Shown here: positions 1 through 56,110 of the stretch, piece after piece | Numbering within the stretch: the stretch's first letter is position 1 | Layout of the letters: each line of letters begins with the position of its first letter | DNA from: a virus | Reading direction: 5' to 3' (one strand) | DNA: 56,110 bases | IMG/VR virus record: IMGVR_UViG_3300047550_002572 | Location: 1 to 56,110 of that record | The notes under the pieces: model-generated | The model's input: only the letters and a program-made list of their open reading frames with translations | Database searches by the model: none | Told to the model about the DNA's origin: nothing | Made by a program: the position numbers and the translations under genes

Positions 1-339
1 GGTCGAGCACCGTCGAGCGGGTCTGGACGCTTGAGCCCGTCGACCAGCAGCTGCTTTCGAACCTGAAAAGGGGTTCCGAAGGGGGGCAGAGGGGGATGCA
101 GGGGGCGCGCCTGGCCGCGTTGCGGCGCGAGGTGGACTGCATCGGGCCCACGCAACGGGCCGTTGCGGCGCACGGTGGACTGCATCGGGCCCATCGACCT
201 GGTGAACGCTCACCCCTGCCCCCTGTCGAAACAGCGCATTCGAGACTGCATCGGGGGCACGGGGGCGATGCGGCAGCGCGTTGTCAGCTCGCGCAGAATG
301 GTGCGGCTATGCGGTTTTAAACAAATATGGCATTAGGTG
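1..339. other. Left-end region with repeats, no convincing gene
   Basis: The first 339 bases lie before the first strong promoter. They contain a 43-bp tandem repeat (starting at 119 and again at 162, each carrying GACTGCATCGGGCCCA) and a third copy of GACTGCATCGGG at 244-255. CGCAACGG and CCGTTGCG form an inverted repeat at 151-167 with a one-base centre. One + frame stays open from base 3 to base 320. Its first 25 codons look coding-like, but the rest is Arg/Gly/His-rich and covers the repeats, so it is not called as a gene. The start of that frame could be the 3' end of a gene cut by the contig boundary. Packaging or regulatory function is possible but unproven. Confidence 0.5.
119..255. 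repeat. Three copies of GACTGCATCGGG
   Basis: Copies lie at 135-146, 178-189 and 244-255. The first two sit in a 43-bp tandem unit of which about 32 bases match with three differences. The block lies between the contig end and the first early promoter, where a packaging signal or an operator cluster would fit. Confidence 0.7.
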
Positions 340-368
340 TTGACAAAAGAGCAACACGGGTATATATT
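340..368 (+). promoter_or_regulatory. Early promoter, sigma-70 type
   Basis: A perfect TTGACA at 340-345, a 17-base spacer and TATATT at 363-368. The first early gene starts at 418, giving a leader of roughly 40-45 bases that carries a GGAAGGAGG ribosome binding site. This is the strongest host-type promoter seen and should fire the early operon on entry. Confidence 0.85.
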
Positions 369-417
369 GGGGGTGTAAATACACATCGCCTCACGTCGAG
401 GCGGGAAGGAGGCCGAG

Positions 418-624
418 ATGACCACACACCGCGCAGAGTGCAAGTGCATCGTCTGCGCCAGACCCACGCGGGGGCGCACCTGCGTGAAGGTGTGCCTGTC
501 AATTCCCGCAGACCTTTGGGCGGCATTCGGCGACGAGTGTCTGCTTGCGGGCAGAGACAAGTCTCCCACGGTCGCGGGGCTGATTGCCCTGTGGCTGAAG
601 CATCGGAAGGAGAAGAAAGCATGA
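418..624 (+). CDS. Small Cys-rich, ribbon-helix-helix-like protein
   Basis: A 68-residue protein, first in the early operon. The N-terminus has Cys9, Cys12 and Cys21, which could bind a metal. The middle and C-terminus (about residues 22-62) read as a short beta strand and two helices (VKVCLSIPADLWAAF onwards), the layout of ribbon-helix-helix DNA-binding proteins. A GGAAGGAGG motif sits just before the ATG, and the stop overlaps the next start. Its position behind the main early promoter suggests a transcription regulator, perhaps autoregulatory. The fold is inferred from pattern only. Confidence 0.75.
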   Translation: MTTHRAECKCIVCARPTRGRTCVKVCLSIPADLWAAFGDECLLAGRDKSPTVAGLIALWLKHRKEKKA

Positions 625-857
625 TGACTGGCAAGTTCGAGTGGACGAACAACGCGGGCTTCGCGGCCAACTTTAATGAGGAGTGCAACCTCGAGGAGGC
701 TCGCCAGCTGGTGCTCCAGGCGTTCCCCGAAGCAGTCGAGTACGACGCCAACGATGCAATCTGGTTCTACCGCAACGAAGACGCCTACGACCGCGACCAG
801 GACAACGCCGACCACAACCGTGGCGTGGTGGCGACATGGGAAGGAGATAACCAGTGA
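621..857 (+). CDS. Acidic 78-residue early protein
   Basis: Starts MMTGKFEW at 621, overlapping the upstream stop by ATGA and preceded by GGAAGGAG. It has 17 Asp/Glu against about five Lys/Arg, so it is strongly acidic, especially around residues 38-66. No known family was recognised. Small acidic early phage proteins are often DNA mimics that block restriction, CRISPR or transcription proteins. Here it lies directly before an anti-CRISPR gene, so an anti-defence role is a reasonable guess. The overlap with the next gene implies coupled translation. Confidence 0.8.
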   Translation: MMTGKFEWTNNAGFAANFNEECNLEEARQLVLQAFPEAVEYDANDAIWFYRNEDAYDRDQDNADHNRGVVATWEGDNQ

Positions 858-1207
858 TTATCACCAACGCATTCTCGCTTAACATGTTGCCGCTTGACAT
901 GGGCATGGCGGCGATCAACATCATCGACGTTTCGGAGGGCGGCGTGCGCGAGCTCCTGCTCAATCACCCGAAGGGAATTGAGTCGGCGGTCGGCCACGCC
1001 GACACCGCCGCGCTGTTCAGCGACATCCTGTCGCTGAACATCCCGTGCGAGCGCCGCACCATCACGCTCAGCGCGAACGACACCATTCTCGTGGGCCAGT
1101 ACAACGGCCCACGTCTGCCTGAGGGCGCCACCACCCTGCCCGAGGGCGCCAGCATTCGCTGGCTGCACGTCACCGTCACCAACACGCTGTCGCCCGAGTG
1201 CGAGTAA
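854..1207 (+). CDS. acrIII-1: AcrIII-1 (DUF1874) viral ring nuclease, anti-type III CRISPR
   Basis: A 117-residue protein starting at GTG 854 (GTGA overlap). It matches the AcrIII-1/DUF1874 family, whose viral members (for example SIRV1 gp29) degrade cyclic tetra-adenylate and so switch off type III CRISPR ancillary effectors. Visible family features are the N-terminal NAFSLNML, the VGHADTAALFSDIL segment with His48 aligning with the catalytic His47 of gp29, Arg67/Arg68, and PRLPEGATTLPEGA with Arg87 and Glu90 matching the conserved Arg/Glu pair. The length is typical. It is the third gene behind the strong early promoter, as expected for a protein needed before CRISPR signalling starts. Confidence 0.9.
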   Translation: MIITNAFSLNMLPLDMGMAAINIIDVSEGGVRELLLNHPKGIESAVGHADTAALFSDILSLNIPCERRTITLSANDTILVGQYNGPRLPEGATTLPEGASIRWLHVTVTNTLSPECE

Positions 1208-1221
1208 AAGGAGGGATACGA

Positions 1222-1536
1222 ATGATCATCATTAACGTCAACGAAACCCCTGCCCCCGACTGGAGCAGCCGCCCGTGGGGGCGTCCCACGGTTCACGCCG
1301 CGCAGTCCGATCTGAATCCCAAGCTGGTCGGCATGTGCGAGTTCCGCTACCACGGCATGCGCATCCGCGGCGTGCGAATCTTCCGAAACGACGACGGCAC
1401 GTTGTACGTCAACATGCCGCAGAAGCGTTTCGGCGAGTCCATCGAGAGCGTCGTCTACTTCCACGACCCCATCGAGCGCGAGCAGTTCAATCACGATGTG
1501 GCGTGGCTGTGGACGGCGATCTTCAGCACGCGTTAA
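1222..1536 (+). CDS. Small early protein, weakly SpoVG-like
   Basis: A 104-residue protein. ATG 1222 is chosen because AAAGGAGG lies eight bases upstream; a GTG at 1198 has no such site. Residues about 45-80 (IRGVRIFRNDDGTLYVNMPQ followed by basic and acidic residues) resemble the core strand region of SpoVG-type proteins, which bind nucleic acid in bacteria, but the match is short and could be chance. It lies between the AcrIII-1 gene and other small early genes and is probably co-transcribed with them. Function unknown. Confidence 0.75.
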   Translation: MIIINVNETPAPDWSSRPWGRPTVHAAQSDLNPKLVGMCEFRYHGMRIRGVRIFRNDDGTLYVNMPQKRFGESIESVVYFHDPIEREQFNHDVAWLWTAIFSTR

Positions 1537-1548
1537 GGAGCTTAAAAT

Positions 1549-1797
1549 ATGACAGATCTGTGTCACTTGATCTACTGGGAAAAGTCACCGGCTGACAGCC
1601 GACGCGAGCACGCTTCCTCTGTCAATACTATTATGGTGCCGAAAAAACACGCTATGACGGTAGCGCGAAAGCTGGCAAACAATGCAGACCTGTGTGGGTA
1701 TATTCCGCGCACCCCTCGAGGCGAAGGATGGCAGCCTGCGGGAGGCGACGTGGTTATCGTTTACCCCGGCGGTAGGCATCGAACGGTTTGGCCGTGA
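1549..1797 (+). CDS. Hypothetical early protein, 82 residues
   Basis: ATG 1549 is preceded by AAGGAGC at good spacing. The protein has a basic middle (KKHAMTVARKLANNADLCGYIPRTPRG) and a C-terminus rich in Gly/Pro. No family was recognised. Its TGA overlaps a GTG start of the next gene (GTGA), so the two are probably translationally coupled. Part of the early small-gene operon. Confidence 0.7.
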   Translation: MTDLCHLIYWEKSPADSRREHASSVNTIMVPKKHAMTVARKLANNADLCGYIPRTPRGEGWQPAGGDVVIVYPGGRHRTVWP

Positions 1798-2015
1798 GGA
1801 ACGGCTTCGACAGCACGAGGGCCACGGTTACCTTGCGCCCGCACGAGGCGCTCGCGCTGCGCTTGCTTTCCCAAGCGCAGCGCGTCACTGAGCCCGAGAT
1901 CCTGCGAATCGGTCTGCGGCTTCTTTGGAGGTTACATCAACGAGGCCGATTCAAAACAGCGTCACGGCTGTTCACGCAAAGCAAACCACACACAACAAAA
2001 AGGAGGAAGCCATGA
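1794..2015 (+). CDS. Probable ribbon-helix-helix/arc-like protein
   Basis: A 73-residue basic protein. GTG 1794 is chosen for its 4-base overlap with the upstream stop; a TTG at 1788 is the alternative. Residues about 8-42 (STRATVTLRPHEALALRLLS followed by a second helix) fit a beta strand and two helices of a ribbon-helix-helix DNA-binding domain. The Lys/Arg-rich C-terminus would suit DNA binding. It may regulate the early operon. The assignment rests on pattern only. Confidence 0.6.
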   Translation: MRNGFDSTRATVTLRPHEALALRLLSQAQRVTEPEILRIGLRLLWRLHQRGRFKTASRLFTQSKPHTTKRRKP

Positions 2016-2016
2016 C

Positions 2017-2352
2017 ATGCAGCAAGAGCAGAAAGAGAATGGTCCCGCTCTTTGGGTCATGAACGTAAAGCCAGGCGAGAAGTTCACGGTGCGCCGTTAC
2101 GGCGAGCGGGATATCAATGTGCGAGCCTCAGTCGGAAACGAGGGGGGCGACATGTTTCTCTGCTGGAGGGACGGCGACTTCTACCCGTACCGAGAAAAGG
2201 ATCGAGTAGAGCTGCAAGTAGAGTACCTGTCTTTCCCGCCTCGAGTTCGCGTGAAATGGACCGATAACAAAACGAATACCATGTATGTGAGGCCCGTAAA
2301 GGTAACCATAGCGCAGCCAATCGATATTGGGGGCGGGGTGATTATAGGATGA
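2017..2352 (+). CDS. Hypothetical early protein, 111 residues
   Basis: The start at 2017 lies about ten bases after AGGAGG. An out-of-frame ATG at 2012 would give only a 16-residue peptide. The sequence alternates strands and charged turns (WVMNVKPGEKFTVRR, FLCWRDGDFYPY), suggesting a small beta-rich domain. No family was recognised. The stop overlaps the next ATG (ATGA). Confidence 0.75.
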   Translation: MQQEQKENGPALWVMNVKPGEKFTVRRYGERDINVRASVGNEGGDMFLCWRDGDFYPYREKDRVELQVEYLSFPPRVRVKWTDNKTNTMYVRPVKVTIAQPIDIGGGVIIG

Positions 2353-2492
2353 GCACTGTTCCCTGCTTGGTTTGTGGTTCGGAATCATTGGGCTTGACAG
2401 ACTTCTGTCGCGGTCATCGACTGTGGAAGGTCTGCAGGCAGTGCGACGAGCCCATCGGACCCGACGAAAACCATGACTGCACGAGCGCCTAG
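2349..2492 (+). CDS. Tiny zinc-ribbon-like protein, 47 residues
   Basis: A short open frame starting at ATG 2349, coupled to the upstream stop by ATGA, and ending at TAG 2490-2492. It has two close Cys pairs, CLVC near the N-terminus and CRQC in the middle, plus further Cys and His, a spacing typical of a small zinc ribbon. Such peptides are common between larger phage genes. No function can be assigned. Confidence 0.65.
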   Translation: MSTVPCLVCGSESLGLTDFCRGHRLWKVCRQCDEPIGPDENHDCTSA

Positions 2493-2530
2493 AAGGCGCT
2501 GAAGGGCGGTCGATGGTACGAAACCACCAT

Positions 2531-2570
2531 GACCCCCCGTCGAACGCCTCACAGGCAAAGACGGGGGGTC
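2531..2570 (+). promoter_or_regulatory. GC-rich hairpin before the helicase gene
   Basis: GACCCCCCGTC (2531-2541) pairs perfectly with GACGGGGGGTC (2560-2570) across an 18-base loop. Only TAAAATTT follows, with no T-run, so it is a poor intrinsic terminator. It may pause transcription or shape the leader of the helicase mRNA, whose start is 25 bases further on. Confidence 0.5.
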
Positions 2571-2594
2571 TAAAATTTGAAGGCAGCAAGCAGC

Positions 2595-4172
2595 ATGAAG
2601 ATTCGATGGAACCCCACGGCCAAGGCATGGGAGGTCACGGCAGATCGCGAAGAGACTTTCAAGCTTCCTCGAGGGGTCATGACGTGGGATAACGGGCGAA
2701 AGGTTTGGTGGGCTCCTGAGCTGGCTTGGCGACTTCTCGAGCGGGCAGCAGGCAAAGAGCATGGGCCGCTCTTCACCCGATATCACCTGAAGGGCGAGCC
2801 GATGGAGATAACACCAGCGACCACCCATCGACCGTTGCTACCCCATCAAATCACGGCAGTGTCACACCTGGTCGAATGCAAGCGGGCGGGGCTTTTCGAC
2901 GATATGGGCGCGGGAAAGACCGCCAGTGTCCTCGCCGCATACGAAACCATACGGCAGCGACAGCCCGACGTTCGGCTGCTTGTCATGTGCCCGAAACGAG
3001 TCATGGGCGAATGGGCGAATGAAGTTAGGCTTACATTGGGGCGGGACATCGACATCGAACGGGAATGGGTCATCAATTACGATAAGGTGTGGCGAGCTGA
3101 GCACAACCTCGGGTTGAACGCTTACGTCGCACGAGGGCCGGTTATCCTCGTACTAGACGAATGCCATGTTGCTGCAGGTATTGACAGCAAGAGATTTGTC
3201 GCCATAGACGAGCTGGCTCGAAAGGTTCCTTACCTGTGGGCCCTGTCGGGCACTCCTGTTCGAAACAAGCCCGACAGCTTCTTTCCCGTGTATCGACTCA
3301 TCAGCGGGGCCGCCGTCACGTTTCCCCAGTTCATGGCGTTGTATTGCAACACGTTTCGACAGAGAATCACGGGCTACAAACGGCTTGAAGACCTTGAGGC
3401 AGTCACGCGGCAGTACTGCTTGAGGAGAGAGGTTCACGAGATTCTGACTTTGCCGCCATTGACCGAGCAGACCGTCCCCGTGAAGATTGAAGGGCGACAG
3501 CGGGCGATTTACAACCAGCTCGCCACAGGGTTGCGGACGAACGTAGGCCACATGGATTCGGTTGAATACGAGCAGAAGATCAACGACGTGCGGGTTCAGA
3601 TAAACAGCCTTCTCATGGCGGCAGCGCACCCCGCCCTCATCGACCCCGAAGCCACAGACGAGGGCTGCGCCAAGCTTGCTGCGCTAGACGAACTACTCGA
3701 AGAGGCGGGCGACCAGAAGGTGCTGATCTGGAGCCGGTACCCGAGGGTGCTCGAAAGAATAGCAGCGCGATGCAGAGAGCATGGACGCCACGCAGTCACA
3801 CTGCACGGGGCGAACAGCGACAAAGACAACCACGACAACAAACACGCTTTCTTGACCGACCCCGATGTGAAGGTCTGCTGCCTCTCCATCGGCGCATTCG
3901 CAGAAGGAATCAACCTGCAGGTCGCGACCATCGCAATCTATCACGACCTTTACTGGATGTTCGACAAGTTCCACCAAAGCCAGCGGCGGCTGTGGCGCAC
4001 CGGCCAGACAAAGCCCGTTCACGTCTATTACCTCATCGGCGCACCCATTGAAGAGTACGTCCTCGACTCTCTCGCCAAGAAAGAGCAGTACCAACAAGTC
4101 ATCACCGGCCGAGCTCGTGACTTCGATGTCTCACAGAGCGCACTGTTGCGATTGTTGAAAAAACTTGCATGA
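2595..4172 (+). CDS. SNF2-family DNA helicase/translocase
   Basis: A 525-residue superfamily 2 ATPase. From ATG 2595, the Walker A motif is MGAGKT at 104-109, the DEAH-type box DECH at 188-191 and motif III SGTP at 218-221. The second RecA-like lobe has GAFAEGINL and the arginine-finger motif QSQRRLWRTGQ near the C-terminus. This order is typical of phage SNF2-like helicases, which move along duplex DNA in replication, recombination or remodelling. ATG 2595 is preferred over TTG 2577 because a weak AAGG site lies about 11 bases upstream. It ends the first early block and is followed directly by the probable origin. Confidence 0.9.
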   Translation: MKIRWNPTAKAWEVTADREETFKLPRGVMTWDNGRKVWWAPELAWRLLERAAGKEHGPLFTRYHLKGEPMEITPATTHRPLLPHQITAVSHLVECKRAGLFDDMGAGKTASVLAAYETIRQRQPDVRLLVMCPKRVMGEWANEVRLTLGRDIDIEREWVINYDKVWRAEHNLGLNAYVARGPVILVLDECHVAAGIDSKRFVAIDELARKVPYLWALSGTPVRNKPDSFFPVYRLISGAAVTFPQFMALYCNTFRQRITGYKRLEDLEAVTRQYCLRREVHEILTLPPLTEQTVPVKIEGRQRAIYNQLATGLRTNVGHMDSVEYEQKINDVRVQINSLLMAAAHPALIDPEATDEGCAKLAALDELLEEAGDQKVLIWSRYPRVLERIAARCREHGRHAVTLHGANSDKDNHDNKHAFLTDPDVKVCCLSIGAFAEGINLQVATIAIYHDLYWMFDKFHQSQRRLWRTGQTKPVHVYYLIGAPIEEYVLDSLAKKEQYQQVITGRARDFDVSQSALLRLLKKLA

Positions 4173-4327
4173 GAGACGGCAAAAGAAATTATAGGGTGGC
4201 GATTAACATGGTTACATAGAACTCCATCAAAGAGTTACATTAACTATGTTACATAGAACCCGGGTTCCATGTAACTCAACCCCATGACAGGGGGTTATCC
4301 ACAGCCCGATGTGGGTATGTGAATAAC
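4173..4327. other. Probable replication origin: dyad, repeats and two DnaA boxes
   Basis: A gene-free stretch after the helicase gene. GTTACATAGAAC is directly repeated at 4211-4222 and 4248-4259. A 28-bp near-perfect inverted repeat (GTTACATAGAACCC with GGGTTCCATGTAAC, one mismatch) spans 4248-4275, and GAGTTACAT recurs inverted at 4232-4240 and 4269-4277. Two perfect consensus DnaA boxes follow in opposite orientation: TTATCCACA at 4295-4303 and TTATTCACA (as TGTGAATAA) at 4318-4326. Repeats plus DnaA boxes beside replication genes indicate an origin that recruits host DnaA. Confidence 0.65.
4248..4275. repeat. 28-bp inverted repeat in the origin region
   Basis: Arms of 14 bases with one mismatch, centred on the 12-bp perfect palindrome GAACCCGGGTTC. 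It could bind an initiator or a repressor, or form a cruciform. Confidence 0.85.
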
Positions 4328-4366
4328 TTGAATTCTCTTGACAGAATTCAAGCATGGGTGTACGAT
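4328..4366 (+). promoter_or_regulatory. Promoter with operator palindrome
   Basis: TTGACA at 4338-4343, a 17-base spacer and TACGAT at 4361-4366 form a good sigma-70 promoter. TTGAATTC (4328-4335) and GAATTCAA (4344-4351) form a perfect 8+8 inverted repeat that brackets the -35 box. A protein bound there would block RNA polymerase, so this promoter is probably repressed by a phage or host regulator. Confidence 0.8.
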
Positions 4367-4372
4367 GCTCAG

Positions 4373-4496
4373 GCAAACCCATCCAGTAGCGGTTGACCTG
4401 GTGTGATACACTAAAGTCAGTCAGCGCACAAGGCTTAAAAGCCCTCTCTGATCTTCGCTGCTGGCGGGGGTTTGCAATCAGGGAGGGCTTTTTTCT
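4373..4496 (+). ncRNA. Candidate short RNA or transcription attenuator beside the origin
   Basis: Transcription from the 4338-4366 promoter should begin near 4373 and meet a strong intrinsic terminator at 4437-4494, giving an RNA of about 120 bases with no convincing reading frame. GTGTGATACAC at 4401-4411 could form a small additional hairpin. Its place next to the DnaA boxes suggests a replication primer or control RNA. An attenuated leader for the HNH gene is the alternative. Confidence 0.5.
4437..4496 (+). terminator. Strong intrinsic terminator
   Basis: AAAAGCCCTCTCTGAT (4437-4452) pairs with ATCAGGGAGGGCTTTT (4477-4492) over 16 base pairs with a single G-U, followed by more T residues. 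The 24-base loop is GC-rich. It should stop transcripts from the promoter at 4338-4366 and read-through from the helicase gene. Confidence 0.85.
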
Positions 4497-4790
4497 TTGC
4501 TTCAGATCACTACCAGCTGTCAAGCCCGACTGGAAGCATTCATCGGTCCAGAAGAAAGCAACGGCTGTCGGCGGTGGCTCGGCAGCTACGACCCGAAGGG
4601 GTACCCCCGCTTCGTTCCTTACCCAGGGAGCAAATTCGCAAACCTGGTTCACCGCATGATCTGGCAGATCATGTGGGAGCAGGAACCCAAGAGGGGCGAC
4701 ATCATCATCAGAACCTGTGGGAACAGGTGGTGCGTGTCGCCAGACCACATCGAGAAAAAGGAGTCACGCGCGGTATATACCGCTGCTTGA
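4497..4790 (+). CDS. HNH homing-type endonuclease, short
   Basis: A 97-residue HNH protein. The family pattern is visible: C-R-R-W-L-G near residue 23, K-G-Y-P-R-F, V-H-R-M-I-W, then the metal-binding end RTCGNRWCVSPDHIE. The only upstream start is TTG 4497, which sits in the T-tail of the terminator and has no ribosome binding site, so the N-terminus may be truncated or translation poor. The gene is caught between a terminator and the next promoter (4787), as expected for a selfish insertion. Similar enzymes nick DNA near their own site. Confidence 0.65.
   Translation: MLQITTSCQARLEAFIGPEESNGCRRWLGSYDPKGYPRFVPYPGSKFANLVHRMIWQIMWEQEPKRGDIIIRTCGNRWCVSPDHIEKKESRAVYTAA
4770..4783. promoter_or_regulatory. 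Perfect 14-bp palindrome GCGGTATATACCGC
   Basis: A perfect palindrome ending four bases before the -35 box of the promoter at 4787, a good site for a regulator. Its core GTATATAC recurs six more times in the genome, including at the start of the gene at 19759 and near the promoter at 23780. Confidence 0.65.
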
Positions 4791-4815
4791 CAATTATCGG
4801 GTGGAGAATTACAGT
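4787..4815 (+). promoter_or_regulatory. Sigma-70-type promoter for the replication operon
   Basis: TTGACA at 4787-4792, a 17-base spacer and TACAGT at 4810-4815. It overlaps the end of the HNH gene and leads to the gene starting at 4978 after a leader of about 155 bases. Confidence 0.8.
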
Positions 4816-4977
4816 CAGGTTGTTCGGCGGGCGTTCCTGCTACTGTGCAGGAGACTCCGCAGGAACCCAAAACAGGTAACGACCGCCCTTCAGCAGGCGT
4901 GGGTCGAGCGGGTGAAGGCACTCAGCATCCCCGCCCAGCGACGACGAGCGGTCGAACTCAGAAAGAGGTACATCAGC

Positions 4978-5727
4978 ATGGCCAAGGTTACCATCGGCAA
5001 GCGCGGAAAGGCGGCGGCACCGGCACCCGAGCCCGTCGCCCCTGTGGAAGACATCGATCTCGGCGACCTCGACCTCGGGGAGGACATCGGCGAGGACCTG
5101 CTTGGGGACCTCGACCTCGGCGAGCTGGCCGAGGTGGATGACCTCGGCGTCAGCGTGGAAGACGTGGAGGCGGCAATGGCGAGCATTGCTCCCGCGTCTG
5201 TCGCAACCCCTGCTGTCGGCCCAAGCATCAGCGACGCGGCGCTTGCCGCACTTAGCGCAGACGTGGGACGCATCCTGAAAGCGGCAGAGGGGCTTAACCC
5301 CGGGCCGATGATGGAGGCGCTTGAGTTTCAGCGCCACGCAATTGAGCGGCTGCAGACCCAGATCGAGAACCTGTCGCAGCAGCTTGCGGCCACCCAGACG
5401 TTTGTGGCCGACAGCCACAAGACGTTGATCAACACGCTGTCGGTTCGTCCGGCTGCCGCGCCTGCGGGTCTGGTGGCGGCGGCGAGCATTCCCGTCACGG
5501 TCGGCCCCGTTGCTTCCGCTTCTACCTCGGCGCTCGACGCCTACATCCTCGCGCAGTTCGAGCATCTCGCGGCGGGGAAGGTGTACCCCGCCGTGAAAGT
5601 TGCAGAGGTGTTCTGCAAGCGCAACACTGGCGATGCCGTCACCGTCGATCAGATGCTGGCCGCAATGCACCGTGTGCTGTCGTCTGCGTTCGAGAAGGCG
5701 GGCCGCGACGGCTACTTCGCCCGATAG
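4978..5727 (+). CDS. Acidic/alanine-rich protein of unknown function
   Basis: A 249-residue protein. After a basic N-terminus it has an acidic repeat stretch (DIDLGDLDLGEDIGEDLLGD, about residues 24-60), a probable coiled coil (about 105-140, EFQRHAIERLQTQIENLSQQ), an Ala/Val-rich linker and a compact C-terminal domain ending GRDGYFAR. ATG 4978 is chosen because AGAGG lies upstream and the promoter at 4787 would start RNA near 4822. The frame is open back to 4717, so a longer form from GTG 4801 cannot be excluded. No family was recognised. As the first gene of the replication operon it may be a regulator or replication accessory protein. Confidence 0.75.
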   Translation: MAKVTIGKRGKAAAPAPEPVAPVEDIDLGDLDLGEDIGEDLLGDLDLGELAEVDDLGVSVEDVEAAMASIAPASVATPAVGPSISDAALAALSADVGRILKAAEGLNPGPMMEALEFQRHAIERLQTQIENLSQQLAATQTFVADSHKTLINTLSVRPAAAPAGLVAAASIPVTVGPVASASTSALDAYILAQFEHLAAGKVYPAVKVAEVFCKRNTGDAVTVDQMLAAMHRVLSSAFEKAGRDGYFAR

Positions 5728-5789
5728 CACAGTGACCGTGTGGCCCCGAGCGGTGGTCGGGGCGCTCCTTCCCAGTGGTAATGCTATCT

Positions 5790-5817
5790 GGCCGTGCGAT
5801 GCACGGCCTTCCTTTTC
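5790..5817 (+). terminator. Intrinsic terminator
   Basis: GGCCGTGC (5790-5797), a 3-base loop and GCACGGCC (5801-5808) followed by TTCCTTTTC. It lies between the acidic protein gene and the PAPS-reductase-like gene and should end or attenuate the upstream transcript. Confidence 0.7.
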
Positions 5818-5828
5818 TCGGAGGGTGT

Positions 5829-6602
5829 ATGTATCACGTTGTTATGTACTCAGGGGGAATTGGGTCTTGGGCTGCGGCCAAAAGGGTGGCCGCGCAGCAC
5901 GGGACTGACAAATTGGTGATGCTGTTTTCAGACACCAAGACCGAAGACGAAGACCTGTATCGGTTCCTTAAAGAGTCCTGTCAAAACGTCGGGGGCCGTA
6001 TCAAGATCATTGCAGACGGCAGAGACGTGTGGGAAGTGTTCAATGACGTTCGATTTTTGGGCAACAGTCGCATAGACCCGTGTTCTAGAATTCTGAAGCG
6101 GGATCTTTGCCGAAAGTGGGTGGACAAGAACTTTTCCACTTGCCCCGACCAAGTTCGTTTGTACGTTGGAATCGACTGGACAGAGGGGCACCGCATGAAG
6201 AACATTGTACAGAATTGGGAGCCTTACCAAGTTGAAGCTCCAATGTTGTCGCCTCCTCATCTCACAAAAAAGGCGATGCTGGCGATGCTAGAAGCGGAAG
6301 GTATAACCCCTCCTCGTCTGTACGGGATGGGTTTCAGCCACAACAATTGCGGCGGCTTTTGCATCAAGTCGGGACAGGCACAGTTCGAGTTGCTTCTGAA
6401 GTCGTTCCCCGAGCGGTACGCCTATCATGAGCAGAAGGAACGAGAGATTAGAGAAAAGCTTAACAAAAACGTAAGTATATTGCGGCATCACAGCGGGCCT
6501 GACAAAGGCAAGCCTTGGACACTAGAAGACTTCCGAAAGAATCTTGAGTGCAAAGGAAGCTTTGACAAGACTGAGTGGGGCGGCTGCGGCTGCTTTATCT
6601 AG
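5829..6602 (+). CDS. PAPS-reductase-like PP-loop protein
   Basis: A 257-residue protein of the phosphoadenosine-phosphosulfate reductase/PP-loop ATPase superfamily. The nucleotide loop YSGGIGSWAAAKR lies at residues about 7-19. Downstream are DPCSRILKRDLCRKW, NNCGGFC with paired Cys, and a C-terminal GGCGCF. ATG 5829 is chosen, with GGAGGG just upstream. Enzymes of this superfamily activate or transfer sulfur, as in APS/PAPS reduction and DndC-type DNA phosphorothioation. No other Dnd or sulfur genes are visible, so the substrate is unknown; nucleic-acid modification or metabolic takeover are both possible. Confidence 0.8.
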   Translation: MYHVVMYSGGIGSWAAAKRVAAQHGTDKLVMLFSDTKTEDEDLYRFLKESCQNVGGRIKIIADGRDVWEVFNDVRFLGNSRIDPCSRILKRDLCRKWVDKNFSTCPDQVRLYVGIDWTEGHRMKNIVQNWEPYQVEAPMLSPPHLTKKAMLAMLEAEGITPPRLYGMGFSHNNCGGFCIKSGQAQFELLLKSFPERYAYHEQKEREIREKLNKNVSILRHHSGPDKGKPWTLEDFRKNLECKGSFDKTEWGGCGCFI

Positions 6603-6611
6603 GAGGCTTAC

Positions 6612-9092
6612 ATGGACTACCCCGCTAATTGCCAGGTCTGTGAGCTCTACAAGACCTGCAAGACGTACAAGCAGCCGCGCCACGCGACCCAGCGCAAGGT
6701 AGACATCCTGCTTGTGGGGGCGACGCCCGCCGACAGCCAGTTCGGCATCATGTCCGATGGCGCAGGGGATTACTTGAAGACGTGGATGCAGTGGTGGGAT
6801 GGGCCGTGGGCATACACCACGGTGGTGAAGTGCGCCCCGCCCGACCGGCGGGAGCCCAAGCAGCACGAGGTGGAAGCCTGCCGCCGATACCTGCAAGAGG
6901 ACATCGAGCAGGCCGACCCAACGGTCATCGTCGCACTAGGCGGGGCTGCGTTGAAAGCGTTGTGGCCGGACGGGCCGACGAGCATCGTCAAGGCAAAAGG
7001 TGCCCCCATCCAGCTCGGCAATCGGTGGCTCATCGTCACCTACAGCCCCACGATGCATCTCAGTGGTCGGCAAGACCTGACTCCCGAGTACACCCGCGTG
7101 TTCGAGCTTGCCACTCAGATATGCGAAGGGCGGTATCTCACCGAGCGGCCAGACATCCGAGAGGTGCGAACGCAGGACGATTACCAGGCGATGCTCACGC
7201 AGGTGCAGGCTTCGCACGAGGTTGCCCTCGACGTGGAGAACCCCACGACCAGCTTTCACGACGACCCCACCCGATACACGTTCTGGATGACTGACCCCGC
7301 CGTGATCTGTCTCGGCGTGGGCACTGAACCGAAGAAGCCTGTGTGGGTGATGCGCCGACAGTGGATCACGGCAGACCTGCTGCGGTTGATTGCGAAGAAA
7401 CACATCGTGGGCGCAAACGTCAAGCACGACCTGACCGCACTGGCGTGGGACGTGTGGCCGGGGTTCCTCGACGCCATCACCAGCATCGACGACACCATGC
7501 TGTGGCATGGCAGCCGCAATCAAGACGAGTGGGGCAACGGCCTGAAGGAGATGGCCGAGCGGTATCTTGGCGCCGCGAGCTGGGTCTGGCCGGTGCGACG
7601 AGCCCTCGACGCCGAGCGTGCTCGAGTGGTGGCCGCTCGGGGCGAGCAACGCAAACGTCAGCGCACGGCAGAGAAGCTGGGCCACCCGTTCAACGAGGAG
7701 CCCATCTCGTGGCCCACGTTTACCGACGTGGATTGGCCGACCCTCGTTGAGTACAACGGCAAGGACGTGTGGTACACGATGCGGCTGATTGCATACCTTC
7801 GCGAGAAGCTTGAACCCGCTGCGGTGTATCGGTCGCTTCTTGTCCCAGGCACACTGACGCTGGCTCGAATGGAGCTGGCGGGCGTGGGAGCCGACCCGTT
7901 GTGGCGTTCTGGTCTCGAAGTTGCGTTCACCGAGAAGGTGGAATATCTGCGACGGCGCTTGCACGAATTTCCCGAAGTGAAGCGCGTGTGCGTGAAGCAG
8001 GGCCTGACGTGCGAGCCTGACGCACCGAAGACCTGGTTTAACCCGAAAAGCCCACCCCACAAGGAGGCCCTGCTCGACGAGTGCAACGTCGAGGTGACCG
8101 AGACGACAGCGACGGGCCGTCCTAAGACCGACAAGCGGGTGGTAGCCGAACTGATCACGCAGGGATACACGGTTTGGAAGTACGTCCAGGCCCTGACGCA
8201 GACGCGAGACAGGCTGTCCAAGTTTGTGATCCCGTTGGCGCATCACATCGCACGGGACAATCGGATTCATCCCAACTTCAAAGCCATCAAGGTGCAGACC
8301 AGTTCTGACGTGGGGGCTGACTACAGCGGGGGCGCAGAGACGGGGCGCATGGCTGTGAGCGATCCTGCCATGCACAACAACGTCAAAGACGCCATCTTCC
8401 GAAGGATGTTTGTCGCCGCGCCAGGGTGCGTGCTGCTGGAGATGGACCACAGCGCAATCGAGGTGCGAGTTGTGGCCTGGTTGTCCGATTGCCGATCACT
8501 GGCGGCAATGTTCAGCACGGGCCGAGACGTGTACGTTCAAATGGCCGAGAAGATGTTCAAGAAGAAAGGGCTGACGAAAAAGAGCCCTGAGCGGGACTTG
8601 GCAAAGACGGGGACGCTGGCAAAGATTTATAGGCAGGGCGCGGCAGGGCTGGCGTCTCGAGCGGGGATCATGCTTCACGAGGCGGTGGATTTCCAGGCTC
8701 AGTTCGACCGAGACTTTCCCGAGCTCGAACAGTGGCAGCAGCATCTCATCAGCCTCGCTCGAAAGGGAGAGATGTACACGACGGTGTGGGGTCGGCAATG
8801 GACGTTCAGCCCCGACGCCAGAGACAACGAGATCGTGAATCGCCCCGTGCAGTCGAGCGCCACCGACTTGTGTTTCTGGCAGGCAATCAATGCGCCGCAC
8901 AAACCGCGGCTGCTGCTGTTCACGCACGACTCGCATCTCATTGAGGTGCGGGCCGAGGAAGCAAACGAGATGGCGAGGACACACAAAACCTGGATGGAAA
9001 ACCGAGACGTGTTACCAGTGCAGGTCACCGTGCCGCTGGTCGTCGAGGTGAAACAAGGCTTGAATCTGGGCCGCATGGAGGTGCGAGAGTGA
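6612..9092 (+). CDS. Family A DNA polymerase with N-terminal uracil-DNA-glycosylase-like domain
   Basis: An 826-residue replicative polymerase. Residues 1-175 match family 4 UDG: Cys7, Cys10 and Cys90 in Fe-S positions, VGATPADSQFG near 35 and TTVVKCAPPDRREP at 69-82. The usual HPx motif reads TYSPTMHL at 143-150, lacking the histidine. A 3'-5' exonuclease follows (VALDVEN 204-210, GANVKHDL, and YNGKD for motif III). The polymerase has motif A LLEMDHSAIEVRV, motif B R-x3-K-x3-L-x3-Y and motif C FTHDSHLIEV. The residue matching E. coli Phe762 is Leu. GGAGG precedes ATG 6612. The UDG part may be inactive or only bind uracil. Confidence 0.92.
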   Translation: MDYPANCQVCELYKTCKTYKQPRHATQRKVDILLVGATPADSQFGIMSDGAGDYLKTWMQWWDGPWAYTTVVKCAPPDRREPKQHEVEACRRYLQEDIEQADPTVIVALGGAALKALWPDGPTSIVKAKGAPIQLGNRWLIVTYSPTMHLSGRQDLTPEYTRVFELATQICEGRYLTERPDIREVRTQDDYQAMLTQVQASHEVALDVENPTTSFHDDPTRYTFWMTDPAVICLGVGTEPKKPVWVMRRQWITADLLRLIAKKHIVGANVKHDLTALAWDVWPGFLDAITSIDDTMLWHGSRNQDEWGNGLKEMAERYLGAASWVWPVRRALDAERARVVAARGEQRKRQRTAEKLGHPFNEEPISWPTFTDVDWPTLVEYNGKDVWYTMRLIAYLREKLEPAAVYRSLLVPGTLTLARMELAGVGADPLWRSGLEVAFTEKVEYLRRRLHEFPEVKRVCVKQGLTCEPDAPKTWFNPKSPPHKEALLDECNVEVTETTATGRPKTDKRVVAELITQGYTVWKYVQALTQTRDRLSKFVIPLAHHIARDNRIHPNFKAIKVQTSSDVGADYSGGAETGRMAVSDPAMHNNVKDAIFRRMFVAAPGCVLLEMDHSAIEVRVVAWLSDCRSLAAMFSTGRDVYVQMAEKMFKKKGLTKKSPERDLAKTGTLAKIYRQGAAGLASRAGIMLHEAVDFQAQFDRDFPELEQWQQHLISLARKGEMYTTVWGRQWTFSPDARDNEIVNRPVQSSATDLCFWQAINAPHKPRLLLFTHDSHLIEVRAEEANEMARTHKTWMENRDVLPVQVTVPLVVEVKQGLNLGRMEVRE

Positions 9093-9415
9093 GTTACGTC
9101 AGGGAGAAACCTATCATACGTCGGTCGGACCGACATGAGTTTCGGTTCTACCCCACGACCGGCGTCATACGAATTGTCCCGTTGACCGTGCAGTACGGCG
9201 AGATCGTACCGGCCGCTCGAGGCGGGGTGACGCTGAAGCGAAAGGACCTGCAGCGCGGGGGTGTGGACGCACTGGAAGTGCTGGTCGCATTGTTGAACGA
9301 GTGGAGACCCAAGCGCGGGCAGCTCGGCACCGCAACTGATCAACAGGTGGAGGCGATGAGAAAAGATGCCGCAGCCCGACGACACATCATGCAGCAGGTC
9401 ATCGACCCGTCCTAG
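9089..9415 (+). CDS. Hypothetical protein, 108 residues
   Basis: Starts at GTG 9089, overlapping the polymerase stop (GTGA), so translation is probably coupled. The N-terminal half looks beta-rich (HEFRFYPTTGVIRIVPLTVQ). The C-terminal half is helical and charged (ALEVLVALLNEWRPK, QQVEAMRKDAAARRH). No family was recognised. The tight link to the polymerase gene suggests a replication accessory role. Confidence 0.75.
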   Translation: MSYVREKPIIRRSDRHEFRFYPTTGVIRIVPLTVQYGEIVPAARGGVTLKRKDLQRGGVDALEVLVALLNEWRPKRGQLGTATDQQVEAMRKDAAARRHIMQQVIDPS

Positions 9416-9608
9416 CATCGTCGCCCAGACGGTGGTGGACATCCTGCGGGTGAACCTGCCGCGGCTGTCTCGTCGCAGCGGGGTAGATCCCCCTAAGCTG
9501 AGTCGCAAGCAGCGAGACGCATTGTCGATGCTGTTCATTTCGGCGTATGCCGAAGCGGTCGCAGCCGATGAGCGAAGAAAGATGCTAGAGGGTATTGACA
9601 CCCTATGA
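9366..9608 (+). CDS. Hypothetical basic protein, 80 residues
   Basis: Overlaps the previous gene by 50 bases if ATG 9366 is used; GTG codons at 9432 or 9435 would reduce the overlap. The C-terminal part (KLSRKQRDALSMLFISAYAEAVAADERRKMLEGI) is clearly coding-like and helical. The promoter for the next gene overlaps its last codons. Function unknown. Confidence 0.55.
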   Translation: MPQPDDTSCSRSSTRPSIVAQTVVDILRVNLPRLSRRSGVDPPKLSRKQRDALSMLFISAYAEAVAADERRKMLEGIDTL

Positions 9609-9623
9609 ATGTTCAAGTAGGAT
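9595..9623 (+). promoter_or_regulatory. Sigma-70-type promoter
   Basis: TTGACA at 9595-9600, a 17-base spacer and TAGGAT at 9618-9623. It lies directly before the gene at 9647 and would drive the SSB/RecA/helicase block. Confidence 0.8.
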
Positions 9624-9646
9624 ACCTTTTAGAGAGGTGAATTCAA

Positions 9647-10045
9647 ATGAGTGACGAGTTCTACAACAACCTGAGCATCGCACCTGAACAGGAGACCGAC
9701 GCGGCACGGACGGTCGCTTCGGAGTACATGGCCGAGGCTGACAAGAAGATTCGCGTCGACGCGAAACTGGTAGTCGTGCAACGTCGGCTGGACAACCGAA
9801 AGAACGATCTTTTCCTGCGATTCAAAGAGGAAAAGGAAGCGGGAAACAAAGCCCTCACTGAGGCCGCCATTCAGGCGGCAATCAGCGTGGACCAGATCGT
9901 GTCTTCGCTGCAGGAGCAGGTGGACACGCTGAAGCTGGCGTCGGTGCGCCAGTACCACCGGTTGGAGGCCGTGCGGATCAAAGCCGACAGCCTTCGTATG
10001 TTGATGTCTTCACTGACCGCCGAGCGTCGCTACGCCGGTCAGTAA
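9647..10045 (+). CDS. Coiled-coil protein of unknown function
   Basis: A 132-residue, almost entirely helical and charged protein with heptad-like patterns (residues about 40-70 and 85-120). AGAGAGGTG precedes ATG 9647 and a strong promoter lies just upstream, so it should be well expressed. It precedes the SSB-like and RecA genes. A recombination mediator or structural accessory is possible, but no family was recognised. Confidence 0.8.
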   Translation: MSDEFYNNLSIAPEQETDAARTVASEYMAEADKKIRVDAKLVVVQRRLDNRKNDLFLRFKEEKEAGNKALTEAAIQAAISVDQIVSSLQEQVDTLKLASVRQYHRLEAVRIKADSLRMLMSSLTAERRYAGQ

Positions 10046-10069
10046 CACGAGAAAGCGAGAGTAAACGCA

Positions 10070-10912
10070 ATGCCTGGTTTCAATCTGAAAGGTCTGTCGG
10101 CTAGTCTTGACGACCAGCGTATCAGCAACTTCAAGAAGACCTATGGCGGTCTCGGAAGCGGCGACTTTAAGTACAAGCCGATCTACTGGTCGGCTTTGTC
10201 CGACGGCGCGTACAAGGTGCGCCTTGCCCCGAAGCACCCTTCTAAGTGCCCGCAGGGGTTTGTCCGACTCGCCACACACCGAATCGAGCACCGTGTGGGC
10301 GAGAAGTGGGCAGAAATAATCTGCACCTACAAGCCCGGCGTCGAAGGCGCCGAGTGCTATGTGTGCGACATCATGGAGGCCGTGCAGGACGAACTTTCTA
10401 CGTTCAGCAAGGACGTGCAGGCCGCGTTGATGCAGATGAACCCCCGCCAGCTCTTTCTTTTTCCTTCCCTTATCACCGCCAAGCCCGACCCGAAGTTCGT
10501 GCCGACCGATGCCCGCAAATACGCGCCGTGGGTGCCCGACGATCAGGCGCGGCAGGGCGCCATCCTGCAGCTCGAAGGCAAGCGGGTCTTGGCGGCACTC
10601 TTTGACGTGTTGAAGGAGTACCCTGACGCCAACGATGTCGATGAGGGGTACTGGCTTCAGATCACCAAGATGGGCAAGGAGACGCCCATTGTCCGCGCGG
10701 CGCGGGCTGCATCCGAACTGACGCCCAGCGAGGCTGAACTCATGAGCGACAAGGACTACCCCGTCCTCCACCCCATACCCAAGTTCATGTCGAAGTCGCT
10801 CCGAGAGCTCGACTACAACGGGCAGAAGTCGTTCATTGCGGGGTGCTGGTGGGCCAGCGAAGTCATTGCCGACGAGAACGAAGCCGCTGATATGGAAGAC
10901 ATCGACCTGTGA
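10070..10912 (+). CDS. Single-stranded-DNA-binding protein, gp32-like
   Basis: A 280-residue protein with the general plan of T4 gp32-like SSBs. It has a basic N-terminus (FKKTYGG), a core with a probable zinc site (Cys60, H-x-IEH, and CYVC near 103-106), and an acidic C-terminal tail ending ENEAADMEDIDL, the usual docking tail for replication partners. It lies directly before RecA and overlaps its GTG start. The assignment rests on layout, tail and neighbours rather than a clear signature motif. Confidence 0.7.
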   Translation: MPGFNLKGLSASLDDQRISNFKKTYGGLGSGDFKYKPIYWSALSDGAYKVRLAPKHPSKCPQGFVRLATHRIEHRVGEKWAEIICTYKPGVEGAECYVCDIMEAVQDELSTFSKDVQAALMQMNPRQLFLFPSLITAKPDPKFVPTDARKYAPWVPDDQARQGAILQLEGKRVLAALFDVLKEYPDANDVDEGYWLQITKMGKETPIVRAARAASELTPSEAELMSDKDYPVLHPIPKFMSKSLRELDYNGQKSFIAGCWWASEVIADENEAADMEDIDL

Positions 10913-11892
10913 GCAAGACCCTTCTCGCCAAGCTAGACAAGATCATTGGCGATGATAGCGGCCGGTTTCGGTCCATCACCTGGTGGGCCGACACTGGCTG
11001 CGATCTGCTCAACTGGGCAATCCACCCCGATGGAGCGGGGCTGCCGGGAGGGCGCATCGTCGAGGTGTACGGCAAGAACAGCTCGGGCAAATCGGCGCTC
11101 GCACTGCACGTCTGCCGTTGGGCGCAGAAGCAGGGCGGGTCGGTGTACTACATCGACACCGAGCCTGGGCTGTCGCTGGAGTGGGCAACAAAGATCGGCG
11201 TGGACACCGAGTCCATGTGGGTCGATACCCCCGCAAGTCTTGAGCAGGCGCTAGCCTGCATCGAGGCGATTGTGGACGACCGTCTCACGGCGGTCGAGCC
11301 CACCGTCATCGTCCTCGACAGCCTCGCCGCTGTCGGCACTGACGCGGCGCTGGAGCGCAACACGCTGAAGGACAGCACCCCCATCGGAGATGTTGCCCGT
11401 CTGATGTCAGGGTGGCTTCGGAACAAAGGCGTGCCTCGTAAGATTCGGGATAGCAAGATTTGCTTGCTCATCCTGAACCAGACGCGAGAGAAGGTGGGAG
11501 TGTTGTTCGGTTCTCCTGAGACCACGCCTGGTGGACAGGCCGTGCCGTTCGCGGCTTGGCTACGTCTGCGGGTGGACCGCAAGGAAGACATCAAGCCTAG
11601 CAGCGGTGAGCCTCTCGGCTATTTCTGCGAGGTGAAGATCATCAAGAGCAAAGTCAACAAGCCGCACCAGAAGGTGTCGTTCCCTGTGTACTGGGGGTTT
11701 GGGATCGACAATCCGATGGCGCTTCTGCTTTACCTCCAGAACCAGAAAGTGGTCCCCGCCGAGGGGGCCTACATAACGTGGAACGGCCAGAAGACGACGA
11801 AACGCAAGATGCGCGATCAGATGCTGGCTGACCGTGAGCTTTACGAAGAGGTCCGCGCCGCCGTGCGGGACCACATCAGAAAGGGGTGGTAA
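10909..11892 (+). CDS. RecA-like recombinase
   Basis: A 327-residue RecA/UvsX-type ATPase starting at GTG 10909 (GTGA overlap). The Walker A motif is GKNSSGKS at 55-62, the Walker B strand is TVIVLDSLAA near 132-141, and FGSPETTPGGQAVPFAAWLRLRV holds the loop region that contacts DNA. It should form filaments on single-stranded DNA for strand exchange and recombination-dependent replication, with the SSB before it and the SbcCD-like and RusA-like enzymes downstream. Confidence 0.92.
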   Translation: MSKTLLAKLDKIIGDDSGRFRSITWWADTGCDLLNWAIHPDGAGLPGGRIVEVYGKNSSGKSALALHVCRWAQKQGGSVYYIDTEPGLSLEWATKIGVDTESMWVDTPASLEQALACIEAIVDDRLTAVEPTVIVLDSLAAVGTDAALERNTLKDSTPIGDVARLMSGWLRNKGVPRKIRDSKICLLILNQTREKVGVLFGSPETTPGGQAVPFAAWLRLRVDRKEDIKPSSGEPLGYFCEVKIIKSKVNKPHQKVSFPVYWGFGIDNPMALLLYLQNQKVVPAEGAYITWNGQKTTKRKMRDQMLADRELYEEVRAAVRDHIRKGW

Positions 11893-11896
11893 TACC

Positions 11897-12235
11897 GTGA
11901 GACGACCGAAGTGGGGAAAGTGGTGCCGCAGTCGCCGAAAGGCAAATGGAATGACAATGCGAGAGGTAGCGGCAGCGTCGGGAATCGACCCGTCCTATCT
12001 GACGCTCATTGAGAGGGACGGTTACGTCCCCAAGCTTCCGCTGGTCACTGCGTTGGCGAACGTGCTGACAGCAAAGAAGATCGAGCAGGACGAGCTGATG
12101 TTCCTGGCGGGGTACGCTCCGGCGAACATCTCACACGCAGAGATGATGGCCGCGCTAGACTTTATCTACGAGAGCAGGGGCGATGGAAAGCGCAGAACTG
12201 GAAGAGCGGGCACTCGCGTGGTGTCTCAGGACTGA
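11897..12235 (+). CDS. XRE-type helix-turn-helix protein
   Basis: A 112-residue protein. GTG 11897 is used since it follows RecA by four bases with GGGG upstream. Residues about 16-65 form a classic XRE/Cro helix-turn-helix (MTMREVAAASGIDPSYLTLI, then LVTALANVLTAKKIEQDELM). It probably acts as a repressor or switch regulator; its operator could be the palindrome at 4328-4351, but no link is shown. The end overlaps the next gene by 53 bases. Confidence 0.8.
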   Translation: MRRPKWGKWCRSRRKANGMTMREVAAASGIDPSYLTLIERDGYVPKLPLVTALANVLTAKKIEQDELMFLAGYAPANISHAEMMAALDFIYESRGDGKRRTGRAGTRVVSQD

Positions 12236-12662
12236 CGACGGCATGGCCCAGCTCGGGCCGTACCTTCGACCCGAGCACTTCGACGTAGACGCTTACAAGG
12301 CGTTGTACAAATTGGCACAGAGCGCGTGGCGAAAGCGCCGTGCGGTGCTGACCCAGCGAGAGCTCCTCTACCTCTGCGACAAGGCTTCTGCGCGTGTCGG
12401 CCCCGTGGCTGGTAGCACGTTCAAAGCTTACGTTACGAAGGTCTACGCGACCGACGTGACGGCCATCACCTACGACCATGTGGTGGAGAGCCTGACCCGC
12501 ACCGAGTTTGCGTCTCTTGCCGCCGATGCTGTTAGCCAGCCGGTGGACGAGTTTGTGGACGCAGTGCGCGGGAAGGTAGAGCTTCTCCACCCGCTACTGC
12601 AGGGCGCCACCGAGAAGGCTTTCCACAGCCTGGAAGATGCCTACCTCGGTGGACGAGCGTGA
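12183..12662 (+). CDS. DnaB helicase N-terminal domain (split helicase)
   Basis: A 159-residue protein matching the N-terminal domain of DnaB-type helicases: E-L-E-E-R-A-L at the start, LGPYLRPEHFDVDAYKALYK, and a helical body. It ends with EKAFHSLEDAYLGGRA just where the linker to the ATPase domain would begin. The ATPase is encoded in the +1 frame from 12637, overlapping by 26 bases. Either the helicase is made as two polypeptides, or a frameshift joins them. The domain normally mediates hexamer assembly and primase contact. Confidence 0.75.
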   Translation: MESAELEERALAWCLRTDDGMAQLGPYLRPEHFDVDAYKALYKLAQSAWRKRRAVLTQRELLYLCDKASARVGPVAGSTFKAYVTKVYATDVTAITYDHVVESLTRTEFASLAADAVSQPVDEFVDAVRGKVELLHPLLQGATEKAFHSLEDAYLGGRA

Positions 12663-13632
12663 GGGGCTTTCCCTCGGGTTCGACCGTATCGACCAGAAGA
12701 TTCGAGGGCGTAAGATGCTGCCAGGTGAGATGGTCGAGATCCTCGCCCTGACGAACGGCGGCAAGACTGCGTTCATGGTGGGGGCGCTCTGCTACAACCT
12801 GCTACGGCAGGGGAAGCGGGTGGCCTACTTCAGCCTTGACGTGGCAAAGGAAGAGATCGAGTCGAGGCTTTACGCTCGGATGACGGGCATGAGCCTGGAC
12901 GAACCGTTCACCAAGAAGGAGCGGGCGATGGCGGTGGCCGAGGCTCGAGCACGGTACGGGCTGAACCCGCAAGCTTGGACGGTCATCGAGGCCCCCGCAA
13001 TGAAGCACACGGTCGCTGGCTTGAAGCAGATCCTTCGGAACGTAGTGCAACGAACAGGGCCGATGGACGCCGTGTTCGTGGACTACGGGCAGCAGGTGAA
13101 GTCTACCAGCAAGTACGACAAGCAGTACGCAGCCGCAGGGGAGGTGTTCAGCGAGCTGCAGGGCTGGGCGAAAGAGGACGACTTTGTGTTGTTCACCGCT
13201 GCCCAGGTCCACCGAAAGGGCTACGACGAGGACATCATCACGTTGAAGAACATTGCAGACGGCTTCAACATGACGTGGCCCGCCCAGCTCATTCTGTCGG
13301 TGAATCAGACTCGAGACGAGCGCCGAGCAGGGGACGTGACCCCCGCTCGAATCGCCCTTCTCAAAAACACGAAGGGAAGGAGCCAGCTCGTGTACCCGTT
13401 CCGAGTTCAGTTTGCGACGATGGAATGGGAAGACGATCTGAGCCAGAACGTGGCTGAGATCGAAGGTGCCCCCAAGAAAGTGGAAGGCGGGGGCAATCGC
13501 CCCCCGAAAAGGGACGAGCAACCCGCCACCCCGATGATCCGACCCAAGCGCCCGATGTTGGGGCGTAGAGAGTATGACGACATGATCGTCGAGCAGGGAG
13601 AGAACAATGGCAGCGATGCGCCCAGTGATTGA
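12637..13632 (+). CDS. DnaB-like replicative helicase, ATPase domain
   Basis: A 331-residue RecA-fold helicase domain. It starts LSLGFDRIDQKIRGRKMLPG, the usual beginning of the DnaB C-terminal domain. The Walker A motif is ALTNGGKT at 37-44, Walker B VFVDYG at 146-151, and the arginine-finger motif KNTKGR at 243-248. The last 60 residues are a charged, Pro-rich tail. No DnaB N-terminal domain is in this frame; it lies in the preceding gene. The ribosome binding site (GGAAG) is weak, so expression may depend on coupling or frameshifting. It unwinds the fork ahead of the polymerase. Confidence 0.9.
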   Translation: MPTSVDEREGLSLGFDRIDQKIRGRKMLPGEMVEILALTNGGKTAFMVGALCYNLLRQGKRVAYFSLDVAKEEIESRLYARMTGMSLDEPFTKKERAMAVAEARARYGLNPQAWTVIEAPAMKHTVAGLKQILRNVVQRTGPMDAVFVDYGQQVKSTSKYDKQYAAAGEVFSELQGWAKEDDFVLFTAAQVHRKGYDEDIITLKNIADGFNMTWPAQLILSVNQTRDERRAGDVTPARIALLKNTKGRSQLVYPFRVQFATMEWEDDLSQNVAEIEGAPKKVEGGGNRPPKRDEQPATPMIRPKRPMLGRREYDDMIVEQGENNGSDAPSD

Positions 13633-13822
13633 GATGGACGTGGACACGTTCGCATTGAACGCAGACTACAACTCTGACATGTACCGGTACATCCAAACGA
13701 TTCCCAAGAAGCACAAGTACTATGACGTGGATAAGCGCCGATGGGAGTTTGACAACGAGTTCGTCGATGAGGTGGTTGAGAAAATCGCACAGTTCTACGG
13801 GCAAGCGCCCGAGATTCTGTAG
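13607..13822 (+). CDS. Hypothetical protein, 71 residues
   Basis: ATG 13607 follows GGGAGA and overlaps the helicase gene by 26 bases; ATG 13616 is an alternative. The sequence has aromatic and charged residues (MYRYIQTIPKKHKYYDVDKR, RWEFDNEFVDEVVEKI). The motif around KYYDVDKRRWEF resembles the short DNA-contacting HARP-like repeats found with SNF2 helicases, but this is a weak resemblance. Confidence 0.65.
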   Translation: MAAMRPVIEMDVDTFALNADYNSDMYRYIQTIPKKHKYYDVDKRRWEFDNEFVDEVVEKIAQFYGQAPEIL

Positions 13823-13831
13823 GAGGTTCCC

Positions 13832-13987
13832 GTGCCAGAAGAGCTGATTGAGCATCTGAACAAAGCCGCCGCCATTCTCACCGAGCTGATCGAACGAGAG
13901 ATACTGTGGTCTGGCGACGGTGATGTGCGTGAGTGGGCTATCGCCCACGAGAGAATAACAGGGAAGAAGGTGTTGCCCGATGAGTGA
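13832..13987 (+). CDS. Hypothetical protein, 51 residues
   Basis: Starts at GTG 13832 with an ideal AGGAGG upstream and ends eight bases into the next gene. It encodes a charged helical peptide (EELIEHLNKAAAILTELIER near the N-terminus). Unknown function, but the ribosome site, packing and codon use support a real gene. Confidence 0.65.
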   Translation: MPEELIEHLNKAAAILTELIEREILWSGDGDVREWAIAHERITGKKVLPDE

Positions 13988-14384
13988 GTTCTTCATCCAG
14001 AGTGATCTGGCGCGGGAAGAGAAAGAGATGGAGAAGGCCATCGCCGAGATGGGCGAGGCCACCATCAAGCGCGTTTACGAAGACGACGGCGACGACAAGC
14101 CGCTGGAAGGCGGTGTGGGCGAGCTCGAACGGTTGCTGCGCGTTGTCGCAAAGGACCCGAAAGGGTTCACCTACGGCAAGTACAGCGTTCTTAACCCGCA
14201 CGGCCACAAGGAGACCATCACCGACTTCGGTCGCGGTCGGATGACGTGCATGGGGTGCGGCTTCGAGACAGGCGTGATCTTCCTCCAGACGCACAGGTCC
14301 TGGGTCTACGAGTGCAACTGGCGATGCAAGAAGCTCTACTGGATTCCTCGAGACGTGGGTCTGCCCACGCTGGAACGCCAGTGA
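13980..14384 (+). CDS. Hypothetical protein with Cys motif
   Basis: A 134-residue protein with an acidic helical N-terminus (EEKEMEKAIAEMGEATIKRV) and a C-terminal region containing MTCMGCGFE and YECNWRCKKLYW, two Cys pairs that could hold zinc. It overlaps the methylase gene by GTGA. No family was recognised. Confidence 0.75.
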   Translation: MSEFFIQSDLAREEKEMEKAIAEMGEATIKRVYEDDGDDKPLEGGVGELERLLRVVAKDPKGFTYGKYSVLNPHGHKETITDFGRGRMTCMGCGFETGVIFLQTHRSWVYECNWRCKKLYWIPRDVGLPTLERQ

Positions 14385-15040
14385 AGCCCGCACGTGTCGT
14401 AGTCATCGACTGTCCTTGGGAGTACCGTTCTCGGCATGACACCCGCAAGAAGTCGAAGTTCGGGTACGGGGTTGCCGCACGATATTCTAAGGGGGTGATG
14501 AATGAGCAGGCGCTTGTCGAACTGGGACCGTTGATCCGAGCAGTCTGCACGCCAGACGCCTACGTCTTCTCGTGGGCGACTCGGCCCAATCTCGACGTGG
14601 CGATTCGAGTGCTCGACGGCTGGGGGCTGAAGTTCATCACCATGCCGATGACGTGGGTGAAGCTGTACCGTGACGGGTCGCTGTTCAAAGGGCCTGGCCG
14701 GTACACGTTTTCGAACGCCGAGGATCTGCTGCTGGGGCGGTACCCCAAGTCAAAGTGCTGGCACCCCAACACCGGCTGGCGACCTGAGAGCGTGGTTCAG
14801 ACCGTACACCCGCAATGTGAGAACAAGAAGATTATTCACAGCCGCAAGCCCGAAGAGGTTCAGGACGCGCTCGACCGATGGCTTCGCCCCTACGCAGGGG
14901 ACAGCACGTTCCTGGAGATTTTCGCGACACGCCCTCGAGATGGGTGGACGTGCTTCGGATACGACGTGACAAAGCGAGACATCCGAGAAGACCTCAAAGA
15001 CATGGCCGCGCAGATTGAACTGGAGGCATTGGCAGAATGA
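14381..15040 (+). CDS. MT-A70-family adenine methyltransferase
   Basis: A 219-residue protein of the MT-A70/phage adenine-N6 methylase type. GTG 14381 is chosen because it overlaps the upstream stop. The catalytic motif normally DPPW reads DCPW at residues 10-13, followed by EYRSRHD. The body has the family pattern of PDAYVFSWATRPNLDVAIRV, LKFITMPMTWVK, KKIIHSRKPEEVQ and FLEIFATRPRDGWTCFGYD. It probably methylates adenine in phage DNA to evade restriction. The Cys in place of Pro leaves activity uncertain. Confidence 0.85.
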   Translation: MKPARVVVIDCPWEYRSRHDTRKKSKFGYGVAARYSKGVMNEQALVELGPLIRAVCTPDAYVFSWATRPNLDVAIRVLDGWGLKFITMPMTWVKLYRDGSLFKGPGRYTFSNAEDLLLGRYPKSKCWHPNTGWRPESVVQTVHPQCENKKIIHSRKPEEVQDALDRWLRPYAGDSTFLEIFATRPRDGWTCFGYDVTKRDIREDLKDMAAQIELEALAE

Positions 15041-15801
15041 AAGGCATCCATCGAGCAGGCGGGTCGGAGATGCAGACGACCTGCCCACAGTGCGGGAAAG
15101 AGAAGCTGTACGTCAGCCTTCGGAAGCGGCTGGGCTACTGCTTCTACTGCGGGAAGGGGTTCAGCCAGGACGAAGTGCGCCGACTCGGCATGGACGACGA
15201 AGTGCAGGCGTTCACAGCGGTCATCAACCGAGACAACCAGCACATCAACTTGGTATCGCCTGAAACCGACGCCGACGCTCGAGCCTACCTCGCTAAACGA
15301 AAGGTCCGCGCCAAAGACTGCTCGTCGTTCATTATGTACTCGCCTGAGCTGCGGCGGCTGTTTTTCCGCATCTGGTCGCCCAACAGCGCGGCTTACGCGC
15401 CTGCGTACCATACCCGAAGCATAGACCCAGGCAAGGGGTGGATGTGCAGCCCAGGCGTGCAGAAAGCCCACTACTGGTTCGGGCATCGAGGGGGAGAAGT
15501 GATCACCGTGGTTGAGGGGATCTTCGACGCCATCTCCCTGCACCATCGAGGCGTGGTCGCCGTCGCCCTGCTGGGCACCCAGATGTCCGAAACTCAGCTT
15601 GCAGGGCTGCTGGAGTGGAACCCTCTGCAGCAGGTGGTAGTGTGGATGGACGACGACGAAGCAGGACGTAAAGCTTCAGACCGTATCTGCGCCCAGCTCG
15701 AACCCGTCGTTCGTTCGGTGGTGCAGGTGACCGAGCATCCTGAGCCTTCAGAGAGTTCCGACGTTCCGGAGGAATGTTATGCGATTCATTGCCACCGGTG
15801 A
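15037..15801 (+). CDS. Zinc-ribbon/TOPRIM primase-like protein
   Basis: A 254-residue protein, translation-coupled by ATGA (ATG 15070, with GGAG upstream, is an alternative start). The N-terminus has a zinc ribbon with Cys16, Cys19, Cys35 and Cys38. The C-terminal half is a TOPRIM fold with VVEGIFDAI (Glu160) and VWMDDDEAGRKASDRI (acidic cluster 205-208). This is the layout of the T7 gp4 primase part without the helicase. It should make RNA primers for the lagging strand, working with the DnaB-like helicase. Confidence 0.85.
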   Translation: MKGIHRAGGSEMQTTCPQCGKEKLYVSLRKRLGYCFYCGKGFSQDEVRRLGMDDEVQAFTAVINRDNQHINLVSPETDADARAYLAKRKVRAKDCSSFIMYSPELRRLFFRIWSPNSAAYAPAYHTRSIDPGKGWMCSPGVQKAHYWFGHRGGEVITVVEGIFDAISLHHRGVVAVALLGTQMSETQLAGLLEWNPLQQVVVWMDDDEAGRKASDRICAQLEPVVRSVVQVTEHPEPSESSDVPEECYAIHCHR

Positions 15802-16819
15802 TGTTCACATTTCCGACCGATTGGTGAATGGCCGATCTCGGCTGGAGGTGGGCGAGCGCCTGCTGATGGACATTGGCGCCCTCGCCGCCCATCACAAGGT
15901 CGGCCACGTCTTCATCAACGGCGACCTGTGGGACAAGAAACAAGGAACTCCTCGAGGCGTGTTGCGGGTGATCTACCGATGCCTGCGCCACATGAAGTTT
16001 AAACTGGGGCTGAAGGTTCACTGGCTGCGCGGCAATCACGAAACGCCTGACAACAGCGACCCCACCGATACCATGATGTCGCTGTTCAGCGAGGTGGCCC
16101 ACGTTGTGGTTCGACCTGCTGTGTTCGACCTGCCAGACTGCAGGTTTTTTCTCCTTCCATGGTACCCCGCACCAGCCTTCATCAAACATGCCCAAGACCT
16201 CGCAACGAAGGCTCGAGGCAAGCGGGACAAGCGGCAGATTCTGTTCGCGCATGTCGGGCTCAGGGAAGGAAGGATTTCCCCCTCTAATATCCAACTTCCC
16301 CAGAGGGTGTCGGTGACTCACTTGTACCCCGACTTCTACGATGCCGTGCTTCTGGGCGACTATCACAGCCACCAGATGCTGACCGACAACGTGATGTACA
16401 TGGGAGCCCCCATTCCTCATCTGTTCGGGGACGAAGGGTTCTCGGAGGGGCCTTGGCTGGTGGACACCGACACCATGAACATGGAAACGCTGGGGCTCCC
16501 ACACGGCTACCCCAAGTTCAGGAAGTGGACGCTGACCAGCGCGGAAGCGGTGACGATTCCAGGCTACGACGTGGCCGACTACAACCGGATCTACGCTCCG
16601 GTGACATCGCACCAAGTGCTACGGGCGATGTACGCAGGAGCGGACCTGCGCCCGCTATCGGTCGAGCCGGTGCTCGACATGAGCCAGAGCCGAATTAGCG
16701 CGGAGGACGTGCAGTCTCCCGAGAAGCTGGTAGATCGGTTCCTGGCCCTTCGAGGGAAGGGCGGGGACGAGGGGAAAGCCCTGCGGGAAACCGCACTCGA
16801 ACTGATACGAGAGGTATAG
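15779..16819 (+). CDS. SbcD/Mre11-like nuclease (T4 gp47-like)
   Basis: A 346-residue metallophosphoesterase. Metal-binding motifs occur in order: GDVH 7-10, GDLWD 48-52, GNHE 85-88, FAHVG, and GDYHSHQ. This set is diagnostic for the Mre11/SbcD group. The C-terminal part is helical and probably binds the SbcC partner encoded at 18021. The complex resects DNA ends and opens hairpins for recombination. The methyltransferase gene lies between the two subunit genes. Confidence 0.9.
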   Translation: MRFIATGDVHISDRLVNGRSRLEVGERLLMDIGALAAHHKVGHVFINGDLWDKKQGTPRGVLRVIYRCLRHMKFKLGLKVHWLRGNHETPDNSDPTDTMMSLFSEVAHVVVRPAVFDLPDCRFFLLPWYPAPAFIKHAQDLATKARGKRDKRQILFAHVGLREGRISPSNIQLPQRVSVTHLYPDFYDAVLLGDYHSHQMLTDNVMYMGAPIPHLFGDEGFSEGPWLVDTDTMNMETLGLPHGYPKFRKWTLTSAEAVTIPGYDVADYNRIYAPVTSHQVLRAMYAGADLRPLSVEPVLDMSQSRISAEDVQSPEKLVDRFLALRGKGGDEGKALRETALELIREV

Positions 16820-16824
16820 ACTTT

Positions 16825-18024
16825 GTGGATCCTTCCTCCTTCACTGTCATGTCGCTTTGTGCCGGAATCGGAGGGCTCGACCTCGGACTCCGACTCGCTG
16901 TTCCCTCTGCTCGAACAGTATGTGTGGTGGAGAGGGAAGCCTTCGCCATCGCGCACCTGGTCCAAAAGATGGAAAACGGTCACTTGGACCCAGCACCTAT
17001 CTGGACGGACCTTACTCGGTTCGACGGCAAAGCGTGGCGTGGCGTCGTGGATTGCATCATTGGTGGCTACCCGTGCCAGCCATTCTCGGTTGCGGGAAGA
17101 CGAGCTGGAACCGACGATCCAAGACATCTGTTCCCACACATTGCCCGCATCATTGCAGAGGTGCAACCTGCCGTGGTGTTCTTCGAGAACGTCGATGCCC
17201 ACCTTACCCTTGGATTTGAAGAAGTCGGAGAGCGACTTCAAGAACTGGGTTACATCGTTACGGCAGGCGTATTCTCAGCGTCAGAAGTGGGCGCTCCGCA
17301 TCGTCGAAAACGGTTGTTCATCCTGGCCCATCGCTACGGCAATGGATTCGGTAGGGAGTCGATCACAAGAATACCCAACTATCAGCGGACGACACAAAGG
17401 AACGACGCTGACCGACGCGATCCAGCAATGGCGTACTCCGAGCGCATCAGACGGCGAGGGTGGAGTGATGGAGATGCGCGCGGGGGCGGACGGCAAGTAC
17501 AAGCTACGCGACCACGCGGTGAACGAGACGAGGAAATGGTTGACGCCATCGTGCAGGGATTGGCGGGACGGTCGGGCTTCGGAGGAGACAATGAGTCACA
17601 ACAGCAGACCTCTGAACGAGGTGGCAGTTCATTCGGTTCGCACACAACCTTTGGCGGGGGAGACGCTTTCCGACATCGCGGTGGTGAAGATGGACGAGTG
17701 GCAAACCCCGGCGTCCTTTCAGGGCAGGACCAGGCGGCAGGGGGCGACGAGGGAGCAGCGCCAGGCCAGCCAGGTGGAGGCCATGCTCCCGCTGCAAGCG
17801 GAGAAGATCGCGCTTTCTCTTTGTTCCCCCCAGCACCAGACGACATCGACCGATGGCAAGAAACCGACAAAGAGCTCTGGCCTGCAACTCAATCCGATGT
17901 TCGTGGAGTGGTTGATGGGAATGCCTCACGGGTGGACCGACTGCGAGCACTTGGAAACGGAGTCGTTCCGCTTGTGGCAGCAGTCGCATTCCGAACTCTT
18001 GCAAAGGACCTTAGATTGCTATGA
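16825..18024 (+). CDS. DNA cytosine-C5 methyltransferase
   Basis: A 399-residue C5 methyltransferase starting at GTG 16825. Motifs are intact: LCAGIGGLDLGL (11-22), the PCQ catalytic loop with Cys84, ENV 121-123, PHRRKRLF 158-165, and the C-terminal RALGNGVVP near 374-382. Residues about 170-365, where target recognition should lie, are Gly/Arg-rich and low in complexity. A second frame over the same bases (17342-18046) encodes sequence typical of other phage methylases, so this half seems dual-coding. It probably protects phage DNA from restriction. It overlaps the SbcC gene start by ATGA. Confidence 0.9.
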   Translation: MDPSSFTVMSLCAGIGGLDLGLRLAVPSARTVCVVEREAFAIAHLVQKMENGHLDPAPIWTDLTRFDGKAWRGVVDCIIGGYPCQPFSVAGRRAGTDDPRHLFPHIARIIAEVQPAVVFFENVDAHLTLGFEEVGERLQELGYIVTAGVFSASEVGAPHRRKRLFILAHRYGNGFGRESITRIPNYQRTTQRNDADRRDPAMAYSERIRRRGWSDGDARGGGRQVQATRPRGERDEEMVDAIVQGLAGRSGFGGDNESQQQTSERGGSSFGSHTTFGGGDAFRHRGGEDGRVANPGVLSGQDQAAGGDEGAAPGQPGGGHAPAASGEDRAFSLFPPAPDDIDRWQETDKELWPATQSDVRGVVDGNASRVDRLRALGNGVVPLVAAVAFRTLAKDLRLL

Positions 18025-18046
18025 ATCTAACGCATCTCGCCCTTAG
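17342..18046 (+). CDS. Second-frame ORF inside the methyltransferase gene
   Basis: The frame +1 to the methyltransferase stays open for the whole length (16823-18046). From ATG 17342 it encodes 234 residues. Several stretches match what is usual in the C-terminal half of other phage C5 methylases: repeated WRTPSASDGEG / KWLTPSCRDW units, GTTLTDA, and LNPMFVEWLMGMPHGW followed by a FRLWQQSHSELL-like end. The first part, before about 17300, looks like a shadow. It may be a separate product, or be joined to the methyltransferase N-terminus by a +1 frameshift. Confidence 0.55.
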   Translation: MDSVGSRSQEYPTISGRHKGTTLTDAIQQWRTPSASDGEGGVMEMRAGADGKYKLRDHAVNETRKWLTPSCRDWRDGRASEETMSHNSRPLNEVAVHSVRTQPLAGETLSDIAVVKMDEWQTPASFQGRTRRQGATREQRQASQVEAMLPLQAEKIALSLCSPQHQTTSTDGKKPTKSSGLQLNPMFVEWLMGMPHGWTDCEHLETESFRLWQQSHSELLQRTLDCYESNASRP

Positions 18047-19757
18047 CGGGTTCAGGTCGTTCAAGCACAAGCACGAAGTTGCTTTTGACAAGGGCGCCGT
18101 GTTCGTGCTGGGACGAAACCATGACGACCCTGCGTTCGACTCCAACGGGGGCGGCAAGACCACCCTCTGCGCGGCCATCCCGTGGGCGTTGTACGGCCAG
18201 CTCTCCACCGCCGCGCAGAAGGACCAGATCATTCATCGCGAAGTGGACAAAGCCTCTGTCGAGCTGCGGTTCGGAGAAGAACTGATGGTGCGTCGGTCCA
18301 AAGAGCGCGGCCATCCCGAGGTGTTGTCGTTCTGGTACGAAGGAAGGTGGCACGAAGGAGACCTCGCGGCTACCCAAGAGAAACTCGTGCGCGTCATCGG
18401 CGTGTCTAGCTCGCTATTCTTCAACAGCCTTTGGATCGACGCGCAGAGCAAGGCGGTTCAGTTTTTGTGGGCAACACCAGGCAAGCGGTTGGAGATCCTT
18501 GAAGAGCTGATGTCGGACGGGATCTACACTGTTGCCCGTTCGAAGGCCGAAGAAAAGCGCAAAGCTCTAGAGCACAAGAAGGCGATGGCAAAGGGAAAGA
18601 TCGAGGCGTTCGTCGCTGCCGAGGAGCGAGAGCGCCAAGCCATCAACCGAGCGAAGGCTGAGATGGCCCAAGCGGTTACCGCTCGAACCACCCGCGTCGC
18701 CAAGCAGAATCAACGCCAAGTAGACCTTCGCGTGGAGATTGGGCGCTTGCAGGCCGAAGTCGATAGTTTGGAAGTGCAGGATACCCCCGACGCTATCACC
18801 GCCCAAATTCAACGATTCGAGTATGAGCTGAGTCAGATCGAGCAGCAGGGCAACGCAATACCTCTGCCGCCTACACTGCCCGAGGCCGGTACGACTTGTC
18901 CAACCTGCCTGCAGGGCATCCCCGCAGAGCACGTTCACGCCATTCATCGGAAAGCCGAGGACGGCATCAAGAAACGTAAAGAGCTGCGCGAGGCGGCAGA
19001 CCGCGCTCGAGAGCAACGGGACAAAGCCAAGCAACGGCTACGCGAGTTTGCGTCTACGTCGGCCCAGCGCAACAGCGTGGAACGCCTGTTGCGAGATCGG
19101 CAGCGGGAGCTGTCAGACTTGGCGCAGACACCCACGAACGACCCCTACATAGATTCGCTGCAGCAGACCATCGAGGCGGCGAAAGACGCCCTCGACGGGC
19201 TGCAGCGCAACATCCAGCAGCACGAGCAGATCATGCACGAGTGCGCCCAGAAGATCCCGCTCTACAAGTTCTGGGAGACGGGGTTTGGCGCTCGAGGGAT
19301 TCGCTCGCTCCTGCTCGACGACGTGCGGGCCATTCTGGCGTACCACACCGAGGTGTACGCAGCCGCACTGGCAGGTGAACAGATCCGCATCGAGTTTCCT
19401 GCGGGGGACAAAGGGTTCGAGATCCTGCTGCACACCCCCGCAGGCACCGCCGAGCTCAACACGTTCAGCCGCGGGGAATCTTGGCGGGCCAATCTTGGAG
19501 TGCTTTTGGCGTTGCGGAAGACGGTGGCACATCTGAGCGCGACACGGCTGTCGTTGCTTGTGCTCGACGACCCCTGCGGGGACCTCGACGACAGCGGAGT
19601 TCGCGCAGTCGTGAACACTGTACAGGCGCTTGCGTCTGAGTTCGGGACAGTGCTGGTGACGTTGCCGCGGCACGTTGACAACGTGAGTGACGATGATATT
19701 ATTCGAGTAGAAAAACGACAGGGCGTAAGCACCCTCGTCGTGACAGAGGAGGTCTGA
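18021..19757 (+). CDS. SbcC/Rad50-like ATPase (T4 gp46-like)
   Basis: A 578-residue SMC-type ATPase. The N-terminus has SGFRSFKHKHEV and the Walker A core NGGGKTT (42-48). Two long coiled-coil arms flank a zinc hook CPTC near residue 295. The C-terminus has FSRGESWRANLGVLLALR (signature) and the Walker B LLVLDDPCGDLDD. It partners the SbcD-like nuclease at 15779. It overlaps the methyltransferase stop by ATGA, and a promoter for the next gene lies within its 3' end. Confidence 0.9.
   Translation: MNLTHLALSGFRSFKHKHEVAFDKGAVFVLGRNHDDPAFDSNGGGKTTLCAAIPWALYGQLSTAAQKDQIIHREVDKASVELRFGEELMVRRSKERGHPEVLSFWYEGRWHEGDLAATQEKLVRVIGVSSSLFFNSLWIDAQSKAVQFLWATPGKRLEILEELMSDGIYTVARSKAEEKRKALEHKKAMAKGKIEAFVAAEERERQAINRAKAEMAQAVTARTTRVAKQNQRQVDLRVEIGRLQAEVDSLEVQDTPDAITAQIQRFEYELSQIEQQGNAIPLPPTLPEAGTTCPTCLQGIPAEHVHAIHRKAEDGIKKRKELREAADRAREQRDKAKQRLREFASTSAQRNSVERLLRDRQRELSDLAQTPTNDPYIDSLQQTIEAAKDALDGLQRNIQQHEQIMHECAQKIPLYKFWETGFGARGIRSLLLDDVRAILAYHTEVYAAALAGEQIRIEFPAGDKGFEILLHTPAGTAELNTFSRGESWRANLGVLLALRKTVAHLSATRLSLLVLDDPCGDLDDSGVRAVVNTVQALASEFGTVLVTLPRHVDNVSDDDIIRVEKRQGVSTLVVTEEV
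19675..19702 (+). promoter_or_regulatory. Promoter within the end of the SbcC-like gene
   Basis: TTGACA at 19675-19680, a 16-base spacer and TATTAT (5 of 6 consensus) at 19697-19702. It predicts a start near 19709, fifty bases before the gene at 19759, giving that gene expression apart from the replication operon. Confidence 0.65.
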
Positions 19758-19758
19758 A

Positions 19759-20832
19759 ATGCCGGTATATACCAGCTTGGATATCTTGCTTGCAAAAGCG
19801 GCATACCCTATAGCCGCAGGGACGGCAATCAGCCGCTTCAACAACATGGAAGTACAGGTCCCCGACGCCAATATGTCGTTGGGAGGGACCAACAGCAAGA
19901 ACAGGCTCATCCCAGACCAGTATTTGCCTATCTTCCAGGACAGCCCCAGCGACTTGGTGCCTGGGCCAAACGCAGGGACCACTGCAGGTGGGAACGGGGT
20001 GGCTGCGTATCGTTTGTTCCGAGACATCTCTGCAACTGAAGCGGCGGCTGGAGTTACAATCTACCGTGGGATTTTTCTGCAAGTCAACACGACAGACCAG
20101 AGCAGCGTTACGCTCGACGTGTACTCCAACGGCCCCAGCGTCGGAACAATTCAGCTTGGAACAGAAGCTCTCAGCACTGGAGTTTTGGGGGACAAATACG
20201 TTCAGCGAATTGCGACTGAATCGACGGCTCCAAGTACCGTTGTGTTTGGTAGTTACACGTCCAGCGCCAGCACATTGTCGCTTGGCACCGTCGCAAGCGG
20301 GGGGTATGCGTTTTTGTGGTTGAAGCTGACGCTTGGCGCAGGGGCTTCGGCAAAAGCCTACGACAACTTCTCTTTGGTGTTTCGCACAAGCGGTTCTTCT
20401 TTTTCCAACCCTGTCTTCTTTCACACTGTAGGCGCAGGAATCACCAGCGCATCGGTGAGCGGGCTTCTTGATGGAATGATTGTGCAGCACCCGTTCGGCG
20501 AAACGTATACCATCTCGACGACGAACAGCAGCGGAACCGCAACAGACCCGCCAAGCAACCTAGTCATGGTATACACTGCAAGCAGTTTCAGCAGCCCAAT
20601 GTACCAGGATCGCACGTTGCCTCAGATCGACAGCATCGCCAATGCAGATTCGGCAAAGGTGGCAGGGCTGCTGAACCCTTCTGCCAGTGTTGTCGGACAG
20701 GCGATCAAGACCGCGACAGGAGTCTACCAGTACAGGTTCAAGCCCCCCGTCCCTGGGTACTACTATTTGACCTTCGACTGTGGAGGGGAAGTGCAGACTA
20801 CTCGAGGCGTCGAGGTCACGCCCGTCGCATGA
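19759..20832 (+). CDS. Structural-looking protein of unknown function
   Basis: A 357-residue protein rich in Ser, Thr, Gly and Ala with short beta-strand patterns throughout, low in Lys/Arg, and ending PVPGYYYLTFDCGG. It looks like a virion, decoration or adhesin-type protein rather than an enzyme. AGGAGG precedes ATG 19759, and the palindrome GGTATATACC lies at codons 2-5. It sits on the replication strand between SbcC-like and RusA-like genes but has its own promoter, as moron genes do. No family was recognised. Confidence 0.75.
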   Translation: MPVYTSLDILLAKAAYPIAAGTAISRFNNMEVQVPDANMSLGGTNSKNRLIPDQYLPIFQDSPSDLVPGPNAGTTAGGNGVAAYRLFRDISATEAAAGVTIYRGIFLQVNTTDQSSVTLDVYSNGPSVGTIQLGTEALSTGVLGDKYVQRIATESTAPSTVVFGSYTSSASTLSLGTVASGGYAFLWLKLTLGAGASAKAYDNFSLVFRTSGSSFSNPVFFHTVGAGITSASVSGLLDGMIVQHPFGETYTISTTNSSGTATDPPSNLVMVYTASSFSSPMYQDRTLPQIDSIANADSAKVAGLLNPSASVVGQAIKTATGVYQYRFKPPVPGYYYLTFDCGGEVQTTRGVEVTPVA

Positions 20833-21275
20833 GATTTATGATCTTCGTACCAGGCCGACCCAAAGGCAAACAACGAGCTCGCGCTGCGGTAGGCAAGAAC
20901 GGCAAGGCGTTCATGTACACGCCTAAAGATACCATCAACACTGAAGCCACCATTCGAGCACAAGCCATGACGTGGATGGCCCAGAACGGTATTCCGACTC
21001 CGCACGAAGGGCCAGTTCGTATTCTGGTGCGGAATCTATACGCTCGCCCCAAAGAGTTTTGGGACGGGAAAGAGCCTATGGGCGGGCATGGGGACGTAGA
21101 CAACTTGATGAAGGTCGCCATGGACGCGCTGAACAAGGTGCTGTTCAAAGACGACGCTCAAATCATAAAAGGGGTCGCCGACAAAGCCTACCATGACAGA
21201 CCTGGTATGTTGATTATCGCAGAGCTTCTCCCCCTCGTCGAGAAACCCAAGAGAAAGAAGAAAAAAGATGGCTAA
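20829..21275 (+). CDS. RusA-like Holliday junction resolvase
   Basis: A 148-residue protein with the RusA pattern: GRPKGKQRARA near the N-terminus, then GDVDNLMKVAMDALNKVLFKDDAQI, carrying the acidic metal-binding residues Asp89, Asp91 and Asp99. The C-terminus is a run of Lys. It should resolve four-way junctions left by recombination-dependent replication before packaging. It overlaps both neighbours by a few bases. Confidence 0.88.
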   Translation: MRFMIFVPGRPKGKQRARAAVGKNGKAFMYTPKDTINTEATIRAQAMTWMAQNGIPTPHEGPVRILVRNLYARPKEFWDGKEPMGGHGDVDNLMKVAMDALNKVLFKDDAQIIKGVADKAYHDRPGMLIIAELLPLVEKPKRKKKKDG

Positions 21276-21444
21276 GGCCGGACGACCCAGTGTGTACAAA
21301 GACCGCGCTAAAAGCGTAAACCTGTACCTCACCGAGAGCAACTTGGAGTATCTCGAGCGCAAAGCAAAAGAGAAGGGCCTAGCTTCCGCATCGGCCCTTC
21401 TCAATCAGATTCTGCTCGCACTCCGCAAGCGAGAAGCGAGCTGA
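21268..21444 (+). CDS. Small ribbon-helix-helix-like protein, 58 residues
   Basis: Starts at ATG 21268, overlapping the RusA-like gene, with AGAAAGAAGAAAA upstream. The pattern (KSVNLYLTESNLEYLERKAK, then ASALLNQILLALRKRE) is a strand and two helices, typical of ribbon-helix-helix DNA-binding proteins. It is the last rightward gene and ends one base before the end of the leftward arm, so it could regulate the switch to late expression. Not tested. Confidence 0.7.
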   Translation: MAKAGRPSVYKDRAKSVNLYLTESNLEYLERKAKEKGLASASALLNQILLALRKREAS

Positions 21445-21445
21445 C

Positions 21446-21748
21446 CTAATCGCCTACAGTCTTCCCGTTCATCCAACGCCGAATCGCTTCTCTGGTCTCT
21501 GACAGCAGTTGCGTATGGTTCAGAAACGTCGATAGCGTCTCGTGGTGCCGATGTTCGGCTCGGTCTATAGACTCTTTTACGGCTTTCTCGACAGACAGAA
21601 GGGCAGACACTTGCTCTTTGCTGTTGCATTGCAACGTATCGATCAGCCGATTGATCAAGCGGAACCCCAGCCCAATGCCGACAAGCAGCACCAGAATGAA
21701 GCCGCCTAACACTCCATGGTCAAGGTAGGGAGCTGGGTTTAGAAACAT
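21446..21748 (-). CDS. Single-span membrane protein with coiled coil, lysis-associated
   Basis: A 100-residue protein starting at the ATG at 21748. A transmembrane helix (residues about 13-33, GVLGGFILVLLVGIGLGFRL) is followed by a charged helical tail (KEQVSALLSVEKAVKESIDR onwards). It overlaps the putative holin by 29 bases and is last in the late arm. This layout fits an antiholin, spanin-like or second holin component, but there is no lipobox or other clear mark. A longer frame back to 21907 is rejected because it covers the holin. Confidence 0.65.
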   Translation of the reverse strand: MFLNPAPYLDHGVLGGFILVLLVGIGLGFRLINRLIDTLQCNSKEQVSALLSVEKAVKESIDRAEHRHHETLSTFLNHTQLLSETREAIRRWMNGKTVGD

Positions 21749-21932
21749 CTTTAGTTGCGGGTCTTGCGTCCGCAGCAAAGTGAAGTCCTGTTCCCCCCGC
21801 CAGCGCCGCCACCAATGTGGCAACATGCACAGAATTCCAATCACGCCAGACGGGAACAGGGGGGAGTGACGCCACCACTCCCGCCAGCGTGAACAGAATG
21901 CCTGCAAACGTAGTTTTACGGTCGTTCATCAC
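21720..21932 (-). CDS. Putative holin
   Basis: A 70-residue protein with two hydrophobic segments (TFAGILFTLAGVVASLP and VHVATLVAALAGGTGLHFAA), matching the small two-span phage proteins with K-T-T-x-A-G-I-L at the start and a TGLxFAADA end that are usually called holins. It overlaps the upstream tail gene by ATGA. It would form membrane holes to let the CHAP endolysin (53494) reach the wall. Confidence 0.65.
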   Translation of the reverse strand: MMNDRKTTFAGILFTLAGVVASLPPVPVWRDWNSVHVATLVAALAGGTGLHFAADARPATKDVSKPSSLP

Positions 21933-22291
21933 AGGATGCGAAACGACGTTCCGTCGTAAACGAGAACGTACACCGTTCCGTTGACGAACTCACCGCCCGC
22001 TAGAGCTGCATTGGCATTGGTAACAATAGCTTTCGCTCCAATACCGTTGATGTCTAGAGTGCTGGCTGCGTCATTGGTGGTCGCTCCGCTTTTGAACACC
22101 AGAAACGTGCCTTTGGTAAGAGAGCCCATGGGGCTGGTCGTGGTTCCGGTATAGGCGTTCTTTGCGCCCGCGCCTTCAACGTACACCGTGTTGGCGAGGT
22201 TAGCCGCAGAAGCGGCACCTAGATCGGTACCATAGGTGTTGGTAGTCGCCTTGCTTGTGCGCCCAGGCTGGGCGAAGCGCGTGACGCCCAT
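21929..22291 (-). CDS. Tail-fibre tip or adhesin-like protein
   Basis: A 120-residue Thr/Ala/Gly-rich protein with repeated short strands (GTFLVFKSGATTNDAASTLD, GTVYVLVYDGTSFRIL). The sequence GxVYVLVYDGTSFRIL at the very end is a common ending of phage fibre tips. It is fourth in a run of four small tail-type genes. It probably contributes to host recognition. Confidence 0.7.
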   Translation of the reverse strand: MGVTRFAQPGRTSKATTNTYGTDLGAASAANLANTVYVEGAGAKNAYTGTTTSPMGSLTKGTFLVFKSGATTNDAASTLDINGIGAKAIVTNANAALAGGEFVNGTVYVLVYDGTSFRIL

Positions 22292-22674
22292 CAGCGTTCG
22301 ACCTCGTAGTTCACGTCGATGCTGACGCGGTTGTCCACCGACGCGAGAGCGGCGAGGATCTGCCCGTTCGTCAGGAACATGTCCTTCAGGTCGAGGATCA
22401 CGGTCTCGTTAGCGGCGAGAGCCAGTGCGGTGAACAGGTTGTTCACGGCGCTGTTGCCCAAAGTCGTCGCATACTTGCGGAGCGTCACCGTGGTGGCGTT
22501 GCCGCTGCGCTCGCACAGCACGATGTTGAGGATCTTGTACCGGCCTCCCGAAGGGGCAGTCAAGATCGCCGTCTCGGCGTTGGTGACAGACGTGGGAGCC
22601 GACAGGCTCTTTCCGGTCCAGTTGGGGAGCTGACGGGTGTTGCTACCCGCAGCAGACTGACCACTTGTAGGCAT
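22291..22674 (-). CDS. Small tail-associated protein
   Basis: A 127-residue protein. It reads as a beta sandwich with TAPSGGRYKILNIVLCER, TVTLRKY and a polar C-terminus (VSIDVNYEVER). Similar small beta proteins are found beside fibre genes in podoviruses. GGAGGAAAG precedes the ATG. No firm function. Confidence 0.7.
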   Translation of the reverse strand: MPTSGQSAAGSNTRQLPNWTGKSLSAPTSVTNAETAILTAPSGGRYKILNIVLCERSGNATTVTLRKYATTLGNSAVNNLFTALALAANETVILDLKDMFLTNGQILAALASVDNRVSIDVNYEVER

Positions 22675-22701
22675 GGGTACTTTCCTCCTCTGTTTTTGGG
22701 G

Positions 22702-23334
22702 TTAGGCCGTTCTGACCAACCAGATGTAATGAATGATTGCATAGTAGCCTGTGCTACCGGCGTTCTTTGTTGCCATCTTCAGGTTCAAGACCTTCTTGCC
22801 GGAAGAAGCAACAACGATTCCTGTATATGCGTCGGTGTTGCCCGTCGTGTTCGAAGGACTGGAATAACAATCCGTAGTGCCCAGTGTGGTTCCGTCCAAA
22901 CTGGTCGTGATGATACCGGCGTTGCCGAACTTGCTGTACAGCAACCGAACGTCCCAGGTTCCTGCCCCAAGAACGACATTGAAAGACACCTCGTCGTTCT
23001 GCGCCCCGCTGTTGAACAGCCCTGCGTTGAGGGGGAACCGGCCACCTGTGCCAGATGCCGCACCCATGGCCTGCGGGGCCGTGGCGTCGTTGCTCATGTA
23101 AATGTCGTGGAAGTTGACGTCTGAGAACGACGCATACATCGGGTTGATCTCTACGATCCACGGGTAAACGATTGCCGAGTCGATATAGCCCTTCGTAGCG
23201 GCGTCTGTGCTGGCAGAAGGAGTGGCAAGATTTGTAAGCTTGTGCGACCCCATCGAGAGATCGGTCGTTGCTGGGAAAGACGTACCGCCCCCACCCCCGC
23301 CGTCTCGGGTAGCGCCGTCTGTAACGATAGCCAT
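22702..23334 (-). CDS. Tail-fibre-like protein
   Basis: A 210-residue protein. The N-terminus has a Gly run (DGGGGGGTS) and the fibre motif LSMGSHKLTNLATPSASTDA followed by ATKGYIDSAI, which occurs in many phage tail fibres. The rest is a beta-rich domain (residues about 70-205), probably a receptor-binding or sugar-binding head. It overlaps the 139-residue gene by one base. Confidence 0.8.
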   Translation of the reverse strand: MAIVTDGATRDGGGGGGTSFPATTDLSMGSHKLTNLATPSASTDAATKGYIDSAIVYPWIVEINPMYASFSDVNFHDIYMSNDATAPQAMGAASGTGGRFPLNAGLFNSGAQNDEVSFNVVLGAGTWDVRLLYSKFGNAGIITTSLDGTTLGTTDCYSSPSNTTGNTDAYTGIVVASSGKKVLNLKMATKNAGSTGYYAIIHYIWLVRTA

Positions 23335-23753
23335 TACATGCTCCTCAGATACACGGCAGCGTTCAGTGCCGTAGTGTCTGCGCCCGACGCATTGTTAATC
23401 GTCACTCGAGCGTATTGGCCGATGATTTCAACGCTGAAGGCCCCACCAGCACCTGCTACGGCAGAAGCGGGGATAGCCACCGACGTGCTGTAGTCGAGCG
23501 TGGTGGTGTTGTCCCCCTGATATACCTTCAGCGTGAGCGCAGCGTCGGAGCGAGCGTGCCCCGTGATACGGCTGAACCCGTTTGTGGAAAAGTTGCCACT
23601 GGCGTCGGTCTTTGCGGAGTCCACGACATTGACTGTCGTCGCGTTGGCGATGTTCGCCGTTCTTGTCGCAATCAAGACCTGAGCAGGCACTACAGCGCGG
23701 ATGAACTGGTCCTGCCACGCGCCGTTGCGCTTCAAAAAGCCAAAGTTCGCCAT
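23334..23753 (-). CDS. Tail-associated protein, 139 residues
   Basis: A Ser/Thr/Ala-rich beta protein that begins MANFGFLKRNGAWQDQFIRA. It is the first gene of the tail-tip operon and has its own promoter just upstream. The aliphatic strand pattern (AALTLKVYQGDNTTTLDYST, FSVEIIGQYARVTINNASGA) suggests a carbohydrate-binding or fibre adaptor fold. No family was named with certainty. Confidence 0.7.
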   Translation of the reverse strand: MANFGFLKRNGAWQDQFIRAVVPAQVLIATRTANIANATTVNVVDSAKTDASGNFSTNGFSRITGHARSDAALTLKVYQGDNTTTLDYSTSVAIPASAVAGAGGAFSVEIIGQYARVTINNASGADTTALNAAVYLRSM

Positions 23754-23779
23754 CGTCTATCCTCCTTCTGGCCTGTACC

Positions 23780-23808
23780 AGTATATACTATCTTTGCCGC
23801 CGCTTCAA
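23780..23808 (-). promoter_or_regulatory. Leftward promoter for the tail-tip/lysis genes
   Basis: On the minus strand, TTGAAG (23803-23808) is 17 bases from TATACT (23780-23785). The -10 overlaps the palindrome AGTATATACT. It lies in the last codons of the 2266-residue gene and would transcribe the genes from 23753 to 21446. Confidence 0.75.
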
Positions 23809-26800
23809 CAACGAAGGGCTGTTCCTCACAGGGTTGGTGGGGGTTACTGGGTTTATTGGTAGTGGTTCAGCTTGCTGCATCCCTTTTGACCGTAGTCGTT
23901 CGTTGCCGTAATGAATCGGGACCATCCGAACATGTGCAGGGATGTAGTTAGTAGGCATATAGTTTGATTGGTTTCGACGTAGCCGTTCCTGAATGATGTC
24001 TGCTTCTGTCACATCGGATTCGTGCTGCTCGAGGTAATCTTTGGCTTGTTCGTTCAGGTGCTCTTCTATCATCTCGTGGAGCATCGGGCGCAACCGAGCG
24101 TCAAGACGGCTGTACGCCGCTTTCGTCGGGTTTATGGCGTTGTCTATCGCTGTCATTACAGAGTCCATATCTGTCAGGACATAATTACCTTCTGGGTTGT
24201 AGGCCTTCCAATACTCTCGCATCTTTCGAGAGCCTGGGGGCACCCCTTCCTTGGTTGCGAAGACGATGATCTCTTCTAGTTTCTGCTTGAACTCAGGAGA
24301 CCCATACGGCAGTCGCATTGCGAGCTCTACGCGAGACTGAATGTTCCGCGTGAGCTGGGACTTGGCCCAAGCGTTTTCCTTCTCGATCTCTTGCATCGCT
24401 TCGGTTTCAAAAGGCTTGGGCTTGGTGGGCGTCATTCCAAGCCAGACCATCGCTGCTTCTTCTCCTGTCATCGGAGAGCCTAGCATATGGCGCAAACCTT
24501 GGAACCACCCTTCGCCCGGCTCCACTGGAGTGCTTGGGCCTTCCCGAACCGCAAGAATATCTCCAACGTTAAGCACTTTGTGCAGTGCAAAGTTGAATGC
24601 AGCCTGCATTGCTTCAGGAGTCGCGGCATCGGGAGGCCACAAAGGTTGGCCGGATTTGTCTTTCCCTGTTCCCAGTTCAACTACGGCATTGAAAAACGGG
24701 TGGAGCTGCCCCAGGAACGAGTTTACTGCACGCTGGAACCCACCTTCATACACCGTACTTTCTACGGTTTTCTGAAGAGGCTTGAACATCATGAACATTG
24801 GAAGAGAAGCGAAAGTTCCGTCAGCCCATTCTACGTCGAACTTGTGGCCTGGCGGGTTGTCAAACGTGGGTCTGCCGTTGATGGCAATGTTCAGCATGTT
24901 GTTGAACGCCACGTTCGCAACCATCGTCCCCACGAGATAGTTACCGAGCTGTTTCTTGCGCTGCATCTCGACGGCGGGGGAGATCTTGAAGGCGTGGCGA
25001 GAACGATATCCTGCCGCCTTAAACACGCTGTCCAAAGAATCAACCAACGTATCCCATTTCGACCCTGCATATTGCGGAGCCAGCGTAAGTATCTGCAAGC
25101 CAGTGCGTACCGCAGGGCTCTGCATATGGTGCTGCACAACGCCCGCAAGCCGGTTCACATGATCTGCTGACATTCGCTCGGCAATCGCCAGTGCCGCTGC
25201 GTAGTCGCCACCGGTCTGCTCCATCAGCTTCGTCCCGTTGGCCCGCATCGTCTGACCCGTGTAATAGGCCCACGCCCCAAGCTGGGCGTCACTGAGAGCG
25301 CGGAATAGCCCCACGCTGTTAAGGAACGCATCGGCCCCGTCTAGGAAGCGAAGAGGCATCAAAAGCGTAGAATCAAGGATACCGCCAGTCTTTGCCATCA
25401 GTTTGGCGAACGGGGTGTTCAACCCGAATCGCTCGGTCGCCATCTGCTGTATTAGAGGGTTCTGCTTGGCGGCAGAAACCATGTCGGTGTGCAGCGACGT
25501 GGCGTTGCGGAGCAGAGAAGCGGGCTGAAGCCCTGCGTTCAGTGCTCGGATCATCATAATCCCGCCCTGATCTTCTGCGAGATGCTGCCCTATGGGGATC
25601 AATCCAAACGCCTTTGAGAAGTTGTAACCGAGCAAAGTTGTGTAGTTGCTCATCACCGAGGTCATGTAGTTGAGCGGAGGACCGACCAGCGAAAGGCTGC
25701 GCCAGCCAGTGTACGCCTTTGCTACCTGCCCCATCCCTCCCGTCGTCTGGGGAGAAGTCAGGTAGTCATTGATCAGGTTTGCCGCTTGGGGGTGAATCTT
25801 CCAGCTCCCAATCGCCTTCCCGCCGCTGTATCCCGCAAACGCAGGAACGTCGGATAGGCTCAGGTACTTGCCTTCCTGCATCTGCGACATCCCGCTCTTG
25901 CGGTAGTCGGCTCTGACGTTGGCTTCTGCGAAGCTTTCAAATCGCTTGTTCTTGATGCTGAACAGCAACGGAAGACCTTCGGGGCCTTCCATAATCTTCA
26001 GCTGGTTCATGAACCGTCGAGCGCCGTCTGCGCGGAACGTCGCGTGGACAATCGTGTGAAGGATGTCGCCAACGTCGGTCACAGCGTCGCCCAGAAGCAC
26101 GTTGTGCAGAAGGTCGGAAGCTATGTTCTCATTTACCCCAAGCGCCGCAGCTCTCTGCTGCATCGCCGTCATCCCTTTGCCGCCGTGAAACCCGAACGCA
26201 TATTCTTCCCAGCTCGTGATCGGTTTGCCTTGAGCCGTGGAATAATCTGTGATCTCTTTCATGGCGTCGTTCGCCATGGTTTCGGCTTTCTCGATGGTCT
26301 CAATCTTTCGGGCCTTCTCCCATCCTGCGTGAGGAGACATACGAGCCACGTCATTGCCGCCTCGCTGGATGTACGTCAGGAACCGAGGATGGGTGTGCAT
26401 GAAGTAGTTGGCACGGAACACCGCCGCCAGCTCGGGAGATTGCTGCTTAAACCGCTCAACTGCAGTCATCACGTCGAAGTAGGTTCGAAGCGGCGCGGCG
26501 AGCTGAGACCCGTTCACCTTGACGGTATTGCCTCTTGGGGTCTTAACATCGTAAGACCCTTTCAGGAAGTCGATGAGGGTGTCTTTTCCCCCTTCAATGG
26601 CCGCGACGAGTTTTCGCGTGAACTGCGGGTCAGCTTTTTCTCCCCGCCGAAGCTTAAATATCTCCCCGAATTGCTTGTTGAAGTCTTTCGCTACGTCGTC
26701 TGCAACGCGAAGTGCCGCTTTTTCGTAAGCCATCATGTGATTGGCGAAGTATGCGCTTCCCCCAAACACTTGGTCTACCGTTTCAAAAGGCTTCATCTGC

Positions 26801-29800
26801 CGCGCCAGTGTGCTGAACGCTCGTGTGCCGCTGGAGAACAGGTCTCGGACCCGCTCGATGTAATTGTACGGCTGCGGGGTGTTGGCGTTAGGGACTTTAC
26901 CCGCCGCAATGCCCTCAAGTACGCTACGCGCTGCAGACATTGCGGGAGTTGCGTCTTCCGACATCAACACTGCACCCATCTGCGACAGGGCACTGTCTGT
27001 CGTGTGGATCAGGGCGGGGTCGAGGGCGGCTTCTGCCAGTTTTTCTGCGCTACCGGCCAATGCCCCAATCGGAATGCCGTTCGGGAATGCGTCGCTCTTC
27101 AGGTCCAAGAGACGAGCGAGGAAGTCTGACGCGGTAGGATTTGCAGAGGACATGAGCTCTCGCAATGACGCAGGGATGAATTCAATAGCCCCAGGGATGC
27201 TCATCTCTTCTGTTTTGACGACTTTTGTTTTAACTTTGCCGCCAGGCCCCAAAACAGGAGCCCCATCTTTTGTAACAACTTCCTTGGTCTTTACGGTTTT
27301 GGTAGCCCCACCCAGACGGTCTGCGAAGTCGTCGATGTACCGTATAGCCGCTTTCAATGCGCTGGCTTTCTTGCCGCTTGTGCGAGCCATGGATTCTCGC
27401 ATCGCAGTAGACGCTTGCCGAAGCATAGCGACCTGATTCTCTGCCGCAAGTCGGGTAGGAGCCGACGCTAGAATAGAAGCGTCTACCTGAAGCTGCAGTT
27501 CGCGTTGAAGAAGGGGAACTCGGTTCGCTCCCTCTTTTGGTTGCCCTGTCGCAGGGTCAAGAGGCTGAGAAGCCAGTTGCGCTCTTTCTGTCAGCCGCTG
27601 AACCGTCAATTCATGTTCTGCTTTTTCTGCTGCACTCAACCCATAATTCCCGGAAGTCAAGTGCATTGTAAGAGCGTTTTGATAGTTAGGAATTCGCCCC
27701 TCTAGAAGAGCCGCTTTAGCCTCGGCCTGCACGGTATTCAAAGCTGCTCGGTTCGCAGACAATTTGTTTCGCAGGTCCACGAAAGCCGAATCGTTTACAA
27801 TGAACGGGTTGCTTTCTGCTGCGGCAAGGCGAAGACGGGGGTTTTTAATTGGGTCTGGCAGACTAAGAGACGTGCGAAGACCTGAGTAATGCAGTACCTC
27901 AGGGTCTGACAACAAAGCAGAAACCTCTGCGCTTTTTGTTTTCAGTTCTGCTTCGAGTGTTTTAGCGTAAGCGGTCGGCTTACCGTCAGAACCTGTATGC
28001 GGGATTGGGCTCCCTCCTCTAGGGTTCGGGGAAGACCCAGCCAGAATTTCCGCATTGATCTGGTCTACGCGGTCGGCCAGCGTCCTGTAGCGAAGCACTT
28101 GCGGGTTAGCTTCCATCGCTGTCATCTTGCTAGTAACTGCGTCTAGCGTTTTTTGAGCTGCGTCTCGCTCAGCGTGCGCTTGCCTAGAGCCAATGGAGAT
28201 ACCGCGGATATCTCGGTCGAATCGAGACAGTGCCGCTTCGTTTGTCTCAATCACATCGAGGTGTGCCGTGTGGTTTCTTGCAGCGTGGTCCATGTACGCG
28301 ATCCCTCGCGTGCTGTCGCGCACGAGGTTTGCAAACCACCCTCGAGTGTTGTCGTCCATCAGCTTGGCGTTGGATTCTGCAAAAGAGATAAGACGGTCTT
28401 TCAGGGCTTGCGGAAAGTTGGGAGAGTCCCACATATTGTCTGCAAGACTAGCCGCCTTTTTCCCGTACTCCCCAAAGATCCCAGTGCCTTCGCGCATCTT
28501 CCCGAGCATGTACATTGCCATGTCGGGGCCCTTTTTGAACATACCTCGAACAGTCGCAGCCAACGCTCCTCCGAACGCAGGAAAAACCGCAGTGATTGCA
28601 GCCCCGACCATAGCGTTGTTTCGCCCTGCGACATAGGCGGGCCACATCGCCTGTTCAAGAGTTTTTCCTTGCTGGAACTGGTTTTGGAGCTCTTTGTTCA
28701 TGCCTTCAATACCGAAGACAGTGCCCCAAGTGATGATGTGCCCAAGCTGGCCTTTCTGAGCCAGATAGCCCAATGCCGGTTCAATTTGATGGGTGGCAGA
28801 CCACTCACCGGCCTTCACCAGTGCGGGAGGAAGTTTTTCCGCAAGCAGGCTGAGTCCACCCGACATCGCTGTACGCCCTGCATTGGCAGTAGCACTTCCC
28901 GCCGATGTGAGAAGATTCTTGACGGCAGACGGGATGAACTTTGCCGCCATAATGCCTTCGGCCATGTAGTTAAGAATGGGAAGGTTTGAAGCAAAGTCGT
29001 TGAACCCCATCGCCATTACTGCGCCATTGCCCCAGTTGGCGGGGTTGAAGATCCCAAGGGTGCGTCCTTCGTACTGCTCACGCCACTTCGCGTAGTCTTC
29101 AGGAACCCGCATCTCTGCAGAAAACACTCCAGGTATATAAAGCAGAGAATGGTTGATCGAATGCTTCATCGTCGCGACGGTCCATGCCGAATCGTCCACT
29201 GTGCCATCTGATCGAACCCCATTCCGGAGCATGACCTGAGGCAAGAGGGACTGAGAGATGCGCTGCTCTGGGTCTTGCGCGGTTACGAACGAAGACAGCG
29301 GGCTGTTCTTGTACGGGGGGGCGATCTCGCTCATCGGCTTTGTGAAGAAGTGGAACGGATCGGCAAACGACACAGCGGCAGATAGCATCGTTTTTGCGTT
29401 ACGAGCCATCTGCTCTTGCTCTTGAGGCATCGGGATCGGGCCCCAGCCTGTAGTGTCGGTAACGGTGTCTTTTCGAGTGATGCCCGTATTGCCTATCGTG
29501 GAAGGCTGGCTGTAATCGCCCAGCTCCTGCCGTCCTTTTCGCGCCACTACACCAGGCGCTGACTGGAAGTTCGGATTGTTTACCGCAGCGTCGACATCTT
29601 TTGTGTCAATGCCAAGAATGTTGGCGACATAGTTCTTCGTCTCTTTGTAATCGACCGACCCGTTCTTTATAAATCGAAGAAGACCGGTGTGCTCTTTTGC
29701 GTCGCCAATCCCTGCGTTGTATGCCGCAAGAGCTCGAGCAGGATTGTTGTTAACCTCGGGACGCTGCATCAAGTCTTTGAAATGATCGACAGCCACCATC

Positions 29801-30588
29801 ATCTGCAGGTTCTCGTTGTTAAGGTAATCGTCCCACGTCTTACCTCGCGCCTTCAGGTATTGTGCCGCCGTGCCGGGCATCATCTGCCCCAAGCCGACAG
29901 CTCCTGCCGAAGACTTTGCATCTGGGCGCCAAGCCGATTCCGCACGAAACAGGTTGGAAATAAGGTCTGGGTCAACGCCCTGCTTCGCTGCGTAGGTGCG
30001 GGCAAAGTCTTCCATGTTGGAGCCCGTCCGCACCCTGCCGCTCACCTGCTGCACTGGAGTTTTTCCTTTTGGCAGCGTCTGTGGAAGGCTTAGGTGGAAA
30101 TGCGCGTTTGGATCGCTGTCGCCAGTCCACTCATCAAGCAAGCGCAGGTTGTATTTGTCAGCCAGCGCCTGGAGCTTTGCTAGGCTCTCTGGAGTCTTTT
30201 TGAAGTTCCAGTCGGGAATTACATCAGCCGCTTGCCCAGAGTAGTGCAACGAACCCGTAGTGTGCCCTTTTCCGTCAAGACGAGCGCCGTTGCTGATCTG
30301 ATACTGCGGCCAGATCGTCTGCGCTTCCTTGGAGAACTGCGCGAACCGCTGGGCGAACAAAGGGTGCATGTCGTTGATCTGTTCAAGACCGACAGGGCTT
30401 TGTCTCGGCAGGGAGCTCAGGTAGTGGTAAGGGTTGTTTGGGGGGGCGTTGGGGTCGGAGGAGCCTGTGCTACTAATGCGAGACATAACCCCGTCCCACA
30501 CAGAAGGGGGAGCAGGGGTTGCAGAAGCTGACAAAGGGTCGGTAAGGTTGTTTGGGGAGATCTTTAGGTTGTCCCAAGGGCTTCCCAT
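23788..30588 (-). CDS. Giant virion ejection protein with peptidase and lytic transglycosylase domains
   Basis: A 2266-residue protein, the largest here. Near the N-terminus is a VanY/M15-type domain (SLHYSGQAAD with His115 and Asp122, then HFH 163-165). A lytic transglycosylase domain follows at about 190-345, with Glu217 in RAESAW, GLGQMMPGT at 232-240 and AAYNAG at 288-293. The remainder is mostly helical, with Ala/Gly-rich hydrophobic stretches (about 530-700), long charged helices and a segment resembling the large polyvalent-protein associated domains. Such proteins leave the virion with the DNA, dig through the wall and form the entry channel. Pro-rich ends may be cleaved. Confidence 0.85.
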   Translation of the reverse strand: MGSPWDNLKISPNNLTDPLSASATPAPPSVWDGVMSRISSTGSSDPNAPPNNPYHYLSSLPRQSPVGLEQINDMHPLFAQRFAQFSKEAQTIWPQYQISNGARLDGKGHTTGSLHYSGQAADVIPDWNFKKTPESLAKLQALADKYNLRLLDEWTGDSDPNAHFHLSLPQTLPKGKTPVQQVSGRVRTGSNMEDFARTYAAKQGVDPDLISNLFRAESAWRPDAKSSAGAVGLGQMMPGTAAQYLKARGKTWDDYLNNENLQMMVAVDHFKDLMQRPEVNNNPARALAAYNAGIGDAKEHTGLLRFIKNGSVDYKETKNYVANILGIDTKDVDAAVNNPNFQSAPGVVARKGRQELGDYSQPSTIGNTGITRKDTVTDTTGWGPIPMPQEQEQMARNAKTMLSAAVSFADPFHFFTKPMSEIAPPYKNSPLSSFVTAQDPEQRISQSLLPQVMLRNGVRSDGTVDDSAWTVATMKHSINHSLLYIPGVFSAEMRVPEDYAKWREQYEGRTLGIFNPANWGNGAVMAMGFNDFASNLPILNYMAEGIMAAKFIPSAVKNLLTSAGSATANAGRTAMSGGLSLLAEKLPPALVKAGEWSATHQIEPALGYLAQKGQLGHIITWGTVFGIEGMNKELQNQFQQGKTLEQAMWPAYVAGRNNAMVGAAITAVFPAFGGALAATVRGMFKKGPDMAMYMLGKMREGTGIFGEYGKKAASLADNMWDSPNFPQALKDRLISFAESNAKLMDDNTRGWFANLVRDSTRGIAYMDHAARNHTAHLDVIETNEAALSRFDRDIRGISIGSRQAHAERDAAQKTLDAVTSKMTAMEANPQVLRYRTLADRVDQINAEILAGSSPNPRGGSPIPHTGSDGKPTAYAKTLEAELKTKSAEVSALLSDPEVLHYSGLRTSLSLPDPIKNPRLRLAAAESNPFIVNDSAFVDLRNKLSANRAALNTVQAEAKAALLEGRIPNYQNALTMHLTSGNYGLSAAEKAEHELTVQRLTERAQLASQPLDPATGQPKEGANRVPLLQRELQLQVDASILASAPTRLAAENQVAMLRQASTAMRESMARTSGKKASALKAAIRYIDDFADRLGGATKTVKTKEVVTKDGAPVLGPGGKVKTKVVKTEEMSIPGAIEFIPASLRELMSSANPTASDFLARLLDLKSDAFPNGIPIGALAGSAEKLAEAALDPALIHTTDSALSQMGAVLMSEDATPAMSAARSVLEGIAAGKVPNANTPQPYNYIERVRDLFSSGTRAFSTLARQMKPFETVDQVFGGSAYFANHMMAYEKAALRVADDVAKDFNKQFGEIFKLRRGEKADPQFTRKLVAAIEGGKDTLIDFLKGSYDVKTPRGNTVKVNGSQLAAPLRTYFDVMTAVERFKQQSPELAAVFRANYFMHTHPRFLTYIQRGGNDVARMSPHAGWEKARKIETIEKAETMANDAMKEITDYSTAQGKPITSWEEYAFGFHGGKGMTAMQQRAAALGVNENIASDLLHNVLLGDAVTDVGDILHTIVHATFRADGARRFMNQLKIMEGPEGLPLLFSIKNKRFESFAEANVRADYRKSGMSQMQEGKYLSLSDVPAFAGYSGGKAIGSWKIHPQAANLINDYLTSPQTTGGMGQVAKAYTGWRSLSLVGPPLNYMTSVMSNYTTLLGYNFSKAFGLIPIGQHLAEDQGGIMMIRALNAGLQPASLLRNATSLHTDMVSAAKQNPLIQQMATERFGLNTPFAKLMAKTGGILDSTLLMPLRFLDGADAFLNSVGLFRALSDAQLGAWAYYTGQTMRANGTKLMEQTGGDYAAALAIAERMSADHVNRLAGVVQHHMQSPAVRTGLQILTLAPQYAGSKWDTLVDSLDSVFKAAGYRSRHAFKISPAVEMQRKKQLGNYLVGTMVANVAFNNMLNIAINGRPTFDNPPGHKFDVEWADGTFASLPMFMMFKPLQKTVESTVYEGGFQRAVNSFLGQLHPFFNAVVELGTGKDKSGQPLWPPDAATPEAMQAAFNFALHKVLNVGDILAVREGPSTPVEPGEGWFQGLRHMLGSPMTGEEAAMVWLGMTPTKPKPFETEAMQEIEKENAWAKSQLTRNIQSRVELAMRLPYGSPEFKQKLEEIIVFATKEGVPPGSRKMREYWKAYNPEGNYVLTDMDSVMTAIDNAINPTKAAYSRLDARLRPMLHEMIEEHLNEQAKDYLEQHESDVTEADIIQERLRRNQSNYMPTNYIPAHVRMVPIHYGNERLRSKGMQQAEPLPINPVTPTNPVRNSPSLLKRRQR

Positions 30589-32511
30589 TTACTTCTTGTC
30601 CTTTTGATTGGGCTTAGGAGGAGGGGCAGTGATGAAAGGAATCACGGGAACGTTGATATTGTGGTCTTTTGCGTATTGTTCCATAGTCAACCCGTGGTTG
30701 TACGCAATTCCGTATTTCTCCAGCAACCAATCCGTTTGGCGAATGTAGTTCATCAGTGCGACGTAGTGGCGATATTGGCCCGGAAGCATTCCTGGGCGGC
30801 TAACCCACTGCTGATACGACATAATATGTCCCAAACGCAATTCAGCCATGATCTGGGGGTCATACAGAACGCCGTTGTATAGGTCGGACACTTGTTGCCC
30901 GCTCAACATATCCTTGCCATCGACGGATTTGTCGGGAACGAAAGCCATCTCATCCGCATCCCACTTCTGCGGACGAGCCGGAAAGAAGAGATAGTGCTGA
31001 TAGGTGTTTGGGTGCTCGGATACGGTCTTTGCGACAGAGACAAAGTCGAAGTTCTGGGTCTTTGACGCAATCGCCAACCAGTTTGTGATTCCAAGTGTTT
31101 TGCTTTGTGCGCTCTGCGAGAAGTTTTGTCGGTAATCAGTTGCTTCACTTTGTACTTGCTCGGCAAGCTGATCGTAGATCTTTTTTGCTGTAATTACTTG
31201 ATTCTGGGCGTCAATAAATTCTGGTGTAGGTACTTTCGTGAGCCCCGGATTGGTTGCTTTTTCTTGTGCATTAGGAGGTCGAAACCAAGTTGAAGTGCCT
31301 TGCATCGAACCCACTTTGGTTTGAGCAGCGACGTACTGATTCCACGCTTGTTCGGCAGCGACTTGGGCAGCGTTGACTCGCCCTGCTGCTATCCTCTCGT
31401 TTTGCGCCAAACCTTCCAACGAGAGTCGAACGCCTGTGGCGTCCCTTTCTGCATTAAGGTGCTGGGCCTGTGCGATAGCAAGCTGGATCTTTGCCTTTTC
31501 GGCCATTGGAGCCAAGCCAAGAACAGCGCGACGCTCTTCGGCCTGAGCCATTAAAGCCTCGGTCTGCGCTCGCTGCAAACGAATGCCTTGCAGCCCCGTT
31601 TCTCTTTCTACCTCTTCGTAAGACCGCTCTTTGAGTTTCTGAGCACGCGCTGCCGTTTCTGCATTCAGCTTGCTTGCTTCTGCTTGCGTTCTGTTTGTAA
31701 GGAAGTTTCCAATCTCTTTGTTGTCCAAAAACGCAGTGGCCGAATTCATAAGGGTCAATCGAGCTCGAGCAGGCATGGCGTCCAGCTTCTTGACGAAGTC
31801 GGTGGTCAGGTAGGCTTTTCGGTCGGCAGACCCCGAAGGCCACGAGCCAGTCAGTCGCTCATGCCGAACGCCGTTGATCAGATCAGAAGCGTCGAGTAGG
31901 TTTTGCGTCGTCAGATGCTCCATTGCCAGATGGTCGGTCCCGCCGTTTTTCCCTGCAACGGCTTGAAGCGCGTCTTCTATCATGTCGAACGACTGGCCCA
32001 GCATATACGAATAAGGGTTCTGTGCAAAAAAGGCAGTTAACCCCCCGCCAACTCCTTGCGCGGCTTGGTAGAAGTTTGATACCAACGCTTCTTGAAACGC
32101 AGAAACGGCTGCTCGCGCTGCCGGAGTTTTCCAGCTGTTGATGTATTGTTGTGGCGGGGCAGGACGGCCCAAGATTGCGTCCAGTGACTGATCATAAGAA
32201 AGGTTGGGAGGGGACGGCAAACCCAGCTCTTCTCGAGAAGGGACTCGAAGCATTCTATAGGTCTGCGGAGCCGGCTGCTGGGTAGAGGGGGACGCCAAGT
32301 TATATACAGCAGAAAAGTCTGGAGGCGTCTGCGCGGGAGGGAGCATCGCCGGAGCAGCGGTGGCAGGTGCCGAAGGCGGCGCAACAGGCACTGCCTTTGG
32401 CGCTCTGCTAGGCGGTGCTTGGGCCATCGGGGTCAGATCTACGGGAGGGGCAGAATCCTGAGTACCCCCAGAAGCCGGATCGGAAAACGGGACCCCGTTG
32501 TAGTCAATCAC
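30589..32511 (-). CDS. Probable internal virion/ejection protein
   Basis: A 640-residue protein. The first 100 residues are rich in Pro and Ala. The middle (about 260-460) is a long Ala/Gln/Glu-rich coiled coil, and the C-terminus is mixed, ending PPPKPNQKDKK. The gene directly precedes the giant ejection protein and overlaps the 185-residue gene by four bases. Position and composition match internal core proteins of podoviruses. No enzymatic motif seen. Confidence 0.7.
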   Translation of the reverse strand: MIDYNGVPFSDPASGGTQDSAPPVDLTPMAQAPPSRAPKAVPVAPPSAPATAAPAMLPPAQTPPDFSAVYNLASPSTQQPAPQTYRMLRVPSREELGLPSPPNLSYDQSLDAILGRPAPPQQYINSWKTPAARAAVSAFQEALVSNFYQAAQGVGGGLTAFFAQNPYSYMLGQSFDMIEDALQAVAGKNGGTDHLAMEHLTTQNLLDASDLINGVRHERLTGSWPSGSADRKAYLTTDFVKKLDAMPARARLTLMNSATAFLDNKEIGNFLTNRTQAEASKLNAETAARAQKLKERSYEEVERETGLQGIRLQRAQTEALMAQAEERRAVLGLAPMAEKAKIQLAIAQAQHLNAERDATGVRLSLEGLAQNERIAAGRVNAAQVAAEQAWNQYVAAQTKVGSMQGTSTWFRPPNAQEKATNPGLTKVPTPEFIDAQNQVITAKKIYDQLAEQVQSEATDYRQNFSQSAQSKTLGITNWLAIASKTQNFDFVSVAKTVSEHPNTYQHYLFFPARPQKWDADEMAFVPDKSVDGKDMLSGQQVSDLYNGVLYDPQIMAELRLGHIMSYQQWVSRPGMLPGQYRHYVALMNYIRQTDWLLEKYGIAYNHGLTMEQYAKDHNINVPVIPFITAPPPKPNQKDKK

Positions 32512-33065
32512 CCGTTAACACCTCCAAACATATTTGAATCCATGAGCTGAGTCAGAAAGTTTACCTGATCTGTAGCAGGGCTGTAGTAGCTGGTCGGACC
32601 GTTCGGCTTTGCCACTGGCCCATTATAGACAGGGGGGACCGTCAGGGCATCCCATGTGCTCGGCACACTCGATGCGGGCACAGGCGCTTGGTTTGTGCCC
32701 CCGTAAGGTTCTGGCATTTGCATACTCTGTTGGTACTTTTGCCCGCGCCGAACGTTGCTTTCGTACTCCAACGTTGGCAGATGGTTTTGAATATCTGTGT
32801 ACTGTTGAATCATTGCTTCGGGGGCACCGCTAGCCCGAAGAAACGGAACGCCATATGGTTTTGGCATAGTCAGCGCAACCTTCATGGCTTCCCCGATCTT
32901 GCTCTGCGATTCCGCTTGATTAGCTTTTCCTACGTTGTATGCGTGATAGCCCTTCATAGCTTCCCCACCCATCTGAGCGAGCGCGAGAAGCCGAGCCAGG
33001 AACATATCAAACTTCGGCTGGCGTTGGATGATTTGCGGCTGGGCAATGTTCGACTGTACAATCAC
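32508..33065 (-). CDS. Hypothetical virion-module protein, 185 residues
   Basis: Contains an N-terminal helical segment (FDMFLARLLALAQMGGEAMK) followed by a Pro/Gln/Met-rich, probably flexible region. It overlaps both neighbours. A small internal virion or ejection accessory protein is likely from position. Confidence 0.65.
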   Translation of the reverse strand: MIVQSNIAQPQIIQRQPKFDMFLARLLALAQMGGEAMKGYHAYNVGKANQAESQSKIGEAMKVALTMPKPYGVPFLRASGAPEAMIQQYTDIQNHLPTLEYESNVRRGQKYQQSMQMPEPYGGTNQAPVPASSVPSTWDALTVPPVYNGPVAKPNGPTSYYSPATDQVNFLTQLMDSNMFGGVNG

Positions 33066-33412
33066 GCCGAGAACCCTCCAAACATCCCAGGATCAAAAGG
33101 GTTGTCCACTCCAAAAGTACCAGGCATAGCAGGCATTCCCGTGTAGGCGTTTTGATGTAGCATATCTAGGAACGGGTTGCCCATACCGGGAGAGCCCATT
33201 CCCTGCTGCTGTCCTACGCCGAGCAACCCGAGAAGTGACTTCGGACCAGGCCGACCCGTGCGAAGGAAGTCATACGCCGCCGAAGCCATACCAACTTCAG
33301 GAAAGAACATCCCCGCCATCCCCACAAGCGGCTTCAACCAGCCCATCGGGTCCTGCTGGGGAGGGGCCTGTAGCATTTGAGGCTGTACTACGTTCGGTTG
33401 CACGGTATGCAT
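33062..33412 (-). CDS. Hypothetical virion-module protein, 116 residues
   Basis: A Met/Gly/Pro-rich protein with one hydrophobic stretch (WLKPLVGMAGMFFPEVGMAS). It lies between the HNH gene and the 185-residue gene. Both this and the next gene start with similar short segments (VQPNVVQPQ and VQSNIAQPQIIQ), suggesting a shared signal or duplicated N-terminus. Confidence 0.65.
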   Translation of the reverse strand: MHTVQPNVVQPQMLQAPPQQDPMGWLKPLVGMAGMFFPEVGMASAAYDFLRTGRPGPKSLLGLLGVGQQQGMGSPGMGNPFLDMLHQNAYTGMPAMPGTFGVDNPFDPGMFGGFSA

Positions 33413-33424
33413 CGCGCTACTCCT

Positions 33425-33916
33425 TTAGTCGCTCTCAAGAAAGTCTAGACTATCTTGCCAGTTCTGTCCACCCAAGGCAGCAGAGATGGTGCTCTCAGAT
33501 ACACCATACCTCTTCGCCATACTCGCTGTCGATACTCCTCGAAGCTTCAGCCGACGAAGCTCGACCACATCCTCTGCCGTCAGGATGGCGTTGTTCTTGT
33601 GTCTGCCGCGGTCCACCATGTCCTGCATGTTCTCGGTGTGGGTCCCAATCTCCAAGTGACCCGGGTTGCAGCACGGAGGGTTGTCGCACTTGTGCCGCAC
33701 CACCAGACCCGACTCCACAGGGCCATGGTACAACATGAACGTCACCCGATGCGTTCGCTCGATCTCGTCCCCGACGCGGATCTTGCCATACCCGTCTGCG
33801 TCTTTGGCCCCCTGAAACTCCCAACAGGGGGTGTCCAGCCCTCGAGGCTCCTTCTTCAAGCGACGGGTCAGTCGGTCTTTCAGCACTACCGCTCTGTCCT
33901 CGGCTATTGCGATCAT
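33425..33916 (-). CDS. HNH homing endonuclease
   Basis: A 163-residue free-standing HNH enzyme. The HNH domain runs from CWEFQGAKDADGYGKI (about 31-46) through ERTHRVTFMLYHG to VVRHKCDNPPCCNPGHLEIG. A C-terminal helix-turn-helix-like part (LRGVSTASMAKRYGVSESTI) would bind target DNA. It overlaps the upstream gene by one base and interrupts the ejection-protein block, typical of a mobile, selfish gene. Confidence 0.88.
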   Translation of the reverse strand: MIAIAEDRAVVLKDRLTRRLKKEPRGLDTPCWEFQGAKDADGYGKIRVGDEIERTHRVTFMLYHGPVESGLVVRHKCDNPPCCNPGHLEIGTHTENMQDMVDRGRHKNNAILTAEDVVELRRLKLRGVSTASMAKRYGVSESTISAALGGQNWQDSLDFLESD

Positions 33917-36681
33917 CAGAACCCTCCAGGAAGCAGACGACGGTCTGCATTCGGCGGGGTGTACCCACGAAGACGGGCAACGTACTGTCGAATCGCTTCT
34001 TCCTGCTCAGGCGTGAGGCGGCGGGTGGGCCGCACCTCCTGCACTGCGTCTCCGCGACCCTGCATCAGCGCACGAGTCAGATCGCCTGGCTGAACCCCAC
34101 TGGGTCGCTGGGGTTTCTGCGCCATCGCCCGAGGAAGCTGGATAGGCGGCTGCTGGGGCATCACCGCTCTGTGCTGCTGACGAAACTGACGCCGAGTCTG
34201 CGCGGCTTCTTCCTGCGGGTAGGCTCCTGTTGCCGCTTTCATCAACGGCTGCACGACAGGACGAGCGAACGGTTCGGCCATCTTCCCCATACCGTACCCC
34301 ATCGTAGCGGCACGGGTGACTGGATTGAACATAGACGCCACACCCGCCAAACCTCCTACAGTCGGAAGCCACGACGAGGAAGAAGGCGCTTGCCCTGTCG
34401 CCGCCGTGATTGCATCTCGAGTGGCGTCGGCGCCAATCAAACCACCCATAGCAGGCTCGACCAGCTTCGGTGCAGCAGCGTATGCTGCCGAAAACAATGC
34501 ACCCATCAGTCCGGCGTGAGCGGCAGCCTTTACCGCCTGCTCGTGGGTAGCCCCGTTCTGTATTGCGTCGGCGTAGGCCGATGCCGCAGGGAAGCCGAGC
34601 CCTGCCGTTGTTCCCGCCACCAAGCCAGACGATGCTGCCCCTCTTCGCCATCCGTTTCGCCCTTTTGGTTCGCTGTACGGAAGAGGTTCGAATGACTCAG
34701 TAACGGGATTCCACGACCCTACAATTGGGCTAGGGCGATGTCCCCCTTTGTTACCGAACGACACTGAAGGTGGCGATATTGGCTCCGTATTCTTTTTGAT
34801 CTGAAACGCAACACCTTCAGGAGGAGTGTCAGTTACATATTCCGGAGGGACGACAAATTGATGCTCTCCTCCTGTTTTTCTGTATCTAGCCGTAGGGTCA
34901 GGCATTGGTTCTTCTACAGGGTGATAAAGAGTCCAATCTCCTGGCTCTTGAGACAGATTTGCAACGTGCTCGGCCTCCCAGTGTTCTAGGTCGGCATTTT
35001 CTTTTATTTTTTTGAAAAGAGGAGCAGCGTGTTCTCCTTCGTATATTTTTCTATAAGTTTTTGGATTTGTTAAATCTACCGAATTGTCCCAGAATTCTGA
35101 AAATATTTTACCTGTTTTTGAGTCTTGAATTATAGGGTCAGATTCTTTTGAAGACAAAGCTCTTGTAGTAGAAGGATGCCAATCAAAGCCTTCAGGAAAT
35201 GCTTTATTGGGGGTATCTGTATAAAAAGGGTTGTCGGGCACGGCAGAAGTCGCGTAGTCGGTAAGATAGGCGTGCAAAGAAGGGTTGGTGCCTTTCAACT
35301 CTTTTCTAGACAACCACATAGAAGGGTTTAGATATTCTTCGTTTGCTGCCGCTGGATGAAACATCTGAGTTGCCGCAGAAGTAGCGTCCATAAACGGGTA
35401 TAGCTCAGTCCACCCGTAAGTCCTACGAGGTTGAGCTCGCGCATACAGTTTTTCCGCAATCAGTTCTTCAATAGATTTTTCTGGGGGGTAATTAGCCGAG
35501 TTCTGCCCAGATGATGGCGGCATATCGCTATTTCCGTGTTCTCCTCCCGGCAAAGGCATACCGCTTCTGCCGTAAGAGGGTGTTATGTTTTCTGATTGTG
35601 CTAAAGACGGCCCGCTTGCGTTAGAACCCCGACGTTGGAACATCTCGCTGCCCGGCGCGGGCGCCACCATCTTCGGCGCGACGGTGGGCTCGGCGGGGGA
35701 GACCGGCACGTTGCCTTGAGGAGCCCATATCTCGATGCGGTCCCGCTGGGGGGCGGCGGGCTGATCCCATCCAGGCTGGGTGTAGTCCATGTACGCTTTG
35801 AGCAGATGCTTGACCGTAGGAATGTCCCACCCGTTGCCAATCATCTTCTTCTGCTCGGTCCACGGGGCGCCCGCTGCAGCCATAGTCCCTTCAGGAATGC
35901 CGTGGAGCATCTCTCCCGCTCTAGGGGTCCAACGCCAAATCTGCCCGCCGGGTTCGAGCTGCACCGTATCGTAGGGGATCCCGTGAGCGCCATACGCTCG
36001 CGTCCAAGCTCGAGCCTTGGGAAGGTCCCAGCCGCGCATCGGCTTCCACAATTTGCTCGTGTTCTTCTCGTAGCCCTGAGTGCCTTCAGTCAGGCGGTAG
36101 GTGCGGTGCTCATTAAACGGGTCGAACAAATGCCGAGCAGGGTCAATCAGCTCGCGAGGGTCTACGCCCTGCCCCTCCATCGGCTTGACGGGGAACGTAG
36201 GCCAGAAAAGACGAGGGCGGCTGACACCACCCACATGGCCTGCGTCCAACAAAACGGGGGAAATACCGAGACGGTTGCTGATGGCATCTCGGGTTTGAGG
36301 CGTCATCGACGCTACGCTCTCAAACCACCCATGCGGGTTGCCCAGCGCGTCCCACAAATCCGCAGTCGGGTAGAACAACCCTGAGCGAGCACCCGACAAC
36401 CCCTGACGATTGGGCGTGCCAATAGACACGTCTTGGCAAGGAGGGCCTGCCGTAAACAGTCCGGGTTTGCACGGGAACCTTCCCGGAGTTACACCCTCAA
36501 TAGGGCCGAGATGCTGGATGTTGGGATTCAATGCTTGGGAGGTTTTTACCGCCCATGGGTTCATTTCGGGGTGCTCTGAAGCCCAGTGCTCTCCAATAGA
36601 AATACCAAGCTGCCGAAGGGCCTCTGCACCACTGCCCCACCCGTCAAAGGCCGAGAAGTAGTCAATAGGACTCGGCGGCAT
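33916..36681 (-). CDS. Cytosine-C5 methyltransferase fused to virion/ejection-type protein
   Basis: A 921-residue protein. Residues 1-300 are a cytosine methyltransferase: YFSAFDGWGSGAEAL (8-22), GPPCQDVSIGTP with catalytic Cys82, SGARSGLF, FESV for the ENV motif (Glu121), GGVSRPRLF (151-159) and MIGNGWDIP (280-288). All key steps appear present. Residues about 300-650 are a polar region of unknown fold encoded by AT-rich DNA. Residues about 655-800 are Ala/Gly-rich and membrane-like, as in ejection proteins, and the Arg/Gln-rich C-terminus is flexible. Its place among internal virion genes suggests injection with the DNA to methylate it on entry. Confidence 0.8.
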   Translation of the reverse strand: MPPSPIDYFSAFDGWGSGAEALRQLGISIGEHWASEHPEMNPWAVKTSQALNPNIQHLGPIEGVTPGRFPCKPGLFTAGPPCQDVSIGTPNRQGLSGARSGLFYPTADLWDALGNPHGWFESVASMTPQTRDAISNRLGISPVLLDAGHVGGVSRPRLFWPTFPVKPMEGQGVDPRELIDPARHLFDPFNEHRTYRLTEGTQGYEKNTSKLWKPMRGWDLPKARAWTRAYGAHGIPYDTVQLEPGGQIWRWTPRAGEMLHGIPEGTMAAAGAPWTEQKKMIGNGWDIPTVKHLLKAYMDYTQPGWDQPAAPQRDRIEIWAPQGNVPVSPAEPTVAPKMVAPAPGSEMFQRRGSNASGPSLAQSENITPSYGRSGMPLPGGEHGNSDMPPSSGQNSANYPPEKSIEELIAEKLYARAQPRRTYGWTELYPFMDATSAATQMFHPAAANEEYLNPSMWLSRKELKGTNPSLHAYLTDYATSAVPDNPFYTDTPNKAFPEGFDWHPSTTRALSSKESDPIIQDSKTGKIFSEFWDNSVDLTNPKTYRKIYEGEHAAPLFKKIKENADLEHWEAEHVANLSQEPGDWTLYHPVEEPMPDPTARYRKTGGEHQFVVPPEYVTDTPPEGVAFQIKKNTEPISPPSVSFGNKGGHRPSPIVGSWNPVTESFEPLPYSEPKGRNGWRRGAASSGLVAGTTAGLGFPAASAYADAIQNGATHEQAVKAAAHAGLMGALFSAAYAAAPKLVEPAMGGLIGADATRDAITAATGQAPSSSSWLPTVGGLAGVASMFNPVTRAATMGYGMGKMAEPFARPVVQPLMKAATGAYPQEEAAQTRRQFRQQHRAVMPQQPPIQLPRAMAQKPQRPSGVQPGDLTRALMQGRGDAVQEVRPTRRLTPEQEEAIRQYVARLRGYTPPNADRRLLPGGF

Positions 36682-37563
36682 CTACTTCTTGCCTCCCCCG
36701 CCCCCGCTCACGGTCTGGGCGCCTGGAATGATTGTAGGGGCCATAATCGGGCTACCGTTCAAATACCCAAGACCTGCCTGCAGCGGGGCGTTGTTGATGT
36801 TAGAAATCATCCCCAACATCGACGGGACGACGTTCTGAGCCTGCTCAGTTGCCTGCATCGGACTGCCAAGGATACGCTGCGCTGCCTGCGCGGCCAACCC
36901 CTGCCGATTGATTGCCAGCGACTGTGCGGTCTGCCCAAGGTTGGACGCCGCTTCCGCTCCCAGCTCTCGAGCCGAGTTGAGGTACCCGCTGTGAAACGGG
37001 GTACCCCCGAACTTGTTCCCAAGCTGGGCCATCTGGGAATTCAGCAGACGGGTCTGGCGCTCGCCCTCGGAATTGAGAAAAGCGTTCTCTGTTGCGTTGA
37101 ACCCCGGCTGGAACAACCCCTGCTGAAACGCAGCAGCCCCAGGAATCGCCTGCGCCCCGAACGAGGCGATAGTAGACGCCATGTTCTGGTTGGCTTGGTA
37201 AGGATCGGTGATTCCGCTGTTGCCGTTGAAGAAATGGCTTTGGGCGTCGGTCATCCCACCGCTACTCCCTGGGCTGCTGGGGTCTACTGCAGATGTCGGC
37301 TTTGTCGTTGGGCTGCTGGTAGTTGCACTCCCCGAAGAAGTGCTGGTCGAGCTCCCTGACGATGTGTTGTTCGAGGGGAACTTGCCGCCACCGCCTGCAG
37401 AAGGGCCAGACCCCATAGGGGGAGGCTGAATCCCATAAGGGTTGAGATTCCCTCCATACGCGCCAGGCCCTGAAGCGGTGCCCGAATGAGGGCTCTGCCA
37501 AGACGAGAAAGGAACAGGACCTACATTGTTGTTGGTCCCTTGATTAGTAGGTGAACCGCCCAT
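36682..37563 (-). CDS. Probable internal virion/ejection protein, 293 residues
   Basis: The N-terminal third is Gly/Ser/Pro/Thr-rich and disordered. From about residue 110 it is helical and Ala/Gln/Asn-rich (QANQNMASTIASFGAQAIPG, LNSARELGAEAASNLGQTAQ), with a Gly/Lys end. This resembles podovirus internal core proteins. It abuts the methyltransferase fusion with no gap and is probably part of the same assembly. Confidence 0.65.
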   Translation of the reverse strand: MGGSPTNQGTNNNVGPVPFSSWQSPHSGTASGPGAYGGNLNPYGIQPPPMGSGPSAGGGGKFPSNNTSSGSSTSTSSGSATTSSPTTKPTSAVDPSSPGSSGGMTDAQSHFFNGNSGITDPYQANQNMASTIASFGAQAIPGAAAFQQGLFQPGFNATENAFLNSEGERQTRLLNSQMAQLGNKFGGTPFHSGYLNSARELGAEAASNLGQTAQSLAINRQGLAAQAAQRILGSPMQATEQAQNVVPSMLGMISNINNAPLQAGLGYLNGSPIMAPTIIPGAQTVSGGGGGKK

Positions 37564-37578
37564 CTCTGCATTTACCCC

Positions 37579-37977
37579 CTAAAAAGGCTTGGTTGGCGGG
37601 TACATCCCACCGGAATGAGTAGACCCGCCAGAAGGGGGCTGGTACTGCGTAGGAGGAGAGAACCGACCCGCAGACGACAACCCGAACGGGGTGACGCTGT
37701 TGAGACTCTGAACACCGTAGCCGTTGCCGTACATCTGGTTGTACGCATTCTGGTTGAACACGGGCATGGAAGTTCGCATATAGTTGTTCAGCGGATAGAG
37801 CTGCATGGGCGTGTGGTTGTAGTTGCCCTCGTTTGCTCGCATCATCGCCATCGTATAATCGGCCAACAGATTGTCCGTAGCACGTTGCCCCTCGGACAGC
37901 ACATTGTTGCGATCTGGCTGTATCGTCTGAGGGGGTGCCTGTTGAACCTGCTGCCCGCCTCCACCGCCTTTACCCAT
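37579..37977 (-). CDS. Hypothetical Pro/Gln-rich virion-module protein
   Basis: 132 residues: a Gly/Gln/Pro-rich beginning, a short helical middle (LSEGQRATDNLLADYTMAMM) and an Asn/Tyr/Pro-rich C-terminus. It overlaps the GNAT gene by eight bases. No motif seen; a small structural protein from context. Confidence 0.65.
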   Translation of the reverse strand: MGKGGGGGQQVQQAPPQTIQPDRNNVLSEGQRATDNLLADYTMAMMRANEGNYNHTPMQLYPLNNYMRTSMPVFNQNAYNQMYGNGYGVQSLNSVTPFGLSSAGRFSPPTQYQPPSGGSTHSGGMYPPTKPF

Positions 37978-38449
37978 CGTTCTTGCCTCCTTCCAACGGC
38001 TTGCCTATTGTGATGTATAGAGGTTTGAACCCGTATCGCTTGTCTATTGCCCGAAGCTTGAACGGGTTCTTGCTGCTCACCCGAACATTTGCCGTGACGT
38101 AATTGTGCTTCATCATGCGGCCCCACTCTTCCACTGCTGCGTTCATCAAGTCGCCTGCCGCTCGAGGAGCCTTTGGGTCGATGTAGCACACATGCACAAA
38201 CGACTGCGGAACCGGCCCCGCAAAGATGTCTGGAGCATAGATCTCATAGACAATCGACAGACCGACCAGATCCTGGTCCTCTCGAACGCAGAGAACTGCG
38301 TACCGTGGGTCTACCAGAGAAAGCTTGAAGTAGCGCCGCAACCCTTCCTTGTTCAAATCGAACCGAGACGTGAACGGGCCAAGACAGAACTTTTCGTACA
38401 GACGCTCGATCTCAGGCCAGTTCTCCAAGTCCGCTTTGAACACTTGCAT
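37970..38449 (-). CDS. GNAT-family acetyltransferase
   Basis: A 159-residue protein with GNAT layout: N-terminal WPEIERLYEKF, the strands RYAVLCVREDQDLVGLSIVYE, HVCYIDPKAPRAAGDLMNAA in the acetyl-CoA-binding region (a degenerate R/Q-x-x-G-x-G/A), and a C-terminal KRYGFKPLYITIGK. It is in the late virion operon, next to a zinc-ribbon gene. Acetylation of a virion or host protein is possible; the target is unknown. Confidence 0.75.
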   Translation of the reverse strand: MQVFKADLENWPEIERLYEKFCLGPFTSRFDLNKEGLRRYFKLSLVDPRYAVLCVREDQDLVGLSIVYEIYAPDIFAGPVPQSFVHVCYIDPKAPRAAGDLMNAAVEEWGRMMKHNYVTANVRVSSKNPFKLRAIDKRYGFKPLYITIGKPLEGGKNDG

Positions 38450-38486
38450 GGCTACCCTCTACTTTACCATACCTGCAGATATAGAC

Positions 38487-38660
38487 TCAACCCGCAGGAG
38501 GCACGGCGGCAGGGTAGCACTCCTCGCAGTAATCCTTCGTGTTGTCGCCTACCGGCCACGTTGCCACGCGGCACTGCACACACAGCCGCTTGTTGCACCC
38601 GTCACAGACAGCCACGGGAATACACGTGCAACATTCACAGGTCAACGCAACGTACTGCAT
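38487..38660 (-). CDS. Small zinc-ribbon protein, 57 residues
   Basis: Reads MQYVALTCECCTC from the ATG at 38660, with AGGAGG upstream, to TGA at 38487. Nine Cys include CECC, CDGC, CVQC and CEEC pairs, giving two likely zinc knuckles. It fills what would otherwise be a 220-base gap between the fibre gene and the GNAT gene. Function unknown. Confidence 0.65.
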   Translation of the reverse strand: MQYVALTCECCTCIPVAVCDGCNKRLCVQCRVATWPVGDNTKDYCEECYPAAVPPAG

Positions 38661-38669
38661 TTCTACCTC

Positions 38670-39605
38670 CTACGTCTTGATTATGAAGTTGATGCTGGCC
38701 CACGGGTGCATATTGTTGTGCGCCCCTCCGCCGCCCGTGTTGCCAATGACAGCATTGCTAGACGCAGTGGACCCCGTGATGGTGTGGTTGTGGGCAGAGC
38801 CGGTGCCTGTATTAGACGTGGCGCTCCACGTTACACCGCCAGAACCTGAAGCCACCGTATTTCCACCGCCCGTACCTGTGATGTAGGACGCACCGCTGGC
38901 GGTAGCGTGCGTGTGTGCTGATTCATTGGCCGTTGACAAGCCTGTCGCACTGTGCGTGTGACCGCTGTCGGTGTGGTTGTGGGCCGGTATTTCACCAGTG
39001 ACGAGCTGGTGGGTTTCCGCACCGCCTGTCGCGCCAAGAGCGCGAGTAGTCAAACCTGTTCCAGCTCCTGCGCCTACAGGAGACCGTCCCCGAAGGTCTG
39101 GGACATAGAACGTAGTGCCTGACGCAGGCGCAGGATACGGCGAGACGTACAGACTGTGGGTGCCGCTCTGAGCGCCGCTCGTGTTGATAGACGAACCGCC
39201 AGCTGTTGCAGAAACCTGAAACGTGTTTGCTGCTGCGCTGACAACGTAATAAACAGTACGAACCGTCAGACCCGTGGGCAACGCACCAGTAGTCTCAAAG
39301 AAAACAGGAGTGCCGTTTGTGAGGCCGTGTGCGTTCAGCGTCACAACACCCGGACTGGCGATGCTGATCGTAGGGTTGCCTTTAGACGGGTACAACACTG
39401 CGAACAGCGACGCATAGGTAGAGCGGCTCACCGAGGAACCGTCACAGAACAACCACCCTGTCGGCTGAACCGCCCCTGCGTACATCTGCACCACGCCAAC
39501 AATCGGGATGGCGTAAGCAGCCCCAGAAGCGTCTACAAGCGAATCACCAGACTGAAGCTGCTGTATTTCGCCATTATATACTGCAAGCGGAGCCTTTGAC
39601 GCCAT
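38670..39605 (-). CDS. Tail collar/fibre protein
   Basis: A 311-residue protein with the phage tail-collar signature VQMYAGAVQPTGWLFCDG near residue 38 and PDLRGRSPVGAG. It is followed by a Ser/Thr/His-rich tip with repeated HxH pairs (HNHTDSGHTHS, HTHATAS, HNHTITGS) that often bind metal in fibre needles, and a final INFIIKT. Its N-terminus MASKAPLAVYNGEIQQLQSG resembles that of the 160-residue gene upstream, a probable shared attachment segment. Confidence 0.85.
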   Translation of the reverse strand: MASKAPLAVYNGEIQQLQSGDSLVDASGAAYAIPIVGVVQMYAGAVQPTGWLFCDGSSVSRSTYASLFAVLYPSKGNPTISIASPGVVTLNAHGLTNGTPVFFETTGALPTGLTVRTVYYVVSAAANTFQVSATAGGSSINTSGAQSGTHSLYVSPYPAPASGTTFYVPDLRGRSPVGAGAGTGLTTRALGATGGAETHQLVTGEIPAHNHTDSGHTHSATGLSTANESAHTHATASGASYITGTGGGNTVASGSGGVTWSATSNTGTGSAHNHTITGSTASSNAVIGNTGGGGAHNNMHPWASINFIIKT

Positions 39606-39607
39606 GA

Positions 39608-40090
39608 CTACAACGCAATGTACGGGCGAGGCTTGACGAGCATCTCAGTGGTGGAAAGACCCATCCCTACACGAGTAACATACTGACCAGCCGCAGTAGG
39701 GGCCGTCGAAGTGAGCGCACCCGCCGTGTCCTTTGACAAGTAATACACAGTACCCGCAGTAAGACCGCCCGTCGTACCGCAGATCGCGTCCCACGTTCCT
39801 GTAGTGGTTGACAGGACACCATCAAGCACCACAGAGCCAGAAGCCGCCGCAGAGATGCTAGCGTCGTACACCAGCCCAATCGCCTGCGCTGTGCCGCTTG
39901 CATCCGCTTTCGCCTTCTTCACTGTACTAGCGGCGCTGACGTACACGGGAAGGCCAATCGTAATTGCTCCCGCTTCTCCGTTCGTAAACGCATAGATGTC
40001 TGGGGTTGTAGTGGGAGCGTCCAGCGTATCACCCGCAGGAAGCTGCTTGATGATTCCAGAGTCGATGACAAGCGGTTTACGAGAAGCCAT
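39608..40090 (-). CDS. Tail-associated protein, 160 residues
   Basis: Starts MASRKPLVIDSGIIKQLPAG, similar to the collar/fibre protein downstream. Its C-terminal half (LTAGTVYYLSKDTAGALTST, VTRVGMGLSTTEMLVKP) resembles the C-terminal domain of the 263-residue protein upstream. Such beta domains occur in many fibre and adaptor proteins. Probably a tail adaptor or fibre base. Confidence 0.75.
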   Translation of the reverse strand: MASRKPLVIDSGIIKQLPAGDTLDAPTTTPDIYAFTNGEAGAITIGLPVYVSAASTVKKAKADASGTAQAIGLVYDASISAAASGSVVLDGVLSTTTGTWDAICGTTGGLTAGTVYYLSKDTAGALTSTAPTAAGQYVTRVGMGLSTTEMLVKPRPYIAL

Positions 40091-40099
40091 GGTTTCCTC

Positions 40100-40891
40100 C
40101 TAGAGAAGTACGGGCTGGCTGATTCTGACCTCAAGCGTGTCTGAAGCCAAAGTCACCCCTACCCGCTGAACCGTTTTTCCGAGCGTTGTGGTAGCCGTAG
40201 TCGTGATCTTGCCTGGCGTAGCAACGTCGCCGTACCAGATACCTGAAGAAAGTGTAGCCGAGCCAGTGGCGCTCGTCCAGTCCGAGAGCTTCAACGGCCC
40301 TTCAGTCTGCACCATACCAGAAGTAGCCGACGCAATGTTCTCTCGAGCAACCCCGACGATCTCTCTTGTGCCGTCCCAGCGAAGCACGCCCGTCGAACCC
40401 AAGTCCATCATCACCGCACAACCCGCAGAGATGGTCACCGAATCTACGTTCGCCAGCACCTTGATGTTGACGGTCGAAGTCAGGTCAGTTAGCCCCGAGC
40501 TCGTCGCGCTGAGATAGGTGGTCCACACAATCGGGTCAATGCCAGGAGCGCAGTACAAGACTTCGAACAGGTCGGTGTTCAACGAGAAGCGCAGCGCCCA
40601 CGCACTCTTCTGCTTGTTGGTCTGGTGCAGTTTGCCGTCTTCCCCCAAGTATGAGTTGACGGTGTAATACACCTGATTGGGCAAACCGTTGCTGTCATAG
40701 AACGGGATCACGCTGGCAGTAGTCGCACGGTCGCGAATCGTCTGCTCGACCGAACGATTGTACGCCAGCCCCATCTGCTCCATCCAAGAAGACGCCTGCT
40801 TGAAGAAGCGGTCTAAAGCGTCTCCAAGCTGAGTAGGAGGAGGCGGCTTGGGAGCGACTGCCGTGAACTTCTGGGCAGTACGACGGCTCAT
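40100..40891 (-). CDS. Tail-associated protein, 263 residues
   Basis: The start is ATG 40891, coupled to the upstream stop by ATGA; a longer frame beginning at 41104 overlaps the tail-hub gene and is rejected. After a Pro-rich linker it has a helix (residues about 22-60) and beta-rich segments. The C-terminal 90 residues (WYGDVATPGKITTTATTTLG, VQRVGVTLASDTLEVRISQP) resemble the 160-residue neighbour. Likely part of the tail-fibre attachment. Confidence 0.75.
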   Translation of the reverse strand: MSRRTAQKFTAVAPKPPPPTQLGDALDRFFKQASSWMEQMGLAYNRSVEQTIRDRATTASVIPFYDSNGLPNQVYYTVNSYLGEDGKLHQTNKQKSAWALRFSLNTDLFEVLYCAPGIDPIVWTTYLSATSSGLTDLTSTVNIKVLANVDSVTISAGCAVMMDLGSTGVLRWDGTREIVGVARENIASATSGMVQTEGPLKLSDWTSATGSATLSSGIWYGDVATPGKITTTATTTLGKTVQRVGVTLASDTLEVRISQPVLL

Positions 40892-42462
40892 ATGACCATG
40901 CCTCGAGGCTGGATGTGCATCGTCAGCCCCTCGATCTCGGCAGGAGCTGTTAGGTCTGTCTCGGTGAGAAGAATCTGGACGAATCGGTCCCCGTCTCGGA
41001 ACGTGACGTATCGGTCGCTCTTCGTGCCATTGAAATCCAACGACAGAACATCGCTTGTGCGCTGCTGGTCGAGGGACGGCCCCATCCGAAGCTGGGCTTT
41101 GCACTTGCCGCTCTTCGCCATCACCGCCAGCTTCTGCACCTGAAAGGTATCAAACTCGTGAACATTCTGAGACGAGCGGAACAATCGACCTGCGTCGAAT
41201 TGCTTGCTTGCCCACAGACAGGTGTACTTGGTACCTGCGTCAGTATATACGGTGTGATCAATGGTATATACTTTGCCGTCTCTGCCGCCGCAGTACATCG
41301 TCGCAGAGAAGGGGTTGTCGTAGATCACAGAAGAGCACATCGGCTCCAACCCCGACGCAGCAATCGTGCCCTCCCACCAGCTCTTCTCTCGGATGTTGTA
41401 GATGAACCACTTCCGAACCGTACCCCCGCTCACGTCCGGCAAGAAGAGGTGGTAAAGCTGGCGAATCGGGTCGATGAGGGCGTTCGCGTACTTCAACGAA
41501 GAAGAAGCCGTCACCGCCTGCAGGTGCGTTCGAATCGTGTCTCCAATGCCTTCTGGCGCGCTCAAACCCTCCATCATGTACACGTTGTCGTACCCCAGCC
41601 AAATCAACGTTTCTCGTAGCCTACGCAACGTGTTCTGAGCGACGCAGCCGATGTCTCGGAACAGAGGACGGAACTCGTAGAACTTGGCGTCCCCCGTGTT
41701 CACGCCCGCATACATCGACGTGGGTTTGAACACCACCAAGTTGTCCCGCAGGTCGATAGCCGCCGTGATCGGGTCGGAAGAGTCATTCCCGTAGTACAAG
41801 TCTTGGTATCCGCTGGAGCCCCCCAGCAAGCCCCCCTGCCAGACGGTAGCGTCCAAAAAGTCGGACCAAGCCACTCGAGGAGGAACAGGGTTTCCTGCGC
41901 TCGGAGCATCGTCCTGATTGAACGTGAACAGCCGAGCGTCCCACGAGATGACAATCTTTGGCTTGTCGAAAGGACGAAGCAACGGGTCGGCGTTCGTCAC
42001 CGCCGTGATGTTGCCACCTGGCGTGAACTGGTACAAACCCTGCCTGCCCGTCGTGAAGTACAGAACCCCTTTGAAGTTGGCAAACGTCGGCTGGTACGGG
42101 GCGTACTCGTAGCCGGTGAGAGCCGCAGCACCCGTTCGGTCAGTCCAAGAACCTCCTGTGCGCTCCCAGAACTTTACTGCGTTCGTCGTAAGGTCCATGG
42201 TCATCGCGACAACAGTGCGAGTGCCGTTCATTGCCACATGCTCGGCCAAGCCGTAGCACGTTACCCCACTCGCCAGCGCCGTTCCCCCATAAGCAGAACT
42301 CCAGCCTGGACGTGGGCGTAGCTTTCCTTCAAACCCGTAGAAGTTGCTACATTCCGCTGCCGCAAGATCGGGAATAGCGTGCGGCGGCAACATCGTAATC
42401 AACCCCTGCGTCGGGGTCCACAATGTTGTTGCAACGGCGGTAGAAAGGTCCTGCTTACCCAT
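40888..42462 (-). CDS. Tail stabilisation/hub protein, beta-rich
   Basis: A 524-residue beta-rich protein beginning MGKQDLSTAVATTLWTPTQG and containing AAAECSNFYGFEGKLRPRPGW, a pattern seen in podovirus tail stabilisation proteins (P22 gp10-like place in the operon). Many Trp/Tyr-containing strands through the middle suggest a propeller-like fold. It overlaps the adaptor gene by one base and the next gene by four. Two GTATATAC palindromes, 21 bases apart, lie inside it (41243-41271). Confidence 0.7.
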   Translation of the reverse strand: MGKQDLSTAVATTLWTPTQGLITMLPPHAIPDLAAAECSNFYGFEGKLRPRPGWSSAYGGTALASGVTCYGLAEHVAMNGTRTVVAMTMDLTTNAVKFWERTGGSWTDRTGAAALTGYEYAPYQPTFANFKGVLYFTTGRQGLYQFTPGGNITAVTNADPLLRPFDKPKIVISWDARLFTFNQDDAPSAGNPVPPRVAWSDFLDATVWQGGLLGGSSGYQDLYYGNDSSDPITAAIDLRDNLVVFKPTSMYAGVNTGDAKFYEFRPLFRDIGCVAQNTLRRLRETLIWLGYDNVYMMEGLSAPEGIGDTIRTHLQAVTASSSLKYANALIDPIRQLYHLFLPDVSGGTVRKWFIYNIREKSWWEGTIAASGLEPMCSSVIYDNPFSATMYCGGRDGKVYTIDHTVYTDAGTKYTCLWASKQFDAGRLFRSSQNVHEFDTFQVQKLAVMAKSGKCKAQLRMGPSLDQQRTSDVLSLDFNGTKSDRYVTFRDGDRFVQILLTETDLTAPAEIEGLTMHIQPRGMVI

Positions 42463-43385
42463 TATAGAGGGCCGTAGTAGCCCTCAAACGGGTACCTTGA
42501 GCGCACACGCCCATTGTCCCGGCCAAGAGCTCGATGAGATGACTGGTACACCCGCATCTGATCGGCTTCGGACTTGTTGCGCCGACGAGAATCGGCCAAC
42601 GCTTCCCCAAGCAAACCGCCTGGCGTAACCTTTGTGGGGTCTTGATACTGCGCGTATTCTGCCCCGTACAACCGAACTGCGTGATACTGAATCTCTTGCG
42701 CTTCGTGAAAGTAATCAGCCGCAATCAACAGCCCTGCAGTGATCACCATCTCGGGGTACGTCTGCAGCATTACGTTGGTACTGTCGGCTCGGTCGAGTGG
42801 CGGTAGAGACGCAAGCTTTGCACGAACCTGATACAAGTACGCCTGATCTGGCGTAGGAGCGAAGTGCAGCACTGACGTGCCGTTGACCGTCTGAAACGTA
42901 ACGCGGTCTGGGCGGGTTTGTTTGTCCCACTTTGTAAACGTAGAGAACTCACTGTACGGCAAGGCGGGCAGATCGCGAAGGAAGCTACCCTCGGAATCAA
43001 ACTCTTTCACCGACAACAGATGGGTGATCTCGCCCCACATCCACCCTTTTGAAACGACAGCCCCCGACGTGTCAATCCCTTCTTGCGAAGGATACGCAAA
43101 AAGGTAATAAGGGGTGCTTGCTTCTGCACGAAGCCAACCTCTGTCTACCCAATTCCCTTTTTTCTCAGTAAGAGACGAGAAATCGCTGGACGCAAGAGGA
43201 AACTGGGAAACAACCCCTAGCCCGGGGTCGAGGTGAAGGAACCAGAAGTTGAAACGGCGGCACGCTCGGCTGATCCACTCATTGAGATCGCCAACCAAGC
43301 GTGCCTTGACACTTGCCTTCTGCCTGCCATACCGCTCATTGATGCGGTCGATGACGTAGGCCAGCGTGATGTTCTGTGCAGGCAA
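42462..43385 (-). CDS. Head-tail adaptor/tail protein
   Basis: A 307-residue protein. The N-terminus (LAYVIDRINERYGRQKASVK, then LVGDLNEWISRACRRFNFWF) is typical of podovirus head-tail adaptor proteins, and the middle FHEAQEIQYHAVRLYGAEYA is a helical segment seen in the same group. The C-terminus carries DSRRRNKSEADQMRVYQSS. It follows the capsid genes and precedes the tail hub, as expected. Confidence 0.7.
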   Translation of the reverse strand: MPAQNITLAYVIDRINERYGRQKASVKARLVGDLNEWISRACRRFNFWFLHLDPGLGVVSQFPLASSDFSSLTEKKGNWVDRGWLRAEASTPYYLFAYPSQEGIDTSGAVVSKGWMWGEITHLLSVKEFDSEGSFLRDLPALPYSEFSTFTKWDKQTRPDRVTFQTVNGTSVLHFAPTPDQAYLYQVRAKLASLPPLDRADSTNVMLQTYPEMVITAGLLIAADYFHEAQEIQYHAVRLYGAEYAQYQDPTKVTPGGLLGEALADSRRRNKSEADQMRVYQSSHRALGRDNGRVRSRYPFEGYYGPL

Positions 43386-43408
43386 GTCACCGTCTCACTT
43401 CCTTGCGC

Positions 43409-43786
43409 CTACCGCCCAATCTTCTGCGGGGTCGTGTTGGGCTTTGGCTGGCGCTGCTTGATGCCTCGAGCCAGTTGAACCGTCTCGTGGCTGTCGTCTA
43501 CAGGCTCCCCCAACGCTTCCAGCTCGGAAAGCGATTCCAGATCCAGCGGAGGAGGAGGCGCAGAAGGACCCTGCACCGGCACCAGATGCTGAAACTTGAG
43601 CGGAACGTAAATGCGGTCCAAGATGGACGGAGGGATCTGATCCGGATAACGACGACCGTCCAACGTGAACAGGTTGCCGTACTGCTCTACTGTGTCTACC
43701 TTCGAATCAGAGCCATGGATGACGTGCTGGCGCTGATAGCACCAACCCGTGCAGTCCTCATGCTGGCAGACGCCTTCTGCGGGCAT
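43409..43786 (-). CDS. Hypothetical virion-module protein, 125 residues
   Basis: A Pro/Asp/Glu-rich protein with an N-terminal Cys/His cluster (CQHEDCTGWCYQRQH, residues 7-21) that could bind zinc. GGAGTG precedes the ATG. It is between the capsid-associated gene and the adaptor, behind a hairpin that may be a partial terminator. Confidence 0.65.
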   Translation of the reverse strand: MPAEGVCQHEDCTGWCYQRQHVIHGSDSKVDTVEQYGNLFTLDGRRYPDQIPPSILDRIYVPLKFQHLVPVQGPSAPPPPLDLESLSELEALGEPVDDSHETVQLARGIKQRQPKPNTTPQKIGR

Positions 43787-43816
43787 ATAGATTCACTCCC
43801 CTGTATTATGAAGCCA

Positions 43817-43852
43817 AGCCCCGCCCAAGCTGCGAACAACCTGAGCGGGGCT
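43817..43852 (-). terminator. Hairpin between capsid and tail genes
   Basis: AGCCCCGC (43817-43824) and GCGGGGCT (43845-43852) pair over 8 GC-rich bases. On the minus strand TGGCTTC follows, only moderately T-rich. It could be a partial terminator that lowers expression of tail genes relative to the capsid protein. Confidence 0.45.
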
Positions 43853-43857
43853 AGACC

Positions 43858-44340
43858 CTAGTTGTTGAGCGCCGAGCTCTCGCTGCCGTAGTCCTGAGAC
43901 ACCAGGAGATAGAAGCGAGCGGTCTGATCGCCCACACCAGCGCCCTGCGTACCCACCACCAGCTCCACCTTCTGGCCTGCAGTGGCCTTCGGGTAGGTCG
44001 GTGCCGCCTTCGGGTCCGTCGTAGCCGACTGATTGAGCTCAGTCTCGACGACAGTCCACGCAGCGTGGCTTGCCACAGAAGCGACAGTGAACGCCGTGCT
44101 GGTCGCATCCACAACGTCAGCGCCAGCGATCTGCAGCTTGGCCGTGCCCGCCGTGGTCTGAGCACCACCTGCCGCAGCCATCGCCATACCGATAGCCTTG
44201 ATGCGAACCGCACCCAGACCCGCCGGAATAACGAAGATGCCCAGCGAAGACCCTGCTGCACCAGCCAGGTCCTTCGCGGAAATCGAATCGACCGGATTCA
44301 GCACTTTGAGTGACTGATACCGTTCCTTTGGAAAACCCAT
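43858..44340 (-). CDS. Capsid-associated protein, possible decoration protein
   Basis: A 160-residue Ala/Thr/Gly-rich protein directly downstream of the major capsid gene. The sequence has a basic start (MGFPKERYQSLKVLNPVDSI), a hydrophobic middle (GLGAVRIKAIGMAMAAAGGA) and a beta-rich end (QKVELVVGTQGAGVGDQTAR). A decoration or head-stabilising protein would fit position and size. No motif proves it. Confidence 0.65.
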   Translation of the reverse strand: MGFPKERYQSLKVLNPVDSISAKDLAGAAGSSLGIFVIPAGLGAVRIKAIGMAMAAAGGAQTTAGTAKLQIAGADVVDATSTAFTVASVASHAAWTVVETELNQSATTDPKAAPTYPKATAGQKVELVVGTQGAGVGDQTARFYLLVSQDYGSESSALNN

Positions 44341-44370
44341 GATGCGAAGCCTCCTTTCGCCTCTCGAATA

Positions 44371-45306
44371 CTAGGTGCTGGTGACGTACACAGCGCGGGC
44401 ATCGCCCTCGCTCGAGTAGTCCCAAGTGCGCTTAAAGCCGCCAACCCAGACCCAACGGATGCCGCGGTTGCGACCGTAGTCCTCGCCCAGCTTGGCCTGC
44501 AGCTCCTCGGGGTACACCGCGATCTCGATCACGGCATCCTCTCCGAAATAGACAGCCTCGCCCAGACCGCCCGCCTTGTTGCCGTTGAGCGCGTTCGTCT
44601 CTTCGGTGAAGCGGCAGCCGTAGTAGCGACCCAGCTCGCCCGTGAAGAAACGCTCGGGGTCACCGTACTTGACGGCATCGAAGTACTCGCTGTCGTCCTT
44701 CAGCCCGCGCATATGCGTGGTCGTGCAGACCGACATGAAGTTGTTGCCGTCGAACTTGGGCATCTTGTAGGTGGACTTCATCAGGTCCACGAGGTTCTTC
44801 ACGTCCCACACGCTCATGTTGCGCGTAGCGACGTTCGTCGCGCCCGTGGTCGAGAGGGTATAAGCCTTGTTCGTCTCCGTGCCCTGCGGACAGTACACGA
44901 GGTCGGTGGCCTTGAACTCAATCGAGCACGCCTTGTCGAGCACCTTCGCCATGTCGTTCTTCAGCGCCGAAATGATCGGGCTGTTGATATCGAGCTTGGC
45001 AAGGATCTCCAGCTTCCAGGTATACTCGATGGAGTTGGTGTACTCGTCTGCCGTCACCGCATCCTTGAAGATCGTGATGCTGCTGGTCGGAACCGTCTCA
45101 AGCTCCGAAACCTTGCGACCCTGCACCGCGATGTTTGAAGTCTTCGTGAACTCCAGACGGTCGCCCATGTTGCGACCAAAGTCCTCTTCGGGCCGCACGA
45201 ACTGACGGAAGCGGCACATCGGCTGTGCAGCCTCCCGAATCTTCCGGCTCAGCTCAGGCGTGGTAAGAAACCCGCCTTGGCTGTCTGTTCCCCATGTCTG
45301 TCCCAT
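44371..45306 (-). CDS. Major capsid protein, N4-gp56 family
   Basis: A 311-residue HK97-fold capsid protein of the N4-gp56 family. Features are FVRPEEDFGRNMGDRLEFTK near residue 36, TVPTSSITIFKDAVTADEYT, DKACSIEFKATDL, and a C-terminal AVYFGEDAVIEIAVYPEELQ with KLGEDYGRNRGIRWVWVGGF. GGAGG precedes the ATG at 45306. It builds the icosahedral head with the scaffold at 46697-47494. Confidence 0.9.
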   Translation of the reverse strand: MGQTWGTDSQGGFLTTPELSRKIREAAQPMCRFRQFVRPEEDFGRNMGDRLEFTKTSNIAVQGRKVSELETVPTSSITIFKDAVTADEYTNSIEYTWKLEILAKLDINSPIISALKNDMAKVLDKACSIEFKATDLVYCPQGTETNKAYTLSTTGATNVATRNMSVWDVKNLVDLMKSTYKMPKFDGNNFMSVCTTTHMRGLKDDSEYFDAVKYGDPERFFTGELGRYYGCRFTEETNALNGNKAGGLGEAVYFGEDAVIEIAVYPEELQAKLGEDYGRNRGIRWVWVGGFKRTWDYSSEGDARAVYVTST

Positions 45307-45368
45307 ATTTTAGGGCCTCCTTTCAACTGAGAGACTGCTTGTGAAGACCGACTACCTTTTTGAAACGT

Positions 45369-46682
45369 TTATTTGTTTTGCTTGTTAAACCACTCAATTA
45401 CGTCTGAAGCGTCTTTTTGTTCTCTTGCTCTTTGAGTGGCTGTTCGATAAGCATCTCGCACATCATTTACAGCGCGACGACCCGCTTTCATTTCAGGAGT
45501 AACTCTTCTAAGTGTTGTTCCAATGTTGTTTGCGGTGTTTAGCAACTGCACTCCTGTTTTTATTGCACTTGCAGGGATCAAAGAACCTAAAGCAGTCAGC
45601 GCGGCATTAGTAAGTTCGTTGTAAGGGGTAGGACCCCACACAGGACTAACAGGCGGCTCAGACCGTGGAACAAAACGGTCGTCAAGAAGCCGAAAACTCG
45701 GTGCTTCATTTGTTGGAATGGAATTGGGGAAAGAAAAAGGAACATTGGTTGAAGTTTTAGCCGAATAAGTTGAATAAGTTGATTTTGGTGCCGTAGCCTG
45801 AACAGGCTGTGCTGGCGCAGTGGGGGGCTTCGACGCAGGCTTATTTGGCTGGCCTGCTTTGGTTGGAGCATTTGAAGCGGGGGCTGGTGCGCCGTTTTTC
45901 TTCGAAGCGTTGCCCACAACTACGTCGTATACTTTTCCCAAACGGTCTCTATACCGTTTAATAATGTTGCCTGTTTTTTGATCAGCGAAGGTTTGAATAA
46001 GTGTATCGGGTTCATTAGACACAGGGATTTCACTAGGCGCAGGCATCACTCGCCCTGTTACCGTGCGACTAGTACCGCCAGCGCGTTGATAGTCCTGTTT
46101 TGAGTCTTGAGCCTGCATCGCTTGAACGCTGGAATTCGTGTAGGTATGACTGGGGCCCGCAGAATACGAACGCTGCGCGGGAGCGGAAGGACGAGCATAC
46201 GACGTTTTCTTTGCGGCAGGGCGCGTTGCGGGCGCAGCAGGTTGCACTGGCTTGGGGTAGTAGGCAGGACGACCTTGGGCCCCAGTTCTTGCTCCTTGAA
46301 GAGCCGCGATCTGTAGCATCTGCGCCATCTTTTGCGGATTGACGCCTGCTGGGGAAGGCTGAGACATCCCCGGCGGCGTCATCCGAACTACTTCAACTGT
46401 GTTTTCCTCCCGCGGAGAAGAAGGAGCAACCAGCCCATGCGGAGTCGGAGCGGGGGGAGTGCGGTACTCCCACTGGTCAAACGACTGGTCGGGCAACACC
46501 GGCCCTGCGTAAGAGTACTGCGGGTGATGTTCGAACTCCGAAGCAAAGTGCATCGGAACCGGCATCGGCGCAACGAGCTGACTCGGATGCTGGAGCATGG
46601 GGATGAACGAATTAGCCAGCTGGGCTTGATGGTTTTCTGGGTAATAAGACCCGCCGCTCAGTTCTGGTCTATAATCGAACAT
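45369..46682 (-). CDS. Pro/Ala/Gln-rich protein between scaffold and capsid genes
   Basis: 437 residues, mostly low-complexity Pro, Ala, Ser and Gln with an interspersed folded section (about 225-265, TLIQTFADQKTGNIIKRYRD) and a helical, basic C-terminus (TPEMKAGRRAVNDVRDAYRT). The 3' half of the gene is AT-richer than its neighbours. Position suggests a minor head protein or an internal head protein. Not recognised. Confidence 0.65.
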   Translation of the reverse strand: MFDYRPELSGGSYYPENHQAQLANSFIPMLQHPSQLVAPMPVPMHFASEFEHHPQYSYAGPVLPDQSFDQWEYRTPPAPTPHGLVAPSSPREENTVEVVRMTPPGMSQPSPAGVNPQKMAQMLQIAALQGARTGAQGRPAYYPKPVQPAAPATRPAAKKTSYARPSAPAQRSYSAGPSHTYTNSSVQAMQAQDSKQDYQRAGGTSRTVTGRVMPAPSEIPVSNEPDTLIQTFADQKTGNIIKRYRDRLGKVYDVVVGNASKKNGAPAPASNAPTKAGQPNKPASKPPTAPAQPVQATAPKSTYSTYSAKTSTNVPFSFPNSIPTNEAPSFRLLDDRFVPRSEPPVSPVWGPTPYNELTNAALTALGSLIPASAIKTGVQLLNTANNIGTTLRRVTPEMKAGRRAVNDVRDAYRTATQRAREQKDASDVIEWFNKQNK

Positions 46683-46696
46683 CCCCCGCTACCCCC

Positions 46697-47494
46697 TCAG
46701 TACTGCGCCTGGCGGCGCTTCTCGAACAGATCCTTGCGCTGCTGGGTCCACCGCTGCAGCTCCTCGCGACGAAGCTCGTCGTCGATGCGACGGTACTGAA
46801 CCCCAGGCTGGCTCTGGCCCGTGCTGTTCGCACGCCACTGCCCGCCCATCGGAGACTGCGGAACCTGAGACACCGGCGCCAAACGACCCGCCTTCAGCAG
46901 GTTTCGCGTAGTGTTCACGGCAATCTCATACGCCTGCGCCTTCGGGAGATGCTGATTCGCTGCGTAGTAGGACGCCACCACATCGCTGTACGGCATCAAG
47001 TCGCTATCCTGCGTTTGAAACCGCTGCGCGAGGGCGTTGCCCACTGCCGTGTCTTGGTTGATCGCACTCAGCGTCTCGCTGATTCTACGCTGGGCGATCT
47101 GGTCGGCCATCGCCGCCGCTTCGTCCACGGTGAGCTGGCGCTGCTGCTGTGCGCTCTCTTGGCTGTCCACGTTGCTGCCTCCGTTGATGCTGTCGAGGTA
47201 TTCCCGCCACGGGTCCTCGGACTGACTGGACTGCTGCGGCTTGCTGTACGTCTGCTGGTACGCCTGGTAGGACTGCTGCGCGGCCTGCTGGCGAGCCTGC
47301 TCCTGCTGCTGCACGAGAATGGCCTGAAGCGCCTGCTGGTGGCGAGACAGCTCTATATCGCGCTCTTGGGCACGACGCTCGGCTTCCTCGAGACGGCCAC
47401 GAAGGTAATCGGGAGACTCTTCGCTCTGCTCGTCGGCCTCCTGATAGTCAGGGTCCGAGAGAATGACCATGCTAGGGTCGGACATGCCGTCCAT
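46697..47494 (-). CDS. Probable scaffold protein
   Basis: A 265-residue, highly charged Gln/Glu/Arg-rich protein with an acidic N-terminus, a long coiled coil (about 28-75), a Gln-rich middle and a basic C-terminus ending RKDLFEKRRQAQY. Location between portal and major capsid genes and this composition are characteristic of podovirus scaffolding proteins, which direct prohead assembly and then leave. Confidence 0.8.
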   Translation of the reverse strand: MDGMSDPSMVILSDPDYQEADEQSEESPDYLRGRLEEAERRAQERDIELSRHQQALQAILVQQQEQARQQAAQQSYQAYQQTYSKPQQSSQSEDPWREYLDSINGGSNVDSQESAQQQRQLTVDEAAAMADQIAQRRISETLSAINQDTAVGNALAQRFQTQDSDLMPYSDVVASYYAANQHLPKAQAYEIAVNTTRNLLKAGRLAPVSQVPQSPMGGQWRANSTGQSQPGVQYRRIDDELRREELQRWTQQRKDLFEKRRQAQY

Positions 47495-47769
47495 CAGACA
47501 ATCCCTTTCTGATTCTTCAGTTTCTGGGCGATGAAGGCGGCTTGATCCGACAAGAGCTGAAACATCCCCTGAGCGCGGAGAAGGTCCTCCGTGCTACTTG
47601 CCAATCGAATCTTGTCCTTCACTTTGGCGTCGAAGTGGGGGAGAAAGTCCTGCTGAAGGAAGGCTGAGTTATCCCGAACGCCACGAGACATCCGCAGACG
47701 GTCTAGGTCTGCATCTGTCGTCAGGCGGGGAACCCCATCTGCATCCAGCAGGACAACCCCGTCAGTCAC
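47494..47769 (-). CDS. Hypothetical head-module protein, 91 residues
   Basis: GTG 47769 is preferred because it overlaps the upstream stop (GTGA); an ATG at 47820 would overlap the previous gene by 55 bases. Contains a charged helical region (LRAQGMFQLLSDQAAFIAQK). Probably a small head-assembly accessory protein. Confidence 0.6.
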   Translation of the reverse strand: MTDGVVLLDADGVPRLTTDADLDRLRMSRGVRDNSAFLQQDFLPHFDAKVKDKIRLASSTEDLLRAQGMFQLLSDQAAFIAQKLKNQKGIV

Positions 47770-47903
47770 TTCTTCTTGGCTCGTTTCGGAAGCTTTTTGC
47801 CTTTGGTTGCTGCGTTCCACTCATCGACGTTGACCCCTTGGGCCTCCATCTTCTTGCGGTTCGCGTTGAAAAACTTCTCCTGAGCCGCAGACTTGTACGG
47901 CAT
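47766..47903 (-). CDS. Small basic protein, 45 residues
   Basis: Starts MPYKSAAQEKFFNANRKKME and ends KKLPKRAKKK. The opening resembles a widespread group of tiny phage proteins beginning MPxKSxAQxRF that lie near portal or capsid genes. The ATG shares one base with the upstream stop (TGATG). Function unknown. Confidence 0.75.
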   Translation of the reverse strand: MPYKSAAQEKFFNANRKKMEAQGVNVDEWNAATKGKKLPKRAKKK

Positions 47904-48058
47904 CAGTACGCCGCCTTGACCTCGGAGGGGCCACCGTCCTGCTGAACAGTAGAGGAGCTCGTGCTGCACTTGTTCTCCTTGACGTGGTGCAGCACCGTCT
48001 CGGTCTTGCCCTTCTTGCCAGGGGACGCCTTCCCCGCCTCACCATACTTGCCAGGCAT
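47903..48058 (-). CDS. Small Lys/Gly/Ser-rich protein, 51 residues
   Basis: Reads MPGKYGEAGKASPGKKGKTE from the ATG at 48058 to TGA at 47903. GGGAGG then TATATACCG precede the start. It is one of four tiny genes in a row and is translationally coupled with the next. Unknown function, perhaps DNA-binding or a head filler. Confidence 0.65.
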   Translation of the reverse strand: MPGKYGEAGKASPGKKGKTETVLHHVKENKCSTSSSTVQQDGGPSEVKAAY

Positions 48059-48072
48059 CGGTATATACCTCC

Positions 48073-48231
48073 CTACTTCTTTTTGCCGAAGGGGTTAGCC
48101 TTCGCCTTGTTGTTCTTTACCTGAACCATCTTGCCCTTGGCCTGCGTAGGGTCGTTCTTCCCCAGCTTCTTGTCAAGAGCGGCATCCTGCTTCTGCATCT
48201 TTGCCATGTTGAACTTGTTACCGCTAGGCAT
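48073..48231 (-). CDS. Small basic protein, 52 residues
   Basis: Reads MPSGNKFNMAKMQKQDAALD from the ATG at 48231 to TAG at 48073. Rich in Lys (16 by count) and Asn, ending FGKKK. Probably disordered and nucleic-acid-binding. Its stop lies 15 bases before the next gene. Confidence 0.65.
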   Translation of the reverse strand: MPSGNKFNMAKMQKQDAALDKKLGKNDPTQAKGKMVQVKNNKAKANPFGKKK

Positions 48232-48233
48232 TG

Positions 48234-48512
48234 CTACTTTCGACCTTTCGGAATGAATCGCTTGCCCACGCCCTGACCCGCATCGTCTGCGATCTTGGCG
48301 TACTGGCTCTCTCGGGTCGGACGGTCGAACTTGTCGATACCGCCAGACTTCACAATGTCTTGGGGAAGACCGCGGTACGCAGCAGTCGTATCGACGACTT
48401 CATTCCCTCCCCGAATATTGCGGGTCGGAAGGAACTTGTTGCCGTAGGTCCCAGCCTCCACAACGTAGGTGCCTGTGGAGTCGTCAGTCGATTTTACGAT
48501 TTTAGCTTCCAT
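48234..48512 (-). CDS. Hypothetical head-module protein, 92 residues
   Basis: ATG 48512 is used, with AGGAAG upstream and a candidate promoter just before; a longer frame to 48542 lacks a ribosome site and overlaps the promoter. Contains KIVKSTDDSTGTYVVEAGTY and a basic end (GQGVGKRFIPKGRK). First of a set of small genes between portal and scaffold. Unknown function. Confidence 0.65.
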   Translation of the reverse strand: MEAKIVKSTDDSTGTYVVEAGTYGNKFLPTRNIRGGNEVVDTTAAYRGLPQDIVKSGGIDKFDRPTRESQYAKIADDAGQGVGKRFIPKGRK

Positions 48513-48534
48513 AACGGCCTCGCTTCCTGAACAG

Positions 48535-48562
48535 ATTAACACGCGGTATTGACTATCGTCAA
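48535..48562 (-). promoter_or_regulatory. Possible leftward promoter before the small head genes
   Basis: On the minus strand TTGACG (48557-48562) is 16 bases from GTTAAT (48535-48540). The -35 overlaps the short dyad TTGAC-GATA-GTCAA (48549-48562). The -10 is weak. Confidence 0.4.
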
Positions 48563-50706
48563 CGGTTACGCGGGTTACCTGGTCTTCTTGCCCCTGGGAG
48601 CAAGTTGTCTAGGCCCGGAGGAATGTTGCCTGACGAACCAAGAAGGCCCGACGATTGGTCCTCCATCTGCCCTGGTTGCGGGGGCTGCATCGGTATGGCT
48701 TCGCCCCCGTCACTTCCCCCAAACGTAGACTGCGCCGAGTTGCCCGGCTTCATCAAGTCCGACATCGGCTGGATCGGTGTGTCGCTCACAATGTCCTCGG
48801 CGTCGTACTGCAGCGCCTCGACCAGCTTCTTCAGGATGCCGCCCCACTTGATGTATTGAGCGACGAACGGCAGACGACCCGTCGTGCCGATGAAGAACGT
48901 GAGCTTCTCGATGACCGCCTGACGGTCGAACACGGCACTGAACACCTTCGTCTGAAACGAGATGTCTGAGCCCAAAAGCTGGTACCGCTCGACAGGAGAC
49001 ATCCCCATCAGCTTGTCGTACTCGCCCGACAACTCGGGGTACTTGTCCCGACGACGGTCCAGCCACTCTGCCCAGTCTTTCTGACTCATGAACTGAAGGA
49101 TGGTCTTGAACCCAAGGGTGATCAGCGGCTTGATCAAATTCTTCTCGATGTTGCGATACACATAGTCGAGAAGCACCCCCGCCTCAGCCATGCGTCGGGT
49201 AAACTCCTGGGCGCTCTGCTTGCCTCGAGTGCGCGGCGTCCCCTCGGTCGCATCCGTAAGCGCCGTGCCGTCCGAAAGCTCGTGGGAGATGAGCTGCAAG
49301 AAGGGGAACGTGCCCTGCGGCAGGTCCCCCATCGGCACCGCCGAGATCATTGGCTTGCCGTTTGAATTCTTCTTCTTCCACATCTTGCCAGGGAACGCCA
49401 CGTCGGTGTTCTGCTCGTCGGGGTCGTAGATCATGTCCATGTCGATCTCGTTCATGCCGATCATGATCTTTTGGAAGTAGTCAATCGTCAGGTTGATGAA
49501 CTCGACCCACAGCTCGAACGAATCTGCGTTCATGCTGATAAAACCTTGATGGTAGACACTGAACGGGACGTTTACCATCCCCGCAACCACCAGCGGGATC
49601 TGCCCGTGCCAGAACGGGTTGTCGGTGGGCGGCAACACGATGTACGCCTTGTTGGCGACGATGAAGTACTTGTTCTTCAGCAGGCAGTCGCCTTGCTCAG
49701 AATACAGGTCGCCCCAGAACTCCTGTATATACACCGAGTCCTTGGCAATCGTGTGGATCTGACCCTTCTTGCGGTTCTCACGAGCCTCTTTGTCGAGCAC
49801 CGTGTACTGGTGGCTCATCACCTGGTCCACATTGATGAACGTGCGAACCTCGGCTTCCTGAGCGAACTCGCCCCGCGTGTAATGCCGCTCGATGATAACT
49901 CCCCTGAAACGTCCAGTGGGGTCGAGGATCACGTTGTCTGGCGACAGAAGCTCATAGCGCAGGCGCCCGTCGAACTTCTTGATGTCGGGGCGTGTCTTCG
50001 GAGGCGGCAGGTTCAGCCCGTCGCTGAACGGGTTGGGCATCCCCGTGAGCTGGGAGAGCATCGGATCCATGCTTGGCGCAGAAGAATCGGAAGAACCAGA
50101 CATCATCGCCTGATCGTCCGTCGCGGTCGGGTGATGCCACCCGTCCACATCCCAAGTGCAAAGCACTGGCATGATCTGCGACAACATCCCAACCTCAATC
50201 GCAGTGGAGAACACACTCTCAAAGTCGGCGTGGTCTTCGCCCAAGTACCAATACATCAGGTCTTTGACGATGTTGAGGTACTTCTGCTGGCTGGGTGCGC
50301 TCGTCTCAGTCCCGAACCATTCCTGAGACATCGACAGGATTCGCGTGATGGTGGCTGACAGTCGCTTCACCGTCATCGTCACCTTCGGCAACGTGCGGCG
50401 ACTCTGCCAGTCTTCCTTCTGAGAGAAGTCCCACTTGTTGTTGAACAGCCGCCACGCATTCTCCCAGTTCGCTCGGTGCGGCGCTCGAGCGGTGTCCCAC
50501 TCGTTGAACGTCCACTGCAGCGCGTTGATCAGCTTCTGCGCGGCGAGATCCTGGTCTTGCATAGCCGAATCGGTGGGATGTGGCGAACCCGCGAGGTCGG
50601 GTGGAAGCAGCTCCAACGGCAAACCACCGTCTTGCGACGGGGCCGCGCGGAGCATGATCGTCTTCTTCGCAGGCTCTGCCGAGTTGCCGATTCGGAGCTC
50701 ACCCAT
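48559..50706 (-). CDS. Portal protein
   Basis: A 715-residue portal-type protein. The N-terminal QKLINALQWTFNEWDTARAP and NWENAWRLFNNKWDF, the central wing segments (NPFWHGQIPLVVAGMVNVPF), and the long helices around QSAQEFTRRMAEAGVLLDYV match large podovirus portals. It forms the dodecameric ring through which DNA is packaged and ejected. The C-terminus is Pro/Gly-rich. It follows the large terminase and the 172-residue gene, as expected. Confidence 0.85.
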   Translation of the reverse strand: MGELRIGNSAEPAKKTIMLRAAPSQDGGLPLELLPPDLAGSPHPTDSAMQDQDLAAQKLINALQWTFNEWDTARAPHRANWENAWRLFNNKWDFSQKEDWQSRRTLPKVTMTVKRLSATITRILSMSQEWFGTETSAPSQQKYLNIVKDLMYWYLGEDHADFESVFSTAIEVGMLSQIMPVLCTWDVDGWHHPTATDDQAMMSGSSDSSAPSMDPMLSQLTGMPNPFSDGLNLPPPKTRPDIKKFDGRLRYELLSPDNVILDPTGRFRGVIIERHYTRGEFAQEAEVRTFINVDQVMSHQYTVLDKEARENRKKGQIHTIAKDSVYIQEFWGDLYSEQGDCLLKNKYFIVANKAYIVLPPTDNPFWHGQIPLVVAGMVNVPFSVYHQGFISMNADSFELWVEFINLTIDYFQKIMIGMNEIDMDMIYDPDEQNTDVAFPGKMWKKKNSNGKPMISAVPMGDLPQGTFPFLQLISHELSDGTALTDATEGTPRTRGKQSAQEFTRRMAEAGVLLDYVYRNIEKNLIKPLITLGFKTILQFMSQKDWAEWLDRRRDKYPELSGEYDKLMGMSPVERYQLLGSDISFQTKVFSAVFDRQAVIEKLTFFIGTTGRLPFVAQYIKWGGILKKLVEALQYDAEDIVSDTPIQPMSDLMKPGNSAQSTFGGSDGGEAIPMQPPQPGQMEDQSSGLLGSSGNIPPGLDNLLPGARRPGNPRNR

Positions 50707-50707
50707 G

Positions 50708-51226
50708 CTACATCATTCCCCCAGGAGGCATCGGAGGGCCACCCATCGGAGGACCGCCCATCGGAGGGGGAGCCCCACCACCCGACATGATCTGCGTGAT
50801 GATGCTGACCAGCGTCTGCTGCACTTCGGGGCTGACCATCATCGCTGCGGCCACCACTGGCCCGAACTGGTGGCCGATCTGTTCCATCTGATCGGCACCC
50901 CCAGCATCCGGCGGGGGACCACCACCCATCATCTCAGGAGGAACACCTGCGCCGCCCATCTCAGGGGGAGGAGCCTGGCCCGTCAGGGCTGCGGTCATCG
51001 GGTCGGGCGTCATCGCCCCAGGAGGGGGAGCGCCCTGCCCCACAAGCGCAGCCGTCATCGGATCAGGACCGGCAGGAGCCCCGCCCATGTCGGGAGGAGC
51101 GCCCATCGGGGGACCACCCGAAGGGGGACCGGCTGAAGCACTCAGCGCAGACGTGTCCAGTGGGGGCTTGGGGTTGGGCTTGTCCATGCTGGACACCTTG
51201 CCGCCGTCCTTCGGCTTCTTAGCCAT
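50708..51226 (-). CDS. Pro/Gly/Met-rich low-complexity protein
   Basis: A 172-residue protein starting MAKKPKDGGKVSSMDKPNPK. It is mostly repeats of short Pro/Gly/Met units (GGPPMGAPPDMGG, DPMTAAL repeated twice, GAPPPMGGPPMG). One folded-looking helix lies near residues 118-148 (DQMEQIGHQFGPVVAAAMMV). GGAGGAACG precedes the ATG. Location between terminase and portal suggests a small packaging or portal accessory protein. Confidence 0.7.
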   Translation of the reverse strand: MAKKPKDGGKVSSMDKPNPKPPLDTSALSASAGPPSGGPPMGAPPDMGGAPAGPDPMTAALVGQGAPPPGAMTPDPMTAALTGQAPPPEMGGAGVPPEMMGGGPPPDAGGADQMEQIGHQFGPVVAAAMMVSPEVQQTLVSIITQIMSGGGAPPPMGGPPMGGPPMPPGGMM

Positions 51227-52862
51227 CGTCGTTCCTCCTCGGCTTTCCAAAGTTGTAGACCGGCCCGCGTCGGCCTTGGAGCTCTCGCATAATCGTCTCT
51301 GCGTAAGACCCGTCGTTTGTCAGGGTTCGGTATAGACGCTTGGCGACCTTTTTCGGCACGGTGGCGTTCGTGATCTCGCGGAACATCACCACTGCATACC
51401 GACAGCAGTCCATGCAGTGGTCGTACCGCCCGTCCTTCACAGGCTTGATCGCATCGTCCTTTGCGTCGGGGTCCTGGGTGTACCCGAACTCGAAGGCGTC
51501 GATCAGAATCCCGCAATGAACGGGATCAAAGATCATCGCCGGAACACCTCCTGGTAGTATAGAGGATAGCTCTTGGTATAGCAACTGAACGCCATACTCA
51601 ATCTTCGAGAACCGATACCGAGGACGAAGCCCCAACCCCTCGAGAACCTGAATCTCGGTTTTGTCACTCGTGGACGACCGTTTCTTCCCTGCTTGGTCGC
51701 AGATGTCGATGAAGTCTGCTGTGTTGCCTCGAGCGTCGGTGTACCACTTCTTCGAGTTGTTGATCATCTTCTTGGCGAACGGCATCAGCATCTCGTCGTT
51801 GCCCAAGTGCGCCCGAAGCCACTTGATCTGACCCGTATCCTTGTCCTCCTGGGCGAACACACACGCCGGACGCCGAAACCCAAAGTCCCAGATCCGCCAG
51901 ATCGGCCAGCGCGGGTTCCACGTCAGCGTCTTGTCGCCTGCGGGCACATGGATCTTGCGGTTGAAGTAGTTCTTGAAGATCGGCTTGCCCTTGATGCTGG
52001 GCGTGAACAACCCCAACCTGAACTTGCGGTACAGCGCCGGAGAGTCCTTGTACGCCTCTTCCAGCGAAGAGATGTACCCCTGCGGCAGGTTGCGCTCGTT
52101 GTCCTCGGTAGGATAGTGGATCGCTTTGACGTTGGGCTGGGGGTCTATTGCCCGCTCAGTGAACCACTTCTTGTATGTCCAGTGCTCTTCGCTCGGCGGG
52201 TTCTCGATGCAGCAGATCATTCGAGCGGGCGCCCGCTGCCCCGACATACGACCGACCACCGTGTCGAAGAACAGCTCCTGAATCTCGTCGCACTCCTCAA
52301 GCAGAACGATGTCGTACTCGGTGCCGCCTAGGTTGTCGGCCTTGCCTTCGCCCGCCTTGTTCGCGTTCTCGGTCGAGCGGAACACCCACGACGAACCATT
52401 CTTGAAGTACAAGCCTGGGCGGTCGCCTCCGCGAAACTCGTAATCTTCGCCTTTGTTGTAGCCGACTTTTGACAAGAACTCGACCACCGAAGGAACCAAC
52501 GAGTCTGCGAGCTGGGTGTACGTCCGGCGAGCACCCAACGCTTTCGTGCCTGGGTACTTCACGAGGATCTTCACGAACAGGGCGATAGTGCCCACCGTCT
52601 TGCCCGACCGAGTGGCCCCGTACTCCAGCACCATCAAGATGTTGTCTTGCTCGTTGTCCTTCGAGAAGTCGAAGTACAGGTCGTGAAGATAGTCCTGCCG
52701 AGGGTTGGGCGACCCCACCAACCCCCGATCAAGACTCCAGAAGTTGTTCATCACCGGCTCGACGAGCGCCTCGTTCATCGCCATCAACGACGCAATCTCG
52801 TTGAAGACAATGCCATCGGCGTCGGGGAAGAAGTTATGGGTTTGTACCGTCTTCCACGCCAT
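51219..52862 (-). CDS. terL: Terminase large subunit
   Basis: A 547-residue packaging motor. The ATPase has Walker A GATRSGKT (82-89), Walker B DIVLLEECDE (184-193) and SGQRAPARMICCIENPPSEE as motif III. The nuclease domain begins with WRIWDFGFRR (Asp326), followed by FIDICDQAGKKRSS and a C-terminal acidic cluster (FGYTQDPDAKDDAIKPVKDG). It cuts concatemeric DNA and pumps it into the prohead through the portal. Confidence 0.92.
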   Translation of the reverse strand: MAWKTVQTHNFFPDADGIVFNEIASLMAMNEALVEPVMNNFWSLDRGLVGSPNPRQDYLHDLYFDFSKDNEQDNILMVLEYGATRSGKTVGTIALFVKILVKYPGTKALGARRTYTQLADSLVPSVVEFLSKVGYNKGEDYEFRGGDRPGLYFKNGSSWVFRSTENANKAGEGKADNLGGTEYDIVLLEECDEIQELFFDTVVGRMSGQRAPARMICCIENPPSEEHWTYKKWFTERAIDPQPNVKAIHYPTEDNERNLPQGYISSLEEAYKDSPALYRKFRLGLFTPSIKGKPIFKNYFNRKIHVPAGDKTLTWNPRWPIWRIWDFGFRRPACVFAQEDKDTGQIKWLRAHLGNDEMLMPFAKKMINNSKKWYTDARGNTADFIDICDQAGKKRSSTSDKTEIQVLEGLGLRPRYRFSKIEYGVQLLYQELSSILPGGVPAMIFDPVHCGILIDAFEFGYTQDPDAKDDAIKPVKDGRYDHCMDCCRYAVVMFREITNATVPKKVAKRLYRTLTNDGSYAETIMRELQGRRGPVYNFGKPRRNDDG

Positions 52863-52864
52863 CG

Positions 52865-53494
52865 TCAGTACTTGGCAATCAACTCGATCACGTCACACGA
52901 CTTGCCGTTGACATCCAAACTGGTAAGCGGGTACGTCTTCCCGTCAATCACAACCGTGCGACCGTTGTAGTTGGCAAACACCTTCAGCACCCGCTGCACC
53001 GGCGCCACCAGCGAAGACCAGTTAACATACTTGGCCGACCCGACCGACCGGATACGGCGGTATACCCCGCCGCCGTTGTCGTCGCTGCCACCGCTGCCCT
53101 GAGCCGACGTGTTGCCTTCAATCGTGTGGATCTGGTTGCCTTCCACCTGCTCTACGATGCCGATGTGGCCCGAGTACTGCCCGTCGTTGTCCCACATCTG
53201 CAGCAGCATGAAGTCGCCCCGCTGCGGAGTCGTTTTCAGCACACCCTTGCTCCGCGCCCACGACTCAATGCTCGGGCAATACGCTCGGTTGCCCAAGTCC
53301 TCCCAAGTGCTCTTTGGCACACCCACCTCGTCGGTAACGAAGAACACGAACGCGGCACACCAAGGGTTGCCTGGCCCCAGACCGACTGCGGCCAGATACT
53401 GGTTGACCCTCGGGCCGCTGTTGCTGAATCCCACCTCAGTAACGCCCAGTTCTTTGATCGCTGCAGTGACCACAGAATCCACATACGAACTCAT
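52865..53494 (-). CDS. CHAP-domain endolysin
   Basis: A 209-residue cell-wall hydrolase. A CHAP cysteine amidase/peptidase fold spans about residues 8-150, with Cys46 in NPWCAAFVFFV, His110 in SGHIGIVEQV and the Glu/Asn pair in HTIEGNTSAQGSGG. The C-terminal 60 residues may bind the wall. No signal peptide is seen, so the holin at the end of the arm would be needed. Its place beside the terminase is unusual but known. It overlaps the upstream stop by ATGA. Confidence 0.88.
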   Translation of the reverse strand: MSSYVDSVVTAAIKELGVTEVGFSNSGPRVNQYLAAVGLGPGNPWCAAFVFFVTDEVGVPKSTWEDLGNRAYCPSIESWARSKGVLKTTPQRGDFMLLQMWDNDGQYSGHIGIVEQVEGNQIHTIEGNTSAQGSGGSDDNGGGVYRRIRSVGSAKYVNWSSLVAPVQRVLKVFANYNGRTVVIDGKTYPLTSLDVNGKSCDVIELIAKY

Positions 53495-54177
53495 ATCATA
53501 TCCTCCAATGACGGCATAGGCTGAGAAACCTGCTGACGAACTTCACGGAACTCTGCACCCAACGGGTCTACGTTATCTGCCGTGACTTCGACCCGAGGAG
53601 CGGCCAGCGCCGCTCGAGGGCCATCGCTGTTGGGTACCGACATCTTCATCGCACGCTCAATGATCTGCTGACGGGTACGCCCGTCCTCGACGAAGTGGAA
53701 CACCACATCCTGAATGAACCGCACGAGAATGCTTGTGTCGATGTTGACCTGAAGCTTCACGCCTTCCTGGATCTTCTTCATCCGCTCGGCGGCCCGCGTG
53801 ATCTTCTCCAGATGGTCTGCTAGGTCTTCGAGACCGAGACCAAGACTTGCGACGCCGAGCTCTTCTGCGATGACCGCCGTCGCAATGGACGTGAGAGTCG
53901 AAACCGTCTTCTGGAGCTTTTCCGCATCCTTCGTCTTCTCCCCGTACACCTTCATCAGCTTAGACGAGATGGCTTCCTCAATGGCGACGATCTTCTGCTG
54001 CCCTGTCGCAGTCAGCGCCTCTTCCATCCGCACATACAGCAACCGAAGAAGCGCAATCTCCTTGCGAAGGTCAAACGGCTTGCCGTCATCCAAGAACTCC
54101 TGATACAGACCCTCATACTTGTCGGGGACGCCCAGTTTCTTCGCAGAGACGTGCAAGCCGTGCTTGATTTTAGACAT
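53491..54177 (-). CDS. Candidate terminase small subunit
   Basis: A 228-residue, mostly helical protein. ATG 54177 is chosen; a longer frame to 54288 covers a promoter-like site. It has a basic N-terminus (MSKIKHGLHVSAKKLGVPDK), a Lys/Glu-rich middle (EEAISSKLMKVYGEKTKDAE), and ITRAAERMKKIQEGVKLQVN, with a Pro-rich C-terminus. This pattern and the position two genes before the large terminase fit a small terminase, which marks DNA for packaging. No definitive motif. Confidence 0.6.
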   Translation of the reverse strand: MSKIKHGLHVSAKKLGVPDKYEGLYQEFLDDGKPFDLRKEIALLRLLYVRMEEALTATGQQKIVAIEEAISSKLMKVYGEKTKDAEKLQKTVSTLTSIATAVIAEELGVASLGLGLEDLADHLEKITRAAERMKKIQEGVKLQVNIDTSILVRFIQDVVFHFVEDGRTRQQIIERAMKMSVPNSDGPRAALAAPRVEVTADNVDPLGAEFREVRQQVSQPMPSLEDMI

Positions 54178-54183
54178 ACGCCC

Positions 54184-54212
54184 ATCATGTAAGAGAGGGT
54201 CGGTATTGTCAA
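54184..54212 (-). promoter_or_regulatory. Leftward promoter before the packaging genes
   Basis: On the minus strand TTGACA (54207-54212), a 17-base spacer and CATGAT (54184-54189; 4 of 6). Transcription would begin almost at the ATG at 54177, so the message may be leaderless, or a further promoter upstream supplies the leader (a TATAGT box lies at 54256-54261). Confidence 0.6.
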
Positions 54213-54328
54213 GAGGTAAATACCAGCCCTTGACGCACCGACCCAACATCCCTACACTATACGGGAAGACCGAAGGTAACCATACCACCCCACCCCTGTG
54301 GCCCTGGCGAAAGCTGGGGCTGCTTTCT

Positions 54329-54715
54329 TTACTTCAAGAACTTCAGCTTGTACCGAGTGGACTGAACCAACGTCACAATCGAATCGATCTCGTTCTGGAT
54401 GTTGCTCATCTCGCAGATCGCCTGGCGGTTGTCCTCTACCCACGCCTCAAGGTCGTCTAGCATCGGAATTGCCGCCTGCGCCTTGATCGACACAGCAGGC
54501 AGCTTCAGCAGCTCCCCGCACATCCCCTGATACGCTTCTGCGAACGAATCGGCCAGCTCCCCGATCTCAGTGTAGAACGCCCCCAGCGCCATGTGCTCCG
54601 CGAACGAACCCGGCCCCTTCGCCGCCAAGTGCAGAACGTGCGCCTGCGTCCGAGCGTTGAAGCACTTCATCACCAGAAGCGCCGCCTTCCCATCATCGTG
54701 CTTGCAATCAGCCAT
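54329..54715 (-). CDS. Dps/ferritin-like helical protein (DUF5856-like)
   Basis: A 128-residue helical protein. ATG 54715 is preceded by GGAGAAGGAGG. It has FNARTQAHVLHLAAKGPGSF, AEHMALGAFYTEIGELADSF and AEAYQGMCGELL, in which His and Glu spacing matches the phage DUF5856/Dps-like group. Those proteins have a four-helix ferritin-like fold, but their role in phages is not known. It may protect DNA or bind iron. Confidence 0.75.
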   Translation of the reverse strand: MADCKHDDGKAALLVMKCFNARTQAHVLHLAAKGPGSFAEHMALGAFYTEIGELADSFAEAYQGMCGELLKLPAVSIKAQAAIPMLDDLEAWVEDNRQAICEMSNIQNEIDSIVTLVQSTRYKLKFLK

Positions 54716-54845
54716 CCCGTCTCTCCTCCTTCTCACATACCGTACACACCATAGGGTACATCGACAGGCTGTCTCGGTCAACGGGGAACACGGGCTGGCG
54801 GTACACCCACCGATGAAACCCCACCGCACACAACATCCGCTGCAT
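54708..54845 (-). CDS. Tiny zinc-ribbon-like protein, 45 residues
   Basis: Reads MQRMLCAVGFHRWVYRQPVF from the ATG at 54845 to TGA at 54708. Cys6 and His11 near the start and CTVC near the end form a likely metal site. It overlaps the Dps-like gene by eight bases, and its ATG is five bases after the stop of the 100-residue gene. Unknown function. Confidence 0.6.
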   Translation of the reverse strand: MQRMLCAVGFHRWVYRQPVFPVDRDSLSMYPMVCTVCEKEERRDG

Positions 54846-54849
54846 CAGC

Positions 54850-55152
54850 TTACACAACGACGTATCCCTCCGCTATCTCCCGAGCCGTCTGCGCAGAGCA
54901 CTCGTGCGAGGCTGACGTTTCCAACCCCGTCCACCCGCAGAACTCACAAGCCCCATCCGCATCTGCAGGCGTCAGACCCGCAAGCGCACAAAGCACATCC
55001 AACGCTTTCTCCATGTCTTCACGCAGCTTGTCACGCTCTGCGGTCACCTGCTCCAGTTCGTCGCACAACCGTAGCACCGACGCTATCAGCGACGACACAT
55101 CCATGTTTGCGCGAGCCCGCACCTTGTCGAGCTGTATCGGCTCTCTACTCAT
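54850..55152 (-). CDS. Coiled-coil protein with Cys/His motif, 100 residues
   Basis: A basic start, then a coiled coil (about 23-55, IASVLRLCDELEQVTAERDK) and a C-terminal segment with CEFCGW and HEC that may bind zinc. Near its start are GAGGCGAAGCG and the stop of the 39-residue gene. Possibly a regulator. Unknown family. Confidence 0.7.
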   Translation of the reverse strand: MSREPIQLDKVRARANMDVSSLIASVLRLCDELEQVTAERDKLREDMEKALDVLCALAGLTPADADGACEFCGWTGLETSASHECSAQTAREIAEGYVVV

Positions 55153-55161
55153 CGCTTCGCC

Positions 55162-55281
55162 TCACCGCTCATCGCGCTTCTCCCTCCGCTTGTCGTCCTC
55201 GCGCTCCCACGCGCACAGGTCGCAGACGGCGTCGATGGCTTGCATCTGATAGTCCAAGTTGCCTTCAAAGTGCAGTTTCAT
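55162..55281 (-). CDS. 39-residue peptide resembling the start of type III restriction Res subunits
   Basis: Reads MKLHFEGNLDYQMQAIDAVC from the ATG at 55281 to TGA at 55162. The opening MKLxFExNLDYQxQAIxAVxDL is the usual start of Res helicase subunits of type III restriction enzymes. After 24 residues the similarity ends in a short basic/acidic tail. There is no room for a helicase. It may be a remnant, a decoy or chance. No clear ribosome site. Confidence 0.45.
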   Translation of the reverse strand: MKLHFEGNLDYQMQAIDAVCDLCAWEREDDKRREKRDER

Positions 55282-55299
55282 GGGAAGTCTCTACCTCGA

Positions 55300-55384
55300 T
55301 CATTACTAAAATCGTATCTGCGAAGACGCCTAGTAATGAGTGTTCATGCGGGTTCTGTCGCCGCAATCATTACTAGGCATTACT
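55300..55384. repeat. Iteron-like CATTACTA repeats
   Basis: TCATTACTA at 55300-55308, its reverse complement in GCCTAGTAATGA (55327-55338), TCATTACTAGGC (55366-55377) and CATTACTA (55377-55384). The second and third form a perfect 12+12 inverted repeat. The 180-base gene-free stretch 55282-55461 holds these sites and nothing else obvious. An operator cluster or a second initiator site are the likely uses. Confidence 0.7.
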
Positions 55385-55461
55385 AACATTACTCGAGCCC
55401 TCCTGTCGCCGCTGGTCGGCGCGCTCCCACGCCCGCACCCGCGCCGAGCCCTGCAACGGTA

Positions 55462-55581
55462 TCACTTGCTGATTCTCCTCTGCAATATCTCAGCCAGCCG
55501 ATCCGCACAATCCTCGCAGAACACCAGCCGACCCAACCGCACCGGCCACGAACCCACCCGACCCTTGCACACCGAACACAT
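55462..55581 (-). CDS. 39-residue CxxC protein
   Basis: From the ATG at 55581, whose A is shared with the upstream stop (TGATG). It reads MCSVCKGRVGSWPVRLGRLV and then CEDC, two Cys pairs 16 residues apart, the spacing of a zinc ribbon. A longer frame back to 55725 is Gly-rich and lies opposite the ribbon-helix-helix frame, so it is rejected. Confidence 0.65.
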   Translation of the reverse strand: MCSVCKGRVGSWPVRLGRLVFCEDCADRLAEILQRRISK

Positions 55582-55775
55582 CACTCCGACGCCCCCGCCC
55601 CAAGCTCCTCGACCTCCAACCCCAATATCGCATGCTCCACCAACGCACTCATCGTACACCCCACCGCATCCGACATCTCCTCCAACCGCCGCTTTGTAGA
55701 GGGGCGAATCCTCACCATCAAACACTCCGACTTCATCTCCTTCGCCTCAACCGACCGACGCTTCCCTGACGACAT
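55581..55775 (-). CDS. Ribbon-helix-helix transcription regulator
   Basis: A 64-residue protein with a basic start (MSSGKRRSVEAKEMKSECLM), then MVRIRPSTKRRLEEMSDAVG and CTMSALVEHAILGLEV: a beta strand and two helices of the ribbon-helix-helix family. It is the first gene of the leftward arm. A 13+13 perfect inverted repeat lies just upstream (55792-55822), a natural operator for such a dimer, so autoregulation is likely. Confidence 0.8.
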   Translation of the reverse strand: MSSGKRRSVEAKEMKSECLMVRIRPSTKRRLEEMSDAVGCTMSALVEHAILGLEVEELGAGASE

Positions 55776-55791
55776 AACACGTTGTACCTCC

Positions 55792-55822
55792 GAATCGTAT
55801 TAACCAAGAGTTAATACGATTC
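55792..55822. promoter_or_regulatory. Operator palindrome upstream of the RHH gene
   Basis: GAATCGTATTAAC (55792-55804), a 5-base centre and GTTAATACGATTC (55810-55822), a perfect inverted repeat 31 bases long, 17 bases before the ATG at 55775. It also contains TAGAAT and TACGAT -10-like elements on the minus strand. No clear -35 partner was found. Confidence 0.75.
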
Positions 55823-56110
55823 TACTCCGCGCCGAGGAAACCCTCCTGCACACACACACACAGAGAGACCCTACCCGACCTTTGCAATACATACTAGAGG
55901 GGTTAATTGCCCACGCACACCTGCACTACATACCCACAGGCCATACCACCACCCACAGCAACCAAGCAACACCCACACCAGAGCAACCAACACCCCAAGC
56001 TGAAGCAAAACCATACCACCTATACCACCCATACCATCCATACTAGGGGGGCTAATCCACTACAATACTTCAAGTCGGGGTGGACCCAGGCTTAGGGGCC
56101 CCATCAGGGC
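55823..56110. other. Right-end non-coding region, C/A-rich with repeats
   Basis: No gene is supported here. From about 55850 to 56050 the + strand is strongly C- and A-rich. It carries a CACACACACACACA run, repeated CCATACC/TATACCACC units and a near-identical repeat CATACTAG(A/G)GGGG(T/C)TAAT at 55890-55907 and 56039-56056. The last 50 bases (from 56060) return to average composition. No copy of the left-end sequence was found, so direct terminal repeats are not evident. Confidence 0.6.

Follow-up and report, generated by a model that had tools for sequence, protein, structure and literature searches.

Why would a viral gene for a C5-cytosine DNA methyltransferase share its entire length with a second open reading frame? 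The locus in question lies in a 56,110 nt stretch of viral DNA, analysed as a whole and called the window here, in which the first-pass annotation had noticed two frames open across the same 1.2 kb. This is confirmed, as a frame-0 ORF (alpha) runs from 16825 to 18024 and a +1 ORF (beta) from 16823 to 18046, both on the + strand, as are the features of this pair given below. Judged from sequence, the locus is very probably a fully overlapping gene pair that encodes two chains, a large and a small domain, of one C5-cytosine DNA methyltransferase. Both frames are open, conserved and selected across relatives, the split between them falls at the domain boundary, and beta is homologous to the target-recognition part and motif IX (TRD–IX) of single-chain enzymes.

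Alpha has a GTG start and 399 aa, and forms the large domain of a C5-cytosine methyltransferase with motifs I–VIII and X. It matches PF00145 (E = 7.7e-36, residues 6–175) and also TIGR00675, and the features expected of a C5-cytosine DNA methyltransferase of the PF00145 family, motifs I, IV (PCQ), VI (ENV), VIII and X, are all present. Motif IV, GGYPCQPFS with the catalytic Cys, is at 17062–17088 and its PCQ is invariant in alignments A4 and A6, while motif X, LGNGVVP, is at 17950–17970 with L376, G377 and N378 invariant in A6. The first-pass annotation had credited this frame with all core motifs, which is right for I–VIII and X but not for motif IX, as none was found in frame 0 and the motif is located in the +1 frame instead. 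Containing motif IX and the TRD within one chain is a usual, though not universal, feature of PF00145 enzymes; here both are in the +1 frame, which would make the methyltransferase of the window a two-chain version. The AF2 model of alpha (the alignments for the structure models had a few rows left out) has a pLDDT of mostly 83–97 over I–VIII (residues 1–170) and of ~90 for residues 380–399 (motif X), with a confident helix directly after motif X, and drops to 30–45 across most of the stretch that separates I–VIII from motif X. A Foldseek comparison of this model with M.HhaI gives E = 1.6e-13. The alpha linker that overlies the beta TRD (17347–17919) is of low complexity and low pLDDT and is weakly conserved.

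Beta has 407 aa, begins at a TTG, a weak start codon, and carries the TRD and motif IX. Its TRD repeats are WRTPSASD (17429–17452; W/L-x-TP columns in alignment A1), WLTPSCRD (17537–17560) and WQTPAS (17699–17716), the latter two likewise in A1, and motif IX, LNPMFVEWLMGMPHGWTD, follows at 17888–17941, with L356, V361, M365, G366 and G370 invariant in alignment A5. The LNPMFVEWLMGMPHGWT of motif IX overlies RGVVDGNASRVDRLRALG in frame 0, directly 5′ of motif X. Motifs I–VIII and X are absent from beta. From about 17342 the first-pass annotation had recognised in the +1 frame the C-terminal region of other phage C5 methylases; the frame is not a C-terminal piece alone, as the ORF begins together with alpha. 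Protein searches with each frame separately, a check that the first-pass annotation had proposed, lead independently to PF00145 for alpha and to PHROG 1008 ‘DNA methyltransferase’ (E = 1e-19), 27243, 26627 and 31772 for beta, and PHROG 1008 was matched by 58/58 beta proteins tested. In a separate search, positions 41–282 of PHROG 1008 aligned to the +1 frame and positions 287–319 (motif X) to frame 0. When the alpha codons were resampled synonymously (20,000 trials) the +1 frame was open in 0.6%, with 4.4 stops expected and 0 observed; the +2 frame has 9 stops across the same stretch. A profile search of beta against the PDB gave no match, nor did a fold search with its AF2 model, which is poor (mean pLDDT 54) and confident only at a short helix (IX) and the C-terminal helix. 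Because of this poor model the fold of beta and its pairing with alpha remain predicted.

In M.HhaI and M.HaeIII the large domain holds the majority of the conserved motifs and the small domain the variable region and motif IX, and in a model of M.SssI motifs I–VIII and X are in the large domain (PMC3404938). Compared by hhalign with L145, a single-chain methylase from a Streptomyces genome, alpha aligns with I–VIII (E = 7.5e-27) and beta with TRD–IX (E = 5e-12). As alpha comprises I–VIII plus X and beta TRD–IX, just as in the known large and small domains, the two frames split the enzyme at the domain border. The same domains are found in single-chain C5 methyltransferases with a W/LPTP-type TRD (L145, L157) and in M.HhaI and M.HaeIII, but theirs are in one chain and one frame. 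Going by their motif content, alpha and beta look like complementary subunits.

With the window's alpha sequence no close viral relatives were found, the nearest full-length alpha being ~42% identical. A first look at ~20 phage or viral loci found the identical register, with motifs IV and X in frame 0 and IX in +1, and a search by the +1 motif retrieved at least 80 viral and at least 80 bacterial-genome loci of mostly the same layout. As a search by the +1 motif is biased toward this layout, the blind test was to search IMG/VR with the frame-0 motif X alone (alignment A2). Among the matches listed, motif IX is in the +1 frame at 79 of 80 loci, and L350 is the only one with IX in the frame of X; in about a dozen blind loci motif IX deviates by a residue substitution or a short indel. 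At the blind loci the +1 ORF typically extends 400–1350 nt upstream (contig permitting), as opposed to usually ~30–130 nt for +2. Between motifs IV and VIII the +1 frame lacks stop codons at 55 of 56 blind loci, compared to 9.4 expected by resampling, and the +2 frame is open in 0; the second-frame stops in relatives that the first-pass annotation had suggested looking for are thus nearly lacking over this stretch. The full layout is present at at least 264 loci (243 distinct), and the beta ORF reaches past motif IV in 98.9%. Stop-free counts over the whole of beta are open by construction, and the evidence is confined to the blind set and the extension past motif IV. Over the TRD, 0 frame-0 stops occur in 226 loci, chosen with frame 0 open, where 764 are expected given beta. 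Most relatives are metagenomic contigs, and the total number of loci is above those listed.

The start codons of the two chains are interlocked in the window, where TTGTG (16823–16827) contains both the beta TTG (16823) and the alpha GTG (16825), and a Shine-Dalgarno-like GAGAGGT (16809–16815; a consensus match only) is 7 nt 5′ of the former and 9 nt 5′ of the latter. At the aligned place relatives mostly have NTGTGG, where N is A or G; it reads ATGTGG in the majority of close relatives, including L114, L308, L331, L306, L003 and others, whose beta begins MW(I/L)xxP. The 243 distinct loci divide into two arrangements. In type 1 (93/243) the +1 frame mostly opens 30–60 nt 5′ of motif IV with a start codon immediately after, the first one being ATG in 80 of the 93 loci, and a Shine-Dalgarno sequence of at least 5 nt accompanies 72% of type-1 beta starts (for example taaAGGAGttagctaATG in L018) versus 3.8% of internal ATGs. 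In type 2 (150/243) alpha and beta usually have interlocked start codons, mainly at a distance of 4 (ATGaATG, 45 loci) or of 2 (ATGTG, 38 loci), and it is this type 2 arrangement that the window has.

As the window lineage is without a close relative, selection was measured on the family and not on the window lineage itself, using 58 independent pairs of relatives and substitution rates per frame-0 codon position (1/2/3). These rates are.110/.064/.250 from the start to motif IV,.133/.073/.216 over IV–VIII,.184/.061/.054 over the TRD,.168/.059/.089 around IX and.099/.061/.301 from X onward. Outside TRD–IX it is frame-0 position 3 that changes fastest, whereas over TRD–IX it is position 1, where +1 codons have their third base; at X the lead returns to position 3, whose share of.65 there reflects frame-0 selection. 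Position 1 exceeds position 3 in the TRD in 41 versus 5 pairs, and before motif IV in 2 versus 54 pairs. Codon periodicity thus switches frame at the domain boundary, with frame 0 conserved over I–VIII and X and +1 over TRD–IX. Change at alpha fourfold sites follows the same borders: in type 1 it is.290 before the beta start,.141 over IV–VIII,.009 in the TRD,.034 at IX and.329 after the beta end, and in type 2, the window's type,.262 before IV,.248 over IV–VIII,.035 in the TRD,.058 at IX and.375 after the beta end. Overall, alpha-silent fourfold differences amount to 0.9–3.5% in the TRD versus 26–38% outside. In type 2 beta also spans the whole 5′ part, and its N-terminal half is under little protein-level selection. 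Fourfold sites of beta in the TRD change at a rate of.22, close to that of free sites, so the alpha stretch there is weakly constrained beyond stop avoidance. With selection divided along domain borders in this way, one chain being constrained while the other mainly avoids stops, the overlap can persist.

The codon-position comparison in relatives that the first-pass annotation had called for therefore finds purifying selection in both frames, divided by domain. Its description of sensible protein in both frames over 700 bases needs narrowing, as both are open there but the conserved protein is mostly that of +1. Its suggestion of true overlapping coding stands, in view of the +1 motif IX in all but one of the blind relatives among the matches listed, the stop-free +1 frame and the selection on both frames.

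The other possibility that it had raised is programmed +1 frameshifting close to motif VIII, which would join I–VIII to TRD–IX and yield a second methylase form. The order of the frames suits a single +1 shift, and the single-chain relatives L145, L157 and L032 join the same parts. However, a frameshift calls for +1 coding solely downstream of the shift site and gives no reason for the +1 frame to be open over IV–VIII at nearly all blind loci, far upstream of the junction; moreover, in relatives beta initiates at a separate start codon, often with a Shine-Dalgarno sequence, alpha-silent change in type 1 falls at the beta start and not at the junction, and the fusion product would be without motif X. 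We consider a frameshift improbable, and it is not needed to account for the locus. The associated idea of two methylase forms with swapped recognition is unlikely as well, as alpha is without IX and has a weak low-complexity C-terminal linker, and beta is without I–VIII and X. If alpha and beta were instead both made but separate in their action, beta could be an inhibitor, decoy or regulator, and a complex of the two is indeed a prediction only. Yet their parts complement the two domains of a C5 methyltransferase, and in L037, L061, L137 and L138 it is beta rather than alpha that contains motif X, as expected of the parts of one enzyme, which leaves separate action very improbable.

Two further explanations would deny one of the frames a function. 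The C-terminal part of frame 0 could be unused, a by-product of beta together with an indel or sequencing error, and the weak frame-0 conservation of the linker agrees with this; but frame 0 is under selection at motif X, which is invariant there, the TRD is devoid of frame-0 stops at the 226 loci (again, chosen with frame 0 open), and hundreds of separate assemblies show the same register, so that the odds of this are slim in the extreme. Conversely, the +1 ORF could be a relic: a frameshift in a single-chain gene would have created frame 0, with the original frame persisting merely via frame-0 conservation. The homology of beta to the TRD–IX of single-chain enzymes fits such an origin, as does the resemblance of frame 0 over the TRD to a de novo linker. 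A relic would decay, however, whereas TRD substitutions follow the +1 frame and alpha-silent sites there are nearly frozen (.009 and.035 in types 1 and 2), and this is the least probable explanation of all.

Under the preferred reading, an overlapping gene pair for one two-chain enzyme, alpha would provide the AdoMet-binding and catalytic large domain (I–VIII and X), with its flexible linker occupying the usual place of the small domain, and beta would provide that small domain, with target recognition and motif IX. One ribosome-binding site may serve both chains via the interlocked start codons, and alpha and beta, translated together, would assemble into an active enzyme that could methylate the phage's own DNA, probably protecting it against host restriction. 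Translation of beta in the window phage, formation of the heterodimer, its activity and its biological role are what we infer from these comparisons. More generally, it is rather likely that a large share of the C5 methyltransferases in phages and prophages depend on two subunits, with their catalytic and DNA-reading domains in two frames of the same DNA, in which alpha over the TRD would be an overprinted linker, TRD modules could be swapped in beta at little cost to alpha, and the two start arrangements would keep the chains in step.

Two-polypeptide C5 methyltransferases include M.EaeI and M.EcoHK31I, and in the latter the small-chain gene is nested within the large-chain gene in another frame, a trait shared by the window, whose small chain is likewise encoded in another frame of the large-chain gene. 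As in the window, the large chain of M.EcoHK31I has motifs I–VIII and X and the small chain IX; in contrast, its predicted TRD is in the large chain (PMC3404938), while selection and the homology to L145 place that of the window in beta. A further difference from M.EcoHK31I is that beta of the window begins together with alpha and extends over the full gene. With this shared start and its TRD in beta, the window departs from the published description of M.EcoHK31I and is therefore classed as a variant. M.AquI is split after motif VIII, its small chain having part of the recognition region, IX and X (PMC3404938). Window and M.AquI are alike in their two chains divided after VIII and in a small chain with IX and at least part of the recognition region, but differ in motif X, which is in the small chain of M.AquI and in frame 0 of the window. 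L037, L061, L137 and L138 have the M.AquI layout in overlapping form, in that alpha stops after VIII and an overlapping +1 ORF holds the TRD, IX and X; L350 is similar. Fragments of several C5 methyltransferases are able to complement in trans (PMC3404938).

The arrangement is common to hundreds of phages and prophages, and annotation often has one of the two genes. Both are annotated in Paenibacillus phage Bloom, alpha alone in Escherichia phage ESSI2_ev129 and Salmonella phage SEN5, and beta alone, as a hypothetical protein, in Cronobacter phage JC01 (L357). PHROG 1008, 27243 and 26627, to which beta belongs, are labelled ‘DNA methyltransferase’ or unknown, with the overlap unstated. Among the papers searched, none presents such an overlap as a common trait of phage methylases, which is not proof of absence; what is new here is the breadth of the arrangement, the placement of the TRD in beta and the two start arrangements. 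On paper, many annotated phage methylases are left without their DNA-recognition subunit, assays with alpha by itself may give a false negative, and target prediction must draw on the other frame. Few long same-strand overlaps with both frames selected have been documented in bacteria and phages, and this one offers a clean system for testing the origin of overlapping genes.

Several further observations concern individual relatives and the surroundings of the locus. L010 and L018, and also L020 and L024, have both gene ends in common and different TRD modules, which suggests W-x-TP module exchange in the beta frame. In two related contigs (L015 and L017) motif I is in the beta frame and IV–VIII are in frame 0, indicating a further split or an indel, and in L027 (~2500–2560) and L031 (~130–180) the reading frame that holds motifs I–IV changes at a G run just past PCQDIS, due to sequencing error or a switching tract. 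In the window there is a three-frame overlap at 18021–18046, where the downstream AAA/SMC-type (SbcC-like) gene begins with an ATG at 18021, alpha stops (TGA, 18022–18024) and beta ends. The methylase pair is flanked by a calcineurin-like nuclease gene (15779–16819) and this AAA_23/SMC_N gene (18021–19757), an SbcDC-like pair, and MT-A70 adenine methylase and Toprim genes are upstream of the SbcDC-like and methylase genes (14246–19757 in all). Elsewhere in the window, a single ORF at 6612–9092 fuses a uracil-DNA glycosylase-like domain to a family A DNA polymerase with a 3′-5′ exonuclease.

Follow-up and report, generated by a model that had tools for sequence, protein, structure and literature searches.

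Does a gene that joins a cytosine methyltransferase to a long C-terminal extension, and that stands among the late genes of a phage, encode an enzyme carried in the virus particle? The window analyzed here, a virus record of 56,110 bases in which terminal repeats were not detected, holds such a gene (Table 1), which a sequence-only reading had described as a complete cytosine methyltransferase fused to an internal virion protein. The fusion is real and lies in one frame: 921 codons run without interruption on the minus strand, and the plus strand of the same interval has many stops. A codon-usage profile derived from 13 other genes in the window favors the frame in each stretch of 100 codons as far as codon 900, and it fits the methylase part and the C-terminal part alike. 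Because codon usage is continuous across the fusion, the two halves form one coding frame as sequenced, not two genes connected by a missed stop; the methyltransferase frame is not separate from the rest, and nothing suggests an assembly error in this single contig. The start codon abuts the stop codon of the upstream 293-aa gene and the stop codon overlaps the start codon of the downstream HNH gene, so that the gene stands in a tightly packed row of late genes. The sole strong Shine-Dalgarno site in a scan for internal translation starts lies at codon 781, and scans for promoters and terminators gave no excess over shuffles.

Table 1. Coordinates in the window of the fusion gene, its parts, and the neighboring or related genes
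Feature	Coordinates	Strand	Basis or remark
921-aa fusion gene	33916..36681	-	Single open frame, codon usage continuous; ATG directly after upstream TAG; stop TGA overlaps HNH start
DNMT3-type C5-cytosine methyltransferase domain, residues 1-300	35782..36681	-	Sequence and predicted fold
Motif I, F12-D13-G14	36640..36648	-	Invariant in 88 relatives
Motif IV, P81-C82-Q83, nucleophile Cys82	36433..36441	-	Alignment with 88 relatives
Motif VI, E121-S122-V123	36313..36321	-	Glu kept; Asn (88/88 relatives) replaced by Ser
Motif VIII, R155-P-R157	36211..36219	-	Alignment with 88 relatives
Motif X, G282-N-G-W285	35827..35838	-	Alignment with 88 relatives
Pro/Ser/Gly-rich linker, residues 301-400	35482..35781	-	Composition; predicted disordered
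Orphan middle region, residues 401-690	34612..35481	-	GC3 0.27-0.43 vs mean 0.68 in other genes
Gly/Ala-rich part, residues 691-800	34282..34611	-	Confident helical hairpin at about 695-735
Arg/Gln/Pro-rich basic tail, residues 801-921	33919..34281	-	Composition
293-aa Gly/Gln/Ser-rich late protein	36682..37563	-	TAG abuts fusion-gene ATG
HNH_3 endonuclease with C-terminal helix-turn-helix	33425..33916	-	ATG overlaps fusion-gene TGA
116-aa late protein, start of presumed gp14-15-16-like set	33062..33412	-	Assignment inferred from order and size
185-aa late protein	32508..33065	-	
640-aa late protein	30589..32511	-	No family (Pfam, PHROGs)
2266-aa presumed ejection protein	23788..30588	-	SLT transglycosylase domain at 197-299
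Second, canonical C5 methyltransferase, early/replication block	16825..18024	+	Pfam, PHROGs, motifs

By homology and predicted fold, residues 1-300 are a member of the DNMT3-type C5 methylase family. The fusion protein matches PF00145 above the Pfam cut-off (24.5 bits) and phrog_116 in PHROGs (1.3e-19, residues 2-324), and the catalytic domains of DNMT3B and DNMT3A are its top phmmer matches in the PDB (E 6e-14); at these phmmer and phrog_116 values, chance is excluded for the methylase half. An AlphaFold2 model, built with 45 phage relatives in the alignment, is of high confidence over about residues 1-180 and 250-300, with pLDDT mostly >90 over 1-170 and 251-300 and the recognition region 191-237 poorly modeled, and a Foldseek search with the predicted fold returned DNMT3B/3A structures (E 2e-19). 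Taken together, the Pfam, PHROGs, PDB, and Foldseek matches assign the domain to the DNMT3 type. A motif check and an alignment with 88 phage relatives bear out the earlier description of C5-methyltransferase motifs that stand in order, with Cys82 inside PCQ and IGNGW at the end. The mammalian DNMT3A/DNMT3B catalytic domain, the best PDB match in both sequence and fold, shares with the phage domain a short recognition region and the closing motif (GxSW, or GNGW in the phage). The two differ in that identity is about 20%, the phage protein is without the eukaryotic regulatory domains, and its motif VI reads ESV, not ENV.

The genome is divided between the two strands. On the plus strand, the genes between 1 and 21 kb encode, among others, a UDG-PolA fusion, an SMC-like ATPase, and a second C5 methylase. 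The minus strand, from about 54 down to 21 kb, carries the genes for the terminase, an SU10-like portal, a capsid protein of the HK97 type, a head-closure/stabilization-type protein, a collar-domain protein, the fusion protein, the HNH protein, and four proteins of 116, 185, 640, and 2266 aa, of which the largest has an SLT domain. This layout points to a short-tailed phage. The fusion gene shares its strand with the late and structural genes and lies upstream of a gp14-15-16-like set that ends in the SLT-bearing protein; the sizes of its neighbors (185, 640, and 2266 aa with SLT) recall the T7-type gp14-gp15-gp16 set. No similarity between the fusion gene and any ejection protein was detected. 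Its placement between a Gly/Gln-rich protein and the 2266-aa giant was described correctly as to the late block and the abutting Gly/Gln-rich gene, but four genes (HNH and those of 116, 185, and 640 aa) separate it from the giant. The other cytosine methylase gene that had been pointed out is indeed present, on the opposite strand and within the early block, and the late copy would be superfluous unless it works at a different site, in a different place, or at a different time.

We propose, with a probability of roughly 0.45, that the gene encodes a late-made C5 methylase with a C-terminal extension that places it in the virion, and that its role is anti-restriction. In this scheme, the DNMT3-type enzyme would be made late in infection, and its long extension would bring it to the virion or to the apparatus for DNA ejection. 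It would enter the cell together with the genome and modify the incoming phage DNA against restriction before the early methylase exists, and the early methylase would then take over in replication. That the protein is catalytically active, packaged, delivered, and used against restriction is inferred; in favor we count the DNMT3-type sequence and fold, the retention of Cys82, Glu121, Arg155/157, and GNGW, the position on the late structural strand upstream of the SLT-ended set, the early second methylase, the hairpin and basic tail of the C-terminal half, and the DarB precedents. Against this reading we count the lack of a homologue of residues 301-921 in the databases searched, a hairpin likeness that is not significant, the substitutions N122S, D60P, and D74G, and the non-structural enzymes in the late block of Pelagibacter phage HTVC033P.

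The chief rival is a late methylase that is not packaged. Such an enzyme would modify replicated DNA during assembly, before packaging, so that progeny are protected by DNA that is already modified, and its C-terminal part would dock on the packaging or portal machinery or be dispensable. The gene's place in the late block suits this account as well, and so do the related phage enzymes that were sampled, which are solo and have no virion link. In IMG/VR, the 80 closest methylase relatives all stand alone, none longer than 425 aa. The solo DNMT3-type phage enzymes (phrog_116; Microcystis phage MaeS, Klebsiella phage RaK2, Justusliebigvirus muut, and IMG/VR loci L009-L088) share the domain family at about 24-31% identity over residues 6-295, but they are free-standing, of up to 425 aa, and those aligned retain the motif VI Asn. 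The five of these enzymes examined in annotated phages lie among replication, methylase, or hypothetical genes.

HTVC033P, the sole annotated phage with a recognizable portal relative, also speaks for this rival. Only the portal and a 524-aa structural protein are alike in sequence between it and this phage. Its late block holds enzyme cargo, namely, two 2OG-Fe(II) oxygenase genes and a putative ferrochelatase (L003:29480-31594), between fiber-type and ejection-type genes. Enzymes encoded there need not be virion parts, and position in the block is thus no proof of packaging. On the other side, the replication block already supplies a second C5 methylase, and a 620-residue extension, missing from the sampled viral relatives, is needless for simple methylation. 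We consider a non-packaged late methylase less likely than a packaged one, although better placed than the two remaining alternatives, a weak or inactive DNA-binding fold and, last, a fusion with no special role.

Searches of IMG/VR, GTDB genomes, and INPHARED turned up no close relative of either the phage or the full-length protein, which does not in itself prove that close kin are absent. Single-protein peptide patterns from the whole protein and from residues 1-310 confirmed no relative in IMG/VR and GTDB genomes, and searches for relatives of the phage through the terminase, the giant protein, the portal, and the 524-aa protein gave none that was close: the portal has only marine-type relatives, at about 18-23% identity, and the 524-aa protein has one short contig.

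How far the methylase half remains an enzyme can be judged from its residues. Those invariant across the 88 aligned phage relatives and kept here are F12-D13-G14, E39, P81-C82-Q83, E121, V123, R155, and R157; GNGW at 282-285 is likewise kept. Three positions depart from the family: the motif VI Asn of all 88 relatives is Ser122, residue 60 is Pro instead of Asp (81%) or Ser (18%), and residue 74 is Gly where 99% of the relatives have Asp. Given N122S, D60P, and D74G, to call the methyltransferase complete, as had been done, is too strong. The retained residues make methylase activity probable, and the three substitutions could weaken or abolish it. The same substitutions, together with the poorly modeled target-recognition region 191-237, would fit a methyltransferase fold that has been turned into a structural or scaffold component for binding DNA, with little or no catalysis, much as mammalian DNMT3L is inactive. 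Against this, Cys82, Gln83, Glu121, Arg155/157, and GNGW are all kept, whereas an inactive fold should shed them over time, and we regard such reuse as quite improbable.

The C-terminal half is less readily placed. In residues 401-690, GC3 per 100 codons is 0.27-0.43 over most of the length, and its minimum falls below that of any of 191 windows from 22 other genes (mean 0.68, standard deviation 0.12, minimum 0.31), which suggests that this middle region (34612-35481) is a module of foreign origin. Similarly low GC3, with a minimum of 0.31, occurs in the gene for a 437-aa Pro/Gln-rich protein between the capsid and portal genes (45369-46682, minus strand). Residues 691-800 consist of about 40% Gly and Ala and form the stretch richest in these two residues among 25 genes checked. 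The sort of features found in ejected proteins includes a Gly/Ala-rich hairpin and a basic tail such as these. Searches of Pfam, PHROGs, the PDB, and 50,697 phage records gave no match to residues 301-921, which resemble no known ejection protein in these collections in either sequence or fold. Modeled alone, the C-terminal part has a mean pLDDT of 43 and is usable only for the helical hairpin at about 695-735, the sole fold-level hint in this half. A likeness of that hairpin to residues 593-678 of the 2266-aa protein, appealing on visual inspection, was rejected: 7 of 200 block shuffles, a control that preserves local composition, reach its score, and the comparison was one among 24, so the likeness carries no evidential weight. 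Since residues 301-921 match nothing, the label of virion protein is based on gene location and composition. The identification of this half as an internal virion protein accordingly gained nothing from homology searches, and structure prediction gave no virion-protein fold match.

A search for the same fusion elsewhere was equally negative, with no second example of a methylase joined to such an extension among the 80 nearest IMG/VR relatives or 80 bacterial and archaeal genome loci with related methylases; the fusion is a single-genome observation. The longest open reading frames at the cellular loci encode 702-729 aa, and these fusion-like C5-methyltransferase frames were set aside, as they have a long recognition region and a weak Mom-like C terminus that is not virion-type. 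They are C5 methylases of 729 aa (L231:7977-10163) and 702 aa (L233:7977-10082) from Bacterium 1XD42-76 and Pseudoflavonifractor sp.; their C-terminal match to the Mom family scores 23 bits against a cut-off of 27.1, and they may be two-modification fusions. A chance or recent fusion, in which an inserted methylase, possibly with the adjacent HNH gene, was joined to an unrelated late gene without any special role, would agree with the HNH overlap at the stop codon, the foreign-looking GC3, and the lack of a second example, but it is very improbable, as the GC3 anomaly lies in the orphan middle and not in the methylase half and frame and codon usage are continuous. The HNH gene itself probably encodes a homing-type endonuclease; the methylase-HNH pair could also be given a restriction-like reading.

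Methylases that are carried in virions and serve anti-restriction are already established. P1 DarB is found in the capsid, and DarB-like SLT-helicase-methylase giants occur in Bcep22-like podoviruses; in DarB and these giants, which are packaged or presumed packaged, an adenine methylase is coupled to a helicase (PMC5512222, PMC10269572, PMC6630229). The interpretation given in the sequence-only reading is, as a whole, supported in part. Like P1 DarB and the giants (Lessievirus; CSP3 orf43; Atu_ph08 gp21), for which action on incoming DNA in cis has been proposed or shown, the fusion protein is a large phage protein with a methyltransferase domain, tied to virion or ejection genes. The DarB-like giants, however, combine a gamma-class adenine methylase with an SF2/SNF2 helicase and, in some podoviruses, an SLT domain in the same chain, whereas the fusion protein carries a DNMT3-type C5 methylase without a helicase and the SLT domain is encoded by a separate gene. 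Its translation lacks the NPPY/NPPF motif of gamma-class adenine methylases, and no helicase family was found in it in Pfam or PHROGs. Judged by these domains, it is not a DarB, being of another methylase class and without a helicase. The injected anti-restriction proteins Ip1-Ip3 of T4 inhibit nucleases and are not methylases (PMC12373910).

The DNMT3-type methylase domain belongs to a known family, and its architecture with this C-terminal extension was not found elsewhere in our searches. We advance only tentatively, with the odds leaning against it, the more specific claim that a virion-packaged, injected DNMT3-type methylase provides C5 modification at entry, independently of the adenine methylase-helicase route of DarB and alongside a separate, early-made cytosine methylase that serves replication. 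If packaged and active, the protein would be an entry-time cytosine methylase and a simpler, helicase-free answer to restriction than DarB, with a DNMT3-type domain in service within a virus particle. A single protein and its catalytic mutant would then allow a direct test of the speed at which incoming DNA is modified.

Two further arrangements were observed. DNMT3-type methylase genes occur in tandem, two or three per viral contig, at L016, L044, L054, L060, L061, L066, and L081. In the present genome, the plus-strand gene at 6612-9092 joins a uracil-DNA-glycosylase-like domain (aa 28-161) to a family A DNA polymerase, and this UDG-PolA fusion has near-full-length matches, at 22-23% identity, in a few phages.
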